IMG/VR virus record: IMGVR_UViG_3300037502_003770
Span: 179,643 to 243,642 of that record
Source: a virus
DNA: 64,000 nt
Direction: 5' to 3' (one strand)
The notes beneath the pieces are model-generated. The model was not told where the DNA came from and ran no database searches. It worked only from the letters and a program-made list of their open reading frames with translations. This document shows positions 1 to 64,000 of this stretch, one piece after another; within the stretch, counting starts at the first letter, position 1; each line of letters opens with the position of its first letter. Made by a program: the position numbers and the translations under genes.

Positions 1-195
1 TGGAAATTAAAAGAGTCTGAAATTTTTAAATATATATCAAGAGATGATTTAATACAATTAAAAAAAGATTTTCCAGAACATATAGATTTTTTTGATGAGC
101 TTAACTTAAAAGAATATATTTCCAAAGAAGTAAGAAAATTATTAAAAGAACAAATTTTTAAAAATAAAAACTATTTAATTAAAAATATAAAATAA
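1..195 (+). CDS. C-terminal end of a tagged DUF4116-family paralogue (partial)
   Basis: An open frame enters from the left edge and stops with TAA at 193-195, giving 64 residues. The protein end carries the family's C-terminal signature: a short helical stretch with a KDFPEH element (compare KDFPEHREFLEN in the protein at 14687-15451) followed by EYISKEVRKLLKE. The tag DNA (106-150) is nearly identical to that of three other genes in the window. The repeat region that should precede it lies outside. The function is unknown; by analogy with T4 internal head proteins the tag may direct packaging into the prohead (inference). The CTATTTA element for the next gene lies inside its last codons. Confidence 0.8.
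   Translation, partial: WKLKESEIFKYISRDDLIQLKKDFPEHIDFFDELNLKEYISKEVRKLLKEQIFKNKNYLIKNIK
106..150 (+). repeat. Tag-encoding DNA repeat, copy 1
   Basis: This 45-nt stretch encodes LKEYISKEVRKLLKE. It is nearly identical to 15377-15421, 18339-18383 and 18946-18990; 110-150 matches 15381-15421 exactly. Repeats of this length could support recombination between paralogues. Confidence 0.85.
171..177 (+). promoter_or_regulatory. CTATTTA element upstream of 195
   Basis: The element lies 17 nt before the ATG at 195, inside the 3' end of the preceding gene. It is one of 28 such elements; see the finding on the candidate late promoter. Confidence 0.45.
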
Positions 196-2594
196 TGAAT
201 ATTAAGAAATATTTAGAAGGTAAATCAATTACAGAAGCCGAATATAAAGGAAGAAAAGTAAGTTTAAATAAACCTTTCAGAACACCAGGCGGACCTAAGA
301 AATTTAGTGTGTATGTTAAAAATGAAAAAGATAATGTAGTTAAAGTTAATTTTGGAGACCCAAATATGAGGATTAAAAGAAATTCCCCTGAAAGAAGAAA
401 AAGTTTTAGAGCAAGACACAAATGTGATACACCAGGTCCAAAAACAAAAGCAAGATATTGGAGTTGTCAAGCAGGTTGGAATAAAACAAAATCTGTAAAG
501 GATTTAATTAAGGAAGAATATAAAAGTAAATCATCTCATTTTAGATGGGAAGATACTTATAAGAGTGAAGAACAGGCTTGTAGTGATTATATGGCTGGTG
601 TTAATTCTTCAAGTGGGACTATACAAATAGTAGACCCAAAAATTTCTTGTTATTATGAATTATGTAAAATATCAGTTTCAAAAAATTGGTCAAATTTAAA
701 ATTTATATCAGGTGCTTATCTTGAAAATTATGATGATATATGTTTAATTGCTATTAAACAAGATGAGAGTGCTTTTCGTTTTATTGAAATTAAATTTGTT
801 AAATCTAATAATTTAAAACAAATGTATAACGAATATCATCAGAAATATTTAGATAGAGAAACAACTTGGGATAATAGTACTAAAGAAGATTATAGGAATT
901 ATTACGGATTAAATAATATTAATGAAAGTAAAACTTCAATTAAAAAAATAATTACTGAAGAAATACTAAAACAATTAAAAGAAAATACTCAAACAAAAGA
1001 ATATGAAAATCATTTAAAAGATAAATTAAGAAAAAATGGTTTAGCTTTACAGGATGTACCAAAAGATATTATTAATTATGATTTATTATGTAAGATAGCT
1101 CTTACACAAAATGGTCATGCTATTCAATTTATAGACCCTTCAAACGAATCATATTATCAGTTTTGTCAAATTGCAATTAGACAAAATCCTTATTCAATAT
1201 CTTTAATTGATGAAAATAGTTTTTCTGAAAAAGAACTTTATTTCCGTCTTTGTGAAAGAGCTTATTTAATTAATCCTGATGTAATTAAATCTATTCCGCA
1301 AGAATATCAAGAGAAATTAAAAACTTCTTTTAATAATCCAGAATATAGAAAAGAAAAAGAAAATCAATTTCCTCAATCTGGTGATATTATGGAATCAGAT
1401 GACCTTCAAGAAGGTTGGAGAGATAATATAACAAAAGTATTAGCTGGTTTGTCTTTAATTACAACTTTAAATACAGGTGTTTCTTTTGCAAAAGGTGGTG
1501 AAAAAGATAGGGCTGTTAAAGAATATATTTCAAAGAAATTTACTGGGAATATTGAAGATGTTGCTGGCTATACAAAAGGTGGTTATCCTGTTTATAAAAA
1601 AGATTCTCCTTCAGCAAAAGAATTCAATGCTAAATATAATAATGCTATTGAAAATAAAATTCCTTCTTTTGAATATAACGGTTTTACTTATCAAGTAAAT
1701 AATAATAGTAGGGAAAAATTAGATATTTTAGGTATTGCTCAATTAGGTCTTAAAACCGATTTAAAACAACCTGAAATTAGTAATAAGCGTTATGATGTAC
1801 CAGCTGTTAAAAGTGTCTCTGAGCCTGAAAGTGGGGGTAATTCAGTAGATAATAGTAAGAGTACAAACATATCCAAATTTAATAAGAATAAAATTTATGA
1901 TTTATCGGCAGAAATAAATAATAATATTCGTAATAGTGATAATGAATGGTTTGAATTACCTGATGATTATATGAAGTATTTAAAATCGTATGGTAAAGAA
2001 ATCCAATCAACTTACAACGTTAAAGGTTTAAGAGATACAAAAACAAATAAGATTTATTTAGCTTTACCAAAAACTAAAGAAGGTGTTAATTCATACATAC
2101 AAATATTTAAAAAATATATTTTACCAAAAATGAAAGGTATTGAAGCCGTTAAAACTTTAGATGGTAAAGTTGTTTCAGTACAAGATTTCTTAGGTGGTCA
2201 ATTAAATGAATTATTGTTATTTAATAAAGATGCAAGGAAAAAAGGTTTTGACGCTGAACAAGAAAAATATAAAGATAATCCAAACGCTATTCATTATAAA
2301 TCAGAACCTCAACCCACAGCAAAATATAAACCTAAAACAAATTCAATATACGATGTAGTGGATAGTAAAAAATTAAAAGAGGAAAATGAGTCTAATAATT
2401 ATGTAAAAGAAATTTTATATAGACATAAACGTGGTAATAAATGGCATGAATTACCATTATTTCTACATGGTAAACCTATGAATCTTACATATGAAAAAGC
2501 ATTAAAATATGTTGAAGAAAATTTTGGCGTTTTTAAAGTTATTAATAAAAATATTTTAAAAAGTCAAGATGATATAATTAAAATAAAATTCTAA
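195..2594 (+). CDS. Large multidomain virion-type protein with DUF4116-like repeats
   Basis: The product has 799 residues. The first ~105 residues (AEYKGRKVSLNKPFRTPGG, FGDPNMRIKR, SFRARHKCDTPGPKTKARYW) resemble a compact conserved domain I recall from marine T4-like phage proteins of unknown function. Residues ~110-400 hold DUF4116-like units (for example LLCKIALTQNGHAIQFIDP) and the tag-like segment SIKKIITEEILKQLKEN. Around residue 403 the motif LQEGWR precedes a hydrophobic, signal-like segment (VLAGLSLITTLNTGVSFA). The remaining ~380 residues are polar and unrecognised. The LQE and LKE motifs match the T4 prohead-protease rule (L/I-x-E), so processing during assembly is plausible. The start follows a CTATTTA element by 17 nt. 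Likely a virion protein; the exact role is unknown. Confidence 0.75.
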   Translation: MNIKKYLEGKSITEAEYKGRKVSLNKPFRTPGGPKKFSVYVKNEKDNVVKVNFGDPNMRIKRNSPERRKSFRARHKCDTPGPKTKARYWSCQAGWNKTKSVKDLIKEEYKSKSSHFRWEDTYKSEEQACSDYMAGVNSSSGTIQIVDPKISCYYELCKISVSKNWSNLKFISGAYLENYDDICLIAIKQDESAFRFIEIKFVKSNNLKQMYNEYHQKYLDRETTWDNSTKEDYRNYYGLNNINESKTSIKKIITEEILKQLKENTQTKEYENHLKDKLRKNGLALQDVPKDIINYDLLCKIALTQNGHAIQFIDPSNESYYQFCQIAIRQNPYSISLIDENSFSEKELYFRLCERAYLINPDVIKSIPQEYQEKLKTSFNNPEYRKEKENQFPQSGDIMESDDLQEGWRDNITKVLAGLSLITTLNTGVSFAKGGEKDRAVKEYISKKFTGNIEDVAGYTKGGYPVYKKDSPSAKEFNAKYNNAIENKIPSFEYNGFTYQVNNNSREKLDILGIAQLGLKTDLKQPEISNKRYDVPAVKSVSEPESGGNSVDNSKSTNISKFNKNKIYDLSAEINNNIRNSDNEWFELPDDYMKYLKSYGKEIQSTYNVKGLRDTKTNKIYLALPKTKEGVNSYIQIFKKYILPKMKGIEAVKTLDGKVVSVQDFLGGQLNELLLFNKDARKKGFDAEQEKYKDNPNAIHYKSEPQPTAKYKPKTNSIYDVVDSKKLKEENESNNYVKEILYRHKRGNKWHELPLFLHGKPMNLTYEKALKYVEENFGVFKVINKNILKSQDDIIKIKF

Positions 2595-2614
2595 ATTATA
2601 AAAAAAATAATAAT

Positions 2615-3220
2615 ATGAAAATTAAATCAAGTGAACTAAAAAAATTAATTAATGAAGCTATCGATACTGAAATGAAAGCTTTACTTAAAGAGGGTTATAC
2701 CCAAGAACAATTAGATGAAATTGATTTTTCTAAAGTAGGGAACTTTTTCAAAGGTGCAGCTAGAGGTGTAAAAGATTTAGCTGTTGATACAAAGAAAAAT
2801 TATTTTGATAATTCTGATTTAAATTTAGAAAGTGAAATAAAAAAACTTACTAAAATATATATGACTTTAAGTGAAGAAGTAGCTGATTTAACAGAAAATC
2901 TTTCTTCTATGAAGCAACAATTAAAAGATTTACAAAGAACAATTAAAGAAAAGAAATCTCAATTAGAGAAAATTAAAAAAGAAAGAGGTTCAGACCCTTA
3001 CTTTAAGAAATATTCTCATGAAGATAGATATAAAAATGAGAAAAAACCTGTATCTAAAAAAGAACCTGAATCTAAGGAATCAACACCAGAAACAGAAAAA
3101 AGTAAACCTTCAATTGATGTAAATAGAGATGCTTCTACTTTTGAAAAAGACCCAAAATCAGGACAAAGATTTAGAAGAAAAATGCAAGAAATGAAATTAA
3201 AAAGAAGTTTAAATAAATAA
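2615..3220 (+). CDS. Coiled-coil protein with N-terminal prohead-tag-like helix
   Basis: The product has 201 residues. It begins MKIKSSELKKLINEAIDTEM and continues KALLKEGY, an N-terminal example of the amphipathic tag with an LxE site (LKE, then G). Residues ~70-125 are heptad-rich and strongly charged, predicting a coiled coil. The C-terminal third is Lys/Glu/Ser/Pro-rich and disordered (KKEPESKESTPETEKSKPS). The architecture suits an internal head or scaffold-associated protein that gp21-type protease would cut (inference). It is followed by a hairpin terminator at 3248-3283. Confidence 0.7.
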   Translation: MKIKSSELKKLINEAIDTEMKALLKEGYTQEQLDEIDFSKVGNFFKGAARGVKDLAVDTKKNYFDNSDLNLESEIKKLTKIYMTLSEEVADLTENLSSMKQQLKDLQRTIKEKKSQLEKIKKERGSDPYFKKYSHEDRYKNEKKPVSKKEPESKESTPETEKSKPSIDVNRDASTFEKDPKSGQRFRRKMQEMKLKRSLNK

Positions 3221-3247
3221 ACTTTTATATTAAAAATAATTTACAAT

Positions 3248-3283
3248 AAAAAAGCATATATTCGTAAAAAATATATGCTTTTA
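3248..3283 (+). terminator. Hairpin terminator after 2615-3220
   Basis: A 12-bp stem AAAAGCATATAT/ATATATGCTTTT closes a nine-base loop and ends in a short T-run. A CTATTTA element starts immediately after it, so a new transcript probably begins for the gene at 3312. Confidence 0.75.
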
Positions 3284-3290
3284 CTATTTA
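3284..3290 (+). promoter_or_regulatory. CTATTTA element upstream of 3312
   Basis: The element lies 21 nt before the ATG at 3312, directly behind a terminator, which is a sensible place for a new promoter. Confidence 0.5.
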
Positions 3291-3311
3291 ATAAAAAATA
3301 TTGTACATACA

Positions 3312-4514
3312 ATGGATAACAAATTAAAACAAAGATTAAGAGCTTTAGGTGATGTAGATAAAGTTAGAGTAAATGAAAATAAACTTTCTAATCTAATTTA
3401 TCGTAAAAACACTATTAAAGGTGAAACTTTTGGTATTATAAATGAAAGTGGTAAATACTTTATAAAAAAATCAAATAAATTAAATTCAGAAGATTCTAAA
3501 GATTTTGAATATATCGGTGGTTTAAAAAATAAATTACAAGAAAGTTATTCATCATATAATTCAGCTTTACATAGATTAAATGAAAAAATTAAATTAATAA
3601 ATGAATCCACAAAAGAAGAATTTATTGAAGATAAGAAAGAAGAAAAAACTGAAAAAGAAACTACTTCTGAAACAAAGAACACTATATTAGAAAAACTTTT
3701 ATCTAAAATAGAAAAAAATGAAGGTAAAGAATGTGATTTATACAAAGATTTAGAAAGTGAAACTAAATCTATGTTAAATAAAGAAACTTTATCAAAAGAC
3801 GATATTGATGATATTAAAAATATTTTAGATGACCACGATTGTTTAGATGAATATAGTTATTTATTAAAGAAAAAAGTAAAAACTTCTGACAAAAAGGAAG
3901 AACCTTCAACTGATAAAGAAGAAAAGAAAGAAGAGCCTTTGGAAGAAAAACTAACTAAAGATGCTCGTGAAGAAAAACTTTTAAATAAATTAGATAAAGA
4001 AAAAGAAGATAATAATAAGCCAGTTCAACCAGCTGCGCCCGCACAACCTTCAGCTCCAGATATGATGGGTGGTGATTTACCTCCTGTTGATGATAAACCA
4101 ATTGATACTAACGAACCTCAATTTGATTTGGGTGGTGAAGAAGGTGAATCGGAAGAAAGCATTGATACAACTGATAGCGAATCAGATGATGAAGAAAGTG
4201 AATCTGATGACCCAGCTAATGAAGCTTTAAAATTAATGGGTAAGATTACTAAGAATTGGGGTAAATTACAATCACCTGATAAAGACACCGCTAAAAATCT
4301 TTTTGGTCAATTAATTACTGCAACCAAAGAAGAAATTGGTGAAATGGATGATGAAGAAAAAACTAAAATTATCAAAAGAATTGAAAAGAATGGTGAGAAA
4401 ATAGAGGAAGGTAAAAACTATACTATTCCAAGAGTTTCTATTAATGAAAATGTTAAAAATTTAGTTAAAAAAATTGTTTCTGAAGAGATAAATAAATTTA
4501 AAGGTAAATTATAA
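3312..4514 (+). CDS. Acidic low-complexity structural protein
   Basis: The product has 400 residues. The first ~100 residues look folded. Residues ~110-215 alternate Lys and Glu (coiled coil or disordered). Residues ~220-300 are Pro/Ala then extremely acidic (GGEEGESEESIDTTDSESDD). The C-terminus folds again and ends with the tag-like helix ENVKNLVKKIVSEEINKFKG. The acidic composition recalls T4 scaffold-type proteins, and the gene lies in a virion cluster, but the recognisable gp22-like scaffold is elsewhere (22118-23566). A core or internal head protein is plausible. I do not recognise a family. Confidence 0.7.
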   Translation: MDNKLKQRLRALGDVDKVRVNENKLSNLIYRKNTIKGETFGIINESGKYFIKKSNKLNSEDSKDFEYIGGLKNKLQESYSSYNSALHRLNEKIKLINESTKEEFIEDKKEEKTEKETTSETKNTILEKLLSKIEKNEGKECDLYKDLESETKSMLNKETLSKDDIDDIKNILDDHDCLDEYSYLLKKKVKTSDKKEEPSTDKEEKKEEPLEEKLTKDAREEKLLNKLDKEKEDNNKPVQPAAPAQPSAPDMMGGDLPPVDDKPIDTNEPQFDLGGEEGESEESIDTTDSESDDEESESDDPANEALKLMGKITKNWGKLQSPDKDTAKNLFGQLITATKEEIGEMDDEEKTKIIKRIEKNGEKIEEGKNYTIPRVSINENVKNLVKKIVSEEINKFKGKL

Positions 4515-4523
4515 TTAGAAAGA

Positions 4524-4952
4524 ATGGATATAACATTATTACTTAGTATACTAGGTCCGATTATCTTGAGTGAGAGTATTACTTATTTTAAGGTTATACC
4601 TGAATTAAAGGGTAAAATAATTTCTTTAGAAGAAAAAACTTTAAACTTGGAAGCTGAATATAAAAGTAATACAGATAACAGTAATGAATCAACTAAAGAA
4701 TTAGTTAAAATTACAGAGAAGTTAGAAAACTTAGAAAAATCTAACAACGAACAAAAACAAGAGAATAAAGAGTTATCTAAAATTGTTACAAAATTTGAAA
4801 ATTTAGAAAAAAATTTTGACGAGCAAAAAAAAGAGAATAAAGAATTATATAAAGAAATGCAAAAAACTTTAGAATTAAATACTTTAGCAATTGGTAAATT
4901 AGATACTACTTTAAAGAATTTAGAAAAAATGATTGATAGAACAAATAGTTAA
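4524..4952 (+). CDS. Membrane-anchored coiled-coil protein
   Basis: The product has 142 residues. It begins with a hydrophobic stretch (ITLLLSILGPIILSESITYF), likely one membrane helix. The rest is a long charged coiled coil containing an internal near-repeat (LENLEKSNNEQKQENKELSK, then FENLEKNFDEQKKENKELYK). It starts 9 nt after the preceding stop, so it is probably co-transcribed. The layout would fit an anchored or oligomeric accessory protein, such as a small tail or lysis-accessory protein, but no family is recognised. Confidence 0.65.
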   Translation: MDITLLLSILGPIILSESITYFKVIPELKGKIISLEEKTLNLEAEYKSNTDNSNESTKELVKITEKLENLEKSNNEQKQENKELSKIVTKFENLEKNFDEQKKENKELYKEMQKTLELNTLAIGKLDTTLKNLEKMIDRTNS

Positions 4953-4959
4953 TTTATTT

Positions 4960-5364
4960 ATGAATGATTTATATTTAATATATGTTAAGGATTGTGGGGA
5001 AAATTTTAGAAAGGAAAGACTTTATGAATTTATTTTCTCCACAAAACCTGACGAAGCTACAGGTGTTAACTGGCATTTAACATGTAAATATGGTGGGGTT
5101 GAACCTCCAGCTGATGAATTTATTGATTTTGTTTTAAAAGTTGAAATACCTGAATCAGAATTTACTTTAGAATTATTAGAAAATAGTACTGAATTTACAT
5201 ATTTTGATGGTGTTTATAATATTGTTGCTTTAGCTTGGGAATATATTGAAGACTATAAAGTATTTAATTTTGATAAGAAATTAACTGTATTTAAATACAG
5301 GGATTCATTAGAAAATATTAAAGAAATATTAGAAGATAAAGAAATAAATTTTTTAGAATATTAA
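4960..5364 (+). CDS. Hypothetical protein
   Basis: The product has about 134 residues. I chose the ATG at 4960 (MNDLYLIYVKD) over one at 4933 because it clears the preceding gene's stop at 4952 and begins the hydrophobic beta-strand pattern. The protein is acidic and mixed alpha/beta (TGVNWHLTCKYGGVEPPADE), with no motif I recognise. It precedes a hairpin terminator that ends at the next start codon. Confidence 0.65.
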   Translation: MNDLYLIYVKDCGENFRKERLYEFIFSTKPDEATGVNWHLTCKYGGVEPPADEFIDFVLKVEIPESEFTLELLENSTEFTYFDGVYNIVALAWEYIEDYKVFNFDKKLTVFKYRDSLENIKEILEDKEINFLEY

Positions 5365-5385
5365 GATAATTACATTAAAATAATA

Positions 5386-5419
5386 AAAATCTCTATTTAT
5401 AATAAAATAGAGATTTTTT
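5386..5419 (+). terminator. Hairpin abutting the next start codon
   Basis: A 13-bp stem AAAATCTCTATTT/AAATAGAGATTTT followed by T's ends exactly where the next ATG begins (5420). Its left arm contains the CTATTTA element. The same DNA may therefore act as terminator, promoter element and leader hairpin. Confidence 0.65.
5393..5399 (+). promoter_or_regulatory. CTATTTA element upstream of 5420
   Basis: The element lies 20 nt before the ATG, within the arm of the hairpin at 5386-5419. Confidence 0.35.
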
Positions 5420-6766
5420 ATGAAAAAACCAAAAATGTTAAAAAAAGCAGTAGAAGGAAGAGAAGATGCTACTGATATGATTGTACCTGATTATGTGTAC
5501 ACAGATAATGGGATTGAATTTGTAGATAGTATAAATTCTTTTCAGTATAATAATAAAGAGTATAAATTAAAAGAATTAACTGGTACTAGTTATAACGTAC
5601 AATTTAGTATATCAAGATATATGAAAGTTGAACCTGATTTTGTATTTCATATATATGATTTACAAACAAGAGAATTTACTTATAGAAAAGCTAAAGATTT
5701 AAAACTAGGTGATTATGTAATTCATAAAGACGAAATAAAACCTTATGTAAATAAAAATAATAAAATAAATAAACTTTTTATTTTAGAAAAAGACTTTCTT
5801 TATTTTTATGGTTTAACTCTTAGAAATTTAGATAAATTAAATAAAAAAAACAATGACTTTGTAATTAAAAGAATTGGTAGATTTTCGTATATAGATGATA
5901 TATTAAATAAAATAGACCCTGATTTTAAACATGATTCAATAAGTGATAAATTTACAGTAACACACCCTAGATTTAGAAAATTATTTAAAAGATTTCATAT
6001 TAATTATAATGATAAAGTTTTAAAGGAATGGTTATTTACTTTAGATAAAGAAGCTATTATAGATTTTTTAAGCGGTTACGCAGAAGGTCATATTAAAATA
6101 AGTGAATTTGATGGTGGATTAATGTCAACTAGTAATAATTTAGACAATATGTTAAAAATTGCTTTACTTTTTAGACTAGTTGGTATTGAATGTACTGTTT
6201 TATCAAGACCTAGAAGACATTATAAGGGGAGATTAGATTTTCAATACTATCATAAATTTACAAGTGAAGGTGTTCAAAACTTTTATAATATAATTAAATT
6301 TAAAATACCTTCTAATAAAAAGAAGATAAGTAGAAGACCTAGAAAATTAGATAGGTCAACAATTTTACCTGATATATTTTATCAAATACAAAAAGGTTTA
6401 GAACCAACAGATAAAAATATTTTAAGACCTATATTTCATGGTTATAGTAAACATAAATGGTTTAAAGCTTTATATGGTTATAGTGCAAATATACAAAAAG
6501 CTTTAACTAGAAATTCATTTAAAAAAATATATTATGAACAGTTTTTACAACCTAATTTAGATAAAATAACTCTTTCTCAAGAATTTAAATCTAATTTAGA
6601 AAAATATTATTTAAGTGAAGAATACTCATTTATGGAAGTATCAAAAATAAGAATAAAAGAAAATGATGTATGGAAAAAAGTAGATAATGACGAACCATAT
6701 TCATTTAGTGAATTTAGTTATATAGATTATATAGAAGAATGGAAGAAATTGCAAATAAAAAATTAA
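5420..6766 (+). CDS. Hint/LAGLIDADG homing-endonuclease-like protein beside terL
   Basis: The product has 448 residues. Residues ~70-105 (FVFHIYDLQTREFTYRKAKD, then LKLGDYVIHK) look like the part of an intein (Hint) fold that follows block B. Residues ~118-135 (FLYFYGLTLRN) and ~210-250 (IIDFLSGYAEGHIKIS, LFRLVGIECTVLSR) look like two weak LAGLIDADG blocks. No N-terminal splicing Cys/Ser and no C-terminal HN-splice motif are visible, so it should not splice. It overlaps terL by 28 nt. It may be a free-standing homing endonuclease derived from an intein, a decayed intein, or a repurposed packaging-associated protein. The similarity is by eye and moderate. Confidence 0.6.
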   Translation: MKKPKMLKKAVEGREDATDMIVPDYVYTDNGIEFVDSINSFQYNNKEYKLKELTGTSYNVQFSISRYMKVEPDFVFHIYDLQTREFTYRKAKDLKLGDYVIHKDEIKPYVNKNNKINKLFILEKDFLYFYGLTLRNLDKLNKKNNDFVIKRIGRFSYIDDILNKIDPDFKHDSISDKFTVTHPRFRKLFKRFHINYNDKVLKEWLFTLDKEAIIDFLSGYAEGHIKISEFDGGLMSTSNNLDNMLKIALLFRLVGIECTVLSRPRRHYKGRLDFQYYHKFTSEGVQNFYNIIKFKIPSNKKKISRRPRKLDRSTILPDIFYQIQKGLEPTDKNILRPIFHGYSKHKWFKALYGYSANIQKALTRNSFKKIYYEQFLQPNLDKITLSQEFKSNLEKYYLSEEYSFMEVSKIRIKENDVWKKVDNDEPYSFSEFSYIDYIEEWKKLQIKN

Positions 6767-8481
6767 CAAAAGCTCAGATTACTGAAGAATTTATAAAAAT
6801 TTCTTTGGATATAGAATATTTCGCTTTAAATTATTGTAAAGTAAAAGATAAAGCTAAAGGTGTTATAGGTCCTTTTAAAGTTATGCCTACACAAAAAAAG
6901 GTTTTAAAAGCTTATATGGAAAATGATTATGTAGGTGTTTTAAAATATAGGCAAGGAGGTATTACAACAGTAACTATTTTATATGTGTGTTGGTTAATTT
7001 GTACTCAAAATGATTTAAAAATTGCTATTGTTGCTGATAAACTTAAATTATCAATAACAGATATTGTAATGCCAATACATAATATGTTAATGGATTTACC
7101 AGAGTGGCTTAGACCCACTTTATCAATCGATAGACAAGAGTTAAAACAATATAGTAATGGATGTGTGCTAAAAGCAGTTGCAGCTTCTAAAGACGGTTTA
7201 AGAGGTATGTCTCCTGATTATTTAATAATTGATGAAGCAGCTTATTTACAATATGGTGAAGCATTTTGGACATCAGCATCAGGTACATTATCTGTCGCAG
7301 GGAAATGTATTATGATTTCAACACCTAATGGTCAAGACCCTGTTTATTTTGCTCAATATGAAGCATCAAGAATAGGTGAAAGCGGATTTCATTTTGTGGA
7401 AATTAAATGGTATGAAGATATAAGATTTAATAAAGGGTTAGTTTGGAAACAAGGTAATGAAATTATGGTTGAAGGTGAGGAAGCATTAGATGAAACAAAA
7501 TTTAATGAATATATACAACTAGGTTATAAAGCTTCTTCTCCTTGGTATGTTACTATGTGTAAAACTTATTTTGGTGATAAAAAACGTATTGCTCAAGAAA
7601 TTGAAAATAGTTTTATTGGTTCAGGTGGTGCAATGATACATGATGAAGATTTAATTAGACATGAAAGAATTGCAAAAACTTTTCCATTTAGAGAATTAAA
7701 TAGAGAACCGAATTTATGGATTTTTGAAGACCCTATTCCAACAGAAGATTATGTATTATCAGCTGACGTTGCATCTGGAGGAGAAGATTATTCAACTTTT
7801 CAGATAGTTAGAATAGATAAAGTTTCAGGAAAATTAATTCAAGTTGCAGAATATCAAAATAAAGTAAAAAATGATGTTTTAGCTCCAACTGTTTTTGAAT
7901 TTGGTAGATTATATAATTTTGCTTATCTTGTTGTCGATGTTACAGGTTCACATGGTTTACCTTTAGTTGAAAGATTAATAGAATTAAAATATCCTAACCT
8001 TCATTATAGTGATTATTCAACATCAGCTATTTCTGAAAGAATAGAAGGTTTAGAAAGTTTTGATGGTAAAAAACCTGGTTTTATTGTAGGGGGTGGTCAA
8101 ATTAGACAATTAATATTGGCTAAATTTGAAGAAATGGTAAGACTTGATACTTTACAAATTAGGTCAGTTAGATTAATTTCAGAAATGAAAACATTTGTAT
8201 GGATGCCTTCAAAAAATAGATATGACCACACAAGAACTAAACACGATGACTTATTATTTGCTATGGCAATAGCTTGTTATGTTGTTGAATATTCTATTAT
8301 TAAAAGTAAAAATAATAAAGAAGGTGTTAAAAATATGTTGGATAGTTGGACTTTTGTTAGACAAGACGATATATATAGTAATAAGTGGATGAATCAAGAT
8401 TCTTTTAATGAACAAAATATTAAAAAAGGAATTGATAGTGGTAGAAATAATAATTTACCTGACCCATTCTTCTTTTTATAA
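6739..8481 (+). CDS. terL: Terminase large subunit (DNA-packaging ATPase and nuclease, T4 gp17-like)
   Basis: The 580-residue product powers DNA translocation into proheads at the portal and cuts the concatemer. The ATPase domain shows a Walker A region KYRQGGITT (residues 69-77), Walker B LIIDEAA (162-168) and the motif-III-like segment MISTPNG (192-198). The RNase H-like nuclease domain shows D343 in SADVASGG, D400 in LVVDVTGSHG and the HDD of KHDDLLFAMA (502-504). The length is close to T4 gp17 (610). The P-loop lacks the usual GKT, having GIT where GKT is expected, as tolerated in some T4-type terminases with upstream lysine/arginine (family knowledge, not verified here). The start overlaps the preceding gene by 28 nt. 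Confidence 0.95.
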   Translation: MEEIANKKLTKAQITEEFIKISLDIEYFALNYCKVKDKAKGVIGPFKVMPTQKKVLKAYMENDYVGVLKYRQGGITTVTILYVCWLICTQNDLKIAIVADKLKLSITDIVMPIHNMLMDLPEWLRPTLSIDRQELKQYSNGCVLKAVAASKDGLRGMSPDYLIIDEAAYLQYGEAFWTSASGTLSVAGKCIMISTPNGQDPVYFAQYEASRIGESGFHFVEIKWYEDIRFNKGLVWKQGNEIMVEGEEALDETKFNEYIQLGYKASSPWYVTMCKTYFGDKKRIAQEIENSFIGSGGAMIHDEDLIRHERIAKTFPFRELNREPNLWIFEDPIPTEDYVLSADVASGGEDYSTFQIVRIDKVSGKLIQVAEYQNKVKNDVLAPTVFEFGRLYNFAYLVVDVTGSHGLPLVERLIELKYPNLHYSDYSTSAISERIEGLESFDGKKPGFIVGGGQIRQLILAKFEEMVRLDTLQIRSVRLISEMKTFVWMPSKNRYDHTRTKHDDLLFAMAIACYVVEYSIIKSKNNKEGVKNMLDSWTFVRQDDIYSNKWMNQDSFNEQNIKKGIDSGRNNNLPDPFFFL

Positions 8482-8488
8482 ATAATTT

Positions 8489-8495
8489 CTATTTA
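8489..8495 (+). promoter_or_regulatory. CTATTTA element upstream of 8515
   Basis: The element lies 19 nt before the ATG at 8515 in the gap after terL. Confidence 0.45.
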
Positions 8496-8514
8496 AAAGA
8501 AAGAAGAATTTTTA

Positions 8515-9546
8515 ATGAAAAATTACGATAAGTTAAGTGATAATGAACATAAAATAGATTTAATTTCTTTAAATGAATTTTTACTTGAGAAAGGAGATTC
8601 TTTTTTAAATAGAATAATTGAAACTCAAACAATAAAAAGAGAAGAAATTACAAAGGAATTTTTTCAAGATAGATATGTATGGATATTTAAAGGAATTAAA
8701 GACCGTAGTGATTTTAATGGTGAAGATTTTCCATCAGAATGGTATACAGAAGGTATTATAAATGGAATTATAAGAAGATTTGTTGATTATACTGAGTATG
8801 GTAGAATTAGTGAACATAAATTTTTATTATGTTTAAATTCAAAAATTCAAAATTATTATTCTCTTTGCGAAAAAGCAGTTGATGATAATCCATTTAATAT
8901 AGTATTAGTTGCTGAACGTGCTATTGATTATTCTCTTTGCGAAAAAGCAGTTAATGGATATCCTAATGTTATAATAAGCATTATACCCGAAAAATTTAAA
9001 ACATATTCATTATGGGAACTAGCTATTAGTAAAAATGGTTATTTATTAAAGGAAATACCAAAAAATTTAATTGATTATTCTCTTTGTGAAAAAGCTATTA
9101 AAAATGATGTTGAAGCTTTACAGTTTGTACCAAAAAATATTGAGAATTATTATGATTTAGTAAAATTAACTTTTGAAAAGTCGAGTTATATAGTTGAAGC
9201 AGACTGGTTTCCAAAAGAATATATTTTGAAATTAATAAATGATGAGGATTACCCAAGTCGTAAAGAATATTTAACAAAACAATACTATTTAAAAGAAAAT
9301 AACAACATGACAAAAAAAGATTTATTAATCGAGTTCATAAAAAAAGAAATAGCTAGAGTTTTAACCGAAGCAAAAAAATCAAAGAAAAAAGTTGGTCCCA
9401 CAGGAAAAAAACTTATTAAAAGAAAAGATGGTTCTTATTCAGAAGAAGGTCTTTACGATAATATCCGCAAAAACAAAGGTTCAGGAAAGAAACCAACCGC
9501 ACAAATGAAAGCTCAAGAAAAGAAAATTAAAAAAGCAGAAAAATAA
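8515..9546 (+). CDS. DUF4116-repeat protein fused to a small Lys-rich tagged protein
   Basis: The product has 343 residues. It opens with the family N-terminus (KIDLISLNEFLLEKGDSFL) and has DUF4116-like units at ~112-210 (YSLCEKAVDDNPFNIVLVAE, YSLCEKAVNGYPNVIISIIP). The family's DWFPKEYI element is at ~230-237. Residues 265-343 are a different module: MTKKDLLIEFIKKEIARVLT, then a basic tail with KKVGPTGKKLIKRKDGSYSE. This basic module resembles a stand-alone small protein I recall from other large phages. An in-frame ATG (9307) with its own CTATTTA element 15 nt upstream suggests two genes joined by loss of a stop. Likely virion-packaged; function unknown. Confidence 0.75.
   Translation: MKNYDKLSDNEHKIDLISLNEFLLEKGDSFLNRIIETQTIKREEITKEFFQDRYVWIFKGIKDRSDFNGEDFPSEWYTEGIINGIIRRFVDYTEYGRISEHKFLLCLNSKIQNYYSLCEKAVDDNPFNIVLVAERAIDYSLCEKAVNGYPNVIISIIPEKFKTYSLWELAISKNGYLLKEIPKNLIDYSLCEKAIKNDVEALQFVPKNIENYYDLVKLTFEKSSYIVEADWFPKEYILKLINDEDYPSRKEYLTKQYYLKENNNMTKKDLLIEFIKKEIARVLTEAKKSKKKVGPTGKKLIKRKDGSYSEEGLYDNIRKNKGSGKKPTAQMKAQEKKIKKAEK
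9285..9291 (+). promoter_or_regulatory. CTATTTA element inside 8515-9546
   Basis: The element lies 15 nt before an in-frame ATG at 9307 that would start the Lys-rich C-terminal module as a separate protein. Confidence 0.4.
9307..9546 (+). CDS. Possible nested start: small basic tagged protein
   Basis: The product would have 79 residues if translated independently from the in-frame ATG at 9307. It starts with the amphipathic tag (LLIEFIKKEIARVLTEA), whose LTE matches the L-x-E protease rule, then becomes strongly basic (about 24 Lys). A DNA-binding internal head protein would fit this composition (inference). It is the same frame as 8515-9546, so it could be an alternative product or the ancestral separate gene. 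Confidence 0.4.
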   Translation: MTKKDLLIEFIKKEIARVLTEAKKSKKKVGPTGKKLIKRKDGSYSEEGLYDNIRKNKGSGKKPTAQMKAQEKKIKKAEK

Positions 9547-9547
9547 T

Positions 9548-9772
9548 ATGAAAAAATTATTAGATATTTTATTTATTGGAAATATTGTATTAACATTAAA
9601 AAGAAATGTTAAACTTGGTATACCAAAAATTTCTTTATGGTTTATACTACCTTTAATATTAATAGGATTATTTACTGTTGGAGTTGTATTTTCAGCTAGA
9701 ATAATCCTATCTATTATATCATTAAGTGTATTTGTTTTTGGTTTATTTTATAATATTCGTTATATAAAATAA
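9548..9772 (+). CDS. Small two-helix membrane protein
   Basis: The product has 74 residues with two hydrophobic segments (ISLWFILPLILIGLFTVGVV and IILSIISLSVFVFGLFYNI) separated by a very short polar turn. The N-terminus is basic. The ATG follows the previous stop by one base, so it is translated from the same message. The size and topology would allow a holin, but nothing confirms that and the endolysin is far away (27848-28396). Confidence 0.6.
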   Translation: MKKLLDILFIGNIVLTLKRNVKLGIPKISLWFILPLILIGLFTVGVVFSARIILSIISLSVFVFGLFYNIRYIK

Positions 9773-9773
9773 A

Positions 9774-9968
9774 TTACATCCATAAAGATTTACGATTCCA
9801 AAGATTTTTAAATAATCGAACCAAAGATGAGTTGACAATATTTTCAAACTCATCTTTGGTTTTTTTAGTCCCTATTTGTTTAGAAACTTCATCTTCAATC
9901 ATTTTTTTATATGTATCTTTTATTTCAGATTTAATTTTATCTAACTCTTTTTTTGATAATTCTGCCAT
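9774..9968 (-). CDS. Small charged protein downstream of the portal gene
   Basis: The product has 64 residues, mostly Lys/Glu-rich helix (MAELSKKELDKIKSEIKDTY). Its ATG shares a base with the portal stop codon at 9968, so it is translationally coupled to the portal gene. The DNA encoding the C-terminus faces the convergent membrane-protein gene. No family is recognised; it may be a small capsid-assembly accessory. Confidence 0.6.
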   Translation of the reverse strand: MAELSKKELDKIKSEIKDTYKKMIEDEVSKQIGTKKTKDEFENIVNSSLVRLFKNLWNRKSLWM

Positions 9969-12373
9969 TATGTTATTCTTTTATTTAAAGTTTCATTTAT
10001 TTTAAGTTTATTTAATTCTCTGAAAAAGATTTCATTCAAATTTTGGTTTTTATCTTCAGGTTCATTTTCTTGATTAGGAAGATTGTTTTGGTCAGGACCA
10101 CCTAAACCTAAATCACCACCTCCGCCAGCAGGATTATTTAAATCAGGTGTACCACCTAAACCTAAATCACCGCCTCCAGTATCACCAAAACCTCCTGCAC
10201 CACCGAAATCACCTCCAAGAGAAGCGCCTCCACCGAAGCCACCACCTCCACCAAAATCACCCATACCCATATCACCGCCTTGTGGTTGTTGACCTTGAGT
10301 TTGGGTACTTGGTTTAATATCAAAACCAGCATTTTGGTATTTAATATATTTATCCATTAATTTAGATGATTTAATTAACATTGGTGCAGACTTTACTTCT
10401 TCACCTATTTTAGATTCAATAAATTGGTCCAAAATATCATCTAAAATATCTTCTTCCGACATACCAAGTATTTCTTTTTTAGCTTTTGTTGTTGACATTG
10501 GCGCTAAACCATTAGCCCCTTGTTGTGTTGCTGAATTATATGCTGTTAATTTTTCATTCATATTAGCAATTTTCAACATTTCAGCTTGAGATGATGGGTT
10601 TTGCATTGTAATTGTAAAATTATCAATATTTTCTAAGAAATCCCCTCCCTTCAAAAAAAGATGTATAATTGCAATTTTATTTAATTCTGAAATTAAAGAT
10701 TGTTGTATTCTATTAATTTTTCTTGCAAACCTTATGTCTAATATAGAAAGGTTTGTTCCACCCTTTTCCATAGAACCATCCGATGAAAACGCAAGAAATA
10801 TTTTAGGAATACCTAAACCTGTAAATAATAAATCCCTGAAGTAAGAAACATCCATGATTGCATCAAGATTTGAGTTTTGTGTAAATATTCCACAAGATAG
10901 TAAAAAGTTATGATAATCATGTTCTTCTTCATTACCATCGATTGTAAGTGTACCAGTATCAATTTTATAATCTAAATCCTCAACTGAAATAACAGAAATA
11001 TTTATTTCTTTATTAAAACTCCATAATGATTCATTAACTTCTAAATCTTTAGCTTCTTTAATACCATTAAATTTAGTTGGGAATTTATGGTCAGGTGTAG
11101 TAATAATTGTTTCACTATTATCTAAAGTAATTTTTACTACATCAGTATTTTTTCTTGTTACAGCAGCATTAGTAATTTTACCTGGTACTATTTCACCAGT
11201 TTCAGGATTAATACTATAAGTCCATAATTGTTTAGTTTTATCAGAATTAAATTCATCTATAATTTCAGATAACATTAAACTTCTACCATCTAATAAATCT
11301 ATTTTAGTATCTAAAGCTAGACAAGCACCAGGAAGAGTTTCTATTGGAGATGAAGCGTTATCACTTCTTGTTGGAATAAAAATATCTTCATCATTTGTTG
11401 CAACGTGATACTTCCAGTTATAATCACCAGTTTTAGGGTCAATTAATGGTTTTTTCTTTACTTTATTTGCAACCATTTGAACATAAGAACCTATATCTTC
11501 TGTAGGAATATTTCCAACATTTACTTTATAAATCCTTCTTTCAGCGGCTCTAGTAATTCTATATACTAACATAGAATCTTCCATCATACTAAGTATTCTC
11601 CAAATTCTTCTTACTTTATCTAAAACAGACATACCATAAGGCATCCTTCTATCATCACCAAGTAATCTAAAGTGTGCTATTTGCCAGTGAGTAAATTGAC
11701 TACTATCAATACCACCTTCAGTCATTTTATTTCTAAAATAAATATTAATATCTTCATTACCATTACTATCTCTTTTAGTTTCTTCAACTCTTTCAATATT
11801 AATATTTGGTAATTGTTTTGCACCTGTTACACCTTCTTTATCATTTAAATTTAAATAAACAAAATTATCGCCATATTTACACATGTTTCTTGCCCAGAAT
11901 TGCAATGTAGTATTAACATCCAATACTTTATAAAAAAGATATTCTAATTCTTGTTTAACTCTTTTATTATCAGAATAAATATTAATTACTTTACCATTAT
12001 CGCCAATAGTTGTAGCTTCTTCTGATAATAAATCTAATGCAGAACCAATTATAGGATATGATTCCATTAATTCAAAATCATAATATTGCATAATTCTATT
12101 AGATTCATAAGCTAATGAATTATTTCTATCTACTTTAATTAAGCTTTTATATTGATTATCAAAAAATACACTTTGTTGATATGTTTTAACTTTTAATTCT
12201 AATTCTTCTTTTGTTTTAGCAATTATTTTATCTTTATCAACATCTACTTCATTTTGGTTTATTTTATTACCATTAATATCTTCTATATTTTTATTAACAT
12301 ATGAGGTACTACTAATGTTAGTAGGAAAAAGTAAATCACCTAATCTGTTAAATATCGTCTTGTTATTAGCCAT
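9968..12373 (-). CDS. gp20: Portal protein (T4 gp20-like) containing a mini-intein
   Basis: The precursor has 801 residues. The portal dodecamer sits at the unique vertex, nucleates head assembly and is the DNA channel. Portal features include QFWARNMCKYGDNFVYLNL (158-176), HWQIAHFRLL and RAAERRIYKVNVGNIP (275-290). The sequence ETLPGA (345-350) is interrupted by the intein at 351-500 and resumes with SNLDAIMDVSYFRDLLFTGL. Splicing would leave about 651 residues (T4 gp20: 524). The extra length is partly a Gly-rich tail (about 690-765, GGGGGFGGGASLGGDFGG type) and a C-terminal helix with a tag-like FFRELNKLKINE. The leader has a CTATTTA element 34 nt upstream. Unlike its neighbours, the gene is on the minus strand. 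Confidence 0.92.
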   Translation of the reverse strand: MANNKTIFNRLGDLLFPTNISSTSYVNKNIEDINGNKINQNEVDVDKDKIIAKTKEELELKVKTYQQSVFFDNQYKSLIKVDRNNSLAYESNRIMQYYDFELMESYPIIGSALDLLSEEATTIGDNGKVINIYSDNKRVKQELEYLFYKVLDVNTTLQFWARNMCKYGDNFVYLNLNDKEGVTGAKQLPNINIERVEETKRDSNGNEDINIYFRNKMTEGGIDSSQFTHWQIAHFRLLGDDRRMPYGMSVLDKVRRIWRILSMMEDSMLVYRITRAAERRIYKVNVGNIPTEDIGSYVQMVANKVKKKPLIDPKTGDYNWKYHVATNDEDIFIPTRSDNASSPIETLPGACLALDTKIDLLDGRSLMLSEIIDEFNSDKTKQLWTYSINPETGEIVPGKITNAAVTRKNTDVVKITLDNSETIITTPDHKFPTKFNGIKEAKDLEVNESLWSFNKEINISVISVEDLDYKIDTGTLTIDGNEEEHDYHNFLLSCGIFTQNSNLDAIMDVSYFRDLLFTGLGIPKIFLAFSSDGSMEKGGTNLSILDIRFARKINRIQQSLISELNKIAIIHLFLKGGDFLENIDNFTITMQNPSSQAEMLKIANMNEKLTAYNSATQQGANGLAPMSTTKAKKEILGMSEEDILDDILDQFIESKIGEEVKSAPMLIKSSKLMDKYIKYQNAGFDIKPSTQTQGQQPQGGDMGMGDFGGGGGFGGGASLGGDFGGAGGFGDTGGGDLGLGGTPDLNNPAGGGGDLGLGGPDQNNLPNQENEPEDKNQNLNEIFFRELNKLKINETLNKRIT
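10874..11323 (-). mobile_element. Mini-intein inserted in the portal protein
   Basis: This in-frame segment of 150 residues (351-500 of the precursor) starts with Cys (CLALDTKIDLLDGRSLMLSE, block A) and has block B TTPDHKFPT with the TxxH arrangement. It ends with a block F/G-like segment HDYHNFLLSCGIFTQN followed by Ser, the +1 nucleophile. The penultimate residue is Gln rather than the usual His. No endonuclease domain is present. Removing it joins ETLPGA to SNLDAIMD, restoring a continuous gp20-type sequence. Confidence 0.9.
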
Positions 12374-12407
12374 AAATTTTTTATTATCAAATAATACTTA
12401 TATTATA

Positions 12408-12414
12408 TAAATAG
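12408..12414 (-). promoter_or_regulatory. CTATTTA element upstream of the portal gene
   Basis: On the minus strand the sequence reads ACTATTTATATAATATAA, 34 nt before the portal ATG at 12373. Confidence 0.45.
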
Positions 12415-12458
12415 TATTGTTAAAAATAACTATCTTTTTCTTAAATAGTAATTTCTTA

Positions 12459-12465
12459 CTATTTA
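12459..12465 (+). promoter_or_regulatory. CTATTTA element upstream of 12485
   Basis: The element lies 19 nt before the ATG at 12485 and diverges from the portal promoter candidate. Confidence 0.45.
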
Positions 12466-12484
12466 GTAAAAACATTATTCTATA

Positions 12485-13756
12485 ATGAAATTTATTTATA
12501 TAAAGAAAGAATTATCACCAAAAATATTTAATAACCAAAAAAATGTTAAAGCTATTATAAGAAAGAAACTTATTGATTTAGCATATATGTATTTGAGAAA
12601 CTATAATTTAAAAGATATAAAGGTTTTAGATATTAGAATGGTTGGTAGTTTATGTAATTATAACTATAACGCTTCATCTGATTTAGATTTACATATAACA
12701 GTTGATTATAGTAAAATTTCTGATAATAAAGAGTTTGTTCTTGAATATTGTAAGACTTTAAGGAAGAATTGGTCTCAAAATAATAGAATTAAAATATACG
12801 GATTTCCTGTTGAAATCTTTATTGAAGATAAAAGTGTACCAATGAATGATAAAGGTGTATATTCTTTATTAAAAAATAAATGGTTAAATGAACCAAAAAA
12901 AGTTTCAAGAGAAAAAATTAATTTAGATGATATAAAATCTTTATATATAAAATATAAAAGAACAATTAGAGATTTACTTAAAAGTGATGATATTAATGAA
13001 TATAATAAATTTTCCGATGAATTAGGTTCTTTTAGAAAAAAAGGGTTATCTTCAGAAAAAGGTGAATATTCTGATGAAAATATTGTTTTTAAGTTATTAA
13101 GAAAATATAAAAAATTAGATTTAGTTACAAATAGAAAGAATAATCTTTTAAGAAGAAAATATACTCTTAAAGAAGGTATTTTTAAAAAAGTAAAAAAACA
13201 TTTAAAAGAAAGTGTTGTTTCATTAAATGGAAAATATAACTTAAAAAATATTACTAAAATAAATACAAAAAATAATATAGATTTAGATTCTTTAAATAAT
13301 TTTTTACTTGGGGAAGGTGATGATTTTTTAAATTTTTTATTAATGGTAAATGATTATAAAAAAAGGGATTATTCAAATAATAAAATACAAGAATATTATT
13401 TACGTGAAGCTTATTTTAAACCTTTACACCATACGTATCCTGAAGAATTATGGATGTATTATTCATTTTGTGAAAGAGGTGTATCTATAAATGGTATGTG
13501 TTTAAAATATATACCTGAACAATTAAAAGATTATAATTTATGTAAAAAAGCTATTATTTCAGCACCTTTTGCATTAAATTATACACCTAAAACAATTGAA
13601 AATTATTATGAATTAGTAAAAATTGTTATGAGAGATTTAATTAAATTTAAAATGTACCGTAGAAGTATTATGTATAATTACGGTATAAGTGATGAATATA
13701 TACCTCAATTAAAAAAAGATTTTCCTGAATATTTTAATCATGAAGATTATTCTTAA
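12485..13756 (+). CDS. Nucleotidyltransferase-like domain fused to a DUF4116-family domain
   Basis: The product has 423 residues. Residues ~25-150 look like a polymerase-beta-type nucleotidyltransferase: MVGS (52-55), SSDLDLHI (64-71) supplying two acidic ligands, and VEIFIED (109-115) supplying the third. A tag-like segment at ~220-235 (YTLKEGIFKKVKKHLKES) contains LKE. The C-terminal ~165 residues are the DUF4116-type family module (NIDLDSLNNFLLGEGDDFLN, YNLCKKAIISAPFALNYTPK). A nucleotide-transferring enzyme carried in the head and delivered with the DNA is an attractive reading but is inference. Its substrate is unknown. Confidence 0.75.
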   Translation: MKFIYIKKELSPKIFNNQKNVKAIIRKKLIDLAYMYLRNYNLKDIKVLDIRMVGSLCNYNYNASSDLDLHITVDYSKISDNKEFVLEYCKTLRKNWSQNNRIKIYGFPVEIFIEDKSVPMNDKGVYSLLKNKWLNEPKKVSREKINLDDIKSLYIKYKRTIRDLLKSDDINEYNKFSDELGSFRKKGLSSEKGEYSDENIVFKLLRKYKKLDLVTNRKNNLLRRKYTLKEGIFKKVKKHLKESVVSLNGKYNLKNITKINTKNNIDLDSLNNFLLGEGDDFLNFLLMVNDYKKRDYSNNKIQEYYLREAYFKPLHHTYPEELWMYYSFCERGVSINGMCLKYIPEQLKDYNLCKKAIISAPFALNYTPKTIENYYELVKIVMRDLIKFKMYRRSIMYNYGISDEYIPQLKKDFPEYFNHEDYS

Positions 13757-13762
13757 ATAAAA

Positions 13763-13769
13763 CTATTTA
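13763..13769 (+). promoter_or_regulatory. CTATTTA element upstream of 13785
   Basis: The element lies 15 nt before the ATG at 13785 in a 28-nt intergenic gap. Confidence 0.45.
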
Positions 13770-13784
13770 AATTAAAAGAATTAT

Positions 13785-14687
13785 ATGTCATTAGGTACAA
13801 CTGGTATAGTAAAATCATCTACTGTAGATGTAAAAGATATTGAAATATTATATAGTTATTCAGTTGATAGAACTGATAGTAATACAGTATTTACTAAAGT
13901 AGCGGATAGTTCTTCTTTTATAAGTAACATTTTTAGTCAAGATATAACAACTGAAAAAATTCAAGGGTTATATCAATTAAAATTATCAAAAGATATTTTT
14001 AATAAAGTAGGAATTTATAATATATTAATTAGACCTAAGCAAATAAAACTCCCTATTTTAGATATAGGTATATTATCAGCTTTACCAAATGTAAAGGGTA
14101 TAATTATTGATACAAATAATGAATTATTTATTAATGATGCTGAAAAATTATTATCAGGAGCTTTAACAGGTTATAGAATTGAATATATAAATACAGATAA
14201 TTCTATTCAGTCAAATTTATTTAGAACGGTAACTTATTCTAATAGATGTGAACCTATTATACAGAATCTACCTAATACAACAAATAAATCTGTTTCTTAT
14301 AGATTAAATGATAATAGTGGATTACTTTTTTTAACAGTAACACCTTCTGTTAGTTCATCTATTAAACCAAATTCAGAAATATTTATAGGTACACCAAATC
14401 AAAATATTATATTATCAAATACATTTTTTGACCCTTTATTTATTGAAATAGAGTTAACAGAATATGATTTAGATACACTTGCTTTAGCTTTCTATGGTGA
14501 ACAAACAAGAAGTACTCAAGACGGTGTAGTTACATATTATGATAAAGATAGAAATATTTATAAACAATTTACATTGTTTGAAATTAAAGATGAAAATAAT
14601 ACACCTTTATATGAAGTAAAAGAAGTTATTACTGATATAGATGAATCTAAATCATATGAAGCTATAACAAATGATATTATTAGGTAA
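13785..14687 (+). CDS. Beta-rich virion structural protein candidate
   Basis: The product has 300 residues, Ser/Thr/Asn-rich with alternating hydrophobic strands (DIEILYSYSVDRTDSNTVFT, IYNILIRPKQIKLPILDIGI), typical of tail or neck components. It lies between the portal and the protease-scaffold-capsid block, where T4-like phages encode neck/completion proteins (gp13/gp14). The size is similar to T4 gp13 (309), but I see no specific motif, so the assignment is only positional. Its stop codon overlaps the next ATG by one base. Confidence 0.65.
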   Translation: MSLGTTGIVKSSTVDVKDIEILYSYSVDRTDSNTVFTKVADSSSFISNIFSQDITTEKIQGLYQLKLSKDIFNKVGIYNILIRPKQIKLPILDIGILSALPNVKGIIIDTNNELFINDAEKLLSGALTGYRIEYINTDNSIQSNLFRTVTYSNRCEPIIQNLPNTTNKSVSYRLNDNSGLLFLTVTPSVSSSIKPNSEIFIGTPNQNIILSNTFFDPLFIEIELTEYDLDTLALAFYGEQTRSTQDGVVTYYDKDRNIYKQFTLFEIKDENNTPLYEVKEVITDIDESKSYEAITNDIIR

Positions 14688-15451
14688 TGAATAAATTACA
14701 AGAAAAAAGTGATGCACATAAAATAGATTTAGAATTGTTAAATAACTTCTTACTTGAGAAAGGGGATAATATGTTAGAGATGTTATTAATACGAAAATAT
14801 ATAATTCCTTTAGATTTAAAAAAAATAAAAATATATCTATCAATAGATGGTTGGTTATTACAAGATATACCAGAAAAACATAAGACATATGAATTATGCA
14901 AAATAGCAGTCACTAAAACAGGAAATGCTATTTTGCACGTTCCTGAAAATTTAATAGATTATAATCTTTGTGAAATAGCGGTTTTACAAAATGGGCGTTC
15001 ATTAGATTACGTGCCTTATAAATTTAAAGATTATAATCTTTGTGAGAAAGCTGTTTCTAATTATGGTCATGCTATACAATATGTACCAAAAGAATTAATT
15101 GACTATTTTCTTTGTGAGAAAGCGGTTTCTACTCATGGTCAATCTTTAATGTATATTCCTAAAAAATTTATTGATTATCCGCTTTGTGAGAAAGCGGTTT
15201 CTAATGATGGTTGGGCTTTTCAACATGTACCAGAAAAATTTATAGATTACTCTTTAGTGAAATCTACTTATCAATATAGTATAGAAGCAATAAAACAAAA
15301 CTGGTTTCCAAAGGAATATATACCTCAGTTAATAAAAGACTTCCCTGAACATAGAGAATTTTTAGAAAACAGTTTACTTCAAGAATATATTTCCAAAGAA
15401 GTAAGAAAATTATTAAAAGAAACACTATTTACTAAAAAGAAATTATTATAA
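14687..15451 (+). CDS. DUF4116-repeat protein with C-terminal prohead-tag-like helix
   Basis: The product has 254 residues and is the clearest member of the family. It has the N-terminal box KIDLELLNNFLLEKGDNMLE. Then come about five tandem ~24-residue units of the form YNLCEKAVSNYGHAIQYVPK at ~65-185. Next are NWFPKEYIPQLIKDFPEHRE and the tag EYISKEVRKLLKE near the C-terminus. The repeats resemble Pfam DUF4116, which is helical and of unknown function. The ATG overlaps the preceding stop. A CTATTTA element for the next gene is embedded in its last codons. Confidence 0.8.
   Translation: MNKLQEKSDAHKIDLELLNNFLLEKGDNMLEMLLIRKYIIPLDLKKIKIYLSIDGWLLQDIPEKHKTYELCKIAVTKTGNAILHVPENLIDYNLCEIAVLQNGRSLDYVPYKFKDYNLCEKAVSNYGHAIQYVPKELIDYFLCEKAVSTHGQSLMYIPKKFIDYPLCEKAVSNDGWAFQHVPEKFIDYSLVKSTYQYSIEAIKQNWFPKEYIPQLIKDFPEHREFLENSLLQEYISKEVRKLLKETLFTKKKLL
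15377..15421 (+). repeat. Tag-encoding DNA repeat, copy 2
   Basis: This stretch encodes LQEYISKEVRKLLKE and is nearly identical to 106-150. Confidence 0.85.
15424..15430 (+). promoter_or_regulatory. CTATTTA element upstream of 15451
   Basis: The element lies 20 nt before the ATG at 15451, inside the end of the preceding coding region. Confidence 0.4.
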
Positions 15452-16245
15452 TGGACAAAAATAAACTAATAGAACTGGTACAACAAATATATGGTTATTC
15501 AAAAATCATTGGTGAATCATTAAAAAACATTGGCGATGATGTAAGTAATTTACCTATTGATTTGGAGAATGATTTAAATTCTATTGTTTATCAATTAAAA
15601 GATTATAAAGAACAAATAGTAAAAAATCTATATGGTAGTAAATTAAATGAACTAGCAAAAAAGAAAAAAACTACCACACCTGTAGAAAAAGGTCCAGATA
15701 TTGTAACAAAAGATAGACAACAAAATAAAGAAAGAACTAAACCTGTTCCTTTAACAGATGAACAACTTAAAAAATATAAAATAGAGCTACAAAAATTTAT
15801 TAACCAAAATACAAACGATATTGCTTCTTTAAAAGATATTTTTGATGATATATTTCTTATATATGAAAGATACTCTAGTACAGAAAGTGATAAAATAGAA
15901 AATAATATTGATTTAAAAATAAACTATGTTAATCAGTTATTAACTTTAACAAATAATGCTATTGATATAATAAAAAGTTTAAAAAGTAAAAATAATGTAT
16001 GTTTTTATTTATTCATGTATGATATATTAACTGATTCTTCAAATGATGATTCAACCTTTAAATTTAATGAATTTCTTTTCGCAATAAAATCTTTCTATAA
16101 TAATTTAATTGCTCAAGATTTTTTTGAAAATAATAGAAAAATATATTCTGAATATAAAATAATAAACTATAACGATTTCTTAGTTGCTCTTGAAAATTCT
16201 ATTAATAGATTTGCAAACTTTAATGATTTAGATAATCGTTTTTAA
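15451..16245 (+). CDS. Hypothetical helical virion-type protein
   Basis: The product has 264 residues, almost wholly helical by composition, with a Lys/Thr/Pro linker near residues 68-95. The ATG overlaps the preceding stop by one base, indicating translational coupling. It lies in the head-gene cluster, so a structural or assembly role is likely, but I recognise no family. A TnpB gene follows on the opposite strand only 27 nt downstream. Confidence 0.65.
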   Translation: MDKNKLIELVQQIYGYSKIIGESLKNIGDDVSNLPIDLENDLNSIVYQLKDYKEQIVKNLYGSKLNELAKKKKTTTPVEKGPDIVTKDRQQNKERTKPVPLTDEQLKKYKIELQKFINQNTNDIASLKDIFDDIFLIYERYSSTESDKIENNIDLKINYVNQLLTLTNNAIDIIKSLKSKNNVCFYLFMYDILTDSSNDDSTFKFNEFLFAIKSFYNNLIAQDFFENNRKIYSEYKIINYNDFLVALENSINRFANFNDLDNRF

Positions 16246-16272
16246 CAACTTTTCATTAATAGTATGATATTT

Positions 16273-17475
16273 CTATCTTTTTGGTGTTAAAACCAATGGA
16301 TTTACTACAAAACCCTCTACCCCATTTGTAAATACATTTGGGATTGCCTTTCTTAATATATTATAAGAACCGTTAACATCAGCGTTTATTAACTTTCCTT
16401 CTTTTCCTTTTATTTTATATAATCCTCTACTTTTTCTATAACCACTAAAAGAATATTCTTCTTTACAATTTGGTTTGTATGTTGGTATATAATCTAAATT
16501 TAAAAAAGAAGCTTTACTGGTATAACTTTCTTCTTGAAGGATTACATCTATACCTTCCATTTTACATTTATATTTTAACATTTCAATAAATGTATTATGC
16601 GGTATAAATTGAAAATTTTGATTACTTACTTTACCCATACTTGTGTCTTGTTTCCAATTACAATTTTTACCTATAATTAATAGATAAACATTATTATTAA
16701 CTAAATGATTCACTAGTAATTTACTACTTTTATGTAAATAATCTTTTATTTTATTGTTTCTTTTATTTGTTAATTTAATAGATTTTTTAGTTGTTTTATT
16801 TCCTATTAATTTACTTTTAGATTTATTATAATATTGATTTATAGATTTTAATGGTTTACCGTTTATTATTATTGGTTTATATTCTTTTTTATTATATGTT
16901 ATTGTTGCTAAATTATTTATACCAAGGTCTATTGACGCTATTAAATCTGATTTTATATTATTTTTTTCTTTTTTTTCATAAACAACTTCTATTACATAAT
17001 ATTTATTTTTCGGTATTATACGAACTTCTTTTATTAATTTCCAATCTTTGATTTTAGTTTTTATTTTAATTTCACTTTTTGATAGTTTTATTAAACCAGT
17101 TTTTTTAAATTCTCTATATTCTAAAGCTTGAATACAGTACTTTACCATAAATCTTCCATTTTTTTTATTTAAATATTTAGGTATTTTATTTTTAACATCT
17201 TTATTTTTAAGTAATTTAAAAAAAGATTTAAAATTTTTGTCTAATATTTTTATAACTTTACATGAAACTTTTGCTGGTAAACTCTTATATTCGTCTGTAT
17301 TTTTTAATAAATGATAGTTTTTAAGTTCATTTAAATATTTATTATTTTCAAAAAAATATTGTCTTATATTATATAAACCTTGATTATATAAATTTTTAGA
17401 TAAAAAACATAGATTATCACATGTATTATAGTATTTATTATTTTCTTTAATTACATGTTGTTCTACTAGTATCAT
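16273..17475 (-). CDS. tnpB: TnpB-family RNA-guided nuclease (relocated-glutamate type)
   Basis: The product has 400 residues. TnpB proteins of IS200/IS605-type elements are RuvC nucleases guided by an RNA from the element end. RuvC motifs are D183 in SIDLGINN and D366 in NADVNGSYN. At the usual RuvC-II position the sequence is IIGKNCNW instead of an ED motif. A glutamate follows later in QEESYTSKASF (314-324), a pattern I recall from TnpB subgroups with a moved catalytic glutamate. No CxxC zinc finger is evident. It uses TAG as stop, which is rare in this window. No tnpA is nearby. Element ends could not be set. A CTATTTA element lies 21 nt upstream. Confidence 0.85.
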   Translation of the reverse strand: MILVEQHVIKENNKYYNTCDNLCFLSKNLYNQGLYNIRQYFFENNKYLNELKNYHLLKNTDEYKSLPAKVSCKVIKILDKNFKSFFKLLKNKDVKNKIPKYLNKKNGRFMVKYCIQALEYREFKKTGLIKLSKSEIKIKTKIKDWKLIKEVRIIPKNKYYVIEVVYEKKEKNNIKSDLIASIDLGINNLATITYNKKEYKPIIINGKPLKSINQYYNKSKSKLIGNKTTKKSIKLTNKRNNKIKDYLHKSSKLLVNHLVNNNVYLLIIGKNCNWKQDTSMGKVSNQNFQFIPHNTFIEMLKYKCKMEGIDVILQEESYTSKASFLNLDYIPTYKPNCKEEYSFSGYRKSRGLYKIKGKEGKLINADVNGSYNILRKAIPNVFTNGVEGFVVNPLVLTPKR

Positions 17476-17496
17476 TTATTAATATTTTTATATTAT

Positions 17497-17503
17497 TAAA
17501 TAG
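17497..17503 (-). promoter_or_regulatory. CTATTTA element upstream of the tnpB at 17475
   Basis: The element lies 21 nt before the ATG on the minus strand. It faces a second CTATTTA (17514-17520, plus strand), forming an inverted pair. Confidence 0.4.
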
Positions 17504-17559
17504 TGTATTATTACTATTTAATAATATAAAAAATATACTAGGACTGTTTATGTACGGTT

Positions 17560-17594
17560 AAAACGATTTCTTTTTAAGGAATCGTTTTCTTTTT
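17560..17594 (+). terminator. Hairpin terminator between tnpB and 17625
   Basis: The stem AAAACGATT/AATCGTTTT is followed by a T-rich tail. It may be the original terminator of the 13785-16245 transcript, displaced by the TnpB insertion (inference). Confidence 0.65.
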
Positions 17595-17603
17595 AAAAAT
17601 TAT

Positions 17604-17610
17604 CTATTTA
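17604..17610 (+). promoter_or_regulatory. CTATTTA element upstream of 17625
   Basis: The element lies 14 nt before the ATG, directly behind the terminator at 17560-17594. Confidence 0.5.
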
Positions 17611-17624
17611 AATAAAAGAATTAT

Positions 17625-18416
17625 ATGTTAAATAATTTACAAGAAAAAAGTGATTTAAAACAAATAGATTTAGAATCTTTAAATAATTTTTTGCTTGAGA
17701 AAGGGGATAGTTTTTGTGATACTTTACTTCAAATAAAATCATATAAAAAAATTGATTATTCATCAGATAATATACAAAAATATTATTATACATTAAAATT
17801 TAAGGATGTTAATTCTTTTCCAAAACAATTATGGTATCATGATTCTTTTTGTGAAAAAATGTTGGGTAGAGACAGCGGAAATATAAAACTTATACCTAAA
17901 ACTTCAAATAATTATTATAATTTTTGTAAAATGGCTGTTACTCATAATCCATTTAATATAAAACATATTGATTCAGAGTTTATTGATTATAATCTTTGTA
18001 AGATTGCAGTATCAAATATTTATACAACTTTAAATTTAATACCAAAAAAATTTATTGATTATAATCTTTGTAAGATTGCAGTATCAAATAATTATAGTAA
18101 TTTACAGTATGTACCTAAAAATATTGAAAATTACTACCTTATTTGTTTATTAGCTGTATATAAAAAGGGTTCAGCTTTAGAATTTGTCCCCAAAAATATA
18201 GATAAATATTACACAATATTAAAATTAGCTTTTGAAACTTATAGATATATAATTATACAAGATTGGTTCCCAAAAGAATATATACCTCGATTAATAAAAG
18301 ACTTTCCTGAAGATAAAGAATTTCTTGAGCGATATATTCTTAAAGAATATATTTCCAAAGAAGTAAAGAAATTTTTAAAAGAATACCTATTTAAAGAAAA
18401 ATTATATGTTAAATAA
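17625..18416 (+). CDS. DUF4116-repeat protein with C-terminal tag
   Basis: The product has 263 residues. The family N-terminal box is QIDLESLNNFLLEKGDSFCD. Repeat units include YNFCKMAVTHNPFNIKHIDS, YNLCKIAVSNIYTTLNLIPK and YNLCKIAVSNNYSNLQYVPK; the last two are also near-identical in DNA, which implies recent unit duplication. They are followed by DWFPKEYIPRLIKDFPEDKE and the tag EYISKEVKKFLKE. It overlaps the next gene by 11 nt in another frame. Function unknown; probably packaged with its paralogues. Confidence 0.8.
   Translation: MLNNLQEKSDLKQIDLESLNNFLLEKGDSFCDTLLQIKSYKKIDYSSDNIQKYYYTLKFKDVNSFPKQLWYHDSFCEKMLGRDSGNIKLIPKTSNNYYNFCKMAVTHNPFNIKHIDSEFIDYNLCKIAVSNIYTTLNLIPKKFIDYNLCKIAVSNNYSNLQYVPKNIENYYLICLLAVYKKGSALEFVPKNIDKYYTILKLAFETYRYIIIQDWFPKEYIPRLIKDFPEDKEFLERYILKEYISKEVKKFLKEYLFKEKLYVK
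18339..18383 (+). repeat. Tag-encoding DNA repeat, copy 3
   Basis: This stretch encodes LKEYISKEVKKFLKE and is nearly identical to 18946-18990. Confidence 0.85.
18387..18393 (+). promoter_or_regulatory. CTATTTA element upstream of 18406
   Basis: The element lies 12 nt before the ATG at 18406, inside the end of the preceding gene. Confidence 0.35.
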
Positions 18417-19017
18417 TTTTGACAAACTATCTAATAATAATCATAATATTGATTTAATCTCTTTAAATAAATTCTTACTTGAAAAAGGTGATAATTTTTT
18501 AGAAAATCTTATTGATAATAATAAATTTATAAAAAAAGAAGATATAACAAAAGAGTTTTTTCAAAAGAAATATCGAACAATATTTGATGGTATATTTAGT
18601 GTTGATGATAGTTTTTCTTTCACAGGAGAAGATTTTCCTGTTGAGTATTATAATGAAAAAATAATAAAAAATCTTGTTGAAGAATATAATAAGTTTGGTA
18701 AATATTTATTATTTTTAAATTCAAAATTAGATATATATTTTCAATTAGCTAAATATACTATTACAACTAAGGCTTCTTGGATGTTAATATACATACCTAA
18801 AACAATAGAAAATTATTATTCTTTAGTAAAACTTGCATTTGAAAAAGATAATAATATAATTAGAGAAGAATGGTTCCCAAAAGAATACATTCCTAAATTA
18901 ATAAATGATTACCCTCAAAATACTGATTTTTTAAAGAAATATTTACTTAAAGAATATATTTCCAAAGAAGTAAGAAAATTTTTAAAAGAATACTATTTAA
19001 ATAAAAATAAACAATAA
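18406..19017 (+). CDS. Short DUF4116-family protein with C-terminal tag
   Basis: The product has 203 residues. The N-terminal box NIDLISLNKFLLEKGDNFLE and the region ITKEFFQKKYRTIFDGI are closest to the protein at 8515-9546. Only one degenerate repeat unit remains before EWFPKEYIPKLINDYPQNTD and the tag EYISKEVRKFLKE. It appears to be a contracted paralogue of the 8515 protein. Its 3' end holds another CTATTTA element. Confidence 0.78.
   Translation: MLNNFDKLSNNNHNIDLISLNKFLLEKGDNFLENLIDNNKFIKKEDITKEFFQKKYRTIFDGIFSVDDSFSFTGEDFPVEYYNEKIIKNLVEEYNKFGKYLLFLNSKLDIYFQLAKYTITTKASWMLIYIPKTIENYYSLVKLAFEKDNNIIREEWFPKEYIPKLINDYPQNTDFLKKYLLKEYISKEVRKFLKEYYLNKNKQ
18946..18990 (+). repeat. Tag-encoding DNA repeat, copy 4
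   Basis: This stretch encodes LKEYISKEVRKFLKE. The downstream sequence AAAGAATACTATTTAAA is echoed at 20201-20217. Confidence 0.85.
18993..18999 (+). promoter_or_regulatory. CTATTTA element upstream of 19032
   Basis: The element lies 32 nt before the ATG at 19032. Confidence 0.4.
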
Positions 19018-19031
19018 CAAAATATAATAAT

Positions 19032-20135
19032 ATGAAAAAATTATTAACAGAAGCAACATTCAAACGATTAATAAAGACTTTTATTAATGAAGATATTAGT
19101 AAAGTTAAAAATGGTAAATTACTAAACTGGATTAAAACATTTAATCAAAAAGCTAACACTAATTATGATGAAAATGAATTAGCAAATATTGTAATTGAAT
19201 TTTCAGAACTTCAAGGTAAGGGCGGTTTAAAAATAAATAATACACCTGTTGATATTTTATCTGTTAGAACTGATGAACAATTAAAACAAGTTATTGATGC
19301 TCTTCAAGCTGTTAGAAAAAAACAAGAATTAAAAAATCAAATTAAAGGTATGTCTGGTCAAAGAAGAACTACTACCCTTAAATTTAATGGTAGTTTTAAA
19401 GGTTTACCTAGTAAAGAAAAATTTCAATTGTTAAAACAGTATTGTGAAAAACCTTCTGATTTATTTCCTGATAAAAAATATGTACCAATTCCAACTAACG
19501 AATTTAAATATATTGAAGATGCTTTCCAAACAAATGCTGATAGAGGTGCTTTAACAGCTTATGCTGTTTGGTATGTATTAATTTGTTTTAAAGGTTATAA
19601 AAGAGCTGAAGATGCTTCTATTATTAAAAAATTTATTGATATTTATAATGAATATAAAGCTCAATATCCTTTAGAAATTACAAAGATAAATACAAAACAA
19701 GAATTTGATGAATTTTATAATATTTCAGCAAAAATAAATAGTGAAAAATCTTCTGGTAATATTTCAACATCTGGTTATGTTACTGAAATGGTTTCAAAAT
19801 ATCCTCAATTTTATAAAGGAGATTTTAGTGACCAAAAATACGGTCAAACATATGTTTATTTTCAATTACCAAAAATAACAAAAGACCAAGTACAAGAATA
19901 TGTTCCAGTTTTTAGAGATTTAGGTATGTGGACAACTTGGTGTGTGTCTGCTGGCTGGGATGATGAAGGTAAAACCGCAAGTGCAGATAATGTTGAGCGT
20001 TACGCCACTCAAGATATATTCAGTATTTTAATAAATAAAGCCGACCCAAAAAATTCTGTTAATGGTAAATTTGCTCTTAATTCTGCTGATAAAGATTTAA
20101 GAAATATTTCAGACCAAGGTGTTTTTGGTGGTTAA
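19032..20135 (+). CDS. Virion-type protein with N-terminal tag and a Trp/Cys motif domain
   Basis: The product has 367 residues. It begins MKKLLTEATFKRLIKTFINE, an N-terminal version of the amphipathic tag with LTE. The middle is helical and basic. The C-terminal ~120 residues contain LGMWTTWCVSAGWDD, an ERYATQDIF stretch and ISDQGVFGG at the end, a pattern I associate with an uncharacterised phage domain. The domain seems complete, ending just before a terminator. A processed internal head protein is plausible (inference). Confidence 0.7.
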   Translation: MKKLLTEATFKRLIKTFINEDISKVKNGKLLNWIKTFNQKANTNYDENELANIVIEFSELQGKGGLKINNTPVDILSVRTDEQLKQVIDALQAVRKKQELKNQIKGMSGQRRTTTLKFNGSFKGLPSKEKFQLLKQYCEKPSDLFPDKKYVPIPTNEFKYIEDAFQTNADRGALTAYAVWYVLICFKGYKRAEDASIIKKFIDIYNEYKAQYPLEITKINTKQEFDEFYNISAKINSEKSSGNISTSGYVTEMVSKYPQFYKGDFSDQKYGQTYVYFQLPKITKDQVQEYVPVFRDLGMWTTWCVSAGWDDEGKTASADNVERYATQDIFSILINKADPKNSVNGKFALNSADKDLRNISDQGVFGG

Positions 20136-20167
20136 TAACTTTTTATTAATTATCTTTCTTTTTAAAA

Positions 20168-20199
20168 TTGACTTCCTTTAATAAGGAGGTCTTTTTTTT
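20168..20199 (+). terminator. Terminator before the prohead protease gene
   Basis: The stem GACTTCCT/AGGAGGTC (one G-T wobble) is followed by eight T's. Confidence 0.8.
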
Positions 20200-20208
20200 G
20201 AAAGAATA

Positions 20209-20215
20209 CTATTTA
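20209..20215 (+). promoter_or_regulatory. CTATTTA element upstream of the protease gene
   Basis: The element lies 16 nt before the ATG at 20232, right after a strong terminator. The surrounding AAAGAATACTATTTAAA copies the junction at 18984-19000. Confidence 0.55.
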
Positions 20216-20231
20216 AAATAAAAATAATATA

Positions 20232-20900
20232 ATGAGAAAATTAACATTATTAGAAGCGAATCAAGAAGGTTATGGATTATTAAAAGAATCTGATGCTGGT
20301 ATTGTAGAAATAGAAAGAAATCAACACTTAATAAAAGAAAATTATAAGGACATGTTTTCTGATAATGGTAGTATATTTGTTAATTGTATTTTACAAAAAG
20401 CTGATACTCAAAATAGAAATGGTAGGATTTATCCAAAAAATATATTAGAAAAAGAAGTAAATAATTATATAAAATTAGTTAAAGAAAGAGCTTCACTTGG
20501 TGAAACCGACCACCCTGATACTGCTGTAGTTTCTTTAAATGACCCATCTCATTTAATAACAAAAGTTTGGTGGGAAGGAAATACATTATTAGGGACATTA
20601 GAATTAATAACATCACCAGCATATATAGAAAGAAGAGATATTCAAGTTAAGGGTGATATGATTGCAAATTTATTAAGTAAAGAAATTAAATTAGGCATTT
20701 CTTCAAGAGGTTTAGGTTCAGTAAAAAAAGTAAATGGTGCAAATATAGTACAAAGTGATTTTGAATTAGTTTGTTTTGATATAGTATCATCACCATCAAC
20801 TCCTGGTGCTTATTTATATCAAGAAACTATTAAACTTAATGAACAAGTAAATAAAATTAATAATAGTTTAAATAATAAATTAAAAAACTTTTTATCATAA
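20232..20900 (+). CDS. gp21: Prohead core protease (T4 gp21-like)
   Basis: The 222-residue product is a serine protease of the phage prohead-protease fold. It digests scaffold and trims capsid and internal proteins before packaging; T4 gp21 cuts after L/I-x-E. Visible features are QNRNGRIYPKNIL (60-72), the catalytic His in GETDHPD (H94), the catalytic Ser in GISSRGLGS (155-163, S157 or S158) and the C-terminal DFELVCFDIVSSPSTPGAYL. The length matches T4 gp21 (212). The gene precedes scaffold and capsid as in T4. The many LxE-bearing tags in this window are its expected substrates (inference). Confidence 0.95.
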   Translation: MRKLTLLEANQEGYGLLKESDAGIVEIERNQHLIKENYKDMFSDNGSIFVNCILQKADTQNRNGRIYPKNILEKEVNNYIKLVKERASLGETDHPDTAVVSLNDPSHLITKVWWEGNTLLGTLELITSPAYIERRDIQVKGDMIANLLSKEIKLGISSRGLGSVKKVNGANIVQSDFELVCFDIVSSPSTPGAYLYQETIKLNEQVNKINNSLNNKLKNFLS

Positions 20901-20903
20901 AAA

Positions 20904-22088
20904 ATGATTACAATAAAAAGACTTAGTGAAGTAGAAAATTATAAAAAAGAAATAAGTATTTTTTTATTAAAAGAAGAATCACCTGTTGTTGGGGATAAAA
21001 GACTTACAGGTAATGCAATATTACAATTTATAAAACCAATATATGATGCAAATAATTCTATTGTTTTATTAGATAATGAAAAAATAGTTGGTTGTTTAAT
21101 AGGTGCAAAAGGTAATCAAACTTCACTTAAATCATATGGTTTAGATAATCAATTTAATGTAGAAAATGAATTAAAAAATAATACTTTTATTGATTTTTTA
21201 TATTTTTATATTGAAAAAGAATACAGAAAAGATAGGAATGATTATAAAATGTGTTTATACGCTTTTAATAATATTGTTAAAGGGAAATATAAATATATTA
21301 CTATTGGTGTCGTTGATTCTATTAATACACATAATTATTGGCAGAAATTTTTTAAATTTAAATTATTATTTGATTTAGGTGGTGCAAAATATTATTACTT
21401 AGATACAGATACAATTTTAAAAGAATTTAAAATTCATAATAAAAATATTCTTTTAGAAAATAAAATTAGAACTTTAGTAAAAGAGTATATTAACCCTTAT
21501 ATGTTAAAGTCAAAATATCTTTCTCCTAAAGATGAAGATAAACCTTATCAAATAACAGATAAAGAAAGAAATATTATTTCTAAATGGAGTGAACGTTCTT
21601 ATAATAGAAATGGTATTAATGTTAGTTTTTATAATATTAATAAAGAAACTTTAAATTTAAATATTAGTAAAATTCCTATTTCTGCAAAAATTATTAAAGA
21701 TAATAATACAAAAACAATGCAGTTTGCTGTTACTTATTCTTGTATTATTAATAATGAAAAAGAAGCTTTAATTACAGTAAGAAGTACAACTAAAAAAAGA
21801 TTTAATGATAAAACAAAAATAACTTTTGTTTTATATGATAATTTTTTACTTACACCTAATCCTGAATTAATTTTAATAAGTAAACCATATAGTAAATCAG
21901 GTAATAGTCGTCATAAATCTGATTTAATTAGTTTAATTAAAAATACAAGGGATTATTTATCTAAAAGAATTAATAATATGTTAGAAAAGGGTAAATTATT
22001 ACAACACCCTTTTACTAAAGAAGGAATTGATTTAGATGAATTTGATGATTTTTTTAATATAGACCTTTCAAATTACCATATTTCTTAA
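20904..22088 (+). CDS. GNAT-like N-terminal domain with tag and unknown C-terminal domain
   Basis: The product has 394 residues. Residues ~1-170 look like a GNAT acetyltransferase: SIVLLDNEKIVGCLIGAKG, then LYFYIEKEYRKD and a late NYWQKFFKFKLLFDLGG strand/helix pattern. A tag-like helix (NKIRTLVKEYINPYML) divides it from a ~200-residue C-terminal domain rich in beta-strands that I do not recognise. It lies 3 nt after the protease gene. If packaged, it could modify host proteins early after injection. That is speculative, and the acetyl-CoA loop (Q/RxxGxG/A) is not well conserved. Confidence 0.6.
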   Translation: MITIKRLSEVENYKKEISIFLLKEESPVVGDKRLTGNAILQFIKPIYDANNSIVLLDNEKIVGCLIGAKGNQTSLKSYGLDNQFNVENELKNNTFIDFLYFYIEKEYRKDRNDYKMCLYAFNNIVKGKYKYITIGVVDSINTHNYWQKFFKFKLLFDLGGAKYYYLDTDTILKEFKIHNKNILLENKIRTLVKEYINPYMLKSKYLSPKDEDKPYQITDKERNIISKWSERSYNRNGINVSFYNINKETLNLNISKIPISAKIIKDNNTKTMQFAVTYSCIINNEKEALITVRSTTKKRFNDKTKITFVLYDNFLLTPNPELILISKPYSKSGNSRHKSDLISLIKNTRDYLSKRINNMLEKGKLLQHPFTKEGIDLDEFDDFFNIDLSNYHIS

Positions 22089-22096
22089 AATAAATA

Positions 22097-22103
22097 CTAT
22101 TTA
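22097..22103 (+). promoter_or_regulatory. CTATTTA element upstream of the scaffold gene
   Basis: The sequence TACTATTTATAAATAAAATA begins 22 nt before the scaffold ATG at 22118. Confidence 0.55.
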
Positions 22104-22117
22104 TAAATAAAATAAAA

Positions 22118-23566
22118 ATGAGCAAAAGTAAAATTATTAAAGATTCTATTATTGAAATAGAAAATATTAAAGAAGAAGCTAAATTATTAGCTAAAGAAGA
22201 AATTTTAAACGAAGTTCAAGAATCAATAGAACAACGTACTAAACAATTATTTGAAGAAAAATTGAAAGCACTAGAAGAAAGTGAAGAACTTGATGAAGAA
22301 TTTACTACTAGTGAAATAAATATAAATGAAGAAGATTGTGGTTGCGATGATAAAGATGAAAAACCACTTGAAGAAAAAATAAATAAAGAAAAAACAGATT
22401 TAAAAAATAAAATGAAAAAAAATAAACTAAATTTGAAAGAAGAAGAAATTTCTTTAGATGAAATGTTTCATGATGATATGAATGAAGGTGAAAATGATGA
22501 TATTGATATCGAAGCATTGCACCAAAGTGGTGAAATAAGTGATGAAGCTTATAATTTATGGAAACAAACTTACGGTGATAAAAACAACAATAATAATATG
22601 CAAGAAATTGACGAAACTTGGGATGAAAATAGTCTAATGGAATTTTTAAACGAATTAGATATGGAAGATGAAACCGAAGAAATGCCTTCTGATGAAGAAG
22701 ATATGGAGGGTGATGTTGAAAATATTGAAGGAGAAGAATTACCATCAGAAGATGAATTAGATAATGAAGAAATACCTTCTGATGAAGAAGATATGGAAAT
22801 GGATGATGAAGAATTTGATTTTGATGATATTGAATTTGATATTGAAGACGATATGGAAGGTGAAGATTTCTCTGATGAAGATATGGAAATGGGTGATGAA
22901 GAATTTGATTTTGATGAAGAAGAAGATGAACTTGAAGATATGGATTCAGAAGATATGAATTTTGATTCAGAAGAAGAAGATTTAGAAGATATGGATAATA
23001 TCGAAGGTGAAGATGAATTTGAAGAAATAGATGATTTGGAAGAAGCTTTAGCTTATCCTCATCAATTACATAAAAATGTGGGTGGTAAGAGCTTTCCACA
23101 AAGAGACGGTGCACCAGAAAGACGTTCTAATATGAACGAAGATATTAAGAGACTTAAAAAGTTAGTGGAATCTGTTGTAAATGAAAATAAGACCTTGAAA
23201 TCTAAGGTACAAAAAACTGAGGCTCTTGAAGCTTTATTACAAGAAACAAAAAATAAATTGTATGATACAATGGTATTAGCACAAAAAACTGTTTATGCGA
23301 ATAAAGTTTTATTTGAAAATACTCTTACTAATGATGAAAAAGCTGAAGTAATGAAAGCTTTTAGTAAGGCTGGCTCTAAAGATGAAATTGTTTCATTAAA
23401 TGAAAGTTTTAATTCTAAATTTAATGGTACTAAAAGAACACTTAATACTAGCATAAGTAAAGTAATTTCTACAAGTAAAGGTGTTTTAAAAGAACATACT
23501 ATTAGTGATGAAGATTCAAATACTAGTCGTATGAAAAACCTAATAAATTACAAACCAAAAAAATAA
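22118..23566 (+). CDS. gp22: Prohead scaffold/core protein (T4 gp22-like by position and composition)
   Basis: The product has 482 residues. Residues ~1-130 are a charged coiled coil. Residues ~180-310 are extremely Asp/Glu-rich with repeats of the type EMPSDEEDMEGD and DMEMDDEEFDFDDIEFD. The C-terminal ~150 residues are helical (DIKRLKKLVESVVNENKTLK). In T4, gp22 is the acidic core scaffold lying between protease and capsid genes; the order 21-22-23 is kept here. It should be degraded by the protease, leaving short peptides. Sequence identity to gp22 cannot be judged by eye, so the call rests on order and composition. Confidence 0.8.
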   Translation: MSKSKIIKDSIIEIENIKEEAKLLAKEEILNEVQESIEQRTKQLFEEKLKALEESEELDEEFTTSEININEEDCGCDDKDEKPLEEKINKEKTDLKNKMKKNKLNLKEEEISLDEMFHDDMNEGENDDIDIEALHQSGEISDEAYNLWKQTYGDKNNNNNMQEIDETWDENSLMEFLNELDMEDETEEMPSDEEDMEGDVENIEGEELPSEDELDNEEIPSDEEDMEMDDEEFDFDDIEFDIEDDMEGEDFSDEDMEMGDEEFDFDEEEDELEDMDSEDMNFDSEEEDLEDMDNIEGEDEFEEIDDLEEALAYPHQLHKNVGGKSFPQRDGAPERRSNMNEDIKRLKKLVESVVNENKTLKSKVQKTEALEALLQETKNKLYDTMVLAQKTVYANKVLFENTLTNDEKAEVMKAFSKAGSKDEIVSLNESFNSKFNGTKRTLNTSISKVISTSKGVLKEHTISDEDSNTSRMKNLINYKPKK

Positions 23567-23609
23567 ATTAAAATTTTAGTAAATTATTGGAAAATTAAAA
23601 AATAATTTA

Positions 23610-23616
23610 CTATTTA
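23610..23616 (+). promoter_or_regulatory. CTATTTA element upstream of the capsid gene
   Basis: The sequence TACTATTTAAAATAAAAATT begins 34 nt before the major capsid ATG at 23642; the core ends 25 nt before it. Confidence 0.55.
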
Positions 23617-23641
23617 AAATAAAAATTAATAAAATTAAAAT

Positions 23642-25411
23642 ATGGAAACATTATTAAATTCAGGTCTGGTTGGTAACATTGGACTTAAAAATTTACAAGA
23701 AAACCGCAAACTAATCGTTGAGCGTTGGGAACAAACTGAAATGCTTGATGGTCTTTCAGGTTCAGCAAAAGAAAATATTGCACAGTTATTTGAAAACCAA
23801 GCAAGTTATATGTTGAACGAATCAACTGTATCTGATAGTTCTGGTTCTTTTGAGACAGTTGCTTTCCCTATTGTTCGTAGGGTATTCCAAAAATTACTTG
23901 CAAATGAAATTGTATCAATTCAAGCTATGTCAGCCCCAATTGGTAGATTGTATTTCTTTAATCCAAAAGTTTCTGTTAGAAATGTTAATGGTAATATTCA
24001 AAGTCATACTTCTATGGATGGTGGTTATTCAAATGCTGCTACTAATTATATTGTTGATGCTGCTACTGGTAGAAAAACGCTTGTTGCTGGTACTGATAAC
24101 TTTAACAAAACTGGTGGTACTCAATATAGTTCAACTTCACTTTACGATTCATTCTATTCTACTGAATATAACGATGAAGGTACTGCTTTATTTGATTTAA
24201 CAAGAGGTAAAATTTTTGTTCAAAACATTGTAGCCGTTCCAAGAAATAGTGTATTTACTAATGGTGTAACAGAAAAATATCAAGTTAAATTAACTGGTTT
24301 TAGTTCAACTAGAGATGGTAGATTAGTAGGTCCTGTTGGTACTGTTGCTGATACAGAAGAATTCTTATCAAGCTTAAAAGTTACTTGTAATCAAAACTTA
24401 TTTAATGGTCCAAGTTCAATTGCTTTCGCAAGTGGTACTACTTTGGATTTTAGAACTTTGGCTCAAGCTTACGGTAAGCCACTTGTTAAAAATGGTACTA
24501 TTGAATTAGAAATTGATGTAACTGGTCCGTCTTTGACTTCAGGTTTATTTATTCCTTTGACCGCAGCTACAGGTACAACCGCAGCTTCAGGTGGTGGTAC
24601 TCCAGTATTTAGTGCTTCATATTCAGTTTATTCTGATTTAGAAGAAGATAGCGAAATGGCAGAAGTAACTTTTGATTTAGATTTCGTAACTGTTGATGTA
24701 ACTTCTCGTAAATTGAGAACTTCATTTACTCCTGAAATTCAGCAAGATGCAGCTGCTTTCCACAACATTGATGTTGAAGCTGAATTGACTGCAATGCTTT
24801 CTGAAACTATTTCAGCTGAAATTGATAGGGAAATTTTACGTGATTTGCGTAAAGGTGCAGCTTGGTCTACTTCATGGGATTATGCAGGTTATAGAAAATT
24901 AGTTGCAGCTGGTAGTGCAGTTGGTATTACTCAAAAAGATTATAATCAAGAATTAATTACTAAAGTAAATGAACTTTCTTCTTTGATTATGAAAACAACT
25001 CTTAGAGGTGGTGCTAATTTCGTAGTAGTTTCTCCTGAAATCGCTGCTGTATTAAATAACTTAGAATATTTCCACGTAACTGATGCTTCTCCAGAAGAAA
25101 CTAAGTTCTCTATGGGTATCGAGAAAATTGGTTCAATTCAAGGTCGTTATACTGTTTATGTAGATATGTATGCTCCAGCAGGTAAAATGTTGGTGGGACA
25201 TAAGGGTGAAGGCATCTTCCACGCCGGGTTCGTATATGCGCCGTTTGTGCCATTATTACTTTTCCCTGGTGTTACTAACCCTAACAACTTCTCAAAAGTA
25301 TTAGGAATTATGACTAGATACGCTAAGAAAATGGTAAATAACCGTTTCTACGGTGTAGTAAACGTAAAAGGTTTAAATTATACACCAGTTTCAGAATTCT
25401 TAGGTGCTTAA
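23642..25411 (+). CDS. gp23: Major capsid protein (T4 gp23-like, HK97 fold)
   Basis: The product has 589 residues (T4 gp23: 521) and forms the head lattice. T4-type features are AFPIVRRVFQKLLANEIVSI (75-94), a long beta-rich insertion domain, EISAEIDREILRDLRKGA-like helix segments, and a conserved C-terminus with the APFVPLLLFPG stretch and MTRYAKKMVNNRFYGVVNVK. The N-terminal ~65 residues precede SYMLNES and may be removed by the protease as in T4. Codon use is richer in G/C third positions than in neighbours, as expected for a highly expressed gene. A strikingly GC-rich patch lies at 25192-25251. Confidence 0.96.
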   Translation: METLLNSGLVGNIGLKNLQENRKLIVERWEQTEMLDGLSGSAKENIAQLFENQASYMLNESTVSDSSGSFETVAFPIVRRVFQKLLANEIVSIQAMSAPIGRLYFFNPKVSVRNVNGNIQSHTSMDGGYSNAATNYIVDAATGRKTLVAGTDNFNKTGGTQYSSTSLYDSFYSTEYNDEGTALFDLTRGKIFVQNIVAVPRNSVFTNGVTEKYQVKLTGFSSTRDGRLVGPVGTVADTEEFLSSLKVTCNQNLFNGPSSIAFASGTTLDFRTLAQAYGKPLVKNGTIELEIDVTGPSLTSGLFIPLTAATGTTAASGGGTPVFSASYSVYSDLEEDSEMAEVTFDLDFVTVDVTSRKLRTSFTPEIQQDAAAFHNIDVEAELTAMLSETISAEIDREILRDLRKGAAWSTSWDYAGYRKLVAAGSAVGITQKDYNQELITKVNELSSLIMKTTLRGGANFVVVSPEIAAVLNNLEYFHVTDASPEETKFSMGIEKIGSIQGRYTVYVDMYAPAGKMLVGHKGEGIFHAGFVYAPFVPLLLFPGVTNPNNFSKVLGIMTRYAKKMVNNRFYGVVNVKGLNYTPVSEFLGA

Positions 25412-25435
25412 TCTATTAAAATAGGTTATTAAAAC

Positions 25436-25463
25436 AAAAGGGTACTTTTTTAAGTACCCTTTG
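25436..25463. terminator. Bidirectional terminator between capsid and Mom/GIY-YIG genes
   Basis: An 11-bp stem AAAGGGTACTT/AAGTACCCTTT with flanking A/T runs serves both convergent genes. The stop codon of the minus-strand gene (25450-25452) lies in its loop. Confidence 0.8.
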
Positions 25464-26973
25464 TTCTTTTATAGATAAGTGTTTCAAATTTTTCTTTATT
25501 TTTTTCAAAATCGTTTTTAAAAGTAAAAATTTGTTTACTATAAGTTTTATTTAAAAATTTACATTGATTATTTACTTTACTATATGTAAATTTTGTTAAT
25601 TTAGAAGCTTCAGTCATAGACCTATATTCTGCAATAATTTCTTTTGTCTCTAAATCATATAAATAAACAGGCATACTTTCACCGCTTAATAATTTACTTT
25701 CTTTTATTTTATTAATAGTTTCTTCATCTCTTTTTTTACCTTCCCAAAATTTAGGTGAATTTTCTGATAACCATTTCTTTTGTTCTTCTGTTTTTGGTCT
25801 ACCTAAAACTTTAGCTGCTTCACCACGTTTTACTCTTTTATCAACATGTTCTTTAGTTTGTTTTCTACCTAAACCAGCTTTAGACATCTTTTGTCTTGTT
25901 TCTTCTGAAATAATTTTATTTCTACCACCTAAATCAATATTATAACCTATGTTTCTATCAGTAGAATTATATTCTTTTATATAAAAGATTTCTTTTTCAT
26001 TTAGTTCATTAATATCATGAGTTTCGTAAATAACGTCAAATTTAAAGTTATCAAATCCATATTTAATAATTGCATTTTTTAAATGCTCATTACATTTTAA
26101 TCTTTTATAACATGTTATTCTATGTCTTAATAAACGATAAGTTTGTCCAATATAAATTTTACCATTAATTAAATTTGTTATTTTATAAATAAGACCAGGA
26201 TTTCTTAAATTAAACCTTTCTATAATATCTTCTTTTTTAGGATAAGGTTTAATCATATGTTTAATTTTCTCATAAAAATTTTTATTTTCATATTTATTAC
26301 CTATAAAATAAAAATATCTACTTTTACGAAGTTGTGTATTAAATTTAGCGTTAGGGTAAACTTTCAATACATTTTCAACTGAACTAGAACCAATCTTTTT
26401 TCTTATAGTTTTTTCTGAATAAGCTTTCCCATCTATTATAATTTTCATTCTTTTTTTCTCATTACCATACTTGTCATAATTCCCTTCCATAAGACCTACA
26501 TAATACCAATTGCATGATTGATAGATTATACCTATTTCACCAGCAAGAGCGTCTGTTGTGGCTGTAATGACCTTATAATCGGTGTTTTTCTTTAACAATT
26601 TACAAACTTTTGAAATAAAGAAAGATGCTGTATTAATAGGTGTCCAATGAAGACAAACTCCTCTTGAAAGGAGGATTATTTTTTCAAAGAAATCATATTT
26701 TTTCCAATGGTCTTTATTTGCGGAATACTCATGAGAAAAAACAAGCACACCTCCAAGGTATTCAATATTATCAATATTAAAAAATATACCAAAATAGTAT
26801 ATATTATAAGGTGCTAAAGCTTTAAGGTATTCATATTCTTTAACAATATTTTCAGCTTCTAAACGAGTTATTTCTTTAATAACCGTATTTTTCAAAGAAG
26901 CTTTATTTTTATCAAAAGGAAGTATTTCTTCTAATTCTTTTTCTTTTCTAATTAGATACTGATGGCAATCCAT
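25450..26973 (-). CDS. Mom-like GNAT-fold DNA-modification domain fused to a GIY-YIG homing endonuclease
   Basis: The product has 507 residues. Residues ~35-245 match the Mom-like acyltransferase-fold family: LGGVLVFS (73-80), LLSRGVCLHW (101-110), ASFFISKVCKLLKKNTDYKV (116-135), EIGIIYQSCNWYYVG (146-160) and the closing RKSRYFYFIG (216-225). Mu Mom modifies adenine in DNA and blocks restriction; the substrate here is unknown. Residues ~261-345 are a GIY-YIG nuclease: LIYKITNLINGKIYIGQTY, an Arg in LLRHRI and the catalytic Glu in NEKEIFYIKEYNS. NUMOD3-type (about 355-430) and NUMOD1-type (about 435-485) DNA-binding repeats follow. The frame is open throughout, so this is a fusion or a fresh in-frame invasion near the natural Mom end. 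Confidence 0.82.
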   Translation of the reverse strand: MDCHQYLIRKEKELEEILPFDKNKASLKNTVIKEITRLEAENIVKEYEYLKALAPYNIYYFGIFFNIDNIEYLGGVLVFSHEYSANKDHWKKYDFFEKIILLSRGVCLHWTPINTASFFISKVCKLLKKNTDYKVITATTDALAGEIGIIYQSCNWYYVGLMEGNYDKYGNEKKRMKIIIDGKAYSEKTIRKKIGSSSVENVLKVYPNAKFNTQLRKSRYFYFIGNKYENKNFYEKIKHMIKPYPKKEDIIERFNLRNPGLIYKITNLINGKIYIGQTYRLLRHRITCYKRLKCNEHLKNAIIKYGFDNFKFDVIYETHDINELNEKEIFYIKEYNSTDRNIGYNIDLGGRNKIISEETRQKMSKAGLGRKQTKEHVDKRVKRGEAAKVLGRPKTEEQKKWLSENSPKFWEGKKRDEETINKIKESKLLSGESMPVYLYDLETKEIIAEYRSMTEASKLTKFTYSKVNNQCKFLNKTYSKQIFTFKNDFEKNKEKFETLIYKRTKGT

Positions 26974-27037
26974 ATATTTTTATTACAATTTATTTTATAT
27001 TTAAACGGATTTATACTATTAAAACTGTCTTTTTTTG

Positions 27038-27772
27038 TTAAATTTTATTTGTATATTTAAGAATTTTTTCTATTAGGTCTTTTCTATATTGTATAGGATA
27101 TACTTTTACATTACCATCATTTAATAAATGAAAAATACTTAATTTATCAATAGATACTTTTTCATTAAGTTCGGTCATATAAGCATAGATACTTAATTGC
27201 AGGGTATAAATACTTATTTCACAAGAAGGAAGTATTTCTAAGGGAGAAAGCATTGTTTGATTATAGTTATTATCTATTCTTAATTGTTTATTAGTTTTCC
27301 AATCTAGGATAGATACTTTATTATTCTTTTTATATACTTTAATATCGGCAGTACCAGCTAAACCAATATCTTTATTATGAATTTTTGATTCAGCTAGTAC
27401 AAGTTCGCATCTTTCTTTAAGTTTTAAATTTTCTAAAAAATCAATATACTTTTGCATAATATCTTTTTCAATAAAAGGATTTTCTTCAAAGGAATAAGAA
27501 TCTTTTATAAGATATTCTTCTAATGTATTATGAATTAAAGTACCTTTATCTGTTGATTTTTTATTTTCTATTTTCCATTGATTTAATATTTCTTCTTTAG
27601 AAAGGTTAGTATATTTAGGGTTAGTTTTAGAATAAGCACATTTAGTTGACCAATAATCTTCATCAAAAGGTGTTTCAAATTGGTGAATAAAATTAGTTAC
27701 TCTTTCATAGAGATTTCCTTCTTTATCTTGATACTTATTTAGTGTTTCATTTAAGAATAGTTCGTTATTCAT
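27038..27772 (-). CDS. PD-(D/E)XK nuclease, RecB/Cas4-like
   Basis: The product has 244 residues. Motifs of the RecB-type nuclease fold appear in order: H81 in GTLIHNTLEEYL, E128 in VLAESKIHNKD, D143 in AGTADIKVY, DWKT (157-160) with the catalytic Asp and Lys, and the YTLQLSIYAYM helix (189-199). Such single-domain nucleases act in phage recombination, host DNA degradation or DNA end processing. No CTATTTA element precedes it, unlike virion genes, so it may belong to an earlier transcription class. A terminator separates it from the endolysin upstream. Confidence 0.88.
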   Translation of the reverse strand: MNNELFLNETLNKYQDKEGNLYERVTNFIHQFETPFDEDYWSTKCAYSKTNPKYTNLSKEEILNQWKIENKKSTDKGTLIHNTLEEYLIKDSYSFEENPFIEKDIMQKYIDFLENLKLKERCELVLAESKIHNKDIGLAGTADIKVYKKNNKVSILDWKTNKQLRIDNNYNQTMLSPLEILPSCEISIYTLQLSIYAYMTELNEKVSIDKLSIFHLLNDGNVKVYPIQYRKDLIEKILKYTNKI

Positions 27773-27794
27773 TTAAGATAGATATTTATAAAAG

Positions 27795-27830
27795 AAAAAC
27801 CATCTTTTTATTAGGAAAGATGGTTTTTTT
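27795..27830 (-). terminator. Terminator after the endolysin gene
   Basis: The stem AAAACCATCTTT/AAAGATGGTTTT with T-runs on both sides lies between the minus-strand endolysin and the nuclease gene. Confidence 0.7.
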
Positions 27831-27847
27831 AAAGAAGTTAATTTTAA

Positions 27848-28396
27848 TTAAAGTTTAACATAAGTTGTACCAGAGATAAATTCTCTTTTATTTCTTTTTT
27901 CATTTAATTGAGATACTGTATGACCAAATGTTTTTTCAAAGTGTGGCGCATCTTTAAATGATTTCCAATCTCCGCCCCATATCCAGTTATATTTTTTAAA
28001 TACTTCAACAACTTCCATCCAATCAGGTTTTTTATCATTATCAAAATCTTTTCTCATATCCCAAGATACTTCTTTATTATCAATTAATAAACAGAAATCT
28101 AAAGCAAGACCAAAGTTATGAATTGATTGCCATTCTCTAGCTCTTGTAACAACTTTATTTTGAGCTGCGGTAATTGGTCCCATATTAGCAGCTTTTCTTA
28201 AAGAATTAACAGTTGTTAAATTTTGTCTTCCTTGAGCAAATAAGGCTCTTTGCTCAGCTTCGGTTCTTAGAGTATAAGTAAATCTTACTTCAGCTCTACC
28301 TGTTAATTTAGTACATATTTCTTTATATATTGTTTCAACTTCTTGTCTAACAGAAGGGTGAAGGGTTTGTATTCTTTGTAGAGTTATACTGTCCAT
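27848..28396 (-). CDS. Endolysin, M15 (VanY-like) peptidoglycan peptidase
   Basis: The product has 182 residues. Zinc L-Ala-D-Glu or D-Ala-D-Ala-type peptidases of family M15 cleave peptidoglycan stem peptides, and phages use them for lysis. Zinc ligands are visible: H93 and D100 in SIHNFGLALDFC, and H152 in WGGDWKSFKDAPHFE (140-153). The N-terminus has the usual RTEAEQRALFAQGR helix. There is no signal peptide or membrane segment, so a holin is needed. It has a CTATTTA element 18 nt upstream, unlike the flanking minus-strand genes, which fits late expression of lysis. Confidence 0.92.
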   Translation of the reverse strand: MDSITLQRIQTLHPSVRQEVETIYKEICTKLTGRAEVRFTYTLRTEAEQRALFAQGRQNLTTVNSLRKAANMGPITAAQNKVVTRAREWQSIHNFGLALDFCLLIDNKEVSWDMRKDFDNDKKPDWMEVVEVFKKYNWIWGGDWKSFKDAPHFEKTFGHTVSQLNEKRNKREFISGTTYVKL

Positions 28397-28701
28397 AATA
28401 AAAATCTTTTATTATAAATAGTATTTATTACTAATTCAATTAATAATCTTATTTTAAATTTAGATGTTTTTGGTATATCTCTGTAAGATACAGGTATTTT
28501 CTTATTTTTTATGATATAAAGTGTTAAATAATAATAAAACTTATAATTATAATATTTTTTATTTTGTATAAAGAAATAATATTCTGATGGTAGTAGACAT
28601 TTTTTATTAGTATAAATATCTTTTAATTTTATATTAAAATATAAATAACATCTTTTATTCTCAAGATAAATAAAGTTATCATTAAATAGAATTATATACA
28701 T
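28384..28701 (-). CDS. Small Tyr/Asn-rich protein, array member 1
   Basis: The product has 105 residues and begins MYIILFNDNFIYLEN, the N-terminal signature shared by most of the array. The rest is Tyr/Lys/Asn/Phe-rich (CYLYFNIKLKDIY, YYNYKFYYYLTLYI) and ends with IPKTSKFKIRLLIELVI, echoing IPRISKFKYELF in member 6. It overlaps the endolysin start by 13 nt. Function unknown. The extreme composition partly reflects the AT-rich DNA. Confidence 0.6.
   Translation of the reverse strand: MYIILFNDNFIYLENKRCYLYFNIKLKDIYTNKKCLLPSEYYFFIQNKKYYNYKFYYYLTLYIIKNKKIPVSYRDIPKTSKFKIRLLIELVINTIYNKRFLLWTV
28415..28421 (-). promoter_or_regulatory. CTATTTA element upstream of the endolysin
   Basis: On the minus strand TACTATTTATAATAAAAGAT lies with its core 18 nt before the ATG at 28396. 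Confidence 0.55.
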
Positions 28702-28722
28702 AAGTTTAATTAATATATTAAA

Positions 28723-29139
28723 TTACCAACGCTTACATAATTTATATTCTTCTATAATTCTTTGTTTTAAATCAGAAGGTACAAAATTAATAAGGTCCTC
28801 ATGAAATGGATAGTTGTCAAAATTAATTTTACAAATTTCATAATCTATGAAAGAATCGGGAACAAAATCAATACAAAAAATAGAATTTTTTACTAGTGTT
28901 TTATAAAAAATACGATTAATTTTAGTAGTATTAAATTGTAACATTGAAAAACTTATTGCTGAAATAATATAGTTATCTGATTTTGATAATGTTGTAAGCG
29001 TATTAAAATACATTGAAATAAAGTTTTTACAAACATTTATATTATCTATAATTTTTGTTCCGACTGGAAGGTTGAGTCTATCAAAATCAAAATATGTTTC
29101 CACATAAAAGAAATTATCATTAAATATATTTATTCTCAT
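28723..29139 (-). CDS. Small array member 2 with a DUF4116-like unit
   Basis: The product has 138 residues. It begins MRINIFNDNFFYVET (array signature) and carries a DUF4116-like unit, FIDYEICKINFDNYPFHEDL, plus the ending SDLKQRIIEEYKLCKRW. This links the small array to the large repeat-protein family in the head cluster. It overlaps the next array member by 4 nt. Function unknown. Confidence 0.65.
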   Translation of the reverse strand: MRINIFNDNFFYVETYFDFDRLNLPVGTKIIDNINVCKNFISMYFNTLTTLSKSDNYIISAISFSMLQFNTTKINRIFYKTLVKNSIFCIDFVPDSFIDYEICKINFDNYPFHEDLINFVPSDLKQRIIEEYKLCKRW

Positions 29140-29351
29140 AAAATTAGATTTTGGTTAAAATAATATTGATATTTAATACGTGAAAGTTCTTTAAAACTAT
29201 AAATACTAACAAGTCTTAATTTACTTTTTAAATCAAAGTTACAATAAAAACAAAAATCATTAATTTTTAATTCTGTTGATAATGTAGCACCATATGAAGT
29301 TAACCATTCATTATAATAACGATTATTTTTAATTTGTATTGTTATTTTCAT
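29136..29351 (-). CDS. Small array member 3
   Basis: The product has 71 residues and begins MKITIQIKNNRYYNEWLTSY. It may be a short relative sharing only the first strand of the signature. It overlaps the neighbouring gene's ATG by 4 nt, typical of a tight operon. No known family. Confidence 0.5.
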   Translation of the reverse strand: MKITIQIKNNRYYNEWLTSYGATLSTELKINDFCFYCNFDLKSKLRLVSIYSFKELSRIKYQYYFNQNLIL

Positions 29352-29357
29352 TATTTG

Positions 29358-29564
29358 TTAAATAGGTTTATAATATTCATTAACAATAAAAATTTTATTA
29401 AAATAAGAATAAATATGTTCACAAATACCTGATTTATCATTAAAACTGGATAATGTAATTGCAACAATATTCATTAAAAGTAAATTTGAAACCATACTTT
29501 TAGATGTTATATAATAATTCTCTCTATAACGAGAATTTACGTATAATTTAATATATATTTCCAT
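29358..29564 (-). CDS. Small array member 4
   Basis: The product has 68 residues and begins MEIYIKLYVNSRYRENYYIT. It shares the MEIYI opening with member 5 and is spaced 6 nt from member 3. No known family; real coding is supported mainly by operon packing. Confidence 0.45.
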   Translation of the reverse strand: MEIYIKLYVNSRYRENYYITSKSMVSNLLLMNIVAITLSSFNDKSGICEHIYSYFNKIFIVNEYYKPI

Positions 29565-29576
29565 AATAAAAAGTCA

Positions 29577-29768
29577 TTAAATATAAAAATTATAAAAAGT
29601 AATTATAAACCTTTCATACGTATAATTTGTAAAAGTATTATTTATTCTTATAAATTGTTCTCCAATTAATTTTTTGTTAGATGAATATAATAAGTAACTA
29701 AAATTATTATTTCTTTTATCATATATTTCATTATAAGTTGTTATATTATTATTAATGTATATTTCCAT
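29577..29768 (-). CDS. Small array member 5
   Basis: The product has 63 residues, MEIYINNNITTYNEIYDKRN at the start, very Asn/Tyr-rich. It overlaps member 6 by 17 nt. No known family. Confidence 0.45.
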   Translation of the reverse strand: MEIYINNNITTYNEIYDKRNNNFSYLLYSSNKKLIGEQFIRINNTFTNYTYERFIITFYNFYI

Positions 29769-30162
29769 AATTTGTTAATTTATTAAATAAATCTTCAGTA
29801 TATAGATAATCTATATCATATTCTTTTTTTAATCTACGTCTAAGTCCCTTTGATAATTTTCTTAAATCAAAACCAAATCTTATCATATTATTATCATGTC
29901 TAACTTTTTCTTTAAAAAGTTCATATTTAAATTTAGATATTCTAGGTATATATTGAAGCATAATAAAATAACTATTTTTTATAATAAATGAAACAGCATA
30001 AAAGTAAATATTTTTATTACAATAATCTTTATTTGGTATAAAGTTTGCAACAAAATTACCATTATAATTTTTATTATAAAATATATATCTATTAAAGTAA
30101 TAATAGTTATTTAAGTTACTTTCAATATAAATATAGTTATCATCAAAAAGTATTATTTTCAT
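29752..30162 (-). CDS. Small array member 6
   Basis: The product has 136 residues. It begins MKIILFDDNYIYIESNLNNY, has a degenerate unit FYAVSFIIKNSYFIMLQYIP and ends with LRRRLKKEYDIDYLYTEDLF, which resembles the end of member 8 (LIRQLKKEYNVKYKTDLYKL). The three shared blocks make paralogy convincing. Function unknown. Confidence 0.65.
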   Translation of the reverse strand: MKIILFDDNYIYIESNLNNYYYFNRYIFYNKNYNGNFVANFIPNKDYCNKNIYFYAVSFIIKNSYFIMLQYIPRISKFKYELFKEKVRHDNNMIRFGFDLRKLSKGLRRRLKKEYDIDYLYTEDLFNKLTNYGNIH

Positions 30163-30669
30163 TTATATATGAATTTTATTTTCTAAATAATATGTATTGT
30201 CGTATGTACGATGTGTGAATATGTGAGTGTCTTTATGATTTTTTTCTATTTCATCTTTTACTAAGTAAAGTAGTTTTCTATTAATATATCTTACTTTTGT
30301 TCTAGTAGAATGATTAAAAACATCTTTATTTAAAAGACAAGCTATTACAGATAGTTCTAATTTATATATAGAATTATTAGGTATATGATTTACATAAAAA
30401 CAATAATATCTTTTACTTTCAAAAACACTTATAGCTATTTTTTTATATAATTTATGGTTACATAAATCTTTATTTTCTAAAAAAACATAATCATAAAAAC
30501 AATCTTTATTATTTCTTAATTTATCATCGTCATAATGAAAAAAACTATAATAATATTGAAGTGAATTTATATTACAAAATATATAACTTGTTCGTTTATT
30601 ATCTTCAGTTATATGAAAATATTTATTTTCAATATAAATAATATTTTCGTTAAAAATGATTATTCCCAT
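30163..30669 (-). CDS. Small array member 7
   Basis: The product has 168 residues and begins MGIIIFNENIIYIENKYFHI. It has a degenerate unit (LYKKIAISVFESKRYYCFYV followed by NHIPNN) and a basic end. Its stop abuts the start of member 6. It overlaps member 8 by 10 nt. Function unknown. Confidence 0.62.
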   Translation of the reverse strand: MGIIIFNENIIYIENKYFHITEDNKRTSYIFCNINSLQYYYSFFHYDDDKLRNNKDCFYDYVFLENKDLCNHKLYKKIAISVFESKRYYCFYVNHIPNNSIYKLELSVIACLLNKDVFNHSTRTKVRYINRKLLYLVKDEIEKNHKDTHIFTHRTYDNTYYLENKIHI

Positions 30670-31067
30670 ATATTTAATTTATATAAATCAGTTTTATATT
30701 TAACATTATATTCTTTTTTTAATTGTCTTATTAAACTAATAGAAATATAATCTAATATTAGTTTATCTTTAAGAAAACAATATTTTACTAAATCATATTT
30801 ATATTTATAAAATTCTGGAATATGATTGATAAAAGGAATATGATAATCAAGAAAGATTTTACATAAATTAAAAAAGAATTTATATTTCCAAAAATATATA
30901 GTTTTTAAAATTTTAGGTATATTGTAGTTATAAGTTTGTAAAGAGTTGTATAAATTTTTATCTTTACTAAGAACTGTATAGATATTAAAATATAAATTGT
31001 TAATATAATTATTATGTAAACCATCTTCTACATAAAGAAAATTATCTGTAATAATTTCTATTTTCAT
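30660..31067 (-). CDS. Small array member 8
   Basis: The product has 135 residues. It begins MKIEIITDNFLYVEDGLHNN and has the unit FFNLCKIFLDYHIPFINHIP and the C-terminal LIRQLKKEYNVKYKTDLYKL. It is the first array gene after the AAA+ ATPase gene, starting right at that gene's stop (31068), so it is transcribed with the repair operon. Function unknown. Confidence 0.65.
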   Translation of the reverse strand: MKIEIITDNFLYVEDGLHNNYINNLYFNIYTVLSKDKNLYNSLQTYNYNIPKILKTIYFWKYKFFFNLCKIFLDYHIPFINHIPEFYKYKYDLVKYCFLKDKLILDYISISLIRQLKKEYNVKYKTDLYKLNIWE

Positions 31068-32282
31068 TTAAAAACCTATTTTATTTTTTGATTTAGTAGG
31101 TATTTGAATATCATTCAAATCTTGATAATTAAATATATCTGAAAGGGCTGTCGCTTCTGTAAATTCTACATCATTTAATTTAAGTTCTTTTGCTACTTTA
31201 TTTGCATATTCGGGTGTAAGTTTTTTAAATTCGTGTTGAATTTTTAATCTACCTGGTCTAGTAATAGCATCATCAATATTTTTAATATCAGTATTAAAAG
31301 TTAAAATAAATTTACAATTAACTACATCAGAAAGCATACCATCACCCATATTTAATATTAAAGAAGTAGCGTTACCTGAATGATTTTCTTCTCTTGGTTT
31401 TATGATTTCTTCAGCATCTTCTACAATTATAATAGAATTAGCACATTCAGTAATAATATAATGTAAACAAGAAGGGTCAGATAAATAAGGAACAAAATCT
31501 TTTGTTATTAAGAAAAAGTTTTTATTTATTAAAGAAGTTAAATATCTTAGGTAAGATGTTTTACCAGTACCTTTGTGCCCATGAATTAAATATAAACCAC
31601 TATTATTATCTGATAAAGATTTAACTATCTTTTTGTGTTTATCGTTAAATCCTTCACCATAATAAGTATTAAGATTTATTTTTAATCTTTTAATAGGGAA
31701 TTTTCTACTATAAAAACCATTTTGCCCTTTAAGAATAAGATTTATTTTAGATTGTTTTCTTTTTGAAGAAGATTTATTCATTAAATCTTCAAAATATTTT
31801 ATTAAAGTAAGATACTCTTCTTGTGAAAAGTTGTATAAATAAACTTCTTGATATTTACGAATAATCTCTTTTTTATCATCCAAAGATATAGCGATTTCTA
31901 AAACTTTGTTAGGTCTTTCTTTACTATAGATATATCTTTTGATTTCTACATCATCTTCATCTTCTGCATGTTCATCTTCGTATTCTTGTATAATTGAGGA
32001 AGGAGGTGAGATATTCTTACTATCTTTAATTTCAATATAACCAAAACTAGTATTCATTATATCAGACATATTGAATTTTTCTGAAAGAAATTTCAAAAAA
32101 TCTTTTAATTCTAAAGTAGGGATATCAGGTATATAAATCCTGTACCCTGAAAAGAATTCAGGGTCAGGATTTGAAAGACTATTTTTAATTACTAAATCAT
32201 GGATAATACTAAAATGAGCATTAGTATGTGATAAATCATAACTTTTTTTAAGTATTTCACTATTAATTTTATCTGTATTCAT
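31068..32282 (-). CDS. AAA+ ATPase
   Basis: The product has 404 residues. The N-terminal ~200 residues are unrecognised and include an acidic stretch (EYEDEHAEDEDDVEIKR). The C-terminal AAA+ core shows Walker A GHKGTGKT (235-242), Walker B SIIIVEDAEE (283-292), sensor-1 FNTD (329-332) and an arginine-finger region TRPGR (341-345), as in BCS1/proteasome-like AAA modules. It lies in the same minus-strand run as hen1 and pnkp. A remodelling role in replication or repair is possible; substrate unknown. Confidence 0.85.
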   Translation of the reverse strand: MNTDKINSEILKKSYDLSHTNAHFSIIHDLVIKNSLSNPDPEFFSGYRIYIPDIPTLELKDFLKFLSEKFNMSDIMNTSFGYIEIKDSKNISPPSSIIQEYEDEHAEDEDDVEIKRYIYSKERPNKVLEIAISLDDKKEIIRKYQEVYLYNFSQEEYLTLIKYFEDLMNKSSSKRKQSKINLILKGQNGFYSRKFPIKRLKINLNTYYGEGFNDKHKKIVKSLSDNNSGLYLIHGHKGTGKTSYLRYLTSLINKNFFLITKDFVPYLSDPSCLHYIITECANSIIIVEDAEEIIKPREENHSGNATSLILNMGDGMLSDVVNCKFILTFNTDIKNIDDAITRPGRLKIQHEFKKLTPEYANKVAKELKLNDVEFTEATALSDIFNYQDLNDIQIPTKSKNKIGF

Positions 32283-32291
32283 ATTGTTTTA

Positions 32292-32525
32292 TTATTTAAG
32301 AAGTTCTAATATTTCTCTATATCTTTCCATTTTTTGTAATTCAAATATACTCATTTCTGAATCTAAAATATAAAATACTTTTATTAATAGTTCACTTTGT
32401 AATATATCTTTTTCTTTTCGTAGCCTTTCTTTCTCACTTATTACGCTACTAGCATCACGAAATGAATCACAATAATTGATTGGTTTACCTTCATCACATG
32501 ATATTTTTTTAAAATTGTTTTCCAT
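32292..32525 (-). CDS. Small charged helical protein
   Basis: The product has 77 residues, mostly charged helix (VISEKERLRKEKDILQSELL and a C-terminal MERYREILELLK). It lies 9 nt from the ATPase gene and 5 nt from pnkp, so it is within the operon. No family is recognised. Confidence 0.6.
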   Translation of the reverse strand: MENNFKKISCDEGKPINYCDSFRDASSVISEKERLRKEKDILQSELLIKVFYILDSEMSIFELQKMERYREILELLK

Positions 32526-32530
32526 ATTTA

Positions 32531-35251
32531 TTATAATCTTGGGTCAATTTGTGATTCTTCTTTTAATTTTAAATGTAACTTACACATAAGGTTAAAATAA
32601 TCTTTATTATCTATGTTTAAATCAGAGTATTTAATATCTAATAAACTTTTACTTAAAGAAAATTCTTCTATTGAAGTTCTAAGTTTTTTATTTATTGATT
32701 TTTTATTAAGTAATTTATTGTATTTAAATTCACTTAAATAATCATGACCATAAACAATAGTTAGATAATTTTTATTTCTACATTTTAGATATGGAGCTAT
32801 ATTGTTATTATAGACATATTCAGGTTTAATTACAACACCTTCCATATTCTGATTTTGTGTAAGTATATTATAGAAGTTATTAATATTTGTTAATAAATCA
32901 TTTTCATTATTAGTAATATTTTCTCCTTCAATAAACGCTTCACAAGTATTAGTATTTAAATCTGCAATAAGATATGTTTTTTGTTTTAAAACATTTGTAA
33001 AAATATCTATATTACTTTCAGAACTACTAATCATATTTTTTTCTTCTCCATTATTATAAACTATTTTTAAAATAGAGAATGGTTCAATAGTAGTTTCAAC
33101 TTCTTTAGAATAAATATCTAATTGATTTTTATAATTTTGAAGTAAAGATTTATTTTCATCAAGAGATAAATGTTGTTTATAATAATTTCTATAATTAGAA
33201 TAAGTGTTGTTTATGTTATTACCTAATAAATCAGATAATTCTTTTTTATTACGGTCTTTACTGATAGTATTATAATCTACTGAATTAAAACTATCTTTTA
33301 TTGAAGAGAATATTTTTTCAAATCCTGTTTTTTCTAAGAAAGTATTTTCTTCTTTAATAACATTATAGTACTTATCAAAATTATTATCAATTAAACCATC
33401 ACTTAATAAAGACCAAGGCAATAATTCACCATCTCCAATTATTAAGTTAATATTATTTTGTTTAAAATAATCTTCAGTAAAAATAGTATATAATTTAGAA
33501 TAAACATTACTTAAATCTTTATTTTTAATAATAAAACCATTTCTACTAGTACAATAGTTTTTATCAGAGTTTTCAGGATTAAATAAATAGAAATTACATC
33601 TTGAACCCATATATTTAGGTTGTAGAATTAATTTATTAATATTTTTATTTCTAAAATATTCAATACCTTCTTGTAATGATTCTATATCATTATCTAATTT
33701 ATTAGTAGGAGACATTGTTCCACTAATAAAGTTTACTTTATTTAGATTAATAAGTCTTTTAATCTTATTTAAATCTTTAGAATCGATATATTCTGTATTA
33801 ACATAATTACCTACTTCTTTAATTAAACTAAATAAAATTTCATTTTTATTTTCGTAATTAGAATCTACCCAATTTATTAAAGGTTTAAAGCTTTTAAAAA
33901 GACTTATTGAAGATAATCTTTTACCATAAACAGAGCCAGTATCAATAAAAATTCTATTTTTATTAAGAGAAACCTCATAAAAATTAATATGTCCATTAAT
34001 TACTTTAATAAACGAGTGTTCAGACGTTTTAAAGATAGGTGATAGTAATTCATTAATTAAATTATTAGTCGCCTCATAATCGATTTCTGTATCGTTTACG
34101 TAGATTTTCTTAGGATATCTGAAACCACCTTTAACTTGATTACTTATTGAAGTATTATCTACCTTTAAAAGATACTTATTTTCACAAGGAGCGTGATTTA
34201 AAATAAAATAATCATTATATAAGAAAGGATAACAAATAGTATCAATAATTTCAAAGAATTTATTTCTACATTCCTCATCAGATTGTAAATAAGGAATAGA
34301 ACTAAATTTTTCTAAAACATCTTTTTCAGTATTATTAATTTCACCTTTTAAATATTTATATACAAAATTTTCATGATTACCTAAAGTAATTTTAATATTA
34401 TCTTTGTTTAAATATATAAAGTCAACTATTTCTTTAGTATTAAAACCTTTATCTACAAAATCACCTATTAAAACAATATTAGATTTTATTTCTTTACTAA
34501 AAGCTTCTTTAATTAAAGGTTGAATGATATTATTTTCATCTATTATAAACCCATTTTTTAGAATAAGTCTTTTTAATGAATCCACATCCTCATGCACATC
34601 ACCAATAACAACATATTCTTCATCATTACTTAATTTATAAGTTTGATATTTATCATAATCATCTATTACTATTTCAATATTTTGAAAACTTTCTAATGAT
34701 TTTACTTTAAAAATAGAACCATATTTAGATTTACTTATATTTGTAGAAAGTTCTTTCTTTAATTTAAGAACATGGTCTGAAGTAGTTCTATTAGCTCTTT
34801 TTCTATGTTCTTCTGGATAATTACTTATATTAGAAAAATAATCATTTCTATTATTGTAATCAAAAACAACTAATTTAAGATTATAATTATATTCTTTACA
34901 ATAAGAAACAATACTTTCTCTAAAACGAGGGTCAATTGCGGTAGAATTAATAATTACTAAATCAGCATTATTTGGAAAAGAAAGAGTATTTTTTAATTTA
35001 TCAAATAATAAATTAAATGGTTTACTTCCCATAGTAAGATATGTTTCATTAAATTTATCATATTCATGTAAACTACCTAAAATTTCATTTCTAATATTAT
35101 CAGTAGATAATACGTGTACATTTTTAAATTCTGGGTATTTTTCTTTTATTTGAGGAAGTAATACATTATTAGTAAAATAATCTTTTCCACAAGAAGAAGG
35201 TCCAACATACATTAATACTGTATGATATTTAAGATTAAGAATATTTTTCAT
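32531..35251 (-). CDS. pnkp: Bacterial-type Pnkp: RNA 5'-kinase, 2',3'-phosphatase and ligase
   Basis: The product has 906 residues with the three bacterial Pnkp modules in order. The kinase has a P-loop GPSSCGKD (17-24) and an Arg-rich lid (HRKRANRTT). The binuclear metallophosphatase has GDVHED (217-222), GDFVDKG (263-269), GNHE (291-294), NHAPC (352-356) and NGH (419-421). The ligase has KYMGSR (546-551) with K546 as the likely AMP-accepting lysine, DGELLPW (607-613), EGVVIKP (804-810) and LKCRNKNYL (822-830). Pnkp heals and, with Hen1, seals broken RNAs such as cleaved tRNAs. Asp replaces the usual Ser/Thr after the P-loop Lys. The start overlaps the hen1 stop by one base. Confidence 0.92.
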   Translation of the reverse strand: MKNILNLKYHTVLMYVGPSSCGKDYFTNNVLLPQIKEKYPEFKNVHVLSTDNIRNEILGSLHEYDKFNETYLTMGSKPFNLLFDKLKNTLSFPNNADLVIINSTAIDPRFRESIVSYCKEYNYNLKLVVFDYNNRNDYFSNISNYPEEHRKRANRTTSDHVLKLKKELSTNISKSKYGSIFKVKSLESFQNIEIVIDDYDKYQTYKLSNDEEYVVIGDVHEDVDSLKRLILKNGFIIDENNIIQPLIKEAFSKEIKSNIVLIGDFVDKGFNTKEIVDFIYLNKDNIKITLGNHENFVYKYLKGEINNTEKDVLEKFSSIPYLQSDEECRNKFFEIIDTICYPFLYNDYFILNHAPCENKYLLKVDNTSISNQVKGGFRYPKKIYVNDTEIDYEATNNLINELLSPIFKTSEHSFIKVINGHINFYEVSLNKNRIFIDTGSVYGKRLSSISLFKSFKPLINWVDSNYENKNEILFSLIKEVGNYVNTEYIDSKDLNKIKRLINLNKVNFISGTMSPTNKLDNDIESLQEGIEYFRNKNINKLILQPKYMGSRCNFYLFNPENSDKNYCTSRNGFIIKNKDLSNVYSKLYTIFTEDYFKQNNINLIIGDGELLPWSLLSDGLIDNNFDKYYNVIKEENTFLEKTGFEKIFSSIKDSFNSVDYNTISKDRNKKELSDLLGNNINNTYSNYRNYYKQHLSLDENKSLLQNYKNQLDIYSKEVETTIEPFSILKIVYNNGEEKNMISSSESNIDIFTNVLKQKTYLIADLNTNTCEAFIEGENITNNENDLLTNINNFYNILTQNQNMEGVVIKPEYVYNNNIAPYLKCRNKNYLTIVYGHDYLSEFKYNKLLNKKSINKKLRTSIEEFSLSKSLLDIKYSDLNIDNKDYFNLMCKLHLKLKEESQIDPRL

Positions 35252-36564
35252 TATTTTTTTGTAATTAAAGCTACTTGCGTTGGTTGAATATTGTTTACTG
35301 TATCACCACAATAAGATATTTCTATATTGTATAAATTATTATCTATAATGTTAGATAAAAATGATTGAAATTCGATTTCATTAAATTCAAATTTATGGTC
35401 ATGATGTCTACTATCAACATTATCATCAAATATATAAAATTGATTAAATGATTGATTAGGTGTTGTAATAACAAATTTATCAAAATTAATATTATCTACA
35501 ACTTGTTTAATTAAATATTTAGCATCATCTATTTCTAAATGTTCTATAACTTCTGTTAAAAGAACATCCATTTTATTATTAGAAAATTCATTTTCTGTAT
35601 AAATTTCAAGAAATTCTGAAATATCATTAAATAAGTAAACATAATCTTCTAGTTCTTTTTTTCTAATAGTATGTTTTAAATCTTCTATTATTTCAGAATC
35701 TTTATCAATAGAATAAATAACAAATTCTTTATTATCATTCTTTAATTGTTTACCATATCTTGTTGAATAAAAGCCTTCACCACAACCTAAATCAATAAGT
35801 GATTTATCTAAAGTAATTATTTTACTAATATGGTTATATCTTTGAATATGTGTATCTCCTATTGAAAAATCATATTTATTAGTAGAAGATTCATCTAATA
35901 TCTTTTTAAAATTAACGAATTTATTACTTGAACTAGATAAGAAATTCTTTTTATAAAGGTATCTTATAAAATAAGGAGAATCAATACTTACAATAAGTTT
36001 AAGATATTTTTCAACTAACTTATCATCAAAATAAATATCTTCTTTATTAATTAAAGTAGAAAAGATTGTAAATACTGTAGTAACAGATAATAAATATGTT
36101 AATGATTTATTTGTTGTAATAGTTACATTATAAATATCTTTACCTATTAAAGTAAAGTCAATTTTACTATTAGAAAAATACTTATTAAAAATAAGAAAAT
36201 AGTCTTGGTAATCTAATTCATAACAGCTAAAAGTTATTGAATGTTGATAAATATCATCAATATCTTTTACGTTTTGTTTTCTTAAACTATCAGAAAGATA
36301 TTCATTAATTAATGAATTATAACAAAAAGATGAACAATATTTATTAACAGATAAATATTCAAAATCGGGATTACTTTTATCTTTAAAAGATATAGTATCA
36401 GGACTATCGGTAAAAAATATATTATACTGTGTATTTAAACCTTCAGTATAATATGCAAAAGAAAAACCTTCTCTAATAGATTTAATTAACGGTAAAGAAG
36501 AAGGGTTTTTATTTATTAAAAAAGATAACTCAGGGTTTGTTGAGTTTAATTGAAGAAAAGCCAT
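35251..36564 (-). CDS. hen1: Bacterial-type Hen1: RNA 3'-terminal 2'-O-methyltransferase and Pnkp partner
   Basis: The product has 437 residues. The C-terminal methyltransferase has the SAM motif IDLGCGEG (257-264), the Hen1 metal motif TEVIEHLE (337-344) supplying two Glu and a His, VITTPNQSFN (365-374), and the RHHDHKFEF stretch (386-394) with the last His ligand. The N-terminal ~240 residues correspond to the domain that, in bacterial Hen1, binds and activates the Pnkp ligase. In bacteria, Pnkp/Hen1 repairs ribotoxin-cut tRNA and leaves a 2'-O-methyl at the junction, which prevents re-cutting. One-base overlap with pnkp shows co-expression. No CTATTTA element precedes it, suggesting early or middle expression. 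Confidence 0.9.
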   Translation of the reverse strand: MAFLQLNSTNPELSFLINKNPSSLPLIKSIREGFSFAYYTEGLNTQYNIFFTDSPDTISFKDKSNPDFEYLSVNKYCSSFCYNSLINEYLSDSLRKQNVKDIDDIYQHSITFSCYELDYQDYFLIFNKYFSNSKIDFTLIGKDIYNVTITTNKSLTYLLSVTTVFTIFSTLINKEDIYFDDKLVEKYLKLIVSIDSPYFIRYLYKKNFLSSSSNKFVNFKKILDESSTNKYDFSIGDTHIQRYNHISKIITLDKSLIDLGCGEGFYSTRYGKQLKNDNKEFVIYSIDKDSEIIEDLKHTIRKKELEDYVYLFNDISEFLEIYTENEFSNNKMDVLLTEVIEHLEIDDAKYLIKQVVDNINFDKFVITTPNQSFNQFYIFDDNVDSRHHDHKFEFNEIEFQSFLSNIIDNNLYNIEISYCGDTVNNIQPTQVALITKK

Positions 36565-36618
36565 ATTTATATGTTTAATTTTAAACGATATAAATATTAC
36601 TTTTAAACTTCATATATG

Positions 36619-36746
36619 TTAAATATTTAATGAATTAATTCTTTCATTTGAAAAATCAAAATAAGATTTAACTATTTCTGTACCTAAAAAATTTCTATTT
36701 AGTTTTTTTGATACATAACAAGTAGTACCTGTACCTGAAAATGGGT
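36619..36746 (-). pseudogene. C-terminal fragment of the interrupted DNA methyltransferase
   Basis: The minus strand reads PFSGTGTTCYVSKKLNRNFL, then GTEIVKSYFDFSNERINS and LNI, stop. This is the SAM-binding motif I and end of a beta-class amino-methyltransferase. It has no start. It continues, in frame, the protein encoded at 38208-38814 if the TnpB element between them is removed. Confidence 0.9.
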
Positions 36747-36832
36747 TAGAAACTGTTAATTATTTTATATTCTTCTATTATACTTTATATCACTTTATCT
36801 TAATAAAAATAATTTTATTTTACTATTTATAT

Positions 36833-36839
36833 TAAAATA
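36833..36839 (+). promoter_or_regulatory. CTATTTA element upstream of tnpB
   Basis: TACTATTTATATTAAAATAC has its core 19 nt before the tnpB ATG at 36859. It lies inside the mobile element, so the element carries the phage-type signal. Confidence 0.45.
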
Positions 36840-36858
36840 CTACCACTCTTTAAAATAT

Positions 36859-38094
36859 ATGTATTCTATTAAAGTAAGACTTTATTTAAATAAACAACAA
36901 CAAGAAAAATTAGAAACAATTTTTGATGCTTGCCGTTTTACTTATAATAAAGCCCTTTCTCATAAAATAAATACTTATACTAATAGTAAAAAATCTTTAT
37001 CAAAAAATGATATTTCTAAATATTATCATGGTTTTTTAAGAAAAGAATTTTCTTTTTTAAAAGATGTTAATACTAAAGTGGTTAAACAAAGTTTAAGAGA
37101 TTTAGATAAAGCTTTTAAAAACTTTTTTAAAAATAATAAAGGATTTCCTAAATTTAAAAGTAAGAGAGAAAAAGAAAAGAAATGTAGATTTCCTAATGAT
37201 GCTATTTCTAAGGAATTTTTATCAGAAGGGAAGTATTTAAATTTTATAAAAGGTTTATATAAAGTAAGGTTTAGATGTTCTAAAGAGTATTTAGAAATAT
37301 TACAATCTATTAAAAGAGATGATGATATAGAAAATATAACTGTTACTAAGAAAAGAAGTGGTATTTATGAAGCTTCTATTTGTTTAAATAAATCTAAACC
37401 AAAAGGAAAGAAGTTAAAAGAGACTGATTCTATTATAGGAATAGATTTAGGTATTAAAGAATTATTAGTCCTTTCTGATGGAACTGTACATAAAAATAAT
37501 AAATATTATTTAAAATCAGAAAAGAAATTAAAGAAATTACAAAGGAAGCTTTCTAAAAGTATAGAATGTTTTAAAGAGAGTAAGAACCCTAAGAGTAAAT
37601 ATTTTACTAAGAATAAAGGTAAAAATTTAGAAAAGAACAGATTAAAAGTAGCAAGACTTAATGAAAAGATAACAAACCAAAAAGATACTTATATTCATGA
37701 AATAACTTCTAAAATTATAAACGAAAACCAAGTTATAGTAATGGAAGATTTGAATGTAAGCGGTATGTTAAAAAATCATAAGTTAGCAAGGTCAATTCAA
37801 AATGTTTCTTTTTCTGAAATAAAGAGACAATTACAATATAAATCGTCTTTTTATGGAAGAGAATTTATTTTAATAGATAGGTTCTTTCCTTCAAGTAAGA
37901 CTTGTTCTTGCTGTGGAAATAAGAAGAAAGATTTAAAATTAAGTGACCGAGTATATAAATGTAATAATCCTTCATGCGGAATAGAAATCGATAGAGATTT
38001 AAATGCAGCGATAAACATTCGCAACGAAGGTATAAGAATAATGAATAACAGAAATGTTATTTCAAAAAGTAGGGGTCCGTTGCTCCGAACATAA
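36859..38094 (+). CDS. tnpB: TnpB RNA-guided nuclease (canonical)
   Basis: The product has 411 residues. An N-terminal helix-turn-helix-like/REC region (CRFTYNKAL, FPKFKSKRE) is followed by a RuvC nuclease with D196 in GIDLGIKE, E296 in VMEDLNVSGM and D380 in the DRDLNAAINI segment. A zinc finger has cysteines at 349/352 and 368/373. All catalytic and zinc residues are present, so it looks active. It is the only gene of the element at 36747-38207. Spread would need a transposase in trans or recombination-based homing after TnpB cleavage. Confidence 0.93.
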   Translation: MYSIKVRLYLNKQQQEKLETIFDACRFTYNKALSHKINTYTNSKKSLSKNDISKYYHGFLRKEFSFLKDVNTKVVKQSLRDLDKAFKNFFKNNKGFPKFKSKREKEKKCRFPNDAISKEFLSEGKYLNFIKGLYKVRFRCSKEYLEILQSIKRDDDIENITVTKKRSGIYEASICLNKSKPKGKKLKETDSIIGIDLGIKELLVLSDGTVHKNNKYYLKSEKKLKKLQRKLSKSIECFKESKNPKSKYFTKNKGKNLEKNRLKVARLNEKITNQKDTYIHEITSKIINENQVIVMEDLNVSGMLKNHKLARSIQNVSFSEIKRQLQYKSSFYGREFILIDRFFPSSKTCSCCGNKKKDLKLSDRVYKCNNPSCGIEIDRDLNAAINIRNEGIRIMNNRNVISKSRGPLLRT

Positions 38095-38175
38095 CGCTTG
38101 TGGACTATCCTCTATCGGGGTTATAATTGCAATATATTATAATTAGATATGATAGGTTGAAACAAGAAAACGGTA

Positions 38176-38814
38176 TTATATGAAAGTATAATATTTATTA
38201 TAACGGTCAAAAATTAAATCACCTTCATTAGAAAAATTTGTTATAATCTTTTCAACTAATTCTTCTGGAAAAACGGCTGAATGTTCTTTAAGAACTTTTT
38301 TTCCTCTATTAATTTTCCAAGTATCTGATAATTCACCTCTTTTAAAATTAACTTTATCAAATTGTCTACTTATTGAATTACTAGAATCAAATATTAAAAT
38401 TAACTCGCTTTGTCTATTTAAAACACCTGGTAACATAGATGGTTGACCATGCCCTTTATCCCAAACAATAATATCTTTTAATTGTTCAGCAAATTCACCT
38501 ATAAGTTTAAAAAATGCTCTTTTAGAACCTGTAACTATTTGAATATTATAAAATATAATTTTACTAGTTCTTAATAATTCAGTTAAAATTGATTTATGTA
38601 ATTCATAAAAATCATCTATAGGTAAATCATCATTAAAACCAACATATTTTGTAGAAAAACCCTTTTCTTTATAACTTCTTTTAACATATTTATCACCTCT
38701 AATACGAAGATTCATATTATAAGGTGGGGATGTTATAACTACATCAATTTCTTTGTCTTGTATTTCTTTTAATATATCTAAACAATTTTGATTATATATT
38801 TTATTAATTTCCAT
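38176..38814 (-). pseudogene. N-terminal part of a DNA methyltransferase, cut off by the TnpB element
   Basis: The truncated frame has 212 residues, of which the first 203 belong to the methyltransferase and the last nine (RYNKYYTFI) come from the element or junction. Motif IV TSPPYNM is at residues ~29-35, the type seen in N4-cytosine or N6-adenine enzymes. Motif order (IV before I) makes it beta-class. The protein stops at GDLIFD, just before motif I, so this piece cannot bind SAM normally. The rest lies at 36619-36746. The phage may have lost the modification, or keeps it only after precise excision. Confidence 0.88.
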
Positions 38815-38840
38815 AAGAATAATATTTTATATTCTTACTT

Positions 38841-39251
38841 TTAAATTTCATATATGTTAATATCAGGTTTTGTTCTTGTAAACATTTTTCTTAATCTACC
38901 AGCCATCGCATTTGCCTCATCTTCTATTGGTCCACCAATATCAGGTATTTCATTATATTTATCTAATTCACCTGTTTCATCTTGCATTTGATGAGTTAAT
39001 TCATGTGCAATAGTTGTTAAAATATCACTAAAACCTCTACCTTCATATCTAACATATGTTTTATATTGTGAAGGTGTATAACCTCCAGTAGACATCTGTT
39101 TTACGTAATCTTGTTTCTTAGGTAAAAATGTTATTTCACTATCTTTTTTTAAAGAAAGTTCTTCAAAACAAAATTTAATAAATTCTTCAAATAACTCTTT
39201 TTTAAATGAATCAACTTCTAAAGACTTGTGATATTTTATTGTAATTTTCAT
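38841..39251 (-). CDS. Zincin-type metallopeptidase
   Basis: The product has 136 residues. The HExxH motif is in TIAHELTHQMQ (80-90; H83, E84, H87), with a downstream acidic EDEANAMAGRL helix (111-121) that can supply the third zinc ligand. The N-terminal half is a mixed alpha/beta segment. There is no signal peptide. Size and motif fit compact cytoplasmic zincins, for example SprT-like, but the substrate is unknown; host-protein cleavage or virion processing are both possible. Confidence 0.8.
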   Translation of the reverse strand: MKITIKYHKSLEVDSFKKELFEEFIKFCFEELSLKKDSEITFLPKKQDYVKQMSTGGYTPSQYKTYVRYEGRGFSDILTTIAHELTHQMQDETGELDKYNEIPDIGGPIEDEANAMAGRLRKMFTRTKPDINIYEI

Positions 39252-39264
39252 ATTAATAAATAGT

Positions 39265-39579
39265 TTATATTTTAAAAATCTTCATATTAATAAATGAGTT
39301 TATTCCAATAGAAAAAATAATATAAAAGAAACTTATTTTAAAGAATAATAAATTTACTAAAGTAAAGAATATTAGATTAAACCAAAAACCAAAACAAATA
39401 GGACATAAACCTAAAGGTTTAACTAATTTAGGATATTTAGTTTCTAATTGTAATAAAATTTTATAATACCAATCAAATATATTTCCATCATTAAAACAAA
39501 AATCAATGAAGTAAATATAACAACTAGATATAAAACTAATAAAAATAACTATAAAAATATTAAATAATATTATTTCCAT
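39265..39579 (-). CDS. Small multi-pass membrane protein with a CPxC motif
   Basis: The product has 104 residues with an N-terminal hydrophobic helix (IILFNIFIVIFISFISSCYI) and a C-terminal pair (FWFNLIFFTLVNLLFF, IIFSIGINSFINM). Between them is GLCPICFGFW, a motif seen in small DUF1360-like membrane proteins. No clear role; a membrane function late in infection is possible. Confidence 0.6.
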   Translation of the reverse strand: MEIILFNIFIVIFISFISSCYIYFIDFCFNDGNIFDWYYKILLQLETKYPKLVKPLGLCPICFGFWFNLIFFTLVNLLFFKISFFYIIFSIGINSFINMKIFKI

Positions 39580-39584
39580 AATAA

Positions 39585-39644
39585 TTATCTTTTTGGTTTA
39601 GTAGAACCACAGTTACATGGTTTTTTTGAAAATAATTTTTCCAT
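39585..39644 (-). CDS. Micro-ORF with CxC motif
   Basis: The product would be only 19 residues, MEKLFSKKPCNCGSTKPKR. It fits neatly between neighbours on the same strand (5 nt on each side) and has a CNCG motif flanked by basic residues. Coding is uncertain, but operon packing and composition argue for it. Confidence 0.4.
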   Translation of the reverse strand: MEKLFSKKPCNCGSTKPKR

Positions 39645-39649
39645 AAGAA

Positions 39650-40138
39650 TTAAGCGTTTATTATATTAAAGTAATTTTGAATATCATCAGAAGAATTTAT
39701 TAATGATATATTATGTATTATATTAAAAACTGATATTGGTGAAGTATCTATTTCTATTTTTTCTATTGTTTTTTTTTCTAAGAAATATTCATTTTCTAAG
39801 AAAATATCACTAATATTTTCACTATTTATATTAGATGAATTATATTCATAAATAGTTCCATTATAGTTAATAATATTTTCTGAATAATAGATATTATTTA
39901 TAGTATAATTAATATCACCTGTTGATTCATTATAAAATGTTATACCTTCAATATCAGTTGATATAGCATCATAATATTTTATTAATTGAATTAATTTGCT
40001 TTGAAAGGTAATACCTGTTATAGTATTTTGATTTATATAATTAATATCTGAAACAAGAGATTCGTCTAAAGGATTGTATTCTCCTAGAAATTCTATTGTT
40101 TTCTTTAAGTGAATGGTTTTATATAAATCCTTTTCCAT
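39650..40138 (-). CDS. Hypothetical protein
   Basis: The product has 162 residues, acidic and rich in Asn/Ile/Ser with alternating strands in the middle (GDINYTINNIYYSENIINYN). A CTATTTA element lies 22 nt upstream, so it is probably late and perhaps virion-associated. No family is recognised. Confidence 0.6.
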   Translation of the reverse strand: MEKDLYKTIHLKKTIEFLGEYNPLDESLVSDINYINQNTITGITFQSKLIQLIKYYDAISTDIEGITFYNESTGDINYTINNIYYSENIINYNGTIYEYNSSNINSENISDIFLENEYFLEKKTIEKIEIDTSPISVFNIIHNISLINSSDDIQNYFNIINA

Positions 40139-40160
40139 TAAATAATTAACTTATTTCTAA

Positions 40161-40167
40161 TAAATAG
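40161..40167 (-). promoter_or_regulatory. CTATTTA element upstream of the 40138 start
   Basis: The element lies 22 nt before the minus-strand ATG and is back to back with the plus-strand element at 40178-40184. Confidence 0.5.
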
Positions 40168-40177
40168 ATTTTTTTTA

Positions 40178-40184
40178 CTATTTA
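40178..40184 (+). promoter_or_regulatory. CTATTTA element upstream of 40205
   Basis: TACTATTTATAATAAAATAT has its core 20 nt before the ATG at 40205. With 40161-40167 it forms a divergent pair in a 66-nt gap. Confidence 0.55.
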
Positions 40185-40204
40185 TAATAAAATATTTTAT
40201 TAAT

Positions 40205-40387
40205 ATGATTAATAAAGAACAAAAAGATAAAATGAAGTTTTTATTGAATCTTAAAACTTTAGGTAAGACTGATGATTATTCAACAATTAAATCTAAAGAA
40301 GAAAAAGAAAAGGAAACTCATATTAATGAAGCTAGAGAGCTAATTAATAGTCAATTAGAATTATTAAATTTAATATCAAAAAATTAA
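40205..40387 (+). CDS. Small helical protein
   Basis: The product has 60 residues, Lys/Glu-rich (TIKSKEEKEKETHINEARE), probably a single long helix. It is the first gene of a four-gene plus-strand operon. No family is recognised. Confidence 0.6.
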   Translation: MINKEQKDKMKFLLNLKTLGKTDDYSTIKSKEEKEKETHINEARELINSQLELLNLISKN

Positions 40388-40394
40388 AAAAAAA

Positions 40395-40616
40395 ATGGCA
40401 AAATCGCAAGTAAAAAAAATTGGTGAAGAAGTTAGACCAAGTATGGAAGCTAGAAATGAATATCAAGATTCATTTGAATATAATAGTTCATCACCTAATA
40501 TAATCTCACCTATCGGTAAAGATACTATTGGTAATGCTGATGATATTAAAGCTAGAACATCACAATTAGCTAGAAATAAATATAATACTGGTACAGAGTA
40601 TTCCGTAGAAGACTAA
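40395..40616 (+). CDS. Small hypothetical protein
   Basis: The product has 73 residues, polar and probably disordered (YNSSSPNIISPIGKDTIGNA). It is 7 nt after the previous stop and 6 nt before the next start. It may be a small structural or decoration peptide; no family is recognised. Confidence 0.55.
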   Translation: MAKSQVKKIGEEVRPSMEARNEYQDSFEYNSSSPNIISPIGKDTIGNADDIKARTSQLARNKYNTGTEYSVED

Positions 40617-40622
40617 TATTAA

Positions 40623-41156
40623 ATGAAAAAAAATACTTTAAATGAAGTAATCTATAAACAAATAATAAAGGAGCTTTTATTAGAAGCTACTCAGGAATAT
40701 ATTATTAAAATGATAAAATCCGCAATTAAAAGTAGAAGAATATGGATTATTGATTATAAAGGTGAGAAAAAAATTGGTGCTGATGGTAAAGCTACTTGGA
40801 AAGTGTTACCAGGAAAAAGATATGTTGAAATTTACGCTTTAGGTACAATTAAAAATAGTAAAGAAGGTAAACTAGCTGTTAGAGCTTGGATAAGACCAGT
40901 ATCAGTTAGTAGAACACCAAGAGGTTATGATACACAGGGTCAAAATACTGGTGAATATCATCCTGATAAATTAAAACACAGACCAGGTTGGAGACTTTTT
41001 AGAGTAGATAGAATTATATCTATAACACCAACTATTCAATATTCAGAAGGATTCCCACCTAAGTATAATCCTAATGATAAACAATTAAATATAATAATGT
41101 CAATGGATAAAAATTACACAGTAAATTATCCAATGAAACAAAAAAATAAATTATAA
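40623..41156 (+). CDS. N-terminally tagged protein with a WYL-like domain
   Basis: The product has 177 residues. The N-terminus NTLNEVIYKQIIKELLLEAT is a tag-like amphipathic helix with L-x-E sites (LNE, LLE). The rest resembles a WYL-type beta fold: RRIWIIDYKGEKK, then RYVEIYALGT, AVRAWIRPVS and the closing PGWRLFRVDRII (about 124-135). WYL domains bind nucleic-acid or nucleotide ligands in bacterial regulators. A packaged WYL protein is unusual. The WYL call is by eye and moderate. Confidence 0.6.
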   Translation: MKKNTLNEVIYKQIIKELLLEATQEYIIKMIKSAIKSRRIWIIDYKGEKKIGADGKATWKVLPGKRYVEIYALGTIKNSKEGKLAVRAWIRPVSVSRTPRGYDTQGQNTGEYHPDKLKHRPGWRLFRVDRIISITPTIQYSEGFPPKYNPNDKQLNIIMSMDKNYTVNYPMKQKNKL

Positions 41157-41174
41157 TAAAAAAAATAAATTTTT

Positions 41175-41972
41175 ATGGAAGAAAATTATAATGATAATAT
41201 ATCAAAAGAAGCTTTGCCAGCTGTTGATATGAGTAAACTTTTTAAAAAAATACCAGGAATTGCAAAGGCAAAAGAAATTACGGCTACAGCTGAATTAATT
41301 AACCCAACTAAAACTTCAATAAATGAAGCTGTTTTTACTAAAACAGAATATGTTGATGAAACTACTACTGATAATAGTTATGATGAATATTATGAAAGAG
41401 GTTTTGACCCAATGAGTGAATATAAAAGAAGATTTTCAACTCAAACAGAAAGACAACCATCTAAATTTAATACACAATCTAAAGGTGATATAGCAAAATC
41501 AAAAGATATTAATGAAAGTAAAAATTTACTCGAAACAATGAGAGCTAATGGTGGGTTAAAGGGTATTTTAGAAAATACATCAGTACAACCAAAACATAAT
41601 GAAATACCTGTTGACCCAAGAATTGCAAAACTTATTGCTCAAGGTAAATTTACTGAAGCTAAAAAATTAAATGAAGAATTATTAAATAATGTTAGTAAAA
41701 TAACTGTTAATAAAACTAATACAAAAAAGAGAGAAGATATTTTAAATGAAATTAAATCTTCTCAAAAAAATATTCCTTCTGTTAGTAAAAGTGTTTTAAG
41801 TGAAGCTGAAATTAAAAATATAGTATTAAAAACTGTAGTAAATGATGTTTTTGATAATAAAAAAATTGATAAAATTATAACTGAAAAAGTAGAAAAACTT
41901 TTTGAGAATAAAATAAATGAAATGGTAAATCGAAAACTATCAATAGCTTTAAAAAAGATACTAAGTAAATAA
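41175..41972 (+). CDS. Virion-type protein with C-terminal tag-like helix
   Basis: The product has 265 residues, largely polar and probably flexible, with PVDPRIAKLIAQGKFTEAKK in the middle and a helical end (LSEAEIKNIVLKTVVNDVFD, then VEKLFENKINEMVNRKLSIA). It is the last gene of the 40205-41972 operon and ends at a bidirectional terminator. It may be a head or neck accessory protein; no family is recognised. Confidence 0.62.
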   Translation: MEENYNDNISKEALPAVDMSKLFKKIPGIAKAKEITATAELINPTKTSINEAVFTKTEYVDETTTDNSYDEYYERGFDPMSEYKRRFSTQTERQPSKFNTQSKGDIAKSKDINESKNLLETMRANGGLKGILENTSVQPKHNEIPVDPRIAKLIAQGKFTEAKKLNEELLNNVSKITVNKTNTKKREDILNEIKSSQKNIPSVSKSVLSEAEIKNIVLKTVVNDVFDNKKIDKIITEKVEKLFENKINEMVNRKLSIALKKILSK

Positions 41973-41975
41973 AGA

Positions 41976-42005
41976 AAAACTCCTGATATTATTCAGGAGT
42001 TTTTA
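41976..42005. terminator. Bidirectional terminator between convergent genes
   Basis: The perfect 12-bp stem AAAAACTCCTGA/TCAGGAGTTTTT serves the plus-strand operon and the minus-strand tail-tube gene. Confidence 0.88.
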
Positions 42006-42007
42006 TT

Positions 42008-42496
42008 TTAGTAGTTTAATTCGCAAAAATCAGGTTGTATTGTTAATTTAAGTTTTTGTAAAGCATCAGAATCATAACTTTGATTACCAAAATCTGCACT
42101 AGTAATCATACATTGATACATTGTCCATTTTTGTACACCTACACCTGTAGGGTCTAAAGAAATTAATTGTAAATTCTTTTTATAACCAGCAGCGTAACCC
42201 ATTCTACCTGTTAAACTTTCAGCATGTAATCTTACCCATTCCATAAGTTTTTGTGAAGCTGAAGGTCCAATTGTATCAATAAATTCTATATCAAAAGATG
42301 ACCAAGTATACTGACCAGCTACATAGAACTTTGTATTTTGATACGGTACTTCTACTGAATTAATTGTTATATTAGGTTTTTTTGTCATCTGAACTAGCCA
42401 CGATTCAATATTTAATTCAGATGGGAATAACAACTCAAACCTATTTTCTCTTAAAAGTTCCGATTGTATCGGAGTTGGTCTTAATAATGTAGCCAT
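42008..42496 (-). CDS. gp19: Tail tube protein (T4 gp19-like)
   Basis: The product has 162 residues; T4 gp19 has 163. Hexameric rings stack to form the inner tail tube inside the sheath. Recognisable features are NRFELLFPSELNIESWLVQM (18-37), the beta-strand region VPYQNTKFYVAGQYTWSSFD (about 49-68), ESLTGRMGYAAGYKKNLQL and an end with KLKLTIQPDF. The gene follows the sheath gene as in T4 (18 then 19) but has its own CTATTTA element and a terminator in front. Confidence 0.93.
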   Translation of the reverse strand: MATLLRPTPIQSELLRENRFELLFPSELNIESWLVQMTKKPNITINSVEVPYQNTKFYVAGQYTWSSFDIEFIDTIGPSASQKLMEWVRLHAESLTGRMGYAAGYKKNLQLISLDPTGVGVQKWTMYQCMITSADFGNQSYDSDALQKLKLTIQPDFCELNY

Positions 42497-42528
42497 ATTT
42501 TTATAATTTTATTTGTTTTTATTTATTA

Positions 42529-42535
42529 TAAATAG
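42529..42535 (-). promoter_or_regulatory. CTATTTA element upstream of the tail tube gene
   Basis: On the minus strand TACTATTTATAATAAATAAA begins just after the sheath terminator; its core ends 32 nt before the ATG at 42496. Confidence 0.55.
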
Positions 42536-42546
42536 TATATAAATAA

Positions 42547-42577
42547 AAAAACCGTAAGAATTTAATCTTACGGTTAA
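42547..42577 (-). terminator. Terminator after the sheath gene
   Basis: The stem AACCGTAAGA/TCTTACGGTT is followed on the minus strand by a T-run (complement of 42544-42549). Confidence 0.85.
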
Positions 42578-42596
42578 AAATAATTTATTTATTTTA

Positions 42597-45500
42597 TTAA
42601 GCTTCGGTAAAACTTACTGAATTATCAGAAGGTGTTAATATAAAATCAATACCAATTTCTTCTAAAGCTGATGTAGGTGTTAATTTAATTTGGAAAAATA
42701 ACTGACCTCTATCAATAGTTTCAGGAGTATTATTTGGTGAATATACTACACTAAATCTTCTTAAACCTCTATCTCTTTTAATTTGTTCAAAAATAGGGTT
42801 TACTTTATCTAAGAATTGTTGACCTGCAACTTCATCATTTTGTTCAAATAGTAATGTTCTACTAATTTCTTTTACTACTTGTTTTGCGTATAACATTAAA
42901 CGTCTTACGTTAATTTTATTCAATAATGAATTATCGCTAACTGGACCTCTTAAAGTTCTTTGACCAAAAATATCTAAACCAACATTTGTAAATTTAGCAA
43001 TCGGGTTAATTCTACCTTGTTGTAAAATATCTCTATCAGCTTCGGTAAATGTTTTTCTAACATTAATACCTTGAGTAAGTAGACCTCTAGTTAAACCAGC
43101 AGGAGCAAACCAAGGAGCATTAGTTTTATCAGTTAAAGCAATTACTCTAGCAACTTCACCTGTAGGTGGAATATAGATATTAGTTTTAGTTAATGAATCA
43201 ACTATTTTAATCCAAGAATAATATGTAGCACCATAAGAAGTATTAATACTAGTACTATCTAATAAACCAACAATTTCATTAGCTAAATTAGGTGAACTTG
43301 GTAAATCAGGAGCATCAATTAAATATAAACAATCTTGTCTTTCATTTTCAATCATAGAAATAACTTCACTAACTAAAGATTCATTATCACTAAAATTAAC
43401 GCCTGGAGTCATTAATATATTAATTAAAGAAGCTTCTGAATTAGCATACTCTCTATAACCCAATAAATAAGCATAATAATCAGAAGTACTAAAACCATTA
43501 ACAGCACCTACTTTAAATAAATCAGTATTTGTTCTATTACTTCTATAAATATCCCAACCATCAAAACCACCATAAGATAATACGGTAAATTTACGAGCAG
43601 CTTTATTTGAATATGTGCCAGATAAAACATCAGTTGAATTTCTAATCGCACCAGTACCTACTGTAAAAGTAGTTGTAGTTACACCTGTAGCATTTACATC
43701 TAAGTGGAAGCCATTAGTAGTAGCAATTGATTGTGAACTATTTGTTACACCAATATATTTTAAAATATCAGAATCAACATTTTTTGAAGTGAATGTACTT
43801 GTATTAAAAGCTTTTTCTGAAATACCTAAATATGTTCTGTTAATATTATCGCTTGTAGAATAAGATGTTTTATACAACATATCTAAAGGTAATAGTGTTG
43901 AATCAATGTTAGAATAATTTCTTATTTTATAACCTTCAAAACCACAAGGATAAGAAGTTTGACTAAAATTAACTGGTAAAACAATATAAACATATTTAGA
44001 AACAATATCATACATTGTAGAATTTAAATCATTTTCTAAAACACAACCTATTTTCTTACCAATGAAATTGTTAACACTTTCATTCATTGTACATTTAGAG
44101 AATTGTTCTAAAATAACAGGGTTTTCATCAGTATCATTAAAATCACGAATTACAACATCAAATTCACCTGTAGATGGTTCAATATTTGTAATAGATATTT
44201 TAATTTCTTTATTAGCTGCATCACCATCAGAAATGTTTACAAATTTAAATAACCTTTTAACAGTATTTCCTTGTAATTCACTTACAACAAAAGGAGTTTC
44301 AGGTGTTTTATATTGTGTATTAAAATCTTTAAATTGATTATTATCAAGTAAAGTTAATTTACTAGGAACATCTAAATAAAAAGTATTATTCTCAATAGAT
44401 TTTCTAATATAATTAGTATATACATTTTCAAGAATTAATTTTTTATTAGAAGAAAGCGATTTACTTAAAACTTTTTCAATATAATTAGATTTACTAGGGT
44501 CTAAACTACATACATAAGTTTCAGTACCAAAAGAACCATTAGCTGTTAAAGTAAAATCACCAAATGCTTTATTTGTTGAATTACTAATTGTTACGGTATT
44601 AACATCAAAAATTAAGTTATTAGCTGAATAAGAAGCATTACTTCTTAAAGTCGCTACAACTTTATATTTGGCAGGTGTAATAATAGCAGCTCTTGAATAT
44701 AATACATTATATTCTTGTAAATCACCAATCTTTAAATTATTTACTAAAGAACCTAAATTCTTAAAGTTATAACTTCTCTTAACCGTAACATTATTTACAT
44801 AAGTTGATGAGTCTGAATAACCACTATCTGAAATAGTAAATGCGCTTGAAATTAGATTAGTACTTAAATTTAAACCATCACTCGGAATTGATAAAATACC
44901 AGTATTATTATCGTAAATAAATGATTTACCAGTAAATGAAGTAACAGTATCAGTAAACTGACTAGTAGTTACAGCACTAATATTATTAAGAGTATTAACA
45001 ATATATACTACTGTTGGTTTATTAGTTTGACTACTATAATAATTTACGCTATTATAATTATTATTTAATGGGTCTTGATAACCCATAAAAATATCATTAC
45101 TAGGATAAAATGAATTTAAAGTTGTGGAACTATATCCAATACTGTTATTATAAACCACTATTTTACTTGTAGTTGTATCAATATTAATATTAGAACTTGT
45201 TACACCTGTAATTCTAGTTATAAATTCTGATACTGGGAAATAGTTTGTATTATCAAAAAAACCAGTCCTAAATATATCAAAACTATTAATACTAGGTATA
45301 TAAGCAAGTAAAAAAGTGGGTTGAATAGTAACAGTAGTAGATGTTAAAGTTACCGCTGATATATTAGTAAATGAAGTTGAACTATTAAATGTTCTAGTGG
45401 TTGCTGTATAATCTAAAGTTGAACTTACAACATCAGTTACATTATTAAAAATAAATTGTTTTCCTAATGCAGTAAATTTAGTTTTAGGTGAATTAATAGT

Positions 45501-46034
45501 AAATGAACCATCACTAACAGCAGGTGATACATTACTACCTGAATTAACACTATTAAAATTAATATTAGAATAAGTAGTAGAATCTATTACTAATTCATTA
45601 CTAGTATTTAAAGTAAATTGTTTTGATAAAGATACGACATCTTGAGCATCAATATTAGTTGTAGAACTCATAGTAGGTGTTGAATCAACCCCAGTTGGAA
45701 TAGATAATGTCCATACTTTACCAGCATTATAACCACTCAAACCTAATACTCTAGTAATATATAATTGATTACCTTCTTCTAAATATTGGTCAGCATAGTA
45801 TTGACCCAAATATTTTAAATTATTACCTATTTTTTCAGGTGTAGTCTGACCAAAAACAGAAGTTTTTTCTGTTTGATTTTTTAAAAAGATTCTTTCAAAC
45901 GCAGGTCCTTTAGGAAATTCACCTACAATAGCTGCGGTAGTTACACCAAGCTGTTCAACTCTATTAGCTGTTAAATCGGTTTCCCTTATTTTAACGCCTG
46001 GCGATTGAAAATTAAATTCATTATTTGTTGCCAT
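42597..46034 (-). CDS. gp18: Contractile tail sheath protein (T4 gp18-like, enlarged)
   Basis: The product has 1145 residues against 659 in T4. Sheath subunits wrap the tube and drive contraction. The N-terminus FQSPGVKIRETDLTANRVEQ with TTAAIVGEFPKGPAFERI and YADQYLEEGNQLYITRVLG is typical. The conserved C-terminal domain has QRTLRGPVSDNSLLNKINVR, LMLYAKQVVKEISRTLLFEQ and DRGQLFFQIKLTPTSALEEI. The extra ~480 residues are a Ser/Thr/Asn-rich beta region at about 130-700, probably surface domains on the sheath exterior that could bind host or mucus glycans (inference). Confidence 0.94.
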   Translation of the reverse strand: MATNNEFNFQSPGVKIRETDLTANRVEQLGVTTAAIVGEFPKGPAFERIFLKNQTEKTSVFGQTTPEKIGNNLKYLGQYYADQYLEEGNQLYITRVLGLSGYNAGKVWTLSIPTGVDSTPTMSSTTNIDAQDVVSLSKQFTLNTSNELVIDSTTYSNINFNSVNSGSNVSPAVSDGSFTINSPKTKFTALGKQFIFNNVTDVVSSTLDYTATTRTFNSSTSFTNISAVTLTSTTVTIQPTFLLAYIPSINSFDIFRTGFFDNTNYFPVSEFITRITGVTSSNINIDTTTSKIVVYNNSIGYSSTTLNSFYPSNDIFMGYQDPLNNNYNSVNYYSSQTNKPTVVYIVNTLNNISAVTTSQFTDTVTSFTGKSFIYDNNTGILSIPSDGLNLSTNLISSAFTISDSGYSDSSTYVNNVTVKRSYNFKNLGSLVNNLKIGDLQEYNVLYSRAAIITPAKYKVVATLRSNASYSANNLIFDVNTVTISNSTNKAFGDFTLTANGSFGTETYVCSLDPSKSNYIEKVLSKSLSSNKKLILENVYTNYIRKSIENNTFYLDVPSKLTLLDNNQFKDFNTQYKTPETPFVVSELQGNTVKRLFKFVNISDGDAANKEIKISITNIEPSTGEFDVVIRDFNDTDENPVILEQFSKCTMNESVNNFIGKKIGCVLENDLNSTMYDIVSKYVYIVLPVNFSQTSYPCGFEGYKIRNYSNIDSTLLPLDMLYKTSYSTSDNINRTYLGISEKAFNTSTFTSKNVDSDILKYIGVTNSSQSIATTNGFHLDVNATGVTTTTFTVGTGAIRNSTDVLSGTYSNKAARKFTVLSYGGFDGWDIYRSNRTNTDLFKVGAVNGFSTSDYYAYLLGYREYANSEASLINILMTPGVNFSDNESLVSEVISMIENERQDCLYLIDAPDLPSSPNLANEIVGLLDSTSINTSYGATYYSWIKIVDSLTKTNIYIPPTGEVARVIALTDKTNAPWFAPAGLTRGLLTQGINVRKTFTEADRDILQQGRINPIAKFTNVGLDIFGQRTLRGPVSDNSLLNKINVRRLMLYAKQVVKEISRTLLFEQNDEVAGQQFLDKVNPIFEQIKRDRGLRRFSVVYSPNNTPETIDRGQLFFQIKLTPTSALEEIGIDFILTPSDNSVSFTEA

Positions 46035-46052
46035 TATTTATAATTTTTATTA

Positions 46053-46059
46053 TAAATAG
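46053..46059 (-). promoter_or_regulatory. CTATTTA element upstream of the sheath gene
   Basis: TACTATTTATAATAAAAATT on the minus strand, core 18 nt before the ATG at 46034. Confidence 0.55.
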
Positions 46060-46089
46060 TAAAACAAACTCAGCTTTTCTGAAAAAAAT

Positions 46090-46121
46090 AAAAAACCACA
46101 AGATAAAATCTTATGGTTTTA
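46090..46121 (-). terminator. Terminator after the MazG-like gene
   Basis: On the minus strand AAAACCATAAGA pairs with TCTTGTGGTTTT (one G-U wobble) and is followed by T's. Confidence 0.75.
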
Positions 46122-46173
46122 ATAACTAATAAACATTATGAGTAAAATAATATTTACAAAAATAAATATTAAA

Positions 46174-46818
46174 TTATGAGAACTGAGTTAAATTAGGTGG
46201 TGAATAACTTTTACTTTTGATTACTTTACCGTATTCATTTTTCAAAGCTTTACCATTTTCTAATTTACTCATATTTGAGCGATGAACTTCTTCAAAGGCT
46301 TCATTAAATTGTGGGAATAATTTAGTACCTAAATCATATATTTCTAAAATAAATTTATTTAATACATAAAAAAGTTCTTTTGAAGATTTTTTCTCATTAA
46401 TACTTAATTTAGTATCATTATTCATATACGTAATTAGATTATTATATATTATATCTAAATATTTATAATTAGAATAAATATAAATTTCACTTAATTTTTT
46501 ATCATCTAATGATAAGGATTGATTTAAGTAAAGAGGTTTATATCCAAAAGAAGCTAATGTACCTAAAGAAACATAAATTAAATCAAGTAAAGCGTCTAGT
46601 TCTTCAGTTCTTGTTTCAGAAGAAATTAATTCATCAAATTCTTCTTTTATTAAAGAAGTTCTCAATTGAAGAGTTTCTCTATCTATTTCAGATAGAGTTT
46701 TTTGTGTAGTATTTACTTCTTGGTCGCAAGCTTGCATAAAAGCAACTACACTATCGTACATTGAATTTATTGTATTGTGAGTTTCTTGTTCAAATTCAAA
46801 TCTATATTTTGTATTCAT
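46174..46818 (-). CDS. MazG/DR2231-like nucleotide pyrophosphohydrolase
   Basis: The product has 214 residues. All-alpha NTP pyrophosphatases hydrolyse dUTP or other NTPs with acidic residues from EExxE and ExxD motifs. Here these are IKEEFDELI (57-65) and ELDALLDLIY (73-82), followed by the family ending AFEEVHRSNMSKLENGKALK and a GKVIKSKSYSPPNL stretch. About 65 residues (SLDDKKLSEIYIYSNYKYLD region) are inserted between the second helix pair and the closing part. It could cleanse the nucleotide pool or alter (p)ppGpp-type signals as proposed for phage MazG. It has no CTATTTA element. Confidence 0.85.
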   Translation of the reverse strand: MNTKYRFEFEQETHNTINSMYDSVVAFMQACDQEVNTTQKTLSEIDRETLQLRTSLIKEEFDELISSETRTEELDALLDLIYVSLGTLASFGYKPLYLNQSLSLDDKKLSEIYIYSNYKYLDIIYNNLITYMNNDTKLSINEKKSSKELFYVLNKFILEIYDLGTKLFPQFNEAFEEVHRSNMSKLENGKALKNEYGKVIKSKSYSPPNLTQFS

Positions 46819-46821
46819 AAA

Positions 46822-47097
46822 TTATATTAAGTTTAAAAGTTTTTTTATTTTATAAAGTAATGTTTTTTTAATTTTATTTTCTTCTTGTTCTTTTATTATT
46901 ATTTCTTTAATAATATCAGGTTTTTGTATAATAAGTTTTTTTGCAAAAGTAGATTTATATTTATCAATATTTTCATCTATTTTTTCAATATTATCTTCAT
47001 AATTAATATACTCCATATCGGTAGTAATATTTAATTCATTAATAGCTTCAACTATTTCATCATCAATTTCTACAATTTTTTTATTAGTTTTATTCAT
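46822..47097 (-). CDS. Small acidic/charged helical protein
   Basis: The product has 91 residues, Ile/Glu/Lys-rich (NIEKIDENIDKYKSTFAKKL), overlapping the upstream gene by 8 nt and 4 nt from the MazG-like gene. No family is recognised; operon position suggests an accessory protein. Confidence 0.58.
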   Translation of the reverse strand: MNKTNKKIVEIDDEIVEAINELNITTDMEYINYEDNIEKIDENIDKYKSTFAKKLIIQKPDIIKEIIIKEQEENKIKKTLLYKIKKLLNLI

Positions 47098-47368
47098 ATT
47101 CTAAATTTATATCGGTTTCTATTTTATCTAAAAGGTCTTTCATATCTTCTATTTCTTTTAGAATTGATTTTGAATCATCAATATTATTTTCTTCTAATGA
47201 AAATTGATTAATTACAACTAATTGATTATTATTCAACCAATTTTTTTCTATTATAGAATCTATTTCATTAATGTTAATATTTTTTGATACATAATAATCA
47301 TATATATCATTATATAAATACACAGGTTTATTATACTTACCTGCTGTTGTCGTTAATTGTTTAATCAT
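47090..47368 (-). CDS. Hypothetical protein
   Basis: The product has about 92 residues. I use the ATG at 47368 (MIKQLTTTAGKYNKPVYLYN), which lies 5 nt after the upstream gene's stop. An earlier in-frame ATG at 47419 would overlap that gene by 47 nt. The N-terminal half is a compact alpha/beta stretch; the end is acidic. No family is recognised. Confidence 0.58.
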   Translation of the reverse strand: MIKQLTTTAGKYNKPVYLYNDIYDYYVSKNININEIDSIIEKNWLNNNQLVVINQFSLEENNIDDSKSILKEIEDMKDLLDKIETDINLEYE

Positions 47369-47372
47369 AATA

Positions 47373-47831
47373 TTATATAAAAGAGTTCTCAAACATTTTA
47401 TAAAGTGATAAAAAATCAAGTAAAATTACTTCATCTTTTTCTTTAAAAAATGAAAAATAATAGATAAAAACCGTTACATCGTTATAGTAAGAAGGTTTAT
47501 TATCAAAGAAATTAACCAAATAATAATTATATAAGTAATTGTATAATTCTTTTGTTGGCTCAAATTTAATATTTACTAAAAGTAAATCGTTTTTGGTTTT
47601 ATTTAAACACCATTTAAAATGTCCCTCAATATCATTATCATTTTTTAAATAATCTGGACCAAAAAATGTATTATGTAAATAATATAATAATTTTGTAACT
47701 ACATCTTTATAAAGATTGCAATTGTATAAGTTGATATTATTTTTAATATAAAGGTCAAGGAGTTTATTCTCTTTACTACCTTGACCCCTACTTACTATAT
47801 TATCATTTTTATTCATATTTTCTTTTATCAT
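47373..47831 (-). CDS. Hypothetical helical protein
   Basis: The product has 152 residues, Tyr/Asn/Leu-rich helices (YKDVVTKLLYYLHNTFFGPD, ELYNYLYNYYLVNFF). No CTATTTA element precedes it. It heads the small operon that ends with the MazG-like gene. No family is recognised. Confidence 0.6.
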   Translation of the reverse strand: MIKENMNKNDNIVSRGQGSKENKLLDLYIKNNINLYNCNLYKDVVTKLLYYLHNTFFGPDYLKNDNDIEGHFKWCLNKTKNDLLLVNIKFEPTKELYNYLYNYYLVNFFDNKPSYYNDVTVFIYYFSFFKEKDEVILLDFLSLYKMFENSFI

Positions 47832-47891
47832 TTAAATATATATAGTTTATGTATTTATATACTTTAAAAGAAAATATTATTAAAGTATATG

Positions 47892-49853
47892 TTATTTTAT
47901 TTTTTTATTAATAGTTTTTTTACTATCATATTTATCGTAGTTATGGTTAACTAGTTGTTTAAACTTACTACTACTTTCTTTTAATAGTGTTAAATTTTTA
48001 TTATCTTTTTCGTAATAAATTTTACCTGTTTCTTGATTATAAAAATATTGATTATCAAAATTAACTTTAGTATCTTCATTTATTGGTGTTACTAATTCTA
48101 ATTTAATAAACTCATCTTTATTAATAAATTTATTTTGTCTAATATTATCTTTACTTTCAGTAATAAATTCTTTTTGTTTAATATCATTTATAAAATAAAA
48201 GGTAATTAATTCAGAAGATTCATCTAATTTAGGTTTAGGTAAATTAGTATTCATTCTTCCTGGAGGTGTATTTGGTTGATTTAAACGTTTTTTCTCATCA
48301 CGTCTTTTTTTACCTTGATTATATAAATCATCACCCATATATTTTTTACTATTCTTTTCCCATTCTTTATTAGGATATGTAGGTTCTAAGTCTTCAAGAC
48401 CTCTATGTACAACTTCTAAATATTCTTTATTATTATCAGTATTATCAATTGCTTTTCTTAAAACATTTAATTTTTTACTATCTTTATCATAATCATGTTC
48501 AAATTCTATACTTTCAGTAGAACCTGATTTTCTATTAATCATTTTTTGTACACCTTTATTTAAATCTTTAAAATAAGTCTTACTATTCTTTGAATTTTCT
48601 TTATTGATTTTATCTATGTTTTTAAGAAAAGGATGTTTAGTTTCTTCATTCATATATAAAGAATTAATTTCACTCATTAAAGATTCAGCATCTAAAATTT
48701 GTTTATCAATATCTGATGTATTATCAGAAAACTTACCATTTTCAATACCTGTATAAATATCATTAATTTCATCATCTGAACAATAAACTAAGTCTGTTTC
48801 AGAATATTCATCTGAATTTGATAAAATAAAATTTATTTTACCTTTTCTACTTTCAATATGATGTTCATCTATATTATTTGAATAATTTTCATTTAAAAAA
48901 TTATCAACTTCATTAATATTAGAAATATCTATATTTTTAAAGTATTTTTCTTGTATTTGTTTTCTACTAACGATACTCATATCTTTATTTATTTGTTTAC
49001 TTTTTATTTTATCTACTATTTTATTTTTTGGGTCAAACATATCTTGACCTTTACTTAAATTAAATACACCCCTCATTAAAGGAAATCCACTACCACCAAA
49101 AACAGAAGCAGTTGTTGTAGTTTCGGTTAATTCATTAGAAGAATTTATTTTTTCATAAAAATAATTTTCATCAATTTCTCTAATTAATTTAAATCCTAAT
49201 TTTTCTAAAACTTTTTTATAAATATTGTGTTTTTTATCTGTTGAACTGTATGATAAATTCTTAATATTTTCTTTTTTAATAGTATAATTTAATACGTCAA
49301 TAATAAATTTAAATACTTTATATTGTTCAAATTTATTAGTCTCGTTTGGACTATCATTATAATAAAATTTAAATGTTAGTGTATTTTTATTAATTTTTAA
49401 TTTTATTTGATAATCATCTATTACTATATCTTTCTCTATAGTACCATATTCATTTTCTCTATTATTATAATTATATTGTGATATTATCTCATCATTAATT
49501 GAACCGTAATCTTTTGTAGGGTCCATTATTTCTTTAAGAGAAGAAGTTTTTTTATTTCTTTCTTTCTCTTGGTCAACAATATTTTTTATCGAAATATATA
49601 ATTGAAAAATATCAGGATTATTCTTAACATATTTGTTATATAATATAGTATTAATTACTTCATTCCAATGATAACCATATAGCGCAGCAGAAGTTCTAAC
49701 CAAATGTTCATACTTAGCTTTAATTTGAGGAACATATTCTAATAGAGTTTCCATAGATAAAAGATTAAACAATTTATCTTTTTTCAAAGACTTTTTCTTT
49801 TTCTTCTTAACTCTAAGTATTTGAGTAGATATTGGTATATTACTATAAGACAT
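47892..49853 (-). CDS. Large virion-type protein with TTTASVFGG motif
   Basis: The product has 653 residues. The N-terminus is strongly basic (RVKKKKKKSLKKDK). Residues ~35-90 are helical, and residues ~125-235 form an alpha/beta segment (FKFIIDVLNYTIKKENIKNL, then LEKLGFKLIREIDENYFYEK) resembling the end of a GNAT fold. The motif LTETTTTASVFGGSGF (about 243-258) follows an LTE site and is of a type I recall in many phage virion proteins. The rest is charged and mostly disordered, with a few LxE sites (LDE, LKE). It may be an internal or processed virion protein. It has a CTATTTA element 24 nt upstream. Confidence 0.68.
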   Translation of the reverse strand: MSYSNIPISTQILRVKKKKKKSLKKDKLFNLLSMETLLEYVPQIKAKYEHLVRTSAALYGYHWNEVINTILYNKYVKNNPDIFQLYISIKNIVDQEKERNKKTSSLKEIMDPTKDYGSINDEIISQYNYNNRENEYGTIEKDIVIDDYQIKLKINKNTLTFKFYYNDSPNETNKFEQYKVFKFIIDVLNYTIKKENIKNLSYSSTDKKHNIYKKVLEKLGFKLIREIDENYFYEKINSSNELTETTTTASVFGGSGFPLMRGVFNLSKGQDMFDPKNKIVDKIKSKQINKDMSIVSRKQIQEKYFKNIDISNINEVDNFLNENYSNNIDEHHIESRKGKINFILSNSDEYSETDLVYCSDDEINDIYTGIENGKFSDNTSDIDKQILDAESLMSEINSLYMNEETKHPFLKNIDKINKENSKNSKTYFKDLNKGVQKMINRKSGSTESIEFEHDYDKDSKKLNVLRKAIDNTDNNKEYLEVVHRGLEDLEPTYPNKEWEKNSKKYMGDDLYNQGKKRRDEKKRLNQPNTPPGRMNTNLPKPKLDESSELITFYFINDIKQKEFITESKDNIRQNKFINKDEFIKLELVTPINEDTKVNFDNQYFYNQETGKIYYEKDNKNLTLLKESSSKFKQLVNHNYDKYDSKKTINKKIK

Positions 49854-49877
49854 TATTTATATAAGTAAATTTAAATA

Positions 49878-49884
49878 TAAATAG
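49878..49884 (-). promoter_or_regulatory. CTATTTA element upstream of the 49853 start
   Basis: TACTATTTATATTTAAATTT on the minus strand, directly behind a terminator and 24 nt before the ATG. Confidence 0.55.
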
Positions 49885-49885
49885 T

Positions 49886-49912
49886 AAAACCGTAAAATAT
49901 TTTACGGTTTAT
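49886..49912. terminator. Palindromic terminator
   Basis: The near-perfect palindrome AAACCGTAAAATATTTTACG closes with GTTT and sits between the genes at 49934-51271 and 47892-49853. Confidence 0.82.
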
Positions 49913-49933
49913 AATAAAATCAAATAATTTTTA

Positions 49934-51271
49934 TTAATCATATGAATGACAAGTAGATTTATTTTTATCACATATATCTAATTTGGAACTTAATTTAGTA
50001 TATTTTGGTTTTTGTTCACTATTAGTTTTATTTTTTGCAATAACTCTCATTTTATTTCTATCTTGCGAAACTTGTACCCATTTATGATATGAACCATCTT
50101 TAATAATAAAACCATTTATTTCAATAGGTTCACTTTGCCCCATAGAATTAGATTTATATTTTAGAGGTATATTACTTTTTTGTAATTTTTGAATATACCA
50201 ATCTAAATAACCATCTTTATTTCTTTTAGAAACCCATCTATGAGTTGGATTATTTTTACTATATACTGTATCGCCTTCATTATTGGGTTCATAATTTGGG
50301 AATCCATTTTCGATTTTATCTTTTGTTATAAACGTTGTATCTGAATTTTTACTAATACTAGGTGCTACAGATGATTGATTAAAACCACCATAACTCTGTG
50401 CATTAGCCTGATTATTCATACCTAATAAAGAAGATGCTGCTAATGCAGTACCAGCTAAAGCTGATTTCCATCCTTCATTAAGTTCTTCTTTTTTAAAGTA
50501 AATTTCTATTAATTTTTCAAGTTTATCTAACTGAGAAGAATCACTATTTTCAAAAAGATGATTAATTTTTTTAGAAATACTTTCTTTCTTTTTAGATTTA
50601 ATTACTTCTTCTTTTAAGATAGATTTTACCTCTCTTTCAATAAATTCGTTTAGTGATATTTTTTTCATAATTTGTTTTTCGTATATTAATTGTTCTAATT
50701 TTTCATAATTTATATTTAAAGCATCTAATGCAATTTGTACTTCTTTTAAACATTCTTTTCTACCACCACCAAAAAGTATTACATTATTAACAGACATATC
50801 ATTAATAAAATCCATCAACTCAGGTATATGAATATAACCACGTTCACTACTTAAAAAATCAATTATTTCTTCACTTGTTAAATCATTTTCTTTTTTAAAT
50901 TGATTCCATTTTGATTTATTTAAATCACGTGCATCATTAATAGTATTTTTGTACATAAATCTAACTAAAGCAATAATATCGCTATGGTCAATATTACTAT
51001 CCATACAGTCACGAAAAAAAGCATACCCTTTATCATAAAATTTAATACTTTCAAGACACTCTTCATCAGCACCTTTTTCATATAACCAATGAATATATTC
51101 TGATTCAGTTTCAAAACCCATAGAATCACCATTATAAAATAATACTATTTTATTAGTGGAATAATTTTTATTTAAAAAATTAATAAAATTTCTAATCATT
51201 TCTCTCCCAATATATTGTTCATATGCTGGTTGTATATCAATGGAGAAAATAACTCTATTATTGTAATTCAT
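49934..51271 (-). CDS. Two-part protein: Rossmann-like domain, then tagged module with signal-like segment
   Basis: The product has 445 residues. Residues 1-197 form an alpha/beta domain of unknown function (VIFSIDIQPAYEQYIGREMI; VNNVILFGGGRKECLKEVQI). Residue 202 is a Met starting KKISLNEFIEREVKSILKEE, the amphipathic tag with LKE. Then LNEGWKSALAGTALAASSLL followed by NNQANAQ is a hydrophobic, signal-peptide-like stretch with an AxA-type end at about 265-292. The C-terminal ~150 residues are polar (THRWVSKRNKDGYLDWYIQK). The arrangement looks like two genes joined in frame, as at 8515-9546. Confidence 0.68.
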   Translation of the reverse strand: MNYNNRVIFSIDIQPAYEQYIGREMIRNFINFLNKNYSTNKIVLFYNGDSMGFETESEYIHWLYEKGADEECLESIKFYDKGYAFFRDCMDSNIDHSDIIALVRFMYKNTINDARDLNKSKWNQFKKENDLTSEEIIDFLSSERGYIHIPELMDFINDMSVNNVILFGGGRKECLKEVQIALDALNINYEKLEQLIYEKQIMKKISLNEFIEREVKSILKEEVIKSKKKESISKKINHLFENSDSSQLDKLEKLIEIYFKKEELNEGWKSALAGTALAASSLLGMNNQANAQSYGGFNQSSVAPSISKNSDTTFITKDKIENGFPNYEPNNEGDTVYSKNNPTHRWVSKRNKDGYLDWYIQKLQKSNIPLKYKSNSMGQSEPIEINGFIIKDGSYHKWVQVSQDRNKMRVIAKNKTNSEQKPKYTKLSSKLDICDKNKSTCHSYD

Positions 51272-51285
51272 TTTATATTTTATAT

Positions 51286-51292
51286 TAAATAG
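51286..51292 (-). promoter_or_regulatory. CTATTTA element upstream of the 51271 start
   Basis: The element lies 14 nt before the minus-strand ATG. Confidence 0.4.
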
Positions 51293-51293
51293 A

Positions 51294-51320
51294 AAAAGTC
51301 GTAATTTTATTTACGACTTT
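51294..51320 (-). terminator. Terminator overlapping the end of 51307-51558
   Basis: The stem AAAAGTCGTAA/TTACGACTTT overlaps the last codons of the frame that stops at 51307. Confidence 0.75.
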
Positions 51321-51558
51321 CATCAATCTTTTTCTGCATTTTATCTATTTTTTCAATTTCTAAATCCATATAATATTGTTTATATGGAACACCCATTGTT
51401 TTAATATCTTGATAACTATATCCACATTCACTTACTAAAAAATGTATTTGTTTGTGAAGAAGTTCTTTATATTCATACGTATTATATGGGGAATAAACGA
51501 CCTCCAAAGTTAATGGGACTAAAAAAGCTTTCTCCTGTGGATGGACTAACAAACTCAT
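51307..51558 (-). CDS. gp26-overlapping frame; possible frameshift extension or gp51-type chaperone
   Basis: Translated from the ATG at 51558 the product has 83 residues, but the first 25 codons overlap the gp26-like gene. The part beyond that gene's stop (YNTYEYKELLHKQIHFLVSE onward) looks like a real helical domain and lacks a nearby start. At the overlap the gp26 frame reads TTA TTC CCC ATA TAA. A +1 slip on CCC-A would continue directly as YNTYEYKE. Tail-assembly chaperone pairs in many phages are made by such frameshifts, so this may be a C-terminal extension rather than a separate gene. Confidence 0.6.
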   Translation of the reverse strand: MSLLVHPQEKAFLVPLTLEVVYSPYNTYEYKELLHKQIHFLVSECGYSYQDIKTMGVPYKQYYMDLEIEKIDKMQKKIDESRK

Positions 51559-52252
51559 AGTTGTAGTCTACCCCAGGTGTTACCTCGTTAATATATTGTT
51601 GTAATTCAAGACTATCAGAAGGTTTCATAGTTCTAACAAAATTTAATATATATAATTTATCCCTATTACCATTAATTTCCATTATAGAATTAGTATAAAA
51701 TTCAGTAATAAAATTTTTAACACCACCTCTTAAAGCAGCATTACTTTCAGATTTTTTTCTAACTTGATTAAACTCATTTCCTGAAAGTAATCTAAATTTA
51801 ATAGTATCTTTTTTTGAAGGTAAAATAAAAGTAAATTCGTTTTTTTCATCAGGGACTACAGTTAATTCTTTAAATTTTAAATTAAATAAATCAACTTTTG
51901 TATTAAAAGCTTTTCTTTCAGGGTCAAAAATATCAATAACATTAACATCAAAAATGTTTCCATATCCACTACAACGTAAATGTATTAATAACCAATCTTT
52001 ATCACCATTAATTAATTCATCAACGTTAATATCTTTATCAATTATTTTTTTCTTTAATAAAACATCAAATGCTTTATCTGAACGAACCAAAGATTCTGTT
52101 GTTAATATATCTTCATCTTCAGTAACTAAATCAGATATATGTACTTCACTTTTTTTATGTGAATATAGTAAACCTTTGCTTGGTATTTGAACTAAATCAC
52201 TATTAATTTTAAATTCATTATTGGTATTACCTAAAAATGTATTATTTTCCAT
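51482..52252 (-). CDS. gp26: Baseplate hub/tail assembly protein (T4 gp26-like)
   Basis: The product has 256 residues (T4 gp26: 208). It fits the T4-type baseplate family by LVQIPSKGLLYSHKKSEVHI (20-39), LINGDKDWLLIHLRCSGYGN (about 80-99) with the conserved Asp region, the ELTVVPDEKNEFTFILPSKK segment and SGNEFNQVRK. T4 gp26 acts in hub assembly. It heads the minus-strand tail operon, divergent from the fibre genes. Its 3' end overlaps another frame by 77 nt. Confidence 0.78.
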   Translation of the reverse strand: MENNTFLGNTNNEFKINSDLVQIPSKGLLYSHKKSEVHISDLVTEDEDILTTESLVRSDKAFDVLLKKKIIDKDINVDELINGDKDWLLIHLRCSGYGNIFDVNVIDIFDPERKAFNTKVDLFNLKFKELTVVPDEKNEFTFILPSKKDTIKFRLLSGNEFNQVRKKSESNAALRGGVKNFITEFYTNSIMEINGNRDKLYILNFVRTMKPSDSLELQQYINEVTPGVDYNYEFVSPSTGESFFSPINFGGRLFPI

Positions 52253-52274
52253 ATGTAAAAAGATTATTTTATTT

Positions 52275-52281
52275 TAAATAG
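52275..52281 (-). promoter_or_regulatory. CTATTTA element upstream of the gp26-like gene
   Basis: The element lies 22 nt before the ATG at 52252 and is divergent with 52302-52308. Confidence 0.5.
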
Positions 52282-52301
52282 TTCAAAATAAAAGAATAAA
52301 T

Positions 52302-52308
52302 CTATTTA
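52302..52308 (+). promoter_or_regulatory. CTATTTA element upstream of 52326
   Basis: TCTATTTATATAAAAATATA has its core 17 nt before the ATG at 52326. Confidence 0.5.
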
Positions 52309-52325
52309 TATAAAAATATATTTAG

Positions 52326-54659
52326 ATGTCAAGGATTACATATATAAAATTAAATGAAGATGTTAGACAGTTTCCTAATACAGAAGCGGTTTTTTCAGGA
52401 AGTTCATCTTTTATTCAAGGAATTAAAGTTAAAAATATTGAAATTGACCCAACATTAAATCCTACTTATGGAGATGGTTTATATTTTGATGGTGTTAAAT
52501 TTATATCTTCTCCAATGACTTCGTATCAAGATGAAATTGTAAATGGTATGAATGTTACAGTTGACGATGATAATGCTTTAATTTTAAATATATCAGCTGG
52601 AGCATTTAAATTAAAAGGTATAAATTACCCTTTTACTGGTCAATCAGTTACTTTAAATACTGGTGATACAATAAATCCGAGATTTGATATTATATATGTA
52701 AATTCAGCTTCAACAATAAATATTTTACAAGGGACACCTTCTCCTTCACCTGCTTTACCAACTTTAAGTAATGATTTTTTGGAAGTATCAATCATATTTA
52801 TTACACCAGGTTATTTTTCAGGTTCAACTGGTACTACTATTGTAAATAATAATCAAAACGCTGTAATTGGTGTCCCTGAAGATGGTACTTATTCTGATGG
52901 TTTGTTTACTGATTTTACACCAGCTACACCGATAGGAATTCCAATAGATAGATTTAATGAAGTTTTGTTAGCTTTAGCACCTTCGCCAGCGCCAAATTTA
53001 TATGAATTAAATACTGTAACATCACATCCAAGTGCTAGATTATCTTTTGGTACAAGTAAACCAATATCAGGATATAGTAATGTTACAGGTGTAACATCTT
53101 TATCACCAGTAGATGTAAATGGTGATTTTATTAATTCTGGTTATAGAAAAGGTGTATTTAGAAATTCACCTTCAAATATAATTTTTAATTTAAATGATAT
53201 TGTAACACAAACAAGTGGATATAGTGGTAAATCTTTTAATGAAGGTAATTTAGGTATATTAAATTTATATTTAAATGGTTTAATTATTAATACTTTAAAT
53301 TTAACACTAAATACAGGTGCGACAAGTAATTCACAAAATAATACAACTATAAGTGCTTCAAGTGTAACTAATATTAAATCTAATACTGGTGCTGATTTTA
53401 AATTATTTAAATATAGAACAGGTACAGTTACTTTAAATCGTGATTCTTGGCAAAATGGTTATAATTATTGTAAAGTAGAACATGTAATAGATAATATAGT
53501 AAGGTCAACAAATTTTGTAGATTTTATTCATGACCACACATCTATATCAGATAATAATTTAGTTGTAAGTAATACTTCTTTAACAAGAAATTCTTTACTT
53601 GGAGAAAGATATTTATCTGGTATAAAATATAATACTGGTGCAACATTTACTTATGATTGTACGATTGGTAATTATTATAAAAATGTTTATCCTGCAAGTA
53701 GTGTAACCGATGCTTTTAGATTTAATTTAACTAATGTATCTACTTTAAATTCTTCGATAGTATTAAGTGGAACAGGTTTAACTTCTTCAATTACAGGTAA
53801 TAGTACAAATATTATTTCAGCACAAACAATTACTACTGATAGTAATAGTCATTTAGCTAATGTAAGATTAATTGGAAATTATAGAACTTTACCAACAGCT
53901 ACTTTACTTGGAAGTGGTACTAGTTTAAGTATGAGTATTAGTACTAATCACCCATTAAAAAATAATTTGTCTAATAGTAATCCACTTTCATTAAATAATT
54001 TTCTTATATTTAACCCTTCGTTAGTAAATACTAATAGTACAGAATATTTTTCTGATGAAAGTTATAGATTAATTAATAGAGATTATACAGATAATGGAAT
54101 AAATTATTCTACAATAACAGGAAGTTCATTTTTTGATAGTACTTTATCTATTATAACAGGTACTAACCAAACGAATAATTTATTATGTTATAATAATAGA
54201 TTATATTATCCAAAAAATTCTGATATTCCAAATAACGGTGATTTTAATAATAGTAATTTAGTTAATAGTGAATTTTCTTTAAATCCAGATTATTCTTCAC
54301 AAACAGCTGATTCTGTATATTATAGAATATTTAAAAAAACAACACCTGCTTCAGTAAGTAATTTTACTTTTCAAATAAGTGGTGTTAATAGTACAGCTTC
54401 TAATAATGGAAGTATTTCTAATAATATAATAGCTCTTGAGTGCGTTATAATTAAAACTACAGGTGTAAGAACTCAGGTATTAAATTTAAGTACTACAAAT
54501 ACAGGTGGTTATAGTATAGTAGGTACTTTTTCATTTAATAATATAAACACTTTTTCATTAGGTAGTGATAATATAAATGAAAATGATATTTTAGTATTTA
54601 GATTAGGAGCAACACAAAATTGGACTGGGTATGTTTCTATGATTAATTTTAATTTATAA
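52326..54659 (+). CDS. Tail fibre or baseplate-associated structural protein
   Basis: The product has 777 residues. Residues ~60-180 (YFDGVKFISSPMTSYQDEIV, LILNISAGAFKLKGINYPFT, NTGDTINPRFDIIYVN) resemble the short beta domains that attach fibres or appendages to baseplates in other phages. The rest is Ser/Thr/Asn-rich beta structure with repeated NTGATxxxx phrases (NTGATSNSQ, NTGATFTYD). There is no enzyme motif. It is the first of three consecutive large fibre-type genes on the plus strand, so it is probably part of the adsorption apparatus. Confidence 0.72.
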   Translation: MSRITYIKLNEDVRQFPNTEAVFSGSSSFIQGIKVKNIEIDPTLNPTYGDGLYFDGVKFISSPMTSYQDEIVNGMNVTVDDDNALILNISAGAFKLKGINYPFTGQSVTLNTGDTINPRFDIIYVNSASTINILQGTPSPSPALPTLSNDFLEVSIIFITPGYFSGSTGTTIVNNNQNAVIGVPEDGTYSDGLFTDFTPATPIGIPIDRFNEVLLALAPSPAPNLYELNTVTSHPSARLSFGTSKPISGYSNVTGVTSLSPVDVNGDFINSGYRKGVFRNSPSNIIFNLNDIVTQTSGYSGKSFNEGNLGILNLYLNGLIINTLNLTLNTGATSNSQNNTTISASSVTNIKSNTGADFKLFKYRTGTVTLNRDSWQNGYNYCKVEHVIDNIVRSTNFVDFIHDHTSISDNNLVVSNTSLTRNSLLGERYLSGIKYNTGATFTYDCTIGNYYKNVYPASSVTDAFRFNLTNVSTLNSSIVLSGTGLTSSITGNSTNIISAQTITTDSNSHLANVRLIGNYRTLPTATLLGSGTSLSMSISTNHPLKNNLSNSNPLSLNNFLIFNPSLVNTNSTEYFSDESYRLINRDYTDNGINYSTITGSSFFDSTLSIITGTNQTNNLLCYNNRLYYPKNSDIPNNGDFNNSNLVNSEFSLNPDYSSQTADSVYYRIFKKTTPASVSNFTFQISGVNSTASNNGSISNNIIALECVIIKTTGVRTQVLNLSTTNTGGYSIVGTFSFNNINTFSLGSDNINENDILVFRLGATQNWTGYVSMINFNL

Positions 54660-54665
54660 TTAGTA

Positions 54666-54672
54666 CTATTTA
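54666..54672 (+). promoter_or_regulatory. CTATTTA element upstream of 54691
   Basis: TACTATTTATATTTAAAATA has its core 18 nt before the ATG at 54691. Confidence 0.55.
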
Positions 54673-54690
54673 TATTTAAAATATATAATA

Positions 54691-56634
54691 ATGGCATTAT
54701 CAGGTAATACTAAAGCGGAAATAGGTTTTAAAAAGGCTGTTGGTGTAGCTAATACACAATATTCTAATACTGTTGCTAGAGCGTTTAATGAAGAATCTAT
54801 AAAAACAGCACCTTCTTTGAGTAGTTTTACTATTTTTGGTGAAGAAATTAATCAAAACATATTAAATGGTTATTCAGGTGATACTAATAGTAATGTAGGT
54901 ATAGGTCTTTATTATACTGATAATGTAGTTGAGAAATTAAGACTTCCTTTAGATATAGATACTTCTACAAATATAGGTTTAGGTCAATCACAAGCATATT
55001 ACGCAAAATTACCTTCTTCTTATAGTGGAATTACTTCTTTTAGTGGAGGTACATTACTAAAAGATACATTAGGTAAATTACAAATTGTTCCACCTTTATT
55101 TGGGAATGGTTATGATTATTTATTATTAGATACACAAGCAAATGTTATACCAAAACTATCATCTATTGATTGGTATTTAGACCCTTATAATGGTGTTTTA
55201 TTTATACAATCACCACCACAAAATTTTGATTCAAATAATTTAAGACCAGGTTTTATAGAATGTTTTATTTATGCTGGTAAAATGTTAAATGAAGTAAGTC
55301 CGACAGGTTCTACAGGTGGAAACGCTTTTATTAGTAATGAATCATATAATCCTACAACATGGTCAGGAGATACTATATCAGGTGCTACAAGACAAGCTTT
55401 ATATAATATTATAAGAACTACTTTAACAGGTTCTAGTGGGGGTGGAAACGCTTTTATTAGTAATGAATCATATAATCCTACAACATGGTCAGGAGATACT
55501 ATATCAGGTGCTACAAGACAAGCTTTATATAATAAAATTAATTTAGATAATAATAATTTTATTAATTTTACAGCGAGTACAAATAGTAGGTTTAATGAAA
55601 TTAATACATATACTAGTAATACTCAAACTTTATTAAATAATATTCAAACAAATAATATTACTGGAAGTACAAATACAAACAGTAATATAAGTATTTTATC
55701 AGGTAAAACAAATAATAATTTAATATTTAGAACATTTACTGGTTTTTCAGGTATAAATTTAAATATTGGTCCATTAAATGAAACGATTCAAATATCACCT
55801 GATTATGGTACTGGAAGTACTCAAATAGCTAGAGGAAATCATACTCACAGACCTATAGATTTAGACTACCCAGTATTTAGTCAACCAGTTGTAAGTGGTA
55901 CATCTATAGATTTTAATAATGAAGTTACAACTATTCAATTAGCTTCTAATCAAGAAATTACTATAACAGGTTTTACAAATTTTAAACCAGGTAAATCAAC
56001 TTTAATTTATGTATCTGGTCAACCTATAACTGAAACAAGTTTGAATTACTATTCAATGATAGGTGATAGTATTTATTATGGTTACTACGTTGGTGATGTT
56101 AACATAGCTGGTAATCACCCAACATTTACACTAACATTCACAAATAATACTGTAAATAATACAATAATAGGACAAGGAAATGTTTTAAAAGTTTTAAATA
56201 GTAATAATTTAGGTAATAGTGTAATTAATTTAACTGTAACAACACTTATGACTTCAAATCAAGTTTCTACTATAACTGTTACAGCTAATACATCAGGTTT
56301 AGCTACAGCTAATGTTATACCTTTAATAAATACTAGCGGATTTACTAATTTTAATACTTTAAATATTATTAATAATAGATTAATTTATACAAACCAATCA
56401 ATTTATAGAATAATTTCTGTTACAGATTTAGAATACAGATTTAGAGTTAATAATAGTATATCTACATTACCATTGATTAATAATATAATATACAACACAA
56501 ATAATATATTATTTAATATACCATCGTTAAATTTAATTGTTGATGGTGAATATATTAATGGTAGTAATTCACTTATACAAATTACATGTATTAATAATAA
56601 TACTTTTTTAATATCATATAGAAATAATATATAA
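54691..56634 (+). CDS. Tail fibre-type protein with a perfect internal duplication
   Basis: The product has 647 residues. An N-terminal domain of ~205 residues (IKTAPSLSSFTIFGEEINQN, SSIDWYLDPYNGVLFIQSPP) is followed by two identical copies of GGNAFISNESYNPTTWSGDT and the continuing ISGATRQALYN. Then come a helical/coiled region with many Asn and a collar-like segment TQIARGNHTHRPIDLDYPVF. The NHTH phrase recalls the metal-binding HxH motifs of trimeric fibre shafts. The C-terminus is beta-rich. The role is probably receptor binding or a fibre shaft. Confidence 0.75.
   Translation: MALSGNTKAEIGFKKAVGVANTQYSNTVARAFNEESIKTAPSLSSFTIFGEEINQNILNGYSGDTNSNVGIGLYYTDNVVEKLRLPLDIDTSTNIGLGQSQAYYAKLPSSYSGITSFSGGTLLKDTLGKLQIVPPLFGNGYDYLLLDTQANVIPKLSSIDWYLDPYNGVLFIQSPPQNFDSNNLRPGFIECFIYAGKMLNEVSPTGSTGGNAFISNESYNPTTWSGDTISGATRQALYNIIRTTLTGSSGGGNAFISNESYNPTTWSGDTISGATRQALYNKINLDNNNFINFTASTNSRFNEINTYTSNTQTLLNNIQTNNITGSTNTNSNISILSGKTNNNLIFRTFTGFSGINLNIGPLNETIQISPDYGTGSTQIARGNHTHRPIDLDYPVFSQPVVSGTSIDFNNEVTTIQLASNQEITITGFTNFKPGKSTLIYVSGQPITETSLNYYSMIGDSIYYGYYVGDVNIAGNHPTFTLTFTNNTVNNTIIGQGNVLKVLNSNNLGNSVINLTVTTLMTSNQVSTITVTANTSGLATANVIPLINTSGFTNFNTLNIINNRLIYTNQSIYRIISVTDLEYRFRVNNSISTLPLINNIIYNTNNILFNIPSLNLIVDGEYINGSNSLIQITCINNNTFLISYRNNI
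55315..55408 (+). repeat. Fibre-gene direct repeat, copy A
   Basis: This 94-bp stretch is identical to 55441-55534 (126-bp period). It encodes GGNAFISNESYNPTTWSGDT and the following ISGATRQALYN. Confidence 0.93.
55441..55534 (+). repeat. Fibre-gene direct repeat, copy B
   Basis: Identical in DNA to copy A, including silent positions, so the duplication is recent or kept uniform by recombination. Confidence 0.93.
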
Positions 56635-56636
56635 TT

Positions 56637-59600
56637 ATGAATGAAATTATTAAAAATAATGATAACATATATATGTATCCATTAAACGGTAACAATAGTT
56701 ATTTTTTATTAAATAAAACTGAAAAAACTATAAAACCTATAACAAATACTAGTAATTTTAATAACGAATTTAATCTATTAAATTTTTGGTTTCAATTTGA
56801 TGTAAATAATTTTAATACTGAACAAACTATTATATCTTTATCGGGTGAAATTAATAGTGCTTCTGGTTTAAGGATTTATAAAGATACTGATAATATTATT
56901 AAAGTAAGAGTATCAACAGATTTGGGTGGTGGTCAAACATATATTAAAGTGAATAATTTAATTACCGCAACATTTAATAAATTATATTGTATAATATTAC
57001 ATAGGGATACTGTTGGTTATAAAATTGTAATAATGTATGATAATATTATTTATAATACTTCAGTTTTTAGACAAACTATTATAAATAATAATAATATAAG
57101 ATTTGATAATACTAATAGTAACATAAATAATACAAGTAATTTTTTATCATTTAATATCTTTACTAGATATATATTTGGTTCAAATATAGGTGGTATTACT
57201 AATATTTTTAATGAAAATAGCCCAAATATCTCTAATAATATACCAGGGGTAAGTAATTTTATTGTTAATCACTCAATAAATTTATTATCCCAAACTACTA
57301 ATATGGTAGGTTTTATAAGTAATATTAATTTCATTAAATTATATTACAATAATAATATTACAATAGATAATAAAACATTATTTAATGAAATATATAATAT
57401 ACTCTATAATAATAATATACCTAAAAAACTTAATAATATTAATAAATATAATTTAGGTAAATTAGAGTTTGATTTTGATAAAAATATTAAAATTAATGAA
57501 AATTTATTTATACATAAACAAAACATTGATGTAATAAATGTTAATCGTGAACAAGGTACTTTAGATTATAACACATATATAAATAGAAATAAATATTTTG
57601 GTACAATAAATAACACTTCGATTGATAAAAGACCTATGTATTTTTATGATACTAATCCAGATGCAAATTTAAGTAATTATATATATCCTGAAATGGGTAA
57701 TATAGTAATAAATAATTTATTAACTGGTTCAACATCAACTATTAGTAATTTTAATATAAAAGATAAAGATAATAATACTTTATTACATAATAATATAAAT
57801 AATATTACAATTAATAATTCAAATATTACAGACTCGACTATTAGTGGTTCCGTTTATAATTTTATAATTAGAAATATACCAGCAAATAACTCATTATGGA
57901 AATTAGATTATACATTTATACCGTTAGATAATAATAGAGTTTCACCAAATTTTTGGTTTAACAATGCAAGATTATCTGATTTTGTATTTGAACATACTAA
58001 TCAATTAGGTAAGTTAAATATACAATATTTATCATTAAGTAATAATAATTTCGCTTCTACATCTAAAACTACAATAAAAACACTTTTTCATGAAAAAAAT
58101 AATATTACATTTGATAATTTATATATTAATAATAGTATAATAAGATTTGATGAAAATATTAATTCAAGTTACAGTATTAATACAGCTAATATTAATTTAA
58201 ATAATAATTTAAGAAATTCAACAGGTACATATTCTTTTAATAATAACCATTTAACACCTATAGGTAATAGTGCTTTTACTGTAAATTTTAGTGGTAATTG
58301 TACTAATTTTTATTGGGAAAATAATAATTTAACTAAAATAGAAGGTCAAGGTGTTGTTGATTTAAATTTTGTTTTTACACCAGTAACACAAAAACAATTA
58401 GGTTTATTTAATGTTAATAACTCAAATATAAGAAGTTTAACATTAACATCTACAAGAAGTGATTCAACATTAATTAATAATTCAACAACTAACGGATTTA
58501 ATATATCTAATAACTTATATAATACAGGTTTTACTGAATTTTTTAATACATTATCTTTAAATAATTTCAATAATTTAGACCAGTTAAATATTAGTAATTC
58601 AGGTTTATATGGTTCTTTTGATTGGAATAATTACAGTATTAGGCAAAGATTTGGTAATTTTAATAATGCTAATAGTACATTAAATTTTGGTTTAAATACA
58701 TTCCATAGATTTATATCTTTACCATCAGCTAGAACACTAAATTTTACTACAACAAATGATTATAGTTTAAATAATTTTAAATTAGAAACTTCTCAAATAG
58801 ATTCAAGAAATTATACTGGTACTACATTATCTTTTTCAAGTAATAGTTGTACTTTTTTAAATGTTGATGATAATGATATTAAAGAAAGAATCACATTTTC
58901 AAGTAATGTAAATAATTTAAGTATAAATAATCCTGATTCAAATGTATTATCTTTTACTGGTTCACCTAAATATACATATCAATTAGAATTTAATCAACCA
59001 AATTTATTAAATTTAACTACATTAGATTTATCACCAAAATTTCCTACAAATCCAATTTATAATACATGTTATTTTAATGGTAATTTAATATTTAATAATT
59101 CATTATATTCAACAAGTTATAATATTAATACTTCAAATGTTGGTTATAATCAATACTTCTTATCAGGAAATACGTTTTTACAAAATACTGTTGGTTTAAT
59201 TATACCTCAAAATATTACAGGTAATAGTATTAATTTTATTGGTTCAACTGGAATACATTTGAATAATTTAACAGGAAATACCACTTTAATATTAAATTCT
59301 TCTAATTCAAATTTAACTGGTATTACATTTCAAACAGCTGGTACTTGTACTATTACTTCGTTTAATATATCTAATACACCTATATTAAATTTAAATATAC
59401 CTAGTAATAATAGAATATCTTCAGGTGTATTTAACGCAGTAAATTTACCATATATTAATTCAAATACTGGTTATACATTTCCTTTGGGTGATATTATACA
59501 ATCACTTACAATAAATATAGGTTCAACAATTCAAACATCTACATTTGTATTAAATAATTCTTCACAATTACAAAATGTTTTTAGCGGTAATACTTATTAT

Positions 59601-59939
59601 TTAAATCAACAAATGGAACCTATACAAGTATTAAACCATTTAGAAAAAATATATAATAATGGTGTACCTTATACTGGTACTGGTTGGCAATTTGGTACTA
59701 GTACAGTACAAACATCAGTAAAAACATTAAATATTAATACATTTAAAATAACCAATAAAGCTTTATCATCAATACCAACTGGTTTTACATTTAATGGTTC
59801 AGATGGTACGTTTACTACACCTAATTCACCAGCTAATATATTAACTAGGATTGGCGAGCTTCGTTATGTTTTAACAACACAAAGAGCGTCAGGTGGTACA
59901 TCTACAAATTTAAGATATAGATGGTTTATAAATTTATAA
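56637..59939 (+). CDS. Large Asn-rich adhesin with LamG-like and leucine-rich-repeat-like regions
   Basis: The product has 1100 residues. Residues ~40-240 resemble a concanavalin/LamG-like jelly roll (NLLNFWFQFDVNNFNTEQTI, SGLRIYKDTDNIIKVRVSTD). Residues ~350-1000 hold irregular leucine-rich-type repeats (LGKLNIQYLSLSNNNF, LNNFNNLDQLNISNSGLYGS, FLNVDDNDI). Both region types are common in carbohydrate- or protein-binding surface proteins. It starts 2 nt after the preceding fibre gene, so the two are co-expressed. The likely role is tip adhesin or host-recognition protein. About one residue in five is Asn, partly driven by AT-rich DNA. Confidence 0.72.
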   Translation: MNEIIKNNDNIYMYPLNGNNSYFLLNKTEKTIKPITNTSNFNNEFNLLNFWFQFDVNNFNTEQTIISLSGEINSASGLRIYKDTDNIIKVRVSTDLGGGQTYIKVNNLITATFNKLYCIILHRDTVGYKIVIMYDNIIYNTSVFRQTIINNNNIRFDNTNSNINNTSNFLSFNIFTRYIFGSNIGGITNIFNENSPNISNNIPGVSNFIVNHSINLLSQTTNMVGFISNINFIKLYYNNNITIDNKTLFNEIYNILYNNNIPKKLNNINKYNLGKLEFDFDKNIKINENLFIHKQNIDVINVNREQGTLDYNTYINRNKYFGTINNTSIDKRPMYFYDTNPDANLSNYIYPEMGNIVINNLLTGSTSTISNFNIKDKDNNTLLHNNINNITINNSNITDSTISGSVYNFIIRNIPANNSLWKLDYTFIPLDNNRVSPNFWFNNARLSDFVFEHTNQLGKLNIQYLSLSNNNFASTSKTTIKTLFHEKNNITFDNLYINNSIIRFDENINSSYSINTANINLNNNLRNSTGTYSFNNNHLTPIGNSAFTVNFSGNCTNFYWENNNLTKIEGQGVVDLNFVFTPVTQKQLGLFNVNNSNIRSLTLTSTRSDSTLINNSTTNGFNISNNLYNTGFTEFFNTLSLNNFNNLDQLNISNSGLYGSFDWNNYSIRQRFGNFNNANSTLNFGLNTFHRFISLPSARTLNFTTTNDYSLNNFKLETSQIDSRNYTGTTLSFSSNSCTFLNVDDNDIKERITFSSNVNNLSINNPDSNVLSFTGSPKYTYQLEFNQPNLLNLTTLDLSPKFPTNPIYNTCYFNGNLIFNNSLYSTSYNINTSNVGYNQYFLSGNTFLQNTVGLIIPQNITGNSINFIGSTGIHLNNLTGNTTLILNSSNSNLTGITFQTAGTCTITSFNISNTPILNLNIPSNNRISSGVFNAVNLPYINSNTGYTFPLGDIIQSLTINIGSTIQTSTFVLNNSSQLQNVFSGNTYYLNQQMEPIQVLNHLEKIYNNGVPYTGTGWQFGTSTVQTSVKTLNINTFKITNKALSSIPTGFTFNGSDGTFTTPNSPANILTRIGELRYVLTTQRASGGTSTNLRYRWFINL

Positions 59940-59941
59940 TA

Positions 59942-59948
59942 CTATTTA
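59942..59948 (+). promoter_or_regulatory. CTATTTA element upstream of 59969
   Basis: TACTATTTATAAATATAATT has its core 20 nt before the ATG at 59969. Confidence 0.55.
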
Positions 59949-59968
59949 TAAATATAATTCTAAATAAA

Positions 59969-60373
59969 ATGAAATTAAAAAAATATAAAAGGTTAGATAA
60001 AACATCTAAAATAGAAGAAGGTTTGATAGACCCTGAAACATTTTCTTATAATAGAAGTAGTGTTCCATCAGACGGAACTGCCGAAATTAAATCTATTAAG
60101 ACAACTGATGATTTAGCAAATATGACTAAGCAAGGACCTGATTTATATTTTAATTATTATGGTACAAATGCTATGGGTTCGAGAGCTATCTTCTTTGAAG
60201 AAGAGGATTTAGTAAATGAAGAATTAATAGATAAAGATGATAATATTGATGAAGAAATGTTAAAACTAATAGATAAAATTGGTGATTATTTAGAAACATA
60301 CGAAGGTAATAAAAAACAAAAATTAAATAAGATATTAAAAAATATATCAAATAAAATAAAAGAAACTTTATGA
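59969..60373 (+). CDS. Hypothetical acidic virion-type protein
   Basis: The product has 134 residues from the ATG at 59969 (MKLKKYKRLDKTSKIEEGLI). An in-frame ATG at 59921 would lie inside the preceding gene and before the CTATTTA element, so I prefer the later one. The C-terminal half is acidic and helical (EEEDLVNEELIDKDDNIDEE). It overlaps the next ATG by 4 nt. No family is recognised. Confidence 0.65.
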   Translation: MKLKKYKRLDKTSKIEEGLIDPETFSYNRSSVPSDGTAEIKSIKTTDDLANMTKQGPDLYFNYYGTNAMGSRAIFFEEEDLVNEELIDKDDNIDEEMLKLIDKIGDYLETYEGNKKQKLNKILKNISNKIKETL

Positions 60374-60762
60374 TAAACAAAGAAATTTTAATAGAAATTA
60401 ATAATGATTATAAAATCAAATTCTATAATAAAAGTAATGAATTAAATAAATATTTAAGGAATAACTATATTTATGATGTAAAATTATTTTCTTTAAATGA
60501 GAGTACTAATATTTTTGATTTAAAAAAATATTTAAAAAAATATAATATAAATTATAAATTTGATTTTACTAAAAATACTGTTATTTTATTAAACCCAGAT
60601 AATGATGGTTTATATTTAATAATTAATAGATTTAAAAATGAAATTACTAATTATTTTAAATACGATTTTAAATTAGGTTTAGAAGAAAAAACAAAAGAAA
60701 CAATACTAGAAAATCATGTCAAACTCAAATTTATATCAAAATCTATCTTTAAAAATTCCTAG
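60370..60762 (+). CDS. Hypothetical protein
   Basis: The product has 130 residues, a small alpha/beta protein (KYNINYKFDFTKNTVILLNP, then DGLYLIINRFKNEITNYF). It overlaps its upstream neighbour by 4 nt and the Nudix gene by 47 nt. No family is recognised. Confidence 0.6.
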   Translation: MINKEILIEINNDYKIKFYNKSNELNKYLRNNYIYDVKLFSLNESTNIFDLKKYLKKYNINYKFDFTKNTVILLNPDNDGLYLIINRFKNEITNYFKYDFKLGLEEKTKETILENHVKLKFISKSIFKNS

Positions 60763-61537
60763 TAATATATTAGGTTATATTGAAAAAATAAAAGAAAATA
60801 ATCCTAATCATAACGGTATTAAGAGAGCTAATTATTTATTAGATAATAAAGAATTATCATATAGTAATGCTAAAAGAATAAAAAATTATTTTGATAGTTA
60901 TAATAACTCTGAAGATAAAGATGAGATTACATATAATTTGTATGGTGGTGATTTAATGAAAAATTTTTTAAATCATAATTTAAAAATTAATAGAAAAAAT
61001 GATAATACTATAAAAAATGTTAAAGGTTTGGTAGATAATAATTCACATAGAAAAAGAAAACCTGTTGATTCAAAAGTAAAAATAAATAATAATTTTAAGA
61101 AAAATGATTTTATTAGGGATTTAAAACCTAAAACAAATCTTTTTGAAAATGATAATTTATATGAAAATTCATCTACAATTGTAGTAATTAGAAATACTGA
61201 AGGTAAAATACTTTTTTTAAGAAGAGCTGATGATGATTATTGGATGAAATCTCATTGGGGTTATCCTGGTGGAATGATTGATGAGGGTGAAACACCTATT
61301 CAGGCGGCTATTAGAGAAACTTATGAAGAAGCTGGTTTAGTTGTTTCTGATATTAAATTTGTAACAGAATTATCATCAAATGGAACAAAACTTTATATTT
61401 TTAAAGGAACTACTGAAAATGAAAATGTTAAAATTTCACATGAACATTCAGAATATAAATGGATTTCTATTGAAGAAATAAATAATTTAGATAAGAAAAC
61501 ACCTAATATCGAAAGAATAGCTATTCTAACTAGATAA
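60716..61537 (+). CDS. Nudix hydrolase with an extra N-terminal phage domain
   Basis: The product has 273 residues. The C-terminal Nudix fold has the box GGMIDEGETPIQAAIRETYE continuing EAG (185-207), which supplies the metal-binding Glu residues, and the preceding TIVVIRNTEGKILFLRRADD. Nudix enzymes hydrolyse nucleoside-diphosphate-linked substrates such as damaged NTPs, NADH or mRNA/NAD caps. The N-terminal ~90 residues (IKRANYLLDNKELSYSNAKR, TYNLYGGDLMKNFLNHN) form a helical domain I have seen in large-phage proteins without known role. The substrate is unknown. Confidence 0.87.
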   Translation: MSNSNLYQNLSLKIPSNILGYIEKIKENNPNHNGIKRANYLLDNKELSYSNAKRIKNYFDSYNNSEDKDEITYNLYGGDLMKNFLNHNLKINRKNDNTIKNVKGLVDNNSHRKRKPVDSKVKINNNFKKNDFIRDLKPKTNLFENDNLYENSSTIVVIRNTEGKILFLRRADDDYWMKSHWGYPGGMIDEGETPIQAAIRETYEEAGLVVSDIKFVTELSSNGTKLYIFKGTTENENVKISHEHSEYKWISIEEINNLDKKTPNIERIAILTR

Positions 61538-64000
61538 AAGGTGTCTTTATTAAAAATGTATTTGAGTAACTATATGTGGTTGCTGTTGTATTAAAACTAC
61601 TTAGGTAGTTTTTTTCTATTTTAACTCTATATAAATATTGTTCACCTAAAGTAAGTGGTGTATTATTAAAATTAATAGAATCGCTAAAATTATTCAAATT
61701 ATTTACTGGAATTGTTCTAGTTAATGAATATAAAGTACTACCTGTTAAAGTGGTATTATTTTTATTATAAAATTCATGGGTATAATTTACAACATATTTA
61801 TTAGAATAACTTTCATTAATATTAAAATTAAATGTAAAAGGATTTGAAGGTATATTTACGTTTGTAAAACTATCATTAACAGTAAATATTCTATATGTAA
61901 TAGAAAAATTACTATTAAGAGTTGGTATAAAATTCAATAAAATTCTATTACTAGATAAATTATAATCTGAATTATTAGATAAAGTCAAACCATTATAAGA
62001 TATAATAACATCATCATTTCCAAATATTGTATTATTTAATAAAAGAATATATTTTTCTAGTGTATTATCAAATATTATATTACTTGATACACCTGTATAA
62101 AATATATTTTCAGTAACAAAATTATTACTATTACCGTTAGTTAAATAACTTATATTTAAAACATCTTGATTAGGTATAAGAGTTTTAAATAAAATTTTAT
62201 AATTGGTGTTTTGATAATCTACATTAGCGATACTAGTATCTTTAACATATTCAAAATCTTTCGCATATGTTAGACCATTTATATTAACAATAATATCACC
62301 AACAGGAATAAAACTTAAAGTAAAACTAGTTGTATTAATATTAATGGGAATAACTTCATTATATAAAGTACTGTTACTATTTACAGATTGCGTTTGATTA
62401 TCAAAATCTAAAATAGCTCTACTAGGGTTTACGGTTGTAATTAAATAATAATCTAAATTATCTTCATATACTACAGGAGCGGATATACTATTGGTAATAT
62501 TACTTCCAGTAAATTGTAAATTTTTATTGTAATAAAGTTCTTTATTCTTATAAAATTCATTATTAAAGTATATATTTTCATAGAAATTTTCATATGTATT
62601 AAACGGTGTTATTCTTGTAATAGTATTAGATGACGGTTGATTAATAAAATATGTATATTTTTGTTTTATTAAAAATTCATTATCTAATAATTCATAATTA
62701 TTTGTAATATTGATTCCTGTATTACCAGTAATATATAAATTATTAGTAATTGTAGGTGTAGTATTAAATGAATTAGTTTGTTCGTTAAACTTATAATATA
62801 ATAAATCTAATTTAGTATTGTTATAATTATTACCACTAAAATTGAAATATAATACAGGGTTAGGATTAACAGATAAATTATGAATATAATTATTATTTGT
62901 AACAGCAGATTTAGTTATACCAGTGAACATAAAATTATATCTATTAAATATATTATTATTAAAATTAATATTTTTATATGTATTTTTTAAAGTAAAATTA
63001 CTTTTATTAAAAGAATCATTATCTAAACTAGGTGTATCTTTATCAAAAGAATCACCTTCAAAAGATAGAATTGGTATTTCTTGAATAATCTCTTTTTCAT
63101 AAGATGAATCTATTGTGATAATATTTATATCATCAGAAATTTCAATAGGTTGAATATTTAAAAATTCACTACCATCATCGATGCCATGTTTATATTGAAA
63201 CTTTTGTTGAGTAAAGATTGTATTTTTTATAATAGTTCCTTTACTTACTATAGTAGTGGGTGATATAAATCTTTTCACTAGGTTTTCCCATTTAAGATTT
63301 ATTTTATTTATAAAGGATAATATATTTTCGTAAGTATATTTATTACCATTATCATTATTTAAATAATCTTCATATACTTTATATAAACTAGGATAATGTT
63401 CACCTGTTTCAGAATAAATTACTTTTCTATTCTTAACAGATATATTTTTATTTAAAACATCTTTCAAATACTGATTAAATGTTATACCAGTAGAATTTAC
63501 TTTATAAACATCATTTTCAATTAAATTAGCAATATTATAAAAAATATCAACTTCTTTTGTATTAATAACAGCTTTACTTTCTTTTTGATAAAAAGTATTA
63601 TTTGTTAAAGAACTAAATGTTACTGAAGATAAATTATAAACCCAAGATTTTTTATTATCAATAGTTTTATTTATTTTAAAACCTATATTTTTATGATTTT
63701 CAAAATATAATTCAGGGTTAACATAATCATATTGTTGAAAATAAAATTCTTGGTTATCTCTTGGAAATAACGGATAATTTTCATTATCTATAATAGGTTC
63801 ACCAAAAGGAGATATTTGTTGTTCTGTTAAATCATTGATATTAACTAATTTATCTGTTAGATAAACATATTCATTTAATTGTAATAAAGCTTCTGGCGCA
63901 CCAATAAAATTAAATAAACCTTTAATTACATTAGATGTACCCTTATATTTTAAAAACCAATTAGTATTGATAATTAATCTTCTCCAAAATTCTATATTTA
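61530..64000 (-). CDS. Large baseplate/tail structural protein (N-terminus beyond window)
   Basis: The minus-strand frame is open from 64000 to the stop at 61530, at least 823 residues; it does not begin at the TTG near 63467. The visible N-terminal portion includes FWRRLIINTNWFLKYKGTSN and VIKGLFNFIGAPEALLQLNE. This type of sequence occurs in tail/baseplate proteins where repeated subunits carry a 'KGT...fiG.p' helix pair. The remainder is Asn/Thr-rich beta structure and ends with fibronectin-like strands (TPLTLGEQYLYRVKIEKNYL). It converges with the Nudix gene with an 8-nt overlap. Probably a baseplate wedge or appendage protein. Confidence 0.72.
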   Translation of the reverse strand, partial: NIEFWRRLIINTNWFLKYKGTSNVIKGLFNFIGAPEALLQLNEYVYLTDKLVNINDLTEQQISPFGEPIIDNENYPLFPRDNQEFYFQQYDYVNPELYFENHKNIGFKINKTIDNKKSWVYNLSSVTFSSLTNNTFYQKESKAVINTKEVDIFYNIANLIENDVYKVNSTGITFNQYLKDVLNKNISVKNRKVIYSETGEHYPSLYKVYEDYLNNDNGNKYTYENILSFINKINLKWENLVKRFISPTTIVSKGTIIKNTIFTQQKFQYKHGIDDGSEFLNIQPIEISDDINIITIDSSYEKEIIQEIPILSFEGDSFDKDTPSLDNDSFNKSNFTLKNTYKNINFNNNIFNRYNFMFTGITKSAVTNNNYIHNLSVNPNPVLYFNFSGNNYNNTKLDLLYYKFNEQTNSFNTTPTITNNLYITGNTGINITNNYELLDNEFLIKQKYTYFINQPSSNTITRITPFNTYENFYENIYFNNEFYKNKELYYNKNLQFTGSNITNSISAPVVYEDNLDYYLITTVNPSRAILDFDNQTQSVNSNSTLYNEVIPININTTSFTLSFIPVGDIIVNINGLTYAKDFEYVKDTSIANVDYQNTNYKILFKTLIPNQDVLNISYLTNGNSNNFVTENIFYTGVSSNIIFDNTLEKYILLLNNTIFGNDDVIISYNGLTLSNNSDYNLSSNRILLNFIPTLNSNFSITYRIFTVNDSFTNVNIPSNPFTFNFNINESYSNKYVVNYTHEFYNKNNTTLTGSTLYSLTRTIPVNNLNNFSDSINFNNTPLTLGEQYLYRVKIEKNYLSSFNTTATTYSYSNTFLIKTPFI

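What the first reader, a model, noticed from the sequence alone, without database searches (positions are those of the whole stretch)
8515..19017. Expanded family of DUF4116-like repeat proteins in the head-gene cluster
Proteins at 1-195 (partial), 8515, 12485, 14687, 17625 and 18406, and part of 195-2594, share the box IDLxSLNNFLLEKGD, variable numbers of ~24-residue YxLCEKAVxxxGxxxxxVPK units, WFPKEYIPxLIKDFPE and the tag. Unit numbers range from one to about five, and near-identical DNA units at 17985-18100 show recent duplication. Such expansions usually reflect an arms race or binding diversification.
Basis: partly seen in the sequence, partly recalled or inferred. Interest (0 to 1): 0.62.

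Follow-up and report, generated by a model that had tools for sequence, protein, structure and literature searches.

The report
Tagged solenoid proteins packed in phage heads
A giant phage carries a large family of repeat-built proteins whose shared end tag looks like a label that packs them into the virus head and is then cut by the head protease, suggesting they are injected into the host with the DNA; some are strung together as chains to be cut apart, which I did not find described before.

Summary
The window is part of a 312.7-kb T4-like phage record with 35 DUF4116 matches and 18 copies of an 'IDLxSLNxFLLEKGD' box in 14 ORFs. A model of 14687-15451 is an alpha-solenoid of 24-residue units ending in a long helix that includes the tag. 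The tag, LxEYISKEVRKLLKE, is the most informative part. It ends in LxE, the site class cut by T4-type prohead proteases and seen in this phage's own capsid protein. It occurs C-terminally on solenoids, N-terminally on an ART-like enzyme, and between domains. A 1659-aa ORF has six LLKE sites, all at module boundaries. In ART-like relatives from eight phages the [LIV]xE site ends exactly seven residues before the invariant His, at N-terminal tags and internal linkers alike. Best reading: targeting-plus-protease tags on head-packaged, probably ejected, proteins, some made as polyproteins. Packaging and cleavage are inferred, not shown. Units rarely have their nearest relative in the same protein, so recent unit expansion is not the main history. 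The arms-race reading is untested; what DUF4116 binds stays unknown.

The parts
1..195 (+). C-terminal part of a DUF4116 N-box protein (full ORF 195 aa, genome 179250-179837); tag LKEYISKEVRKLLKE at window 106-150
195..2594 (+). 799-aa multidomain protein: ITE|AEYKG start (phrog_7595 domain), two DUF4116 stretches, internal tag IKKIITEEILKQLKE at 939-983, then a further C-terminal region; no N-box
2615..3220 (+). head-cluster protein with N-terminal tag LKKLINEAIDTEMKALLKE|GYT (2636-2692)
8515..9546 (+). DUF4116 N-box protein; N-box 8554-8586, WFPKEYI 9205-9246, tag LIEFIKKEIARVLTE 9325-9369 followed by a 58-aa Lys-rich tail
12485..13756 (+). two-module protein: nucleotidyltransferase-like domain (phrog_36119), internal tag LKEGIFKKVKKHLKE (13166-13210), then N-box (13277-13309) and DUF4116 module
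14687..15451 (+). DUF4116 N-box protein, 5 clear units; model: alpha-solenoid, pLDDT 85.7; tag LQEYISKEVRKLLKE 15377-15421
17625..18416 (+). DUF4116 N-box protein; recent unit duplication 17979-18122; tag LKEYISKEVKKFLKE 18339-18383
18406..19017 (+). N-box protein with only one degenerate unit; WFPKEYI 18871-18912, tag LKEYISKEVRKFLKE 18946-18990
20232..20900 (+). prohead (head maturation) protease, the proposed enzyme that cuts the tags
   Evidence: phrog_207, E 8e-48
23813..23821 (+). predicted capsid-protein maturation site LNE|S (residue 60 of the major capsid protein, 23642-25411)
   Evidence: alignment to relatives LLKE|A and LISE|A, and to 80 relatives with [LI]xE in the same region

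Best explanation
The DUF4116 proteins are head-internal proteins of a T4-like jumbo phage. Each module is: about 12 residues, an N-box helix, an alpha-solenoid of 24-residue two-helix units, usually a WFPKEYIPxLIKDFPE cap, and an amphipathic helical tag ending in LKE. The tag acts like the T4 capsid-targeting sequence: it docks the protein into the prohead core, and the prohead protease cuts after the E. Most copies carry the tag C-terminally. Some carry it between modules, so that a multi-module chain (up to 1659 aa, with N-box/DUF4116 and ART-like modules) would be cut into separate proteins inside the prohead. The freed proteins stay with the DNA and are ejected into the host, where the solenoids probably bind host or phage proteins. 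Shown by sequence: the family, the modular anatomy, LxE at the module boundaries, and the same tag type on phage enzymes elsewhere. Inferred: packaging, cleavage, ejection and target binding.
For: (1) A tag matrix finds 15 hits above 15 bits in 458 ORFs, 0 in five shuffled proteomes; non-seed hits include a second, C-terminal tag on the ART-like protein and the boundary between nucleotidyltransferase and DUF4116 in 12485. (2) LLKE occurs six times in the 1659-aa ORF, against at most 2 in 5000 shuffles, always at a boundary; N-boxes start 13-16 residues after LLKE there and 11-18 after Met in stand-alone proteins. (3) In 16 of 16 tagged ART-like domains from eight phage lineages [LIV]xE ends exactly 7 residues before the invariant His, at N-terminal tags and internal linkers alike; untagged homologues show the E is not needed by the domain. 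(4) In Alishewanella phage Slickus01 ten proteins of different kinds share MKIDxLYESLLEE|. (5) A matrix trained only on N-terminal tags of LR756508 scores our tags: 12 hits above 12 bits versus 1.6 expected, 7 of them family tags. (6) Prohead protease present; capsid protein sites are [LI]xE here and in relatives. (7) T4 precedent: L/I-X-E cleavage, CTS on IPs and Alt, and C-terminal processing of Alt (PMC9026906).
Against: No virion proteomics exists for this metagenomic phage. T4 capsid-targeting sequences are N-terminal; targeting by a C-terminal or internal tag is not established, although gp21 and Alt are processed C-terminally. [LI]xE is short and common (1.65% of positions). Salicola phage SCTP-2 has DUF4116 proteins with a different conserved C-terminal box and no LxE tag, so the solenoid and the tag are not tied together. 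Several family members lie away from recognisable head genes, next to proteins that PHROGs does not recognise.
Confidence: 0.68

Rival explanations
1. The tag is an assembly or docking helix for a structural complex (core, tail or baseplate) and is not cut; the solenoids are structural adaptors.
For: The tag is predicted as one long helix at the end of the solenoid. Some members sit beside tail or baseplate-like genes.
Against: It does not explain the same tag on ART-like and nucleotidyltransferase domains, its placement at module boundaries, or the exact seven-residue register before the ART-like His.
Confidence: 0.15
2. Diversifying, selfish or defence-evading repeat family made in the infected cell; the binding surface evolves in an arms race, with no role in the virion.
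For: Variable unit numbers, one recent unit duplication; family absent from 20 related records and all 80 capsid-gene loci, hence lineage-specific.
Against: Units mostly do not cluster by protein; the conserved tag and the head-gene neighbourhood are unexplained.
Confidence: 0.12
3. The long ORFs are ordinary fusions in which the linkers have no function; the LLKE repeats merely reflect recent duplication of modules with their linkers.
For: Modules are clearly paralogous, so linkers would be copied with them.
Against: Linkers are conserved where the modules themselves differ in kind (N-box solenoid versus ART-like), and independent phages show the same LxE register at N-termini.
Confidence: 0.05

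Closest known systems
T4 internal proteins IPI-III and Alt with capsid-targeting sequence (CTS), cut by gp21
   Same: Short targeting peptide ending in an L/I-X-E site; T4-type portal, capsid protein and prohead protease; Alt is an ADP-ribosyltransferase and is also processed C-terminally (PMC9026906, PMC5694885)
   Different: Here the tag is mostly C-terminal or between domains, is longer and strongly helical, and labels a solenoid family for which no relation to the IPs was found
Pfam DUF4116 (PF13475) repeat proteins of giant eukaryotic viruses, bacteria and a few phages
   Same: Same repeat by Pfam score and by fold search against BFVD (best E 6.5e-9); predicted alpha-solenoid also in PMC8078820
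   Different: Relatives of the whole N-box/cap/tag protein were not found in phage, viral-contig or genome collections; no solved structure matched at E<=0.001
Polyvalent proteins (Iyer et al. 2017, PMC5512222)
   Same: Multidomain phage proteins combining ART, NTase and other domains, thought to be injected with DNA
   Different: Modules here are separated by repeated LLKE sites for a protease acting in trans; no embedded peptidase was recognised by Pfam in these ORFs
Head proteolysis in phiKZ-like giant phages (SPN3US, phiKZ)
   Same: Many head and ejection proteins cut after Glu by a gp21-like protease
   Different: Those cut mostly N-terminal propeptides, at AXE in SPN3US; no chains of effectors joined by repeated sites are described in the passages read

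Membership tests
DUF4116 (PF13475) | Pfam score above the curated cut-off | tested here: met
   Met for 195-2594, 8515, 12485, 14687, 17625; not met for 18406
DUF4116 (PF13475) | alpha-solenoid of two-helix repeats | tested here: met
   AlphaFold2 model of 14687-15451, pLDDT 85.7, and BFVD matches to DUF4116 proteins
T4-type CTS-bearing internal (ejection) protein | phage encodes a gp21-type prohead protease | tested here: met
   phrog_207 E 8e-48
T4-type CTS-bearing internal (ejection) protein | targeting peptide ending in L/I-X-E | tested here: met
   13 of 13 long-form tags end in L[KR]E
T4-type CTS-bearing internal (ejection) protein | targeting peptide at the N-terminus | tested here: not met
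   DUF4116 members carry it at the C-terminus or internally; met only for the ART-like g160506 and for 2615-3220. So they are not filed as CTS proteins; they are proposed to work like them
T4-type CTS-bearing internal (ejection) protein | present in the head, cut, ejected | not testable with these tools
   needs virion mass spectrometry
Polyvalent protein | two or more different effector domains in one chain | tested here: met
   g161237 (N-box/DUF4116 plus three ART-like) and 12485-13756 (NTase-like plus DUF4116)
Polyvalent protein | embedded peptidase or typical polyvalent domains | tested here: not met
   none recognised by Pfam; common but not universal in that class
ADP-ribosyltransferase (module of the related proteins) | ART fold and NAD-binding motif | tested here: inconclusive
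   Invariant H-x-T, S-x-x-R and E-x-E-D; weak Tox-ART-HYD1 hits, E 0.53 and 4.3e-4; no DarT hit; structure model too poor

The most novel reading that the evidence does not exclude
The phage makes ejected effectors as polyproteins: solenoid, nucleotidyltransferase-like and ART-like modules joined by repeated targeting-plus-cleavage tags, and one prohead protease both matures the capsid and cuts these chains into a cocktail of separate proteins inside the head, so that copy numbers of effectors are set by fusion. The DUF4116 solenoids would be a new class of injected phage protein.
Probability: 0.5. Interest if true: 0.78.

Novelty: new variant of a known kind. Interest (0 to 1): 0.6.

Why it matters
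If right, a simple sequence rule (amphipathic helix ending in [LI]xE at a protein end or domain boundary) predicts which unknown proteins of T4-like jumbo phages are packed into the head and injected. It would give DUF4116, a widespread unknown family, a first concrete setting, and would add protease-cut effector chains to phage biology. The culturable phage Slickus01 with its Alishewanella host makes the rule directly testable.

Tried and rejected
Viral contigs and genome-contig scans with the N-box/tag family found no relatives; tblastn of 14687 in named phages found none. PDB sequence searches gave nothing credible (V-ATPase and msL1 matches at E>0.01). PDB fold search gave nothing at E<=0.001. 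The ART-like structure model had pLDDT 43.6 and was discarded. DarT profile: no match. A BRCA2-OB2 Pfam match at E 4e-4, below its cut-off and sitting on a linker, was judged spurious. The Lys-rich tail of 8515 has no phage match. Pattern searches for the GDPNM and NTase domains within 10 kb of relatives' capsid genes returned nothing.

Full report
Setting. The window is bases 179,643-243,642 of a 312,694-bp virus record. It holds a T4-like head module: terminase (6739-8481), portal with an intein (9968-12373, minus strand), prohead protease (20232-20900, phrog_207 E 8e-48) and major capsid protein (23642-25411). I read the rest of the record in stretches and called ORFs mechanically (458 kept, 94% of the sequence covered). 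A host in Bacteroidota is likely from lipoprotein signals and from a domain shared with Flavobacterium phage immuto, but was not tested.

The family. An HMM of the N-box finds 18 copies in 14 ORFs (E about 1e-10 to 1e-16), in three places: genome 6.4-10.5 kb, 157-178 kb, and 179-199 kb, the last being the window's left part. DUF4116 units number about 1 to 6 per protein. Module order is constant: about 12 residues, N-box, units, usually WFPKEYIPxLIKDFPE, tag. The AlphaFold2 model of 14687-15451 (five window sequences; pLDDT 85.7) shows two-helix repeats of 24 residues, with residues 220-251, including the tag, as one helix; the N-box part is poorly predicted. Fold search finds DUF4116 proteins of giant eukaryotic viruses and a few phages and nothing significant in the PDB. 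An alpha-solenoid was also predicted for the Pfam family by others (PMC8078820).

History of the units. 44 units were compared. Only 4 have their nearest relative in the same protein; mean identity is 39.7% within and 37.1% between proteins (permutation p 0.03). So most units are older than the gene duplications or were exchanged between genes. The pair at 17979-18122 is a real recent duplication (85%). The family is absent from 20 larger related records and from all 80 capsid-gene loci, searched with Pfam and with my HMMs respectively. The same Pfam search rings in this record and in Salicola phage SCTP-2, so the method works.

The tag. A 13-column matrix from 12 tags, scanned over the proteome, gives 15 hits above 15 bits and none in five shuffles. 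New hits include a second tag at the C-terminus of the ART-like protein g160506, and the boundary between the nucleotidyltransferase-like domain and the DUF4116 module of 12485-13756. Tags therefore occur C-terminally, N-terminally and between domains. A short form, NLxESKSLLKE, occurs six times in the 1659-aa ORF at genome 161237-166216, each time at a boundary before an N-box or an ART-like domain. LLKE is expected about 0.17 times in that protein by shuffling, and 5000 shuffles never gave more than 2. N-boxes begin 13-16 residues after LLKE in its internal modules and 11-18 residues after Met in stand-alone proteins: the chains look like in-frame fusions of whole genes, tag included.

The same signal in other phages. 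The ART-like domain (invariant H-x-T, S-x-x-R, E-x-E-D) has relatives in Alishewanella phages, Microcystis phage Mel-JY01, Vibrio phages, SCTP-2, the uncultured 484-kb phage LR756508 and others. In 16 of 16 tagged copies from eight lineages the [LIV]xE ends exactly seven residues before the invariant His, whether at an N-terminal tag or in our internal linkers; Lu11, JA29, HRDY3 and Sen-NF copies lack it. In Slickus01, ten proteins of unlike kinds begin with versions of MKIDxLYESLLEE. In LR756508, the best named match by capsid protein, about 18 ORFs begin with MK...LRxIIxEEIxxLLxE; a matrix trained only on those scores our tags (12 hits above 12 bits, 1.6 expected, 7 of them family tags). Capsid proteins show [LI]xE at the position that aligns with the known T4 maturation region: MLNE|S here, LLKE|A in LR756508, LISE|A in Mel-JY01, and LINE|A or similar in the 80 relatives.

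Interpretation. T4 gp21 cuts after L/I-X-E, capsid-targeting sequences of 10-20 residues label the internal proteins and Alt, and Alt is also processed at its C-terminus (PMC9026906, PMC5694885). ARTs of myophages are thought to be packaged often (PMC9503650). The simplest account is that our tags are targeting-plus-cleavage signals and that the DUF4116 proteins are head-internal and probably ejected. That a C-terminal or internal tag can target is an inference; so are cleavage, ejection and the binding role of the solenoid. Because the N-terminal position, a defining feature of T4 CTS, is not met for the DUF4116 members, I say they work like CTS proteins rather than that they are members.

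Limits. The ART label rests on motifs and two weak profile hits; its structure model failed and Pfam and PHROGs hold no such family at significant scores. The E and the seven-residue spacing may be inherited together with the domain, so the 16 cases are not independent; the stronger points are the untagged homologues, the unlike proteins with the same tag, and the internal linkers. ORFs were called mechanically from a metagenomic record that may be incomplete.

Novelty. Packaged ARTs, CTS and polyvalent proteins are known. New, as far as the papers searched show, are DUF4116 solenoids in this role, tags at C-termini and between domains, and effector chains with repeated prohead-protease sites. 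DUF4116 is named in only two papers of the library, neither about phage heads as far as their titles, abstracts and the passages read show.

Noticed in passing
window 9968-12373 (-): The portal protein carries an intein (Pfam Intein_splicing, E 3e-9) inside the T4-type portal domain.
   Followed up: no
window 16273-17475 (-): A TnpB-like (IS200/IS605) ORF sits inside the head/DUF4116 cluster; a similar ORF lies at genome 62727-63953 (-). Identified by eye only.
   Followed up: no
window 5420-6766 (+): ORF that looks like a free-standing LAGLIDADG-type homing endonuclease upstream of the terminase; no Pfam hit.
   Followed up: no
L025:12028-18630 and 7898-8356 (Alishewanella phage Slickus01): About ten genes of different folds with the same N-terminal peptide MKIDxLYESLLEE near the terminase; a likely set of head-packaged proteins in a culturable phage.
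   Followed up: partly
L029 and L041 (LR756508): About 18 ORFs with the N-terminal tag LRxIIxEEIxxLLxE in a 484-kb uncultured phage.
   Followed up: partly
L033-L040 (Salicola phage SCTP-2): Apparently independent DUF4116 expansion with its own conserved C-terminal box (KKLKLKxGPM) and no LxE tag.
   Followed up: partly
window 9370-9543 (+): Lys-rich 58-aa tail (KKVGPTGKKLIKRKDGSYSEEGLYDNIRKNKGSGKKP...) after the tag of 8515-9546; would be released as a basic peptide if the tag is cut.
   Followed up: partly
L042 and L044 (Lu11, HRDY3): ART-like homologues begin with MxxxLALA or MxxxLAVAG instead of an LxE tag, perhaps a different head-protease site.
   Followed up: no
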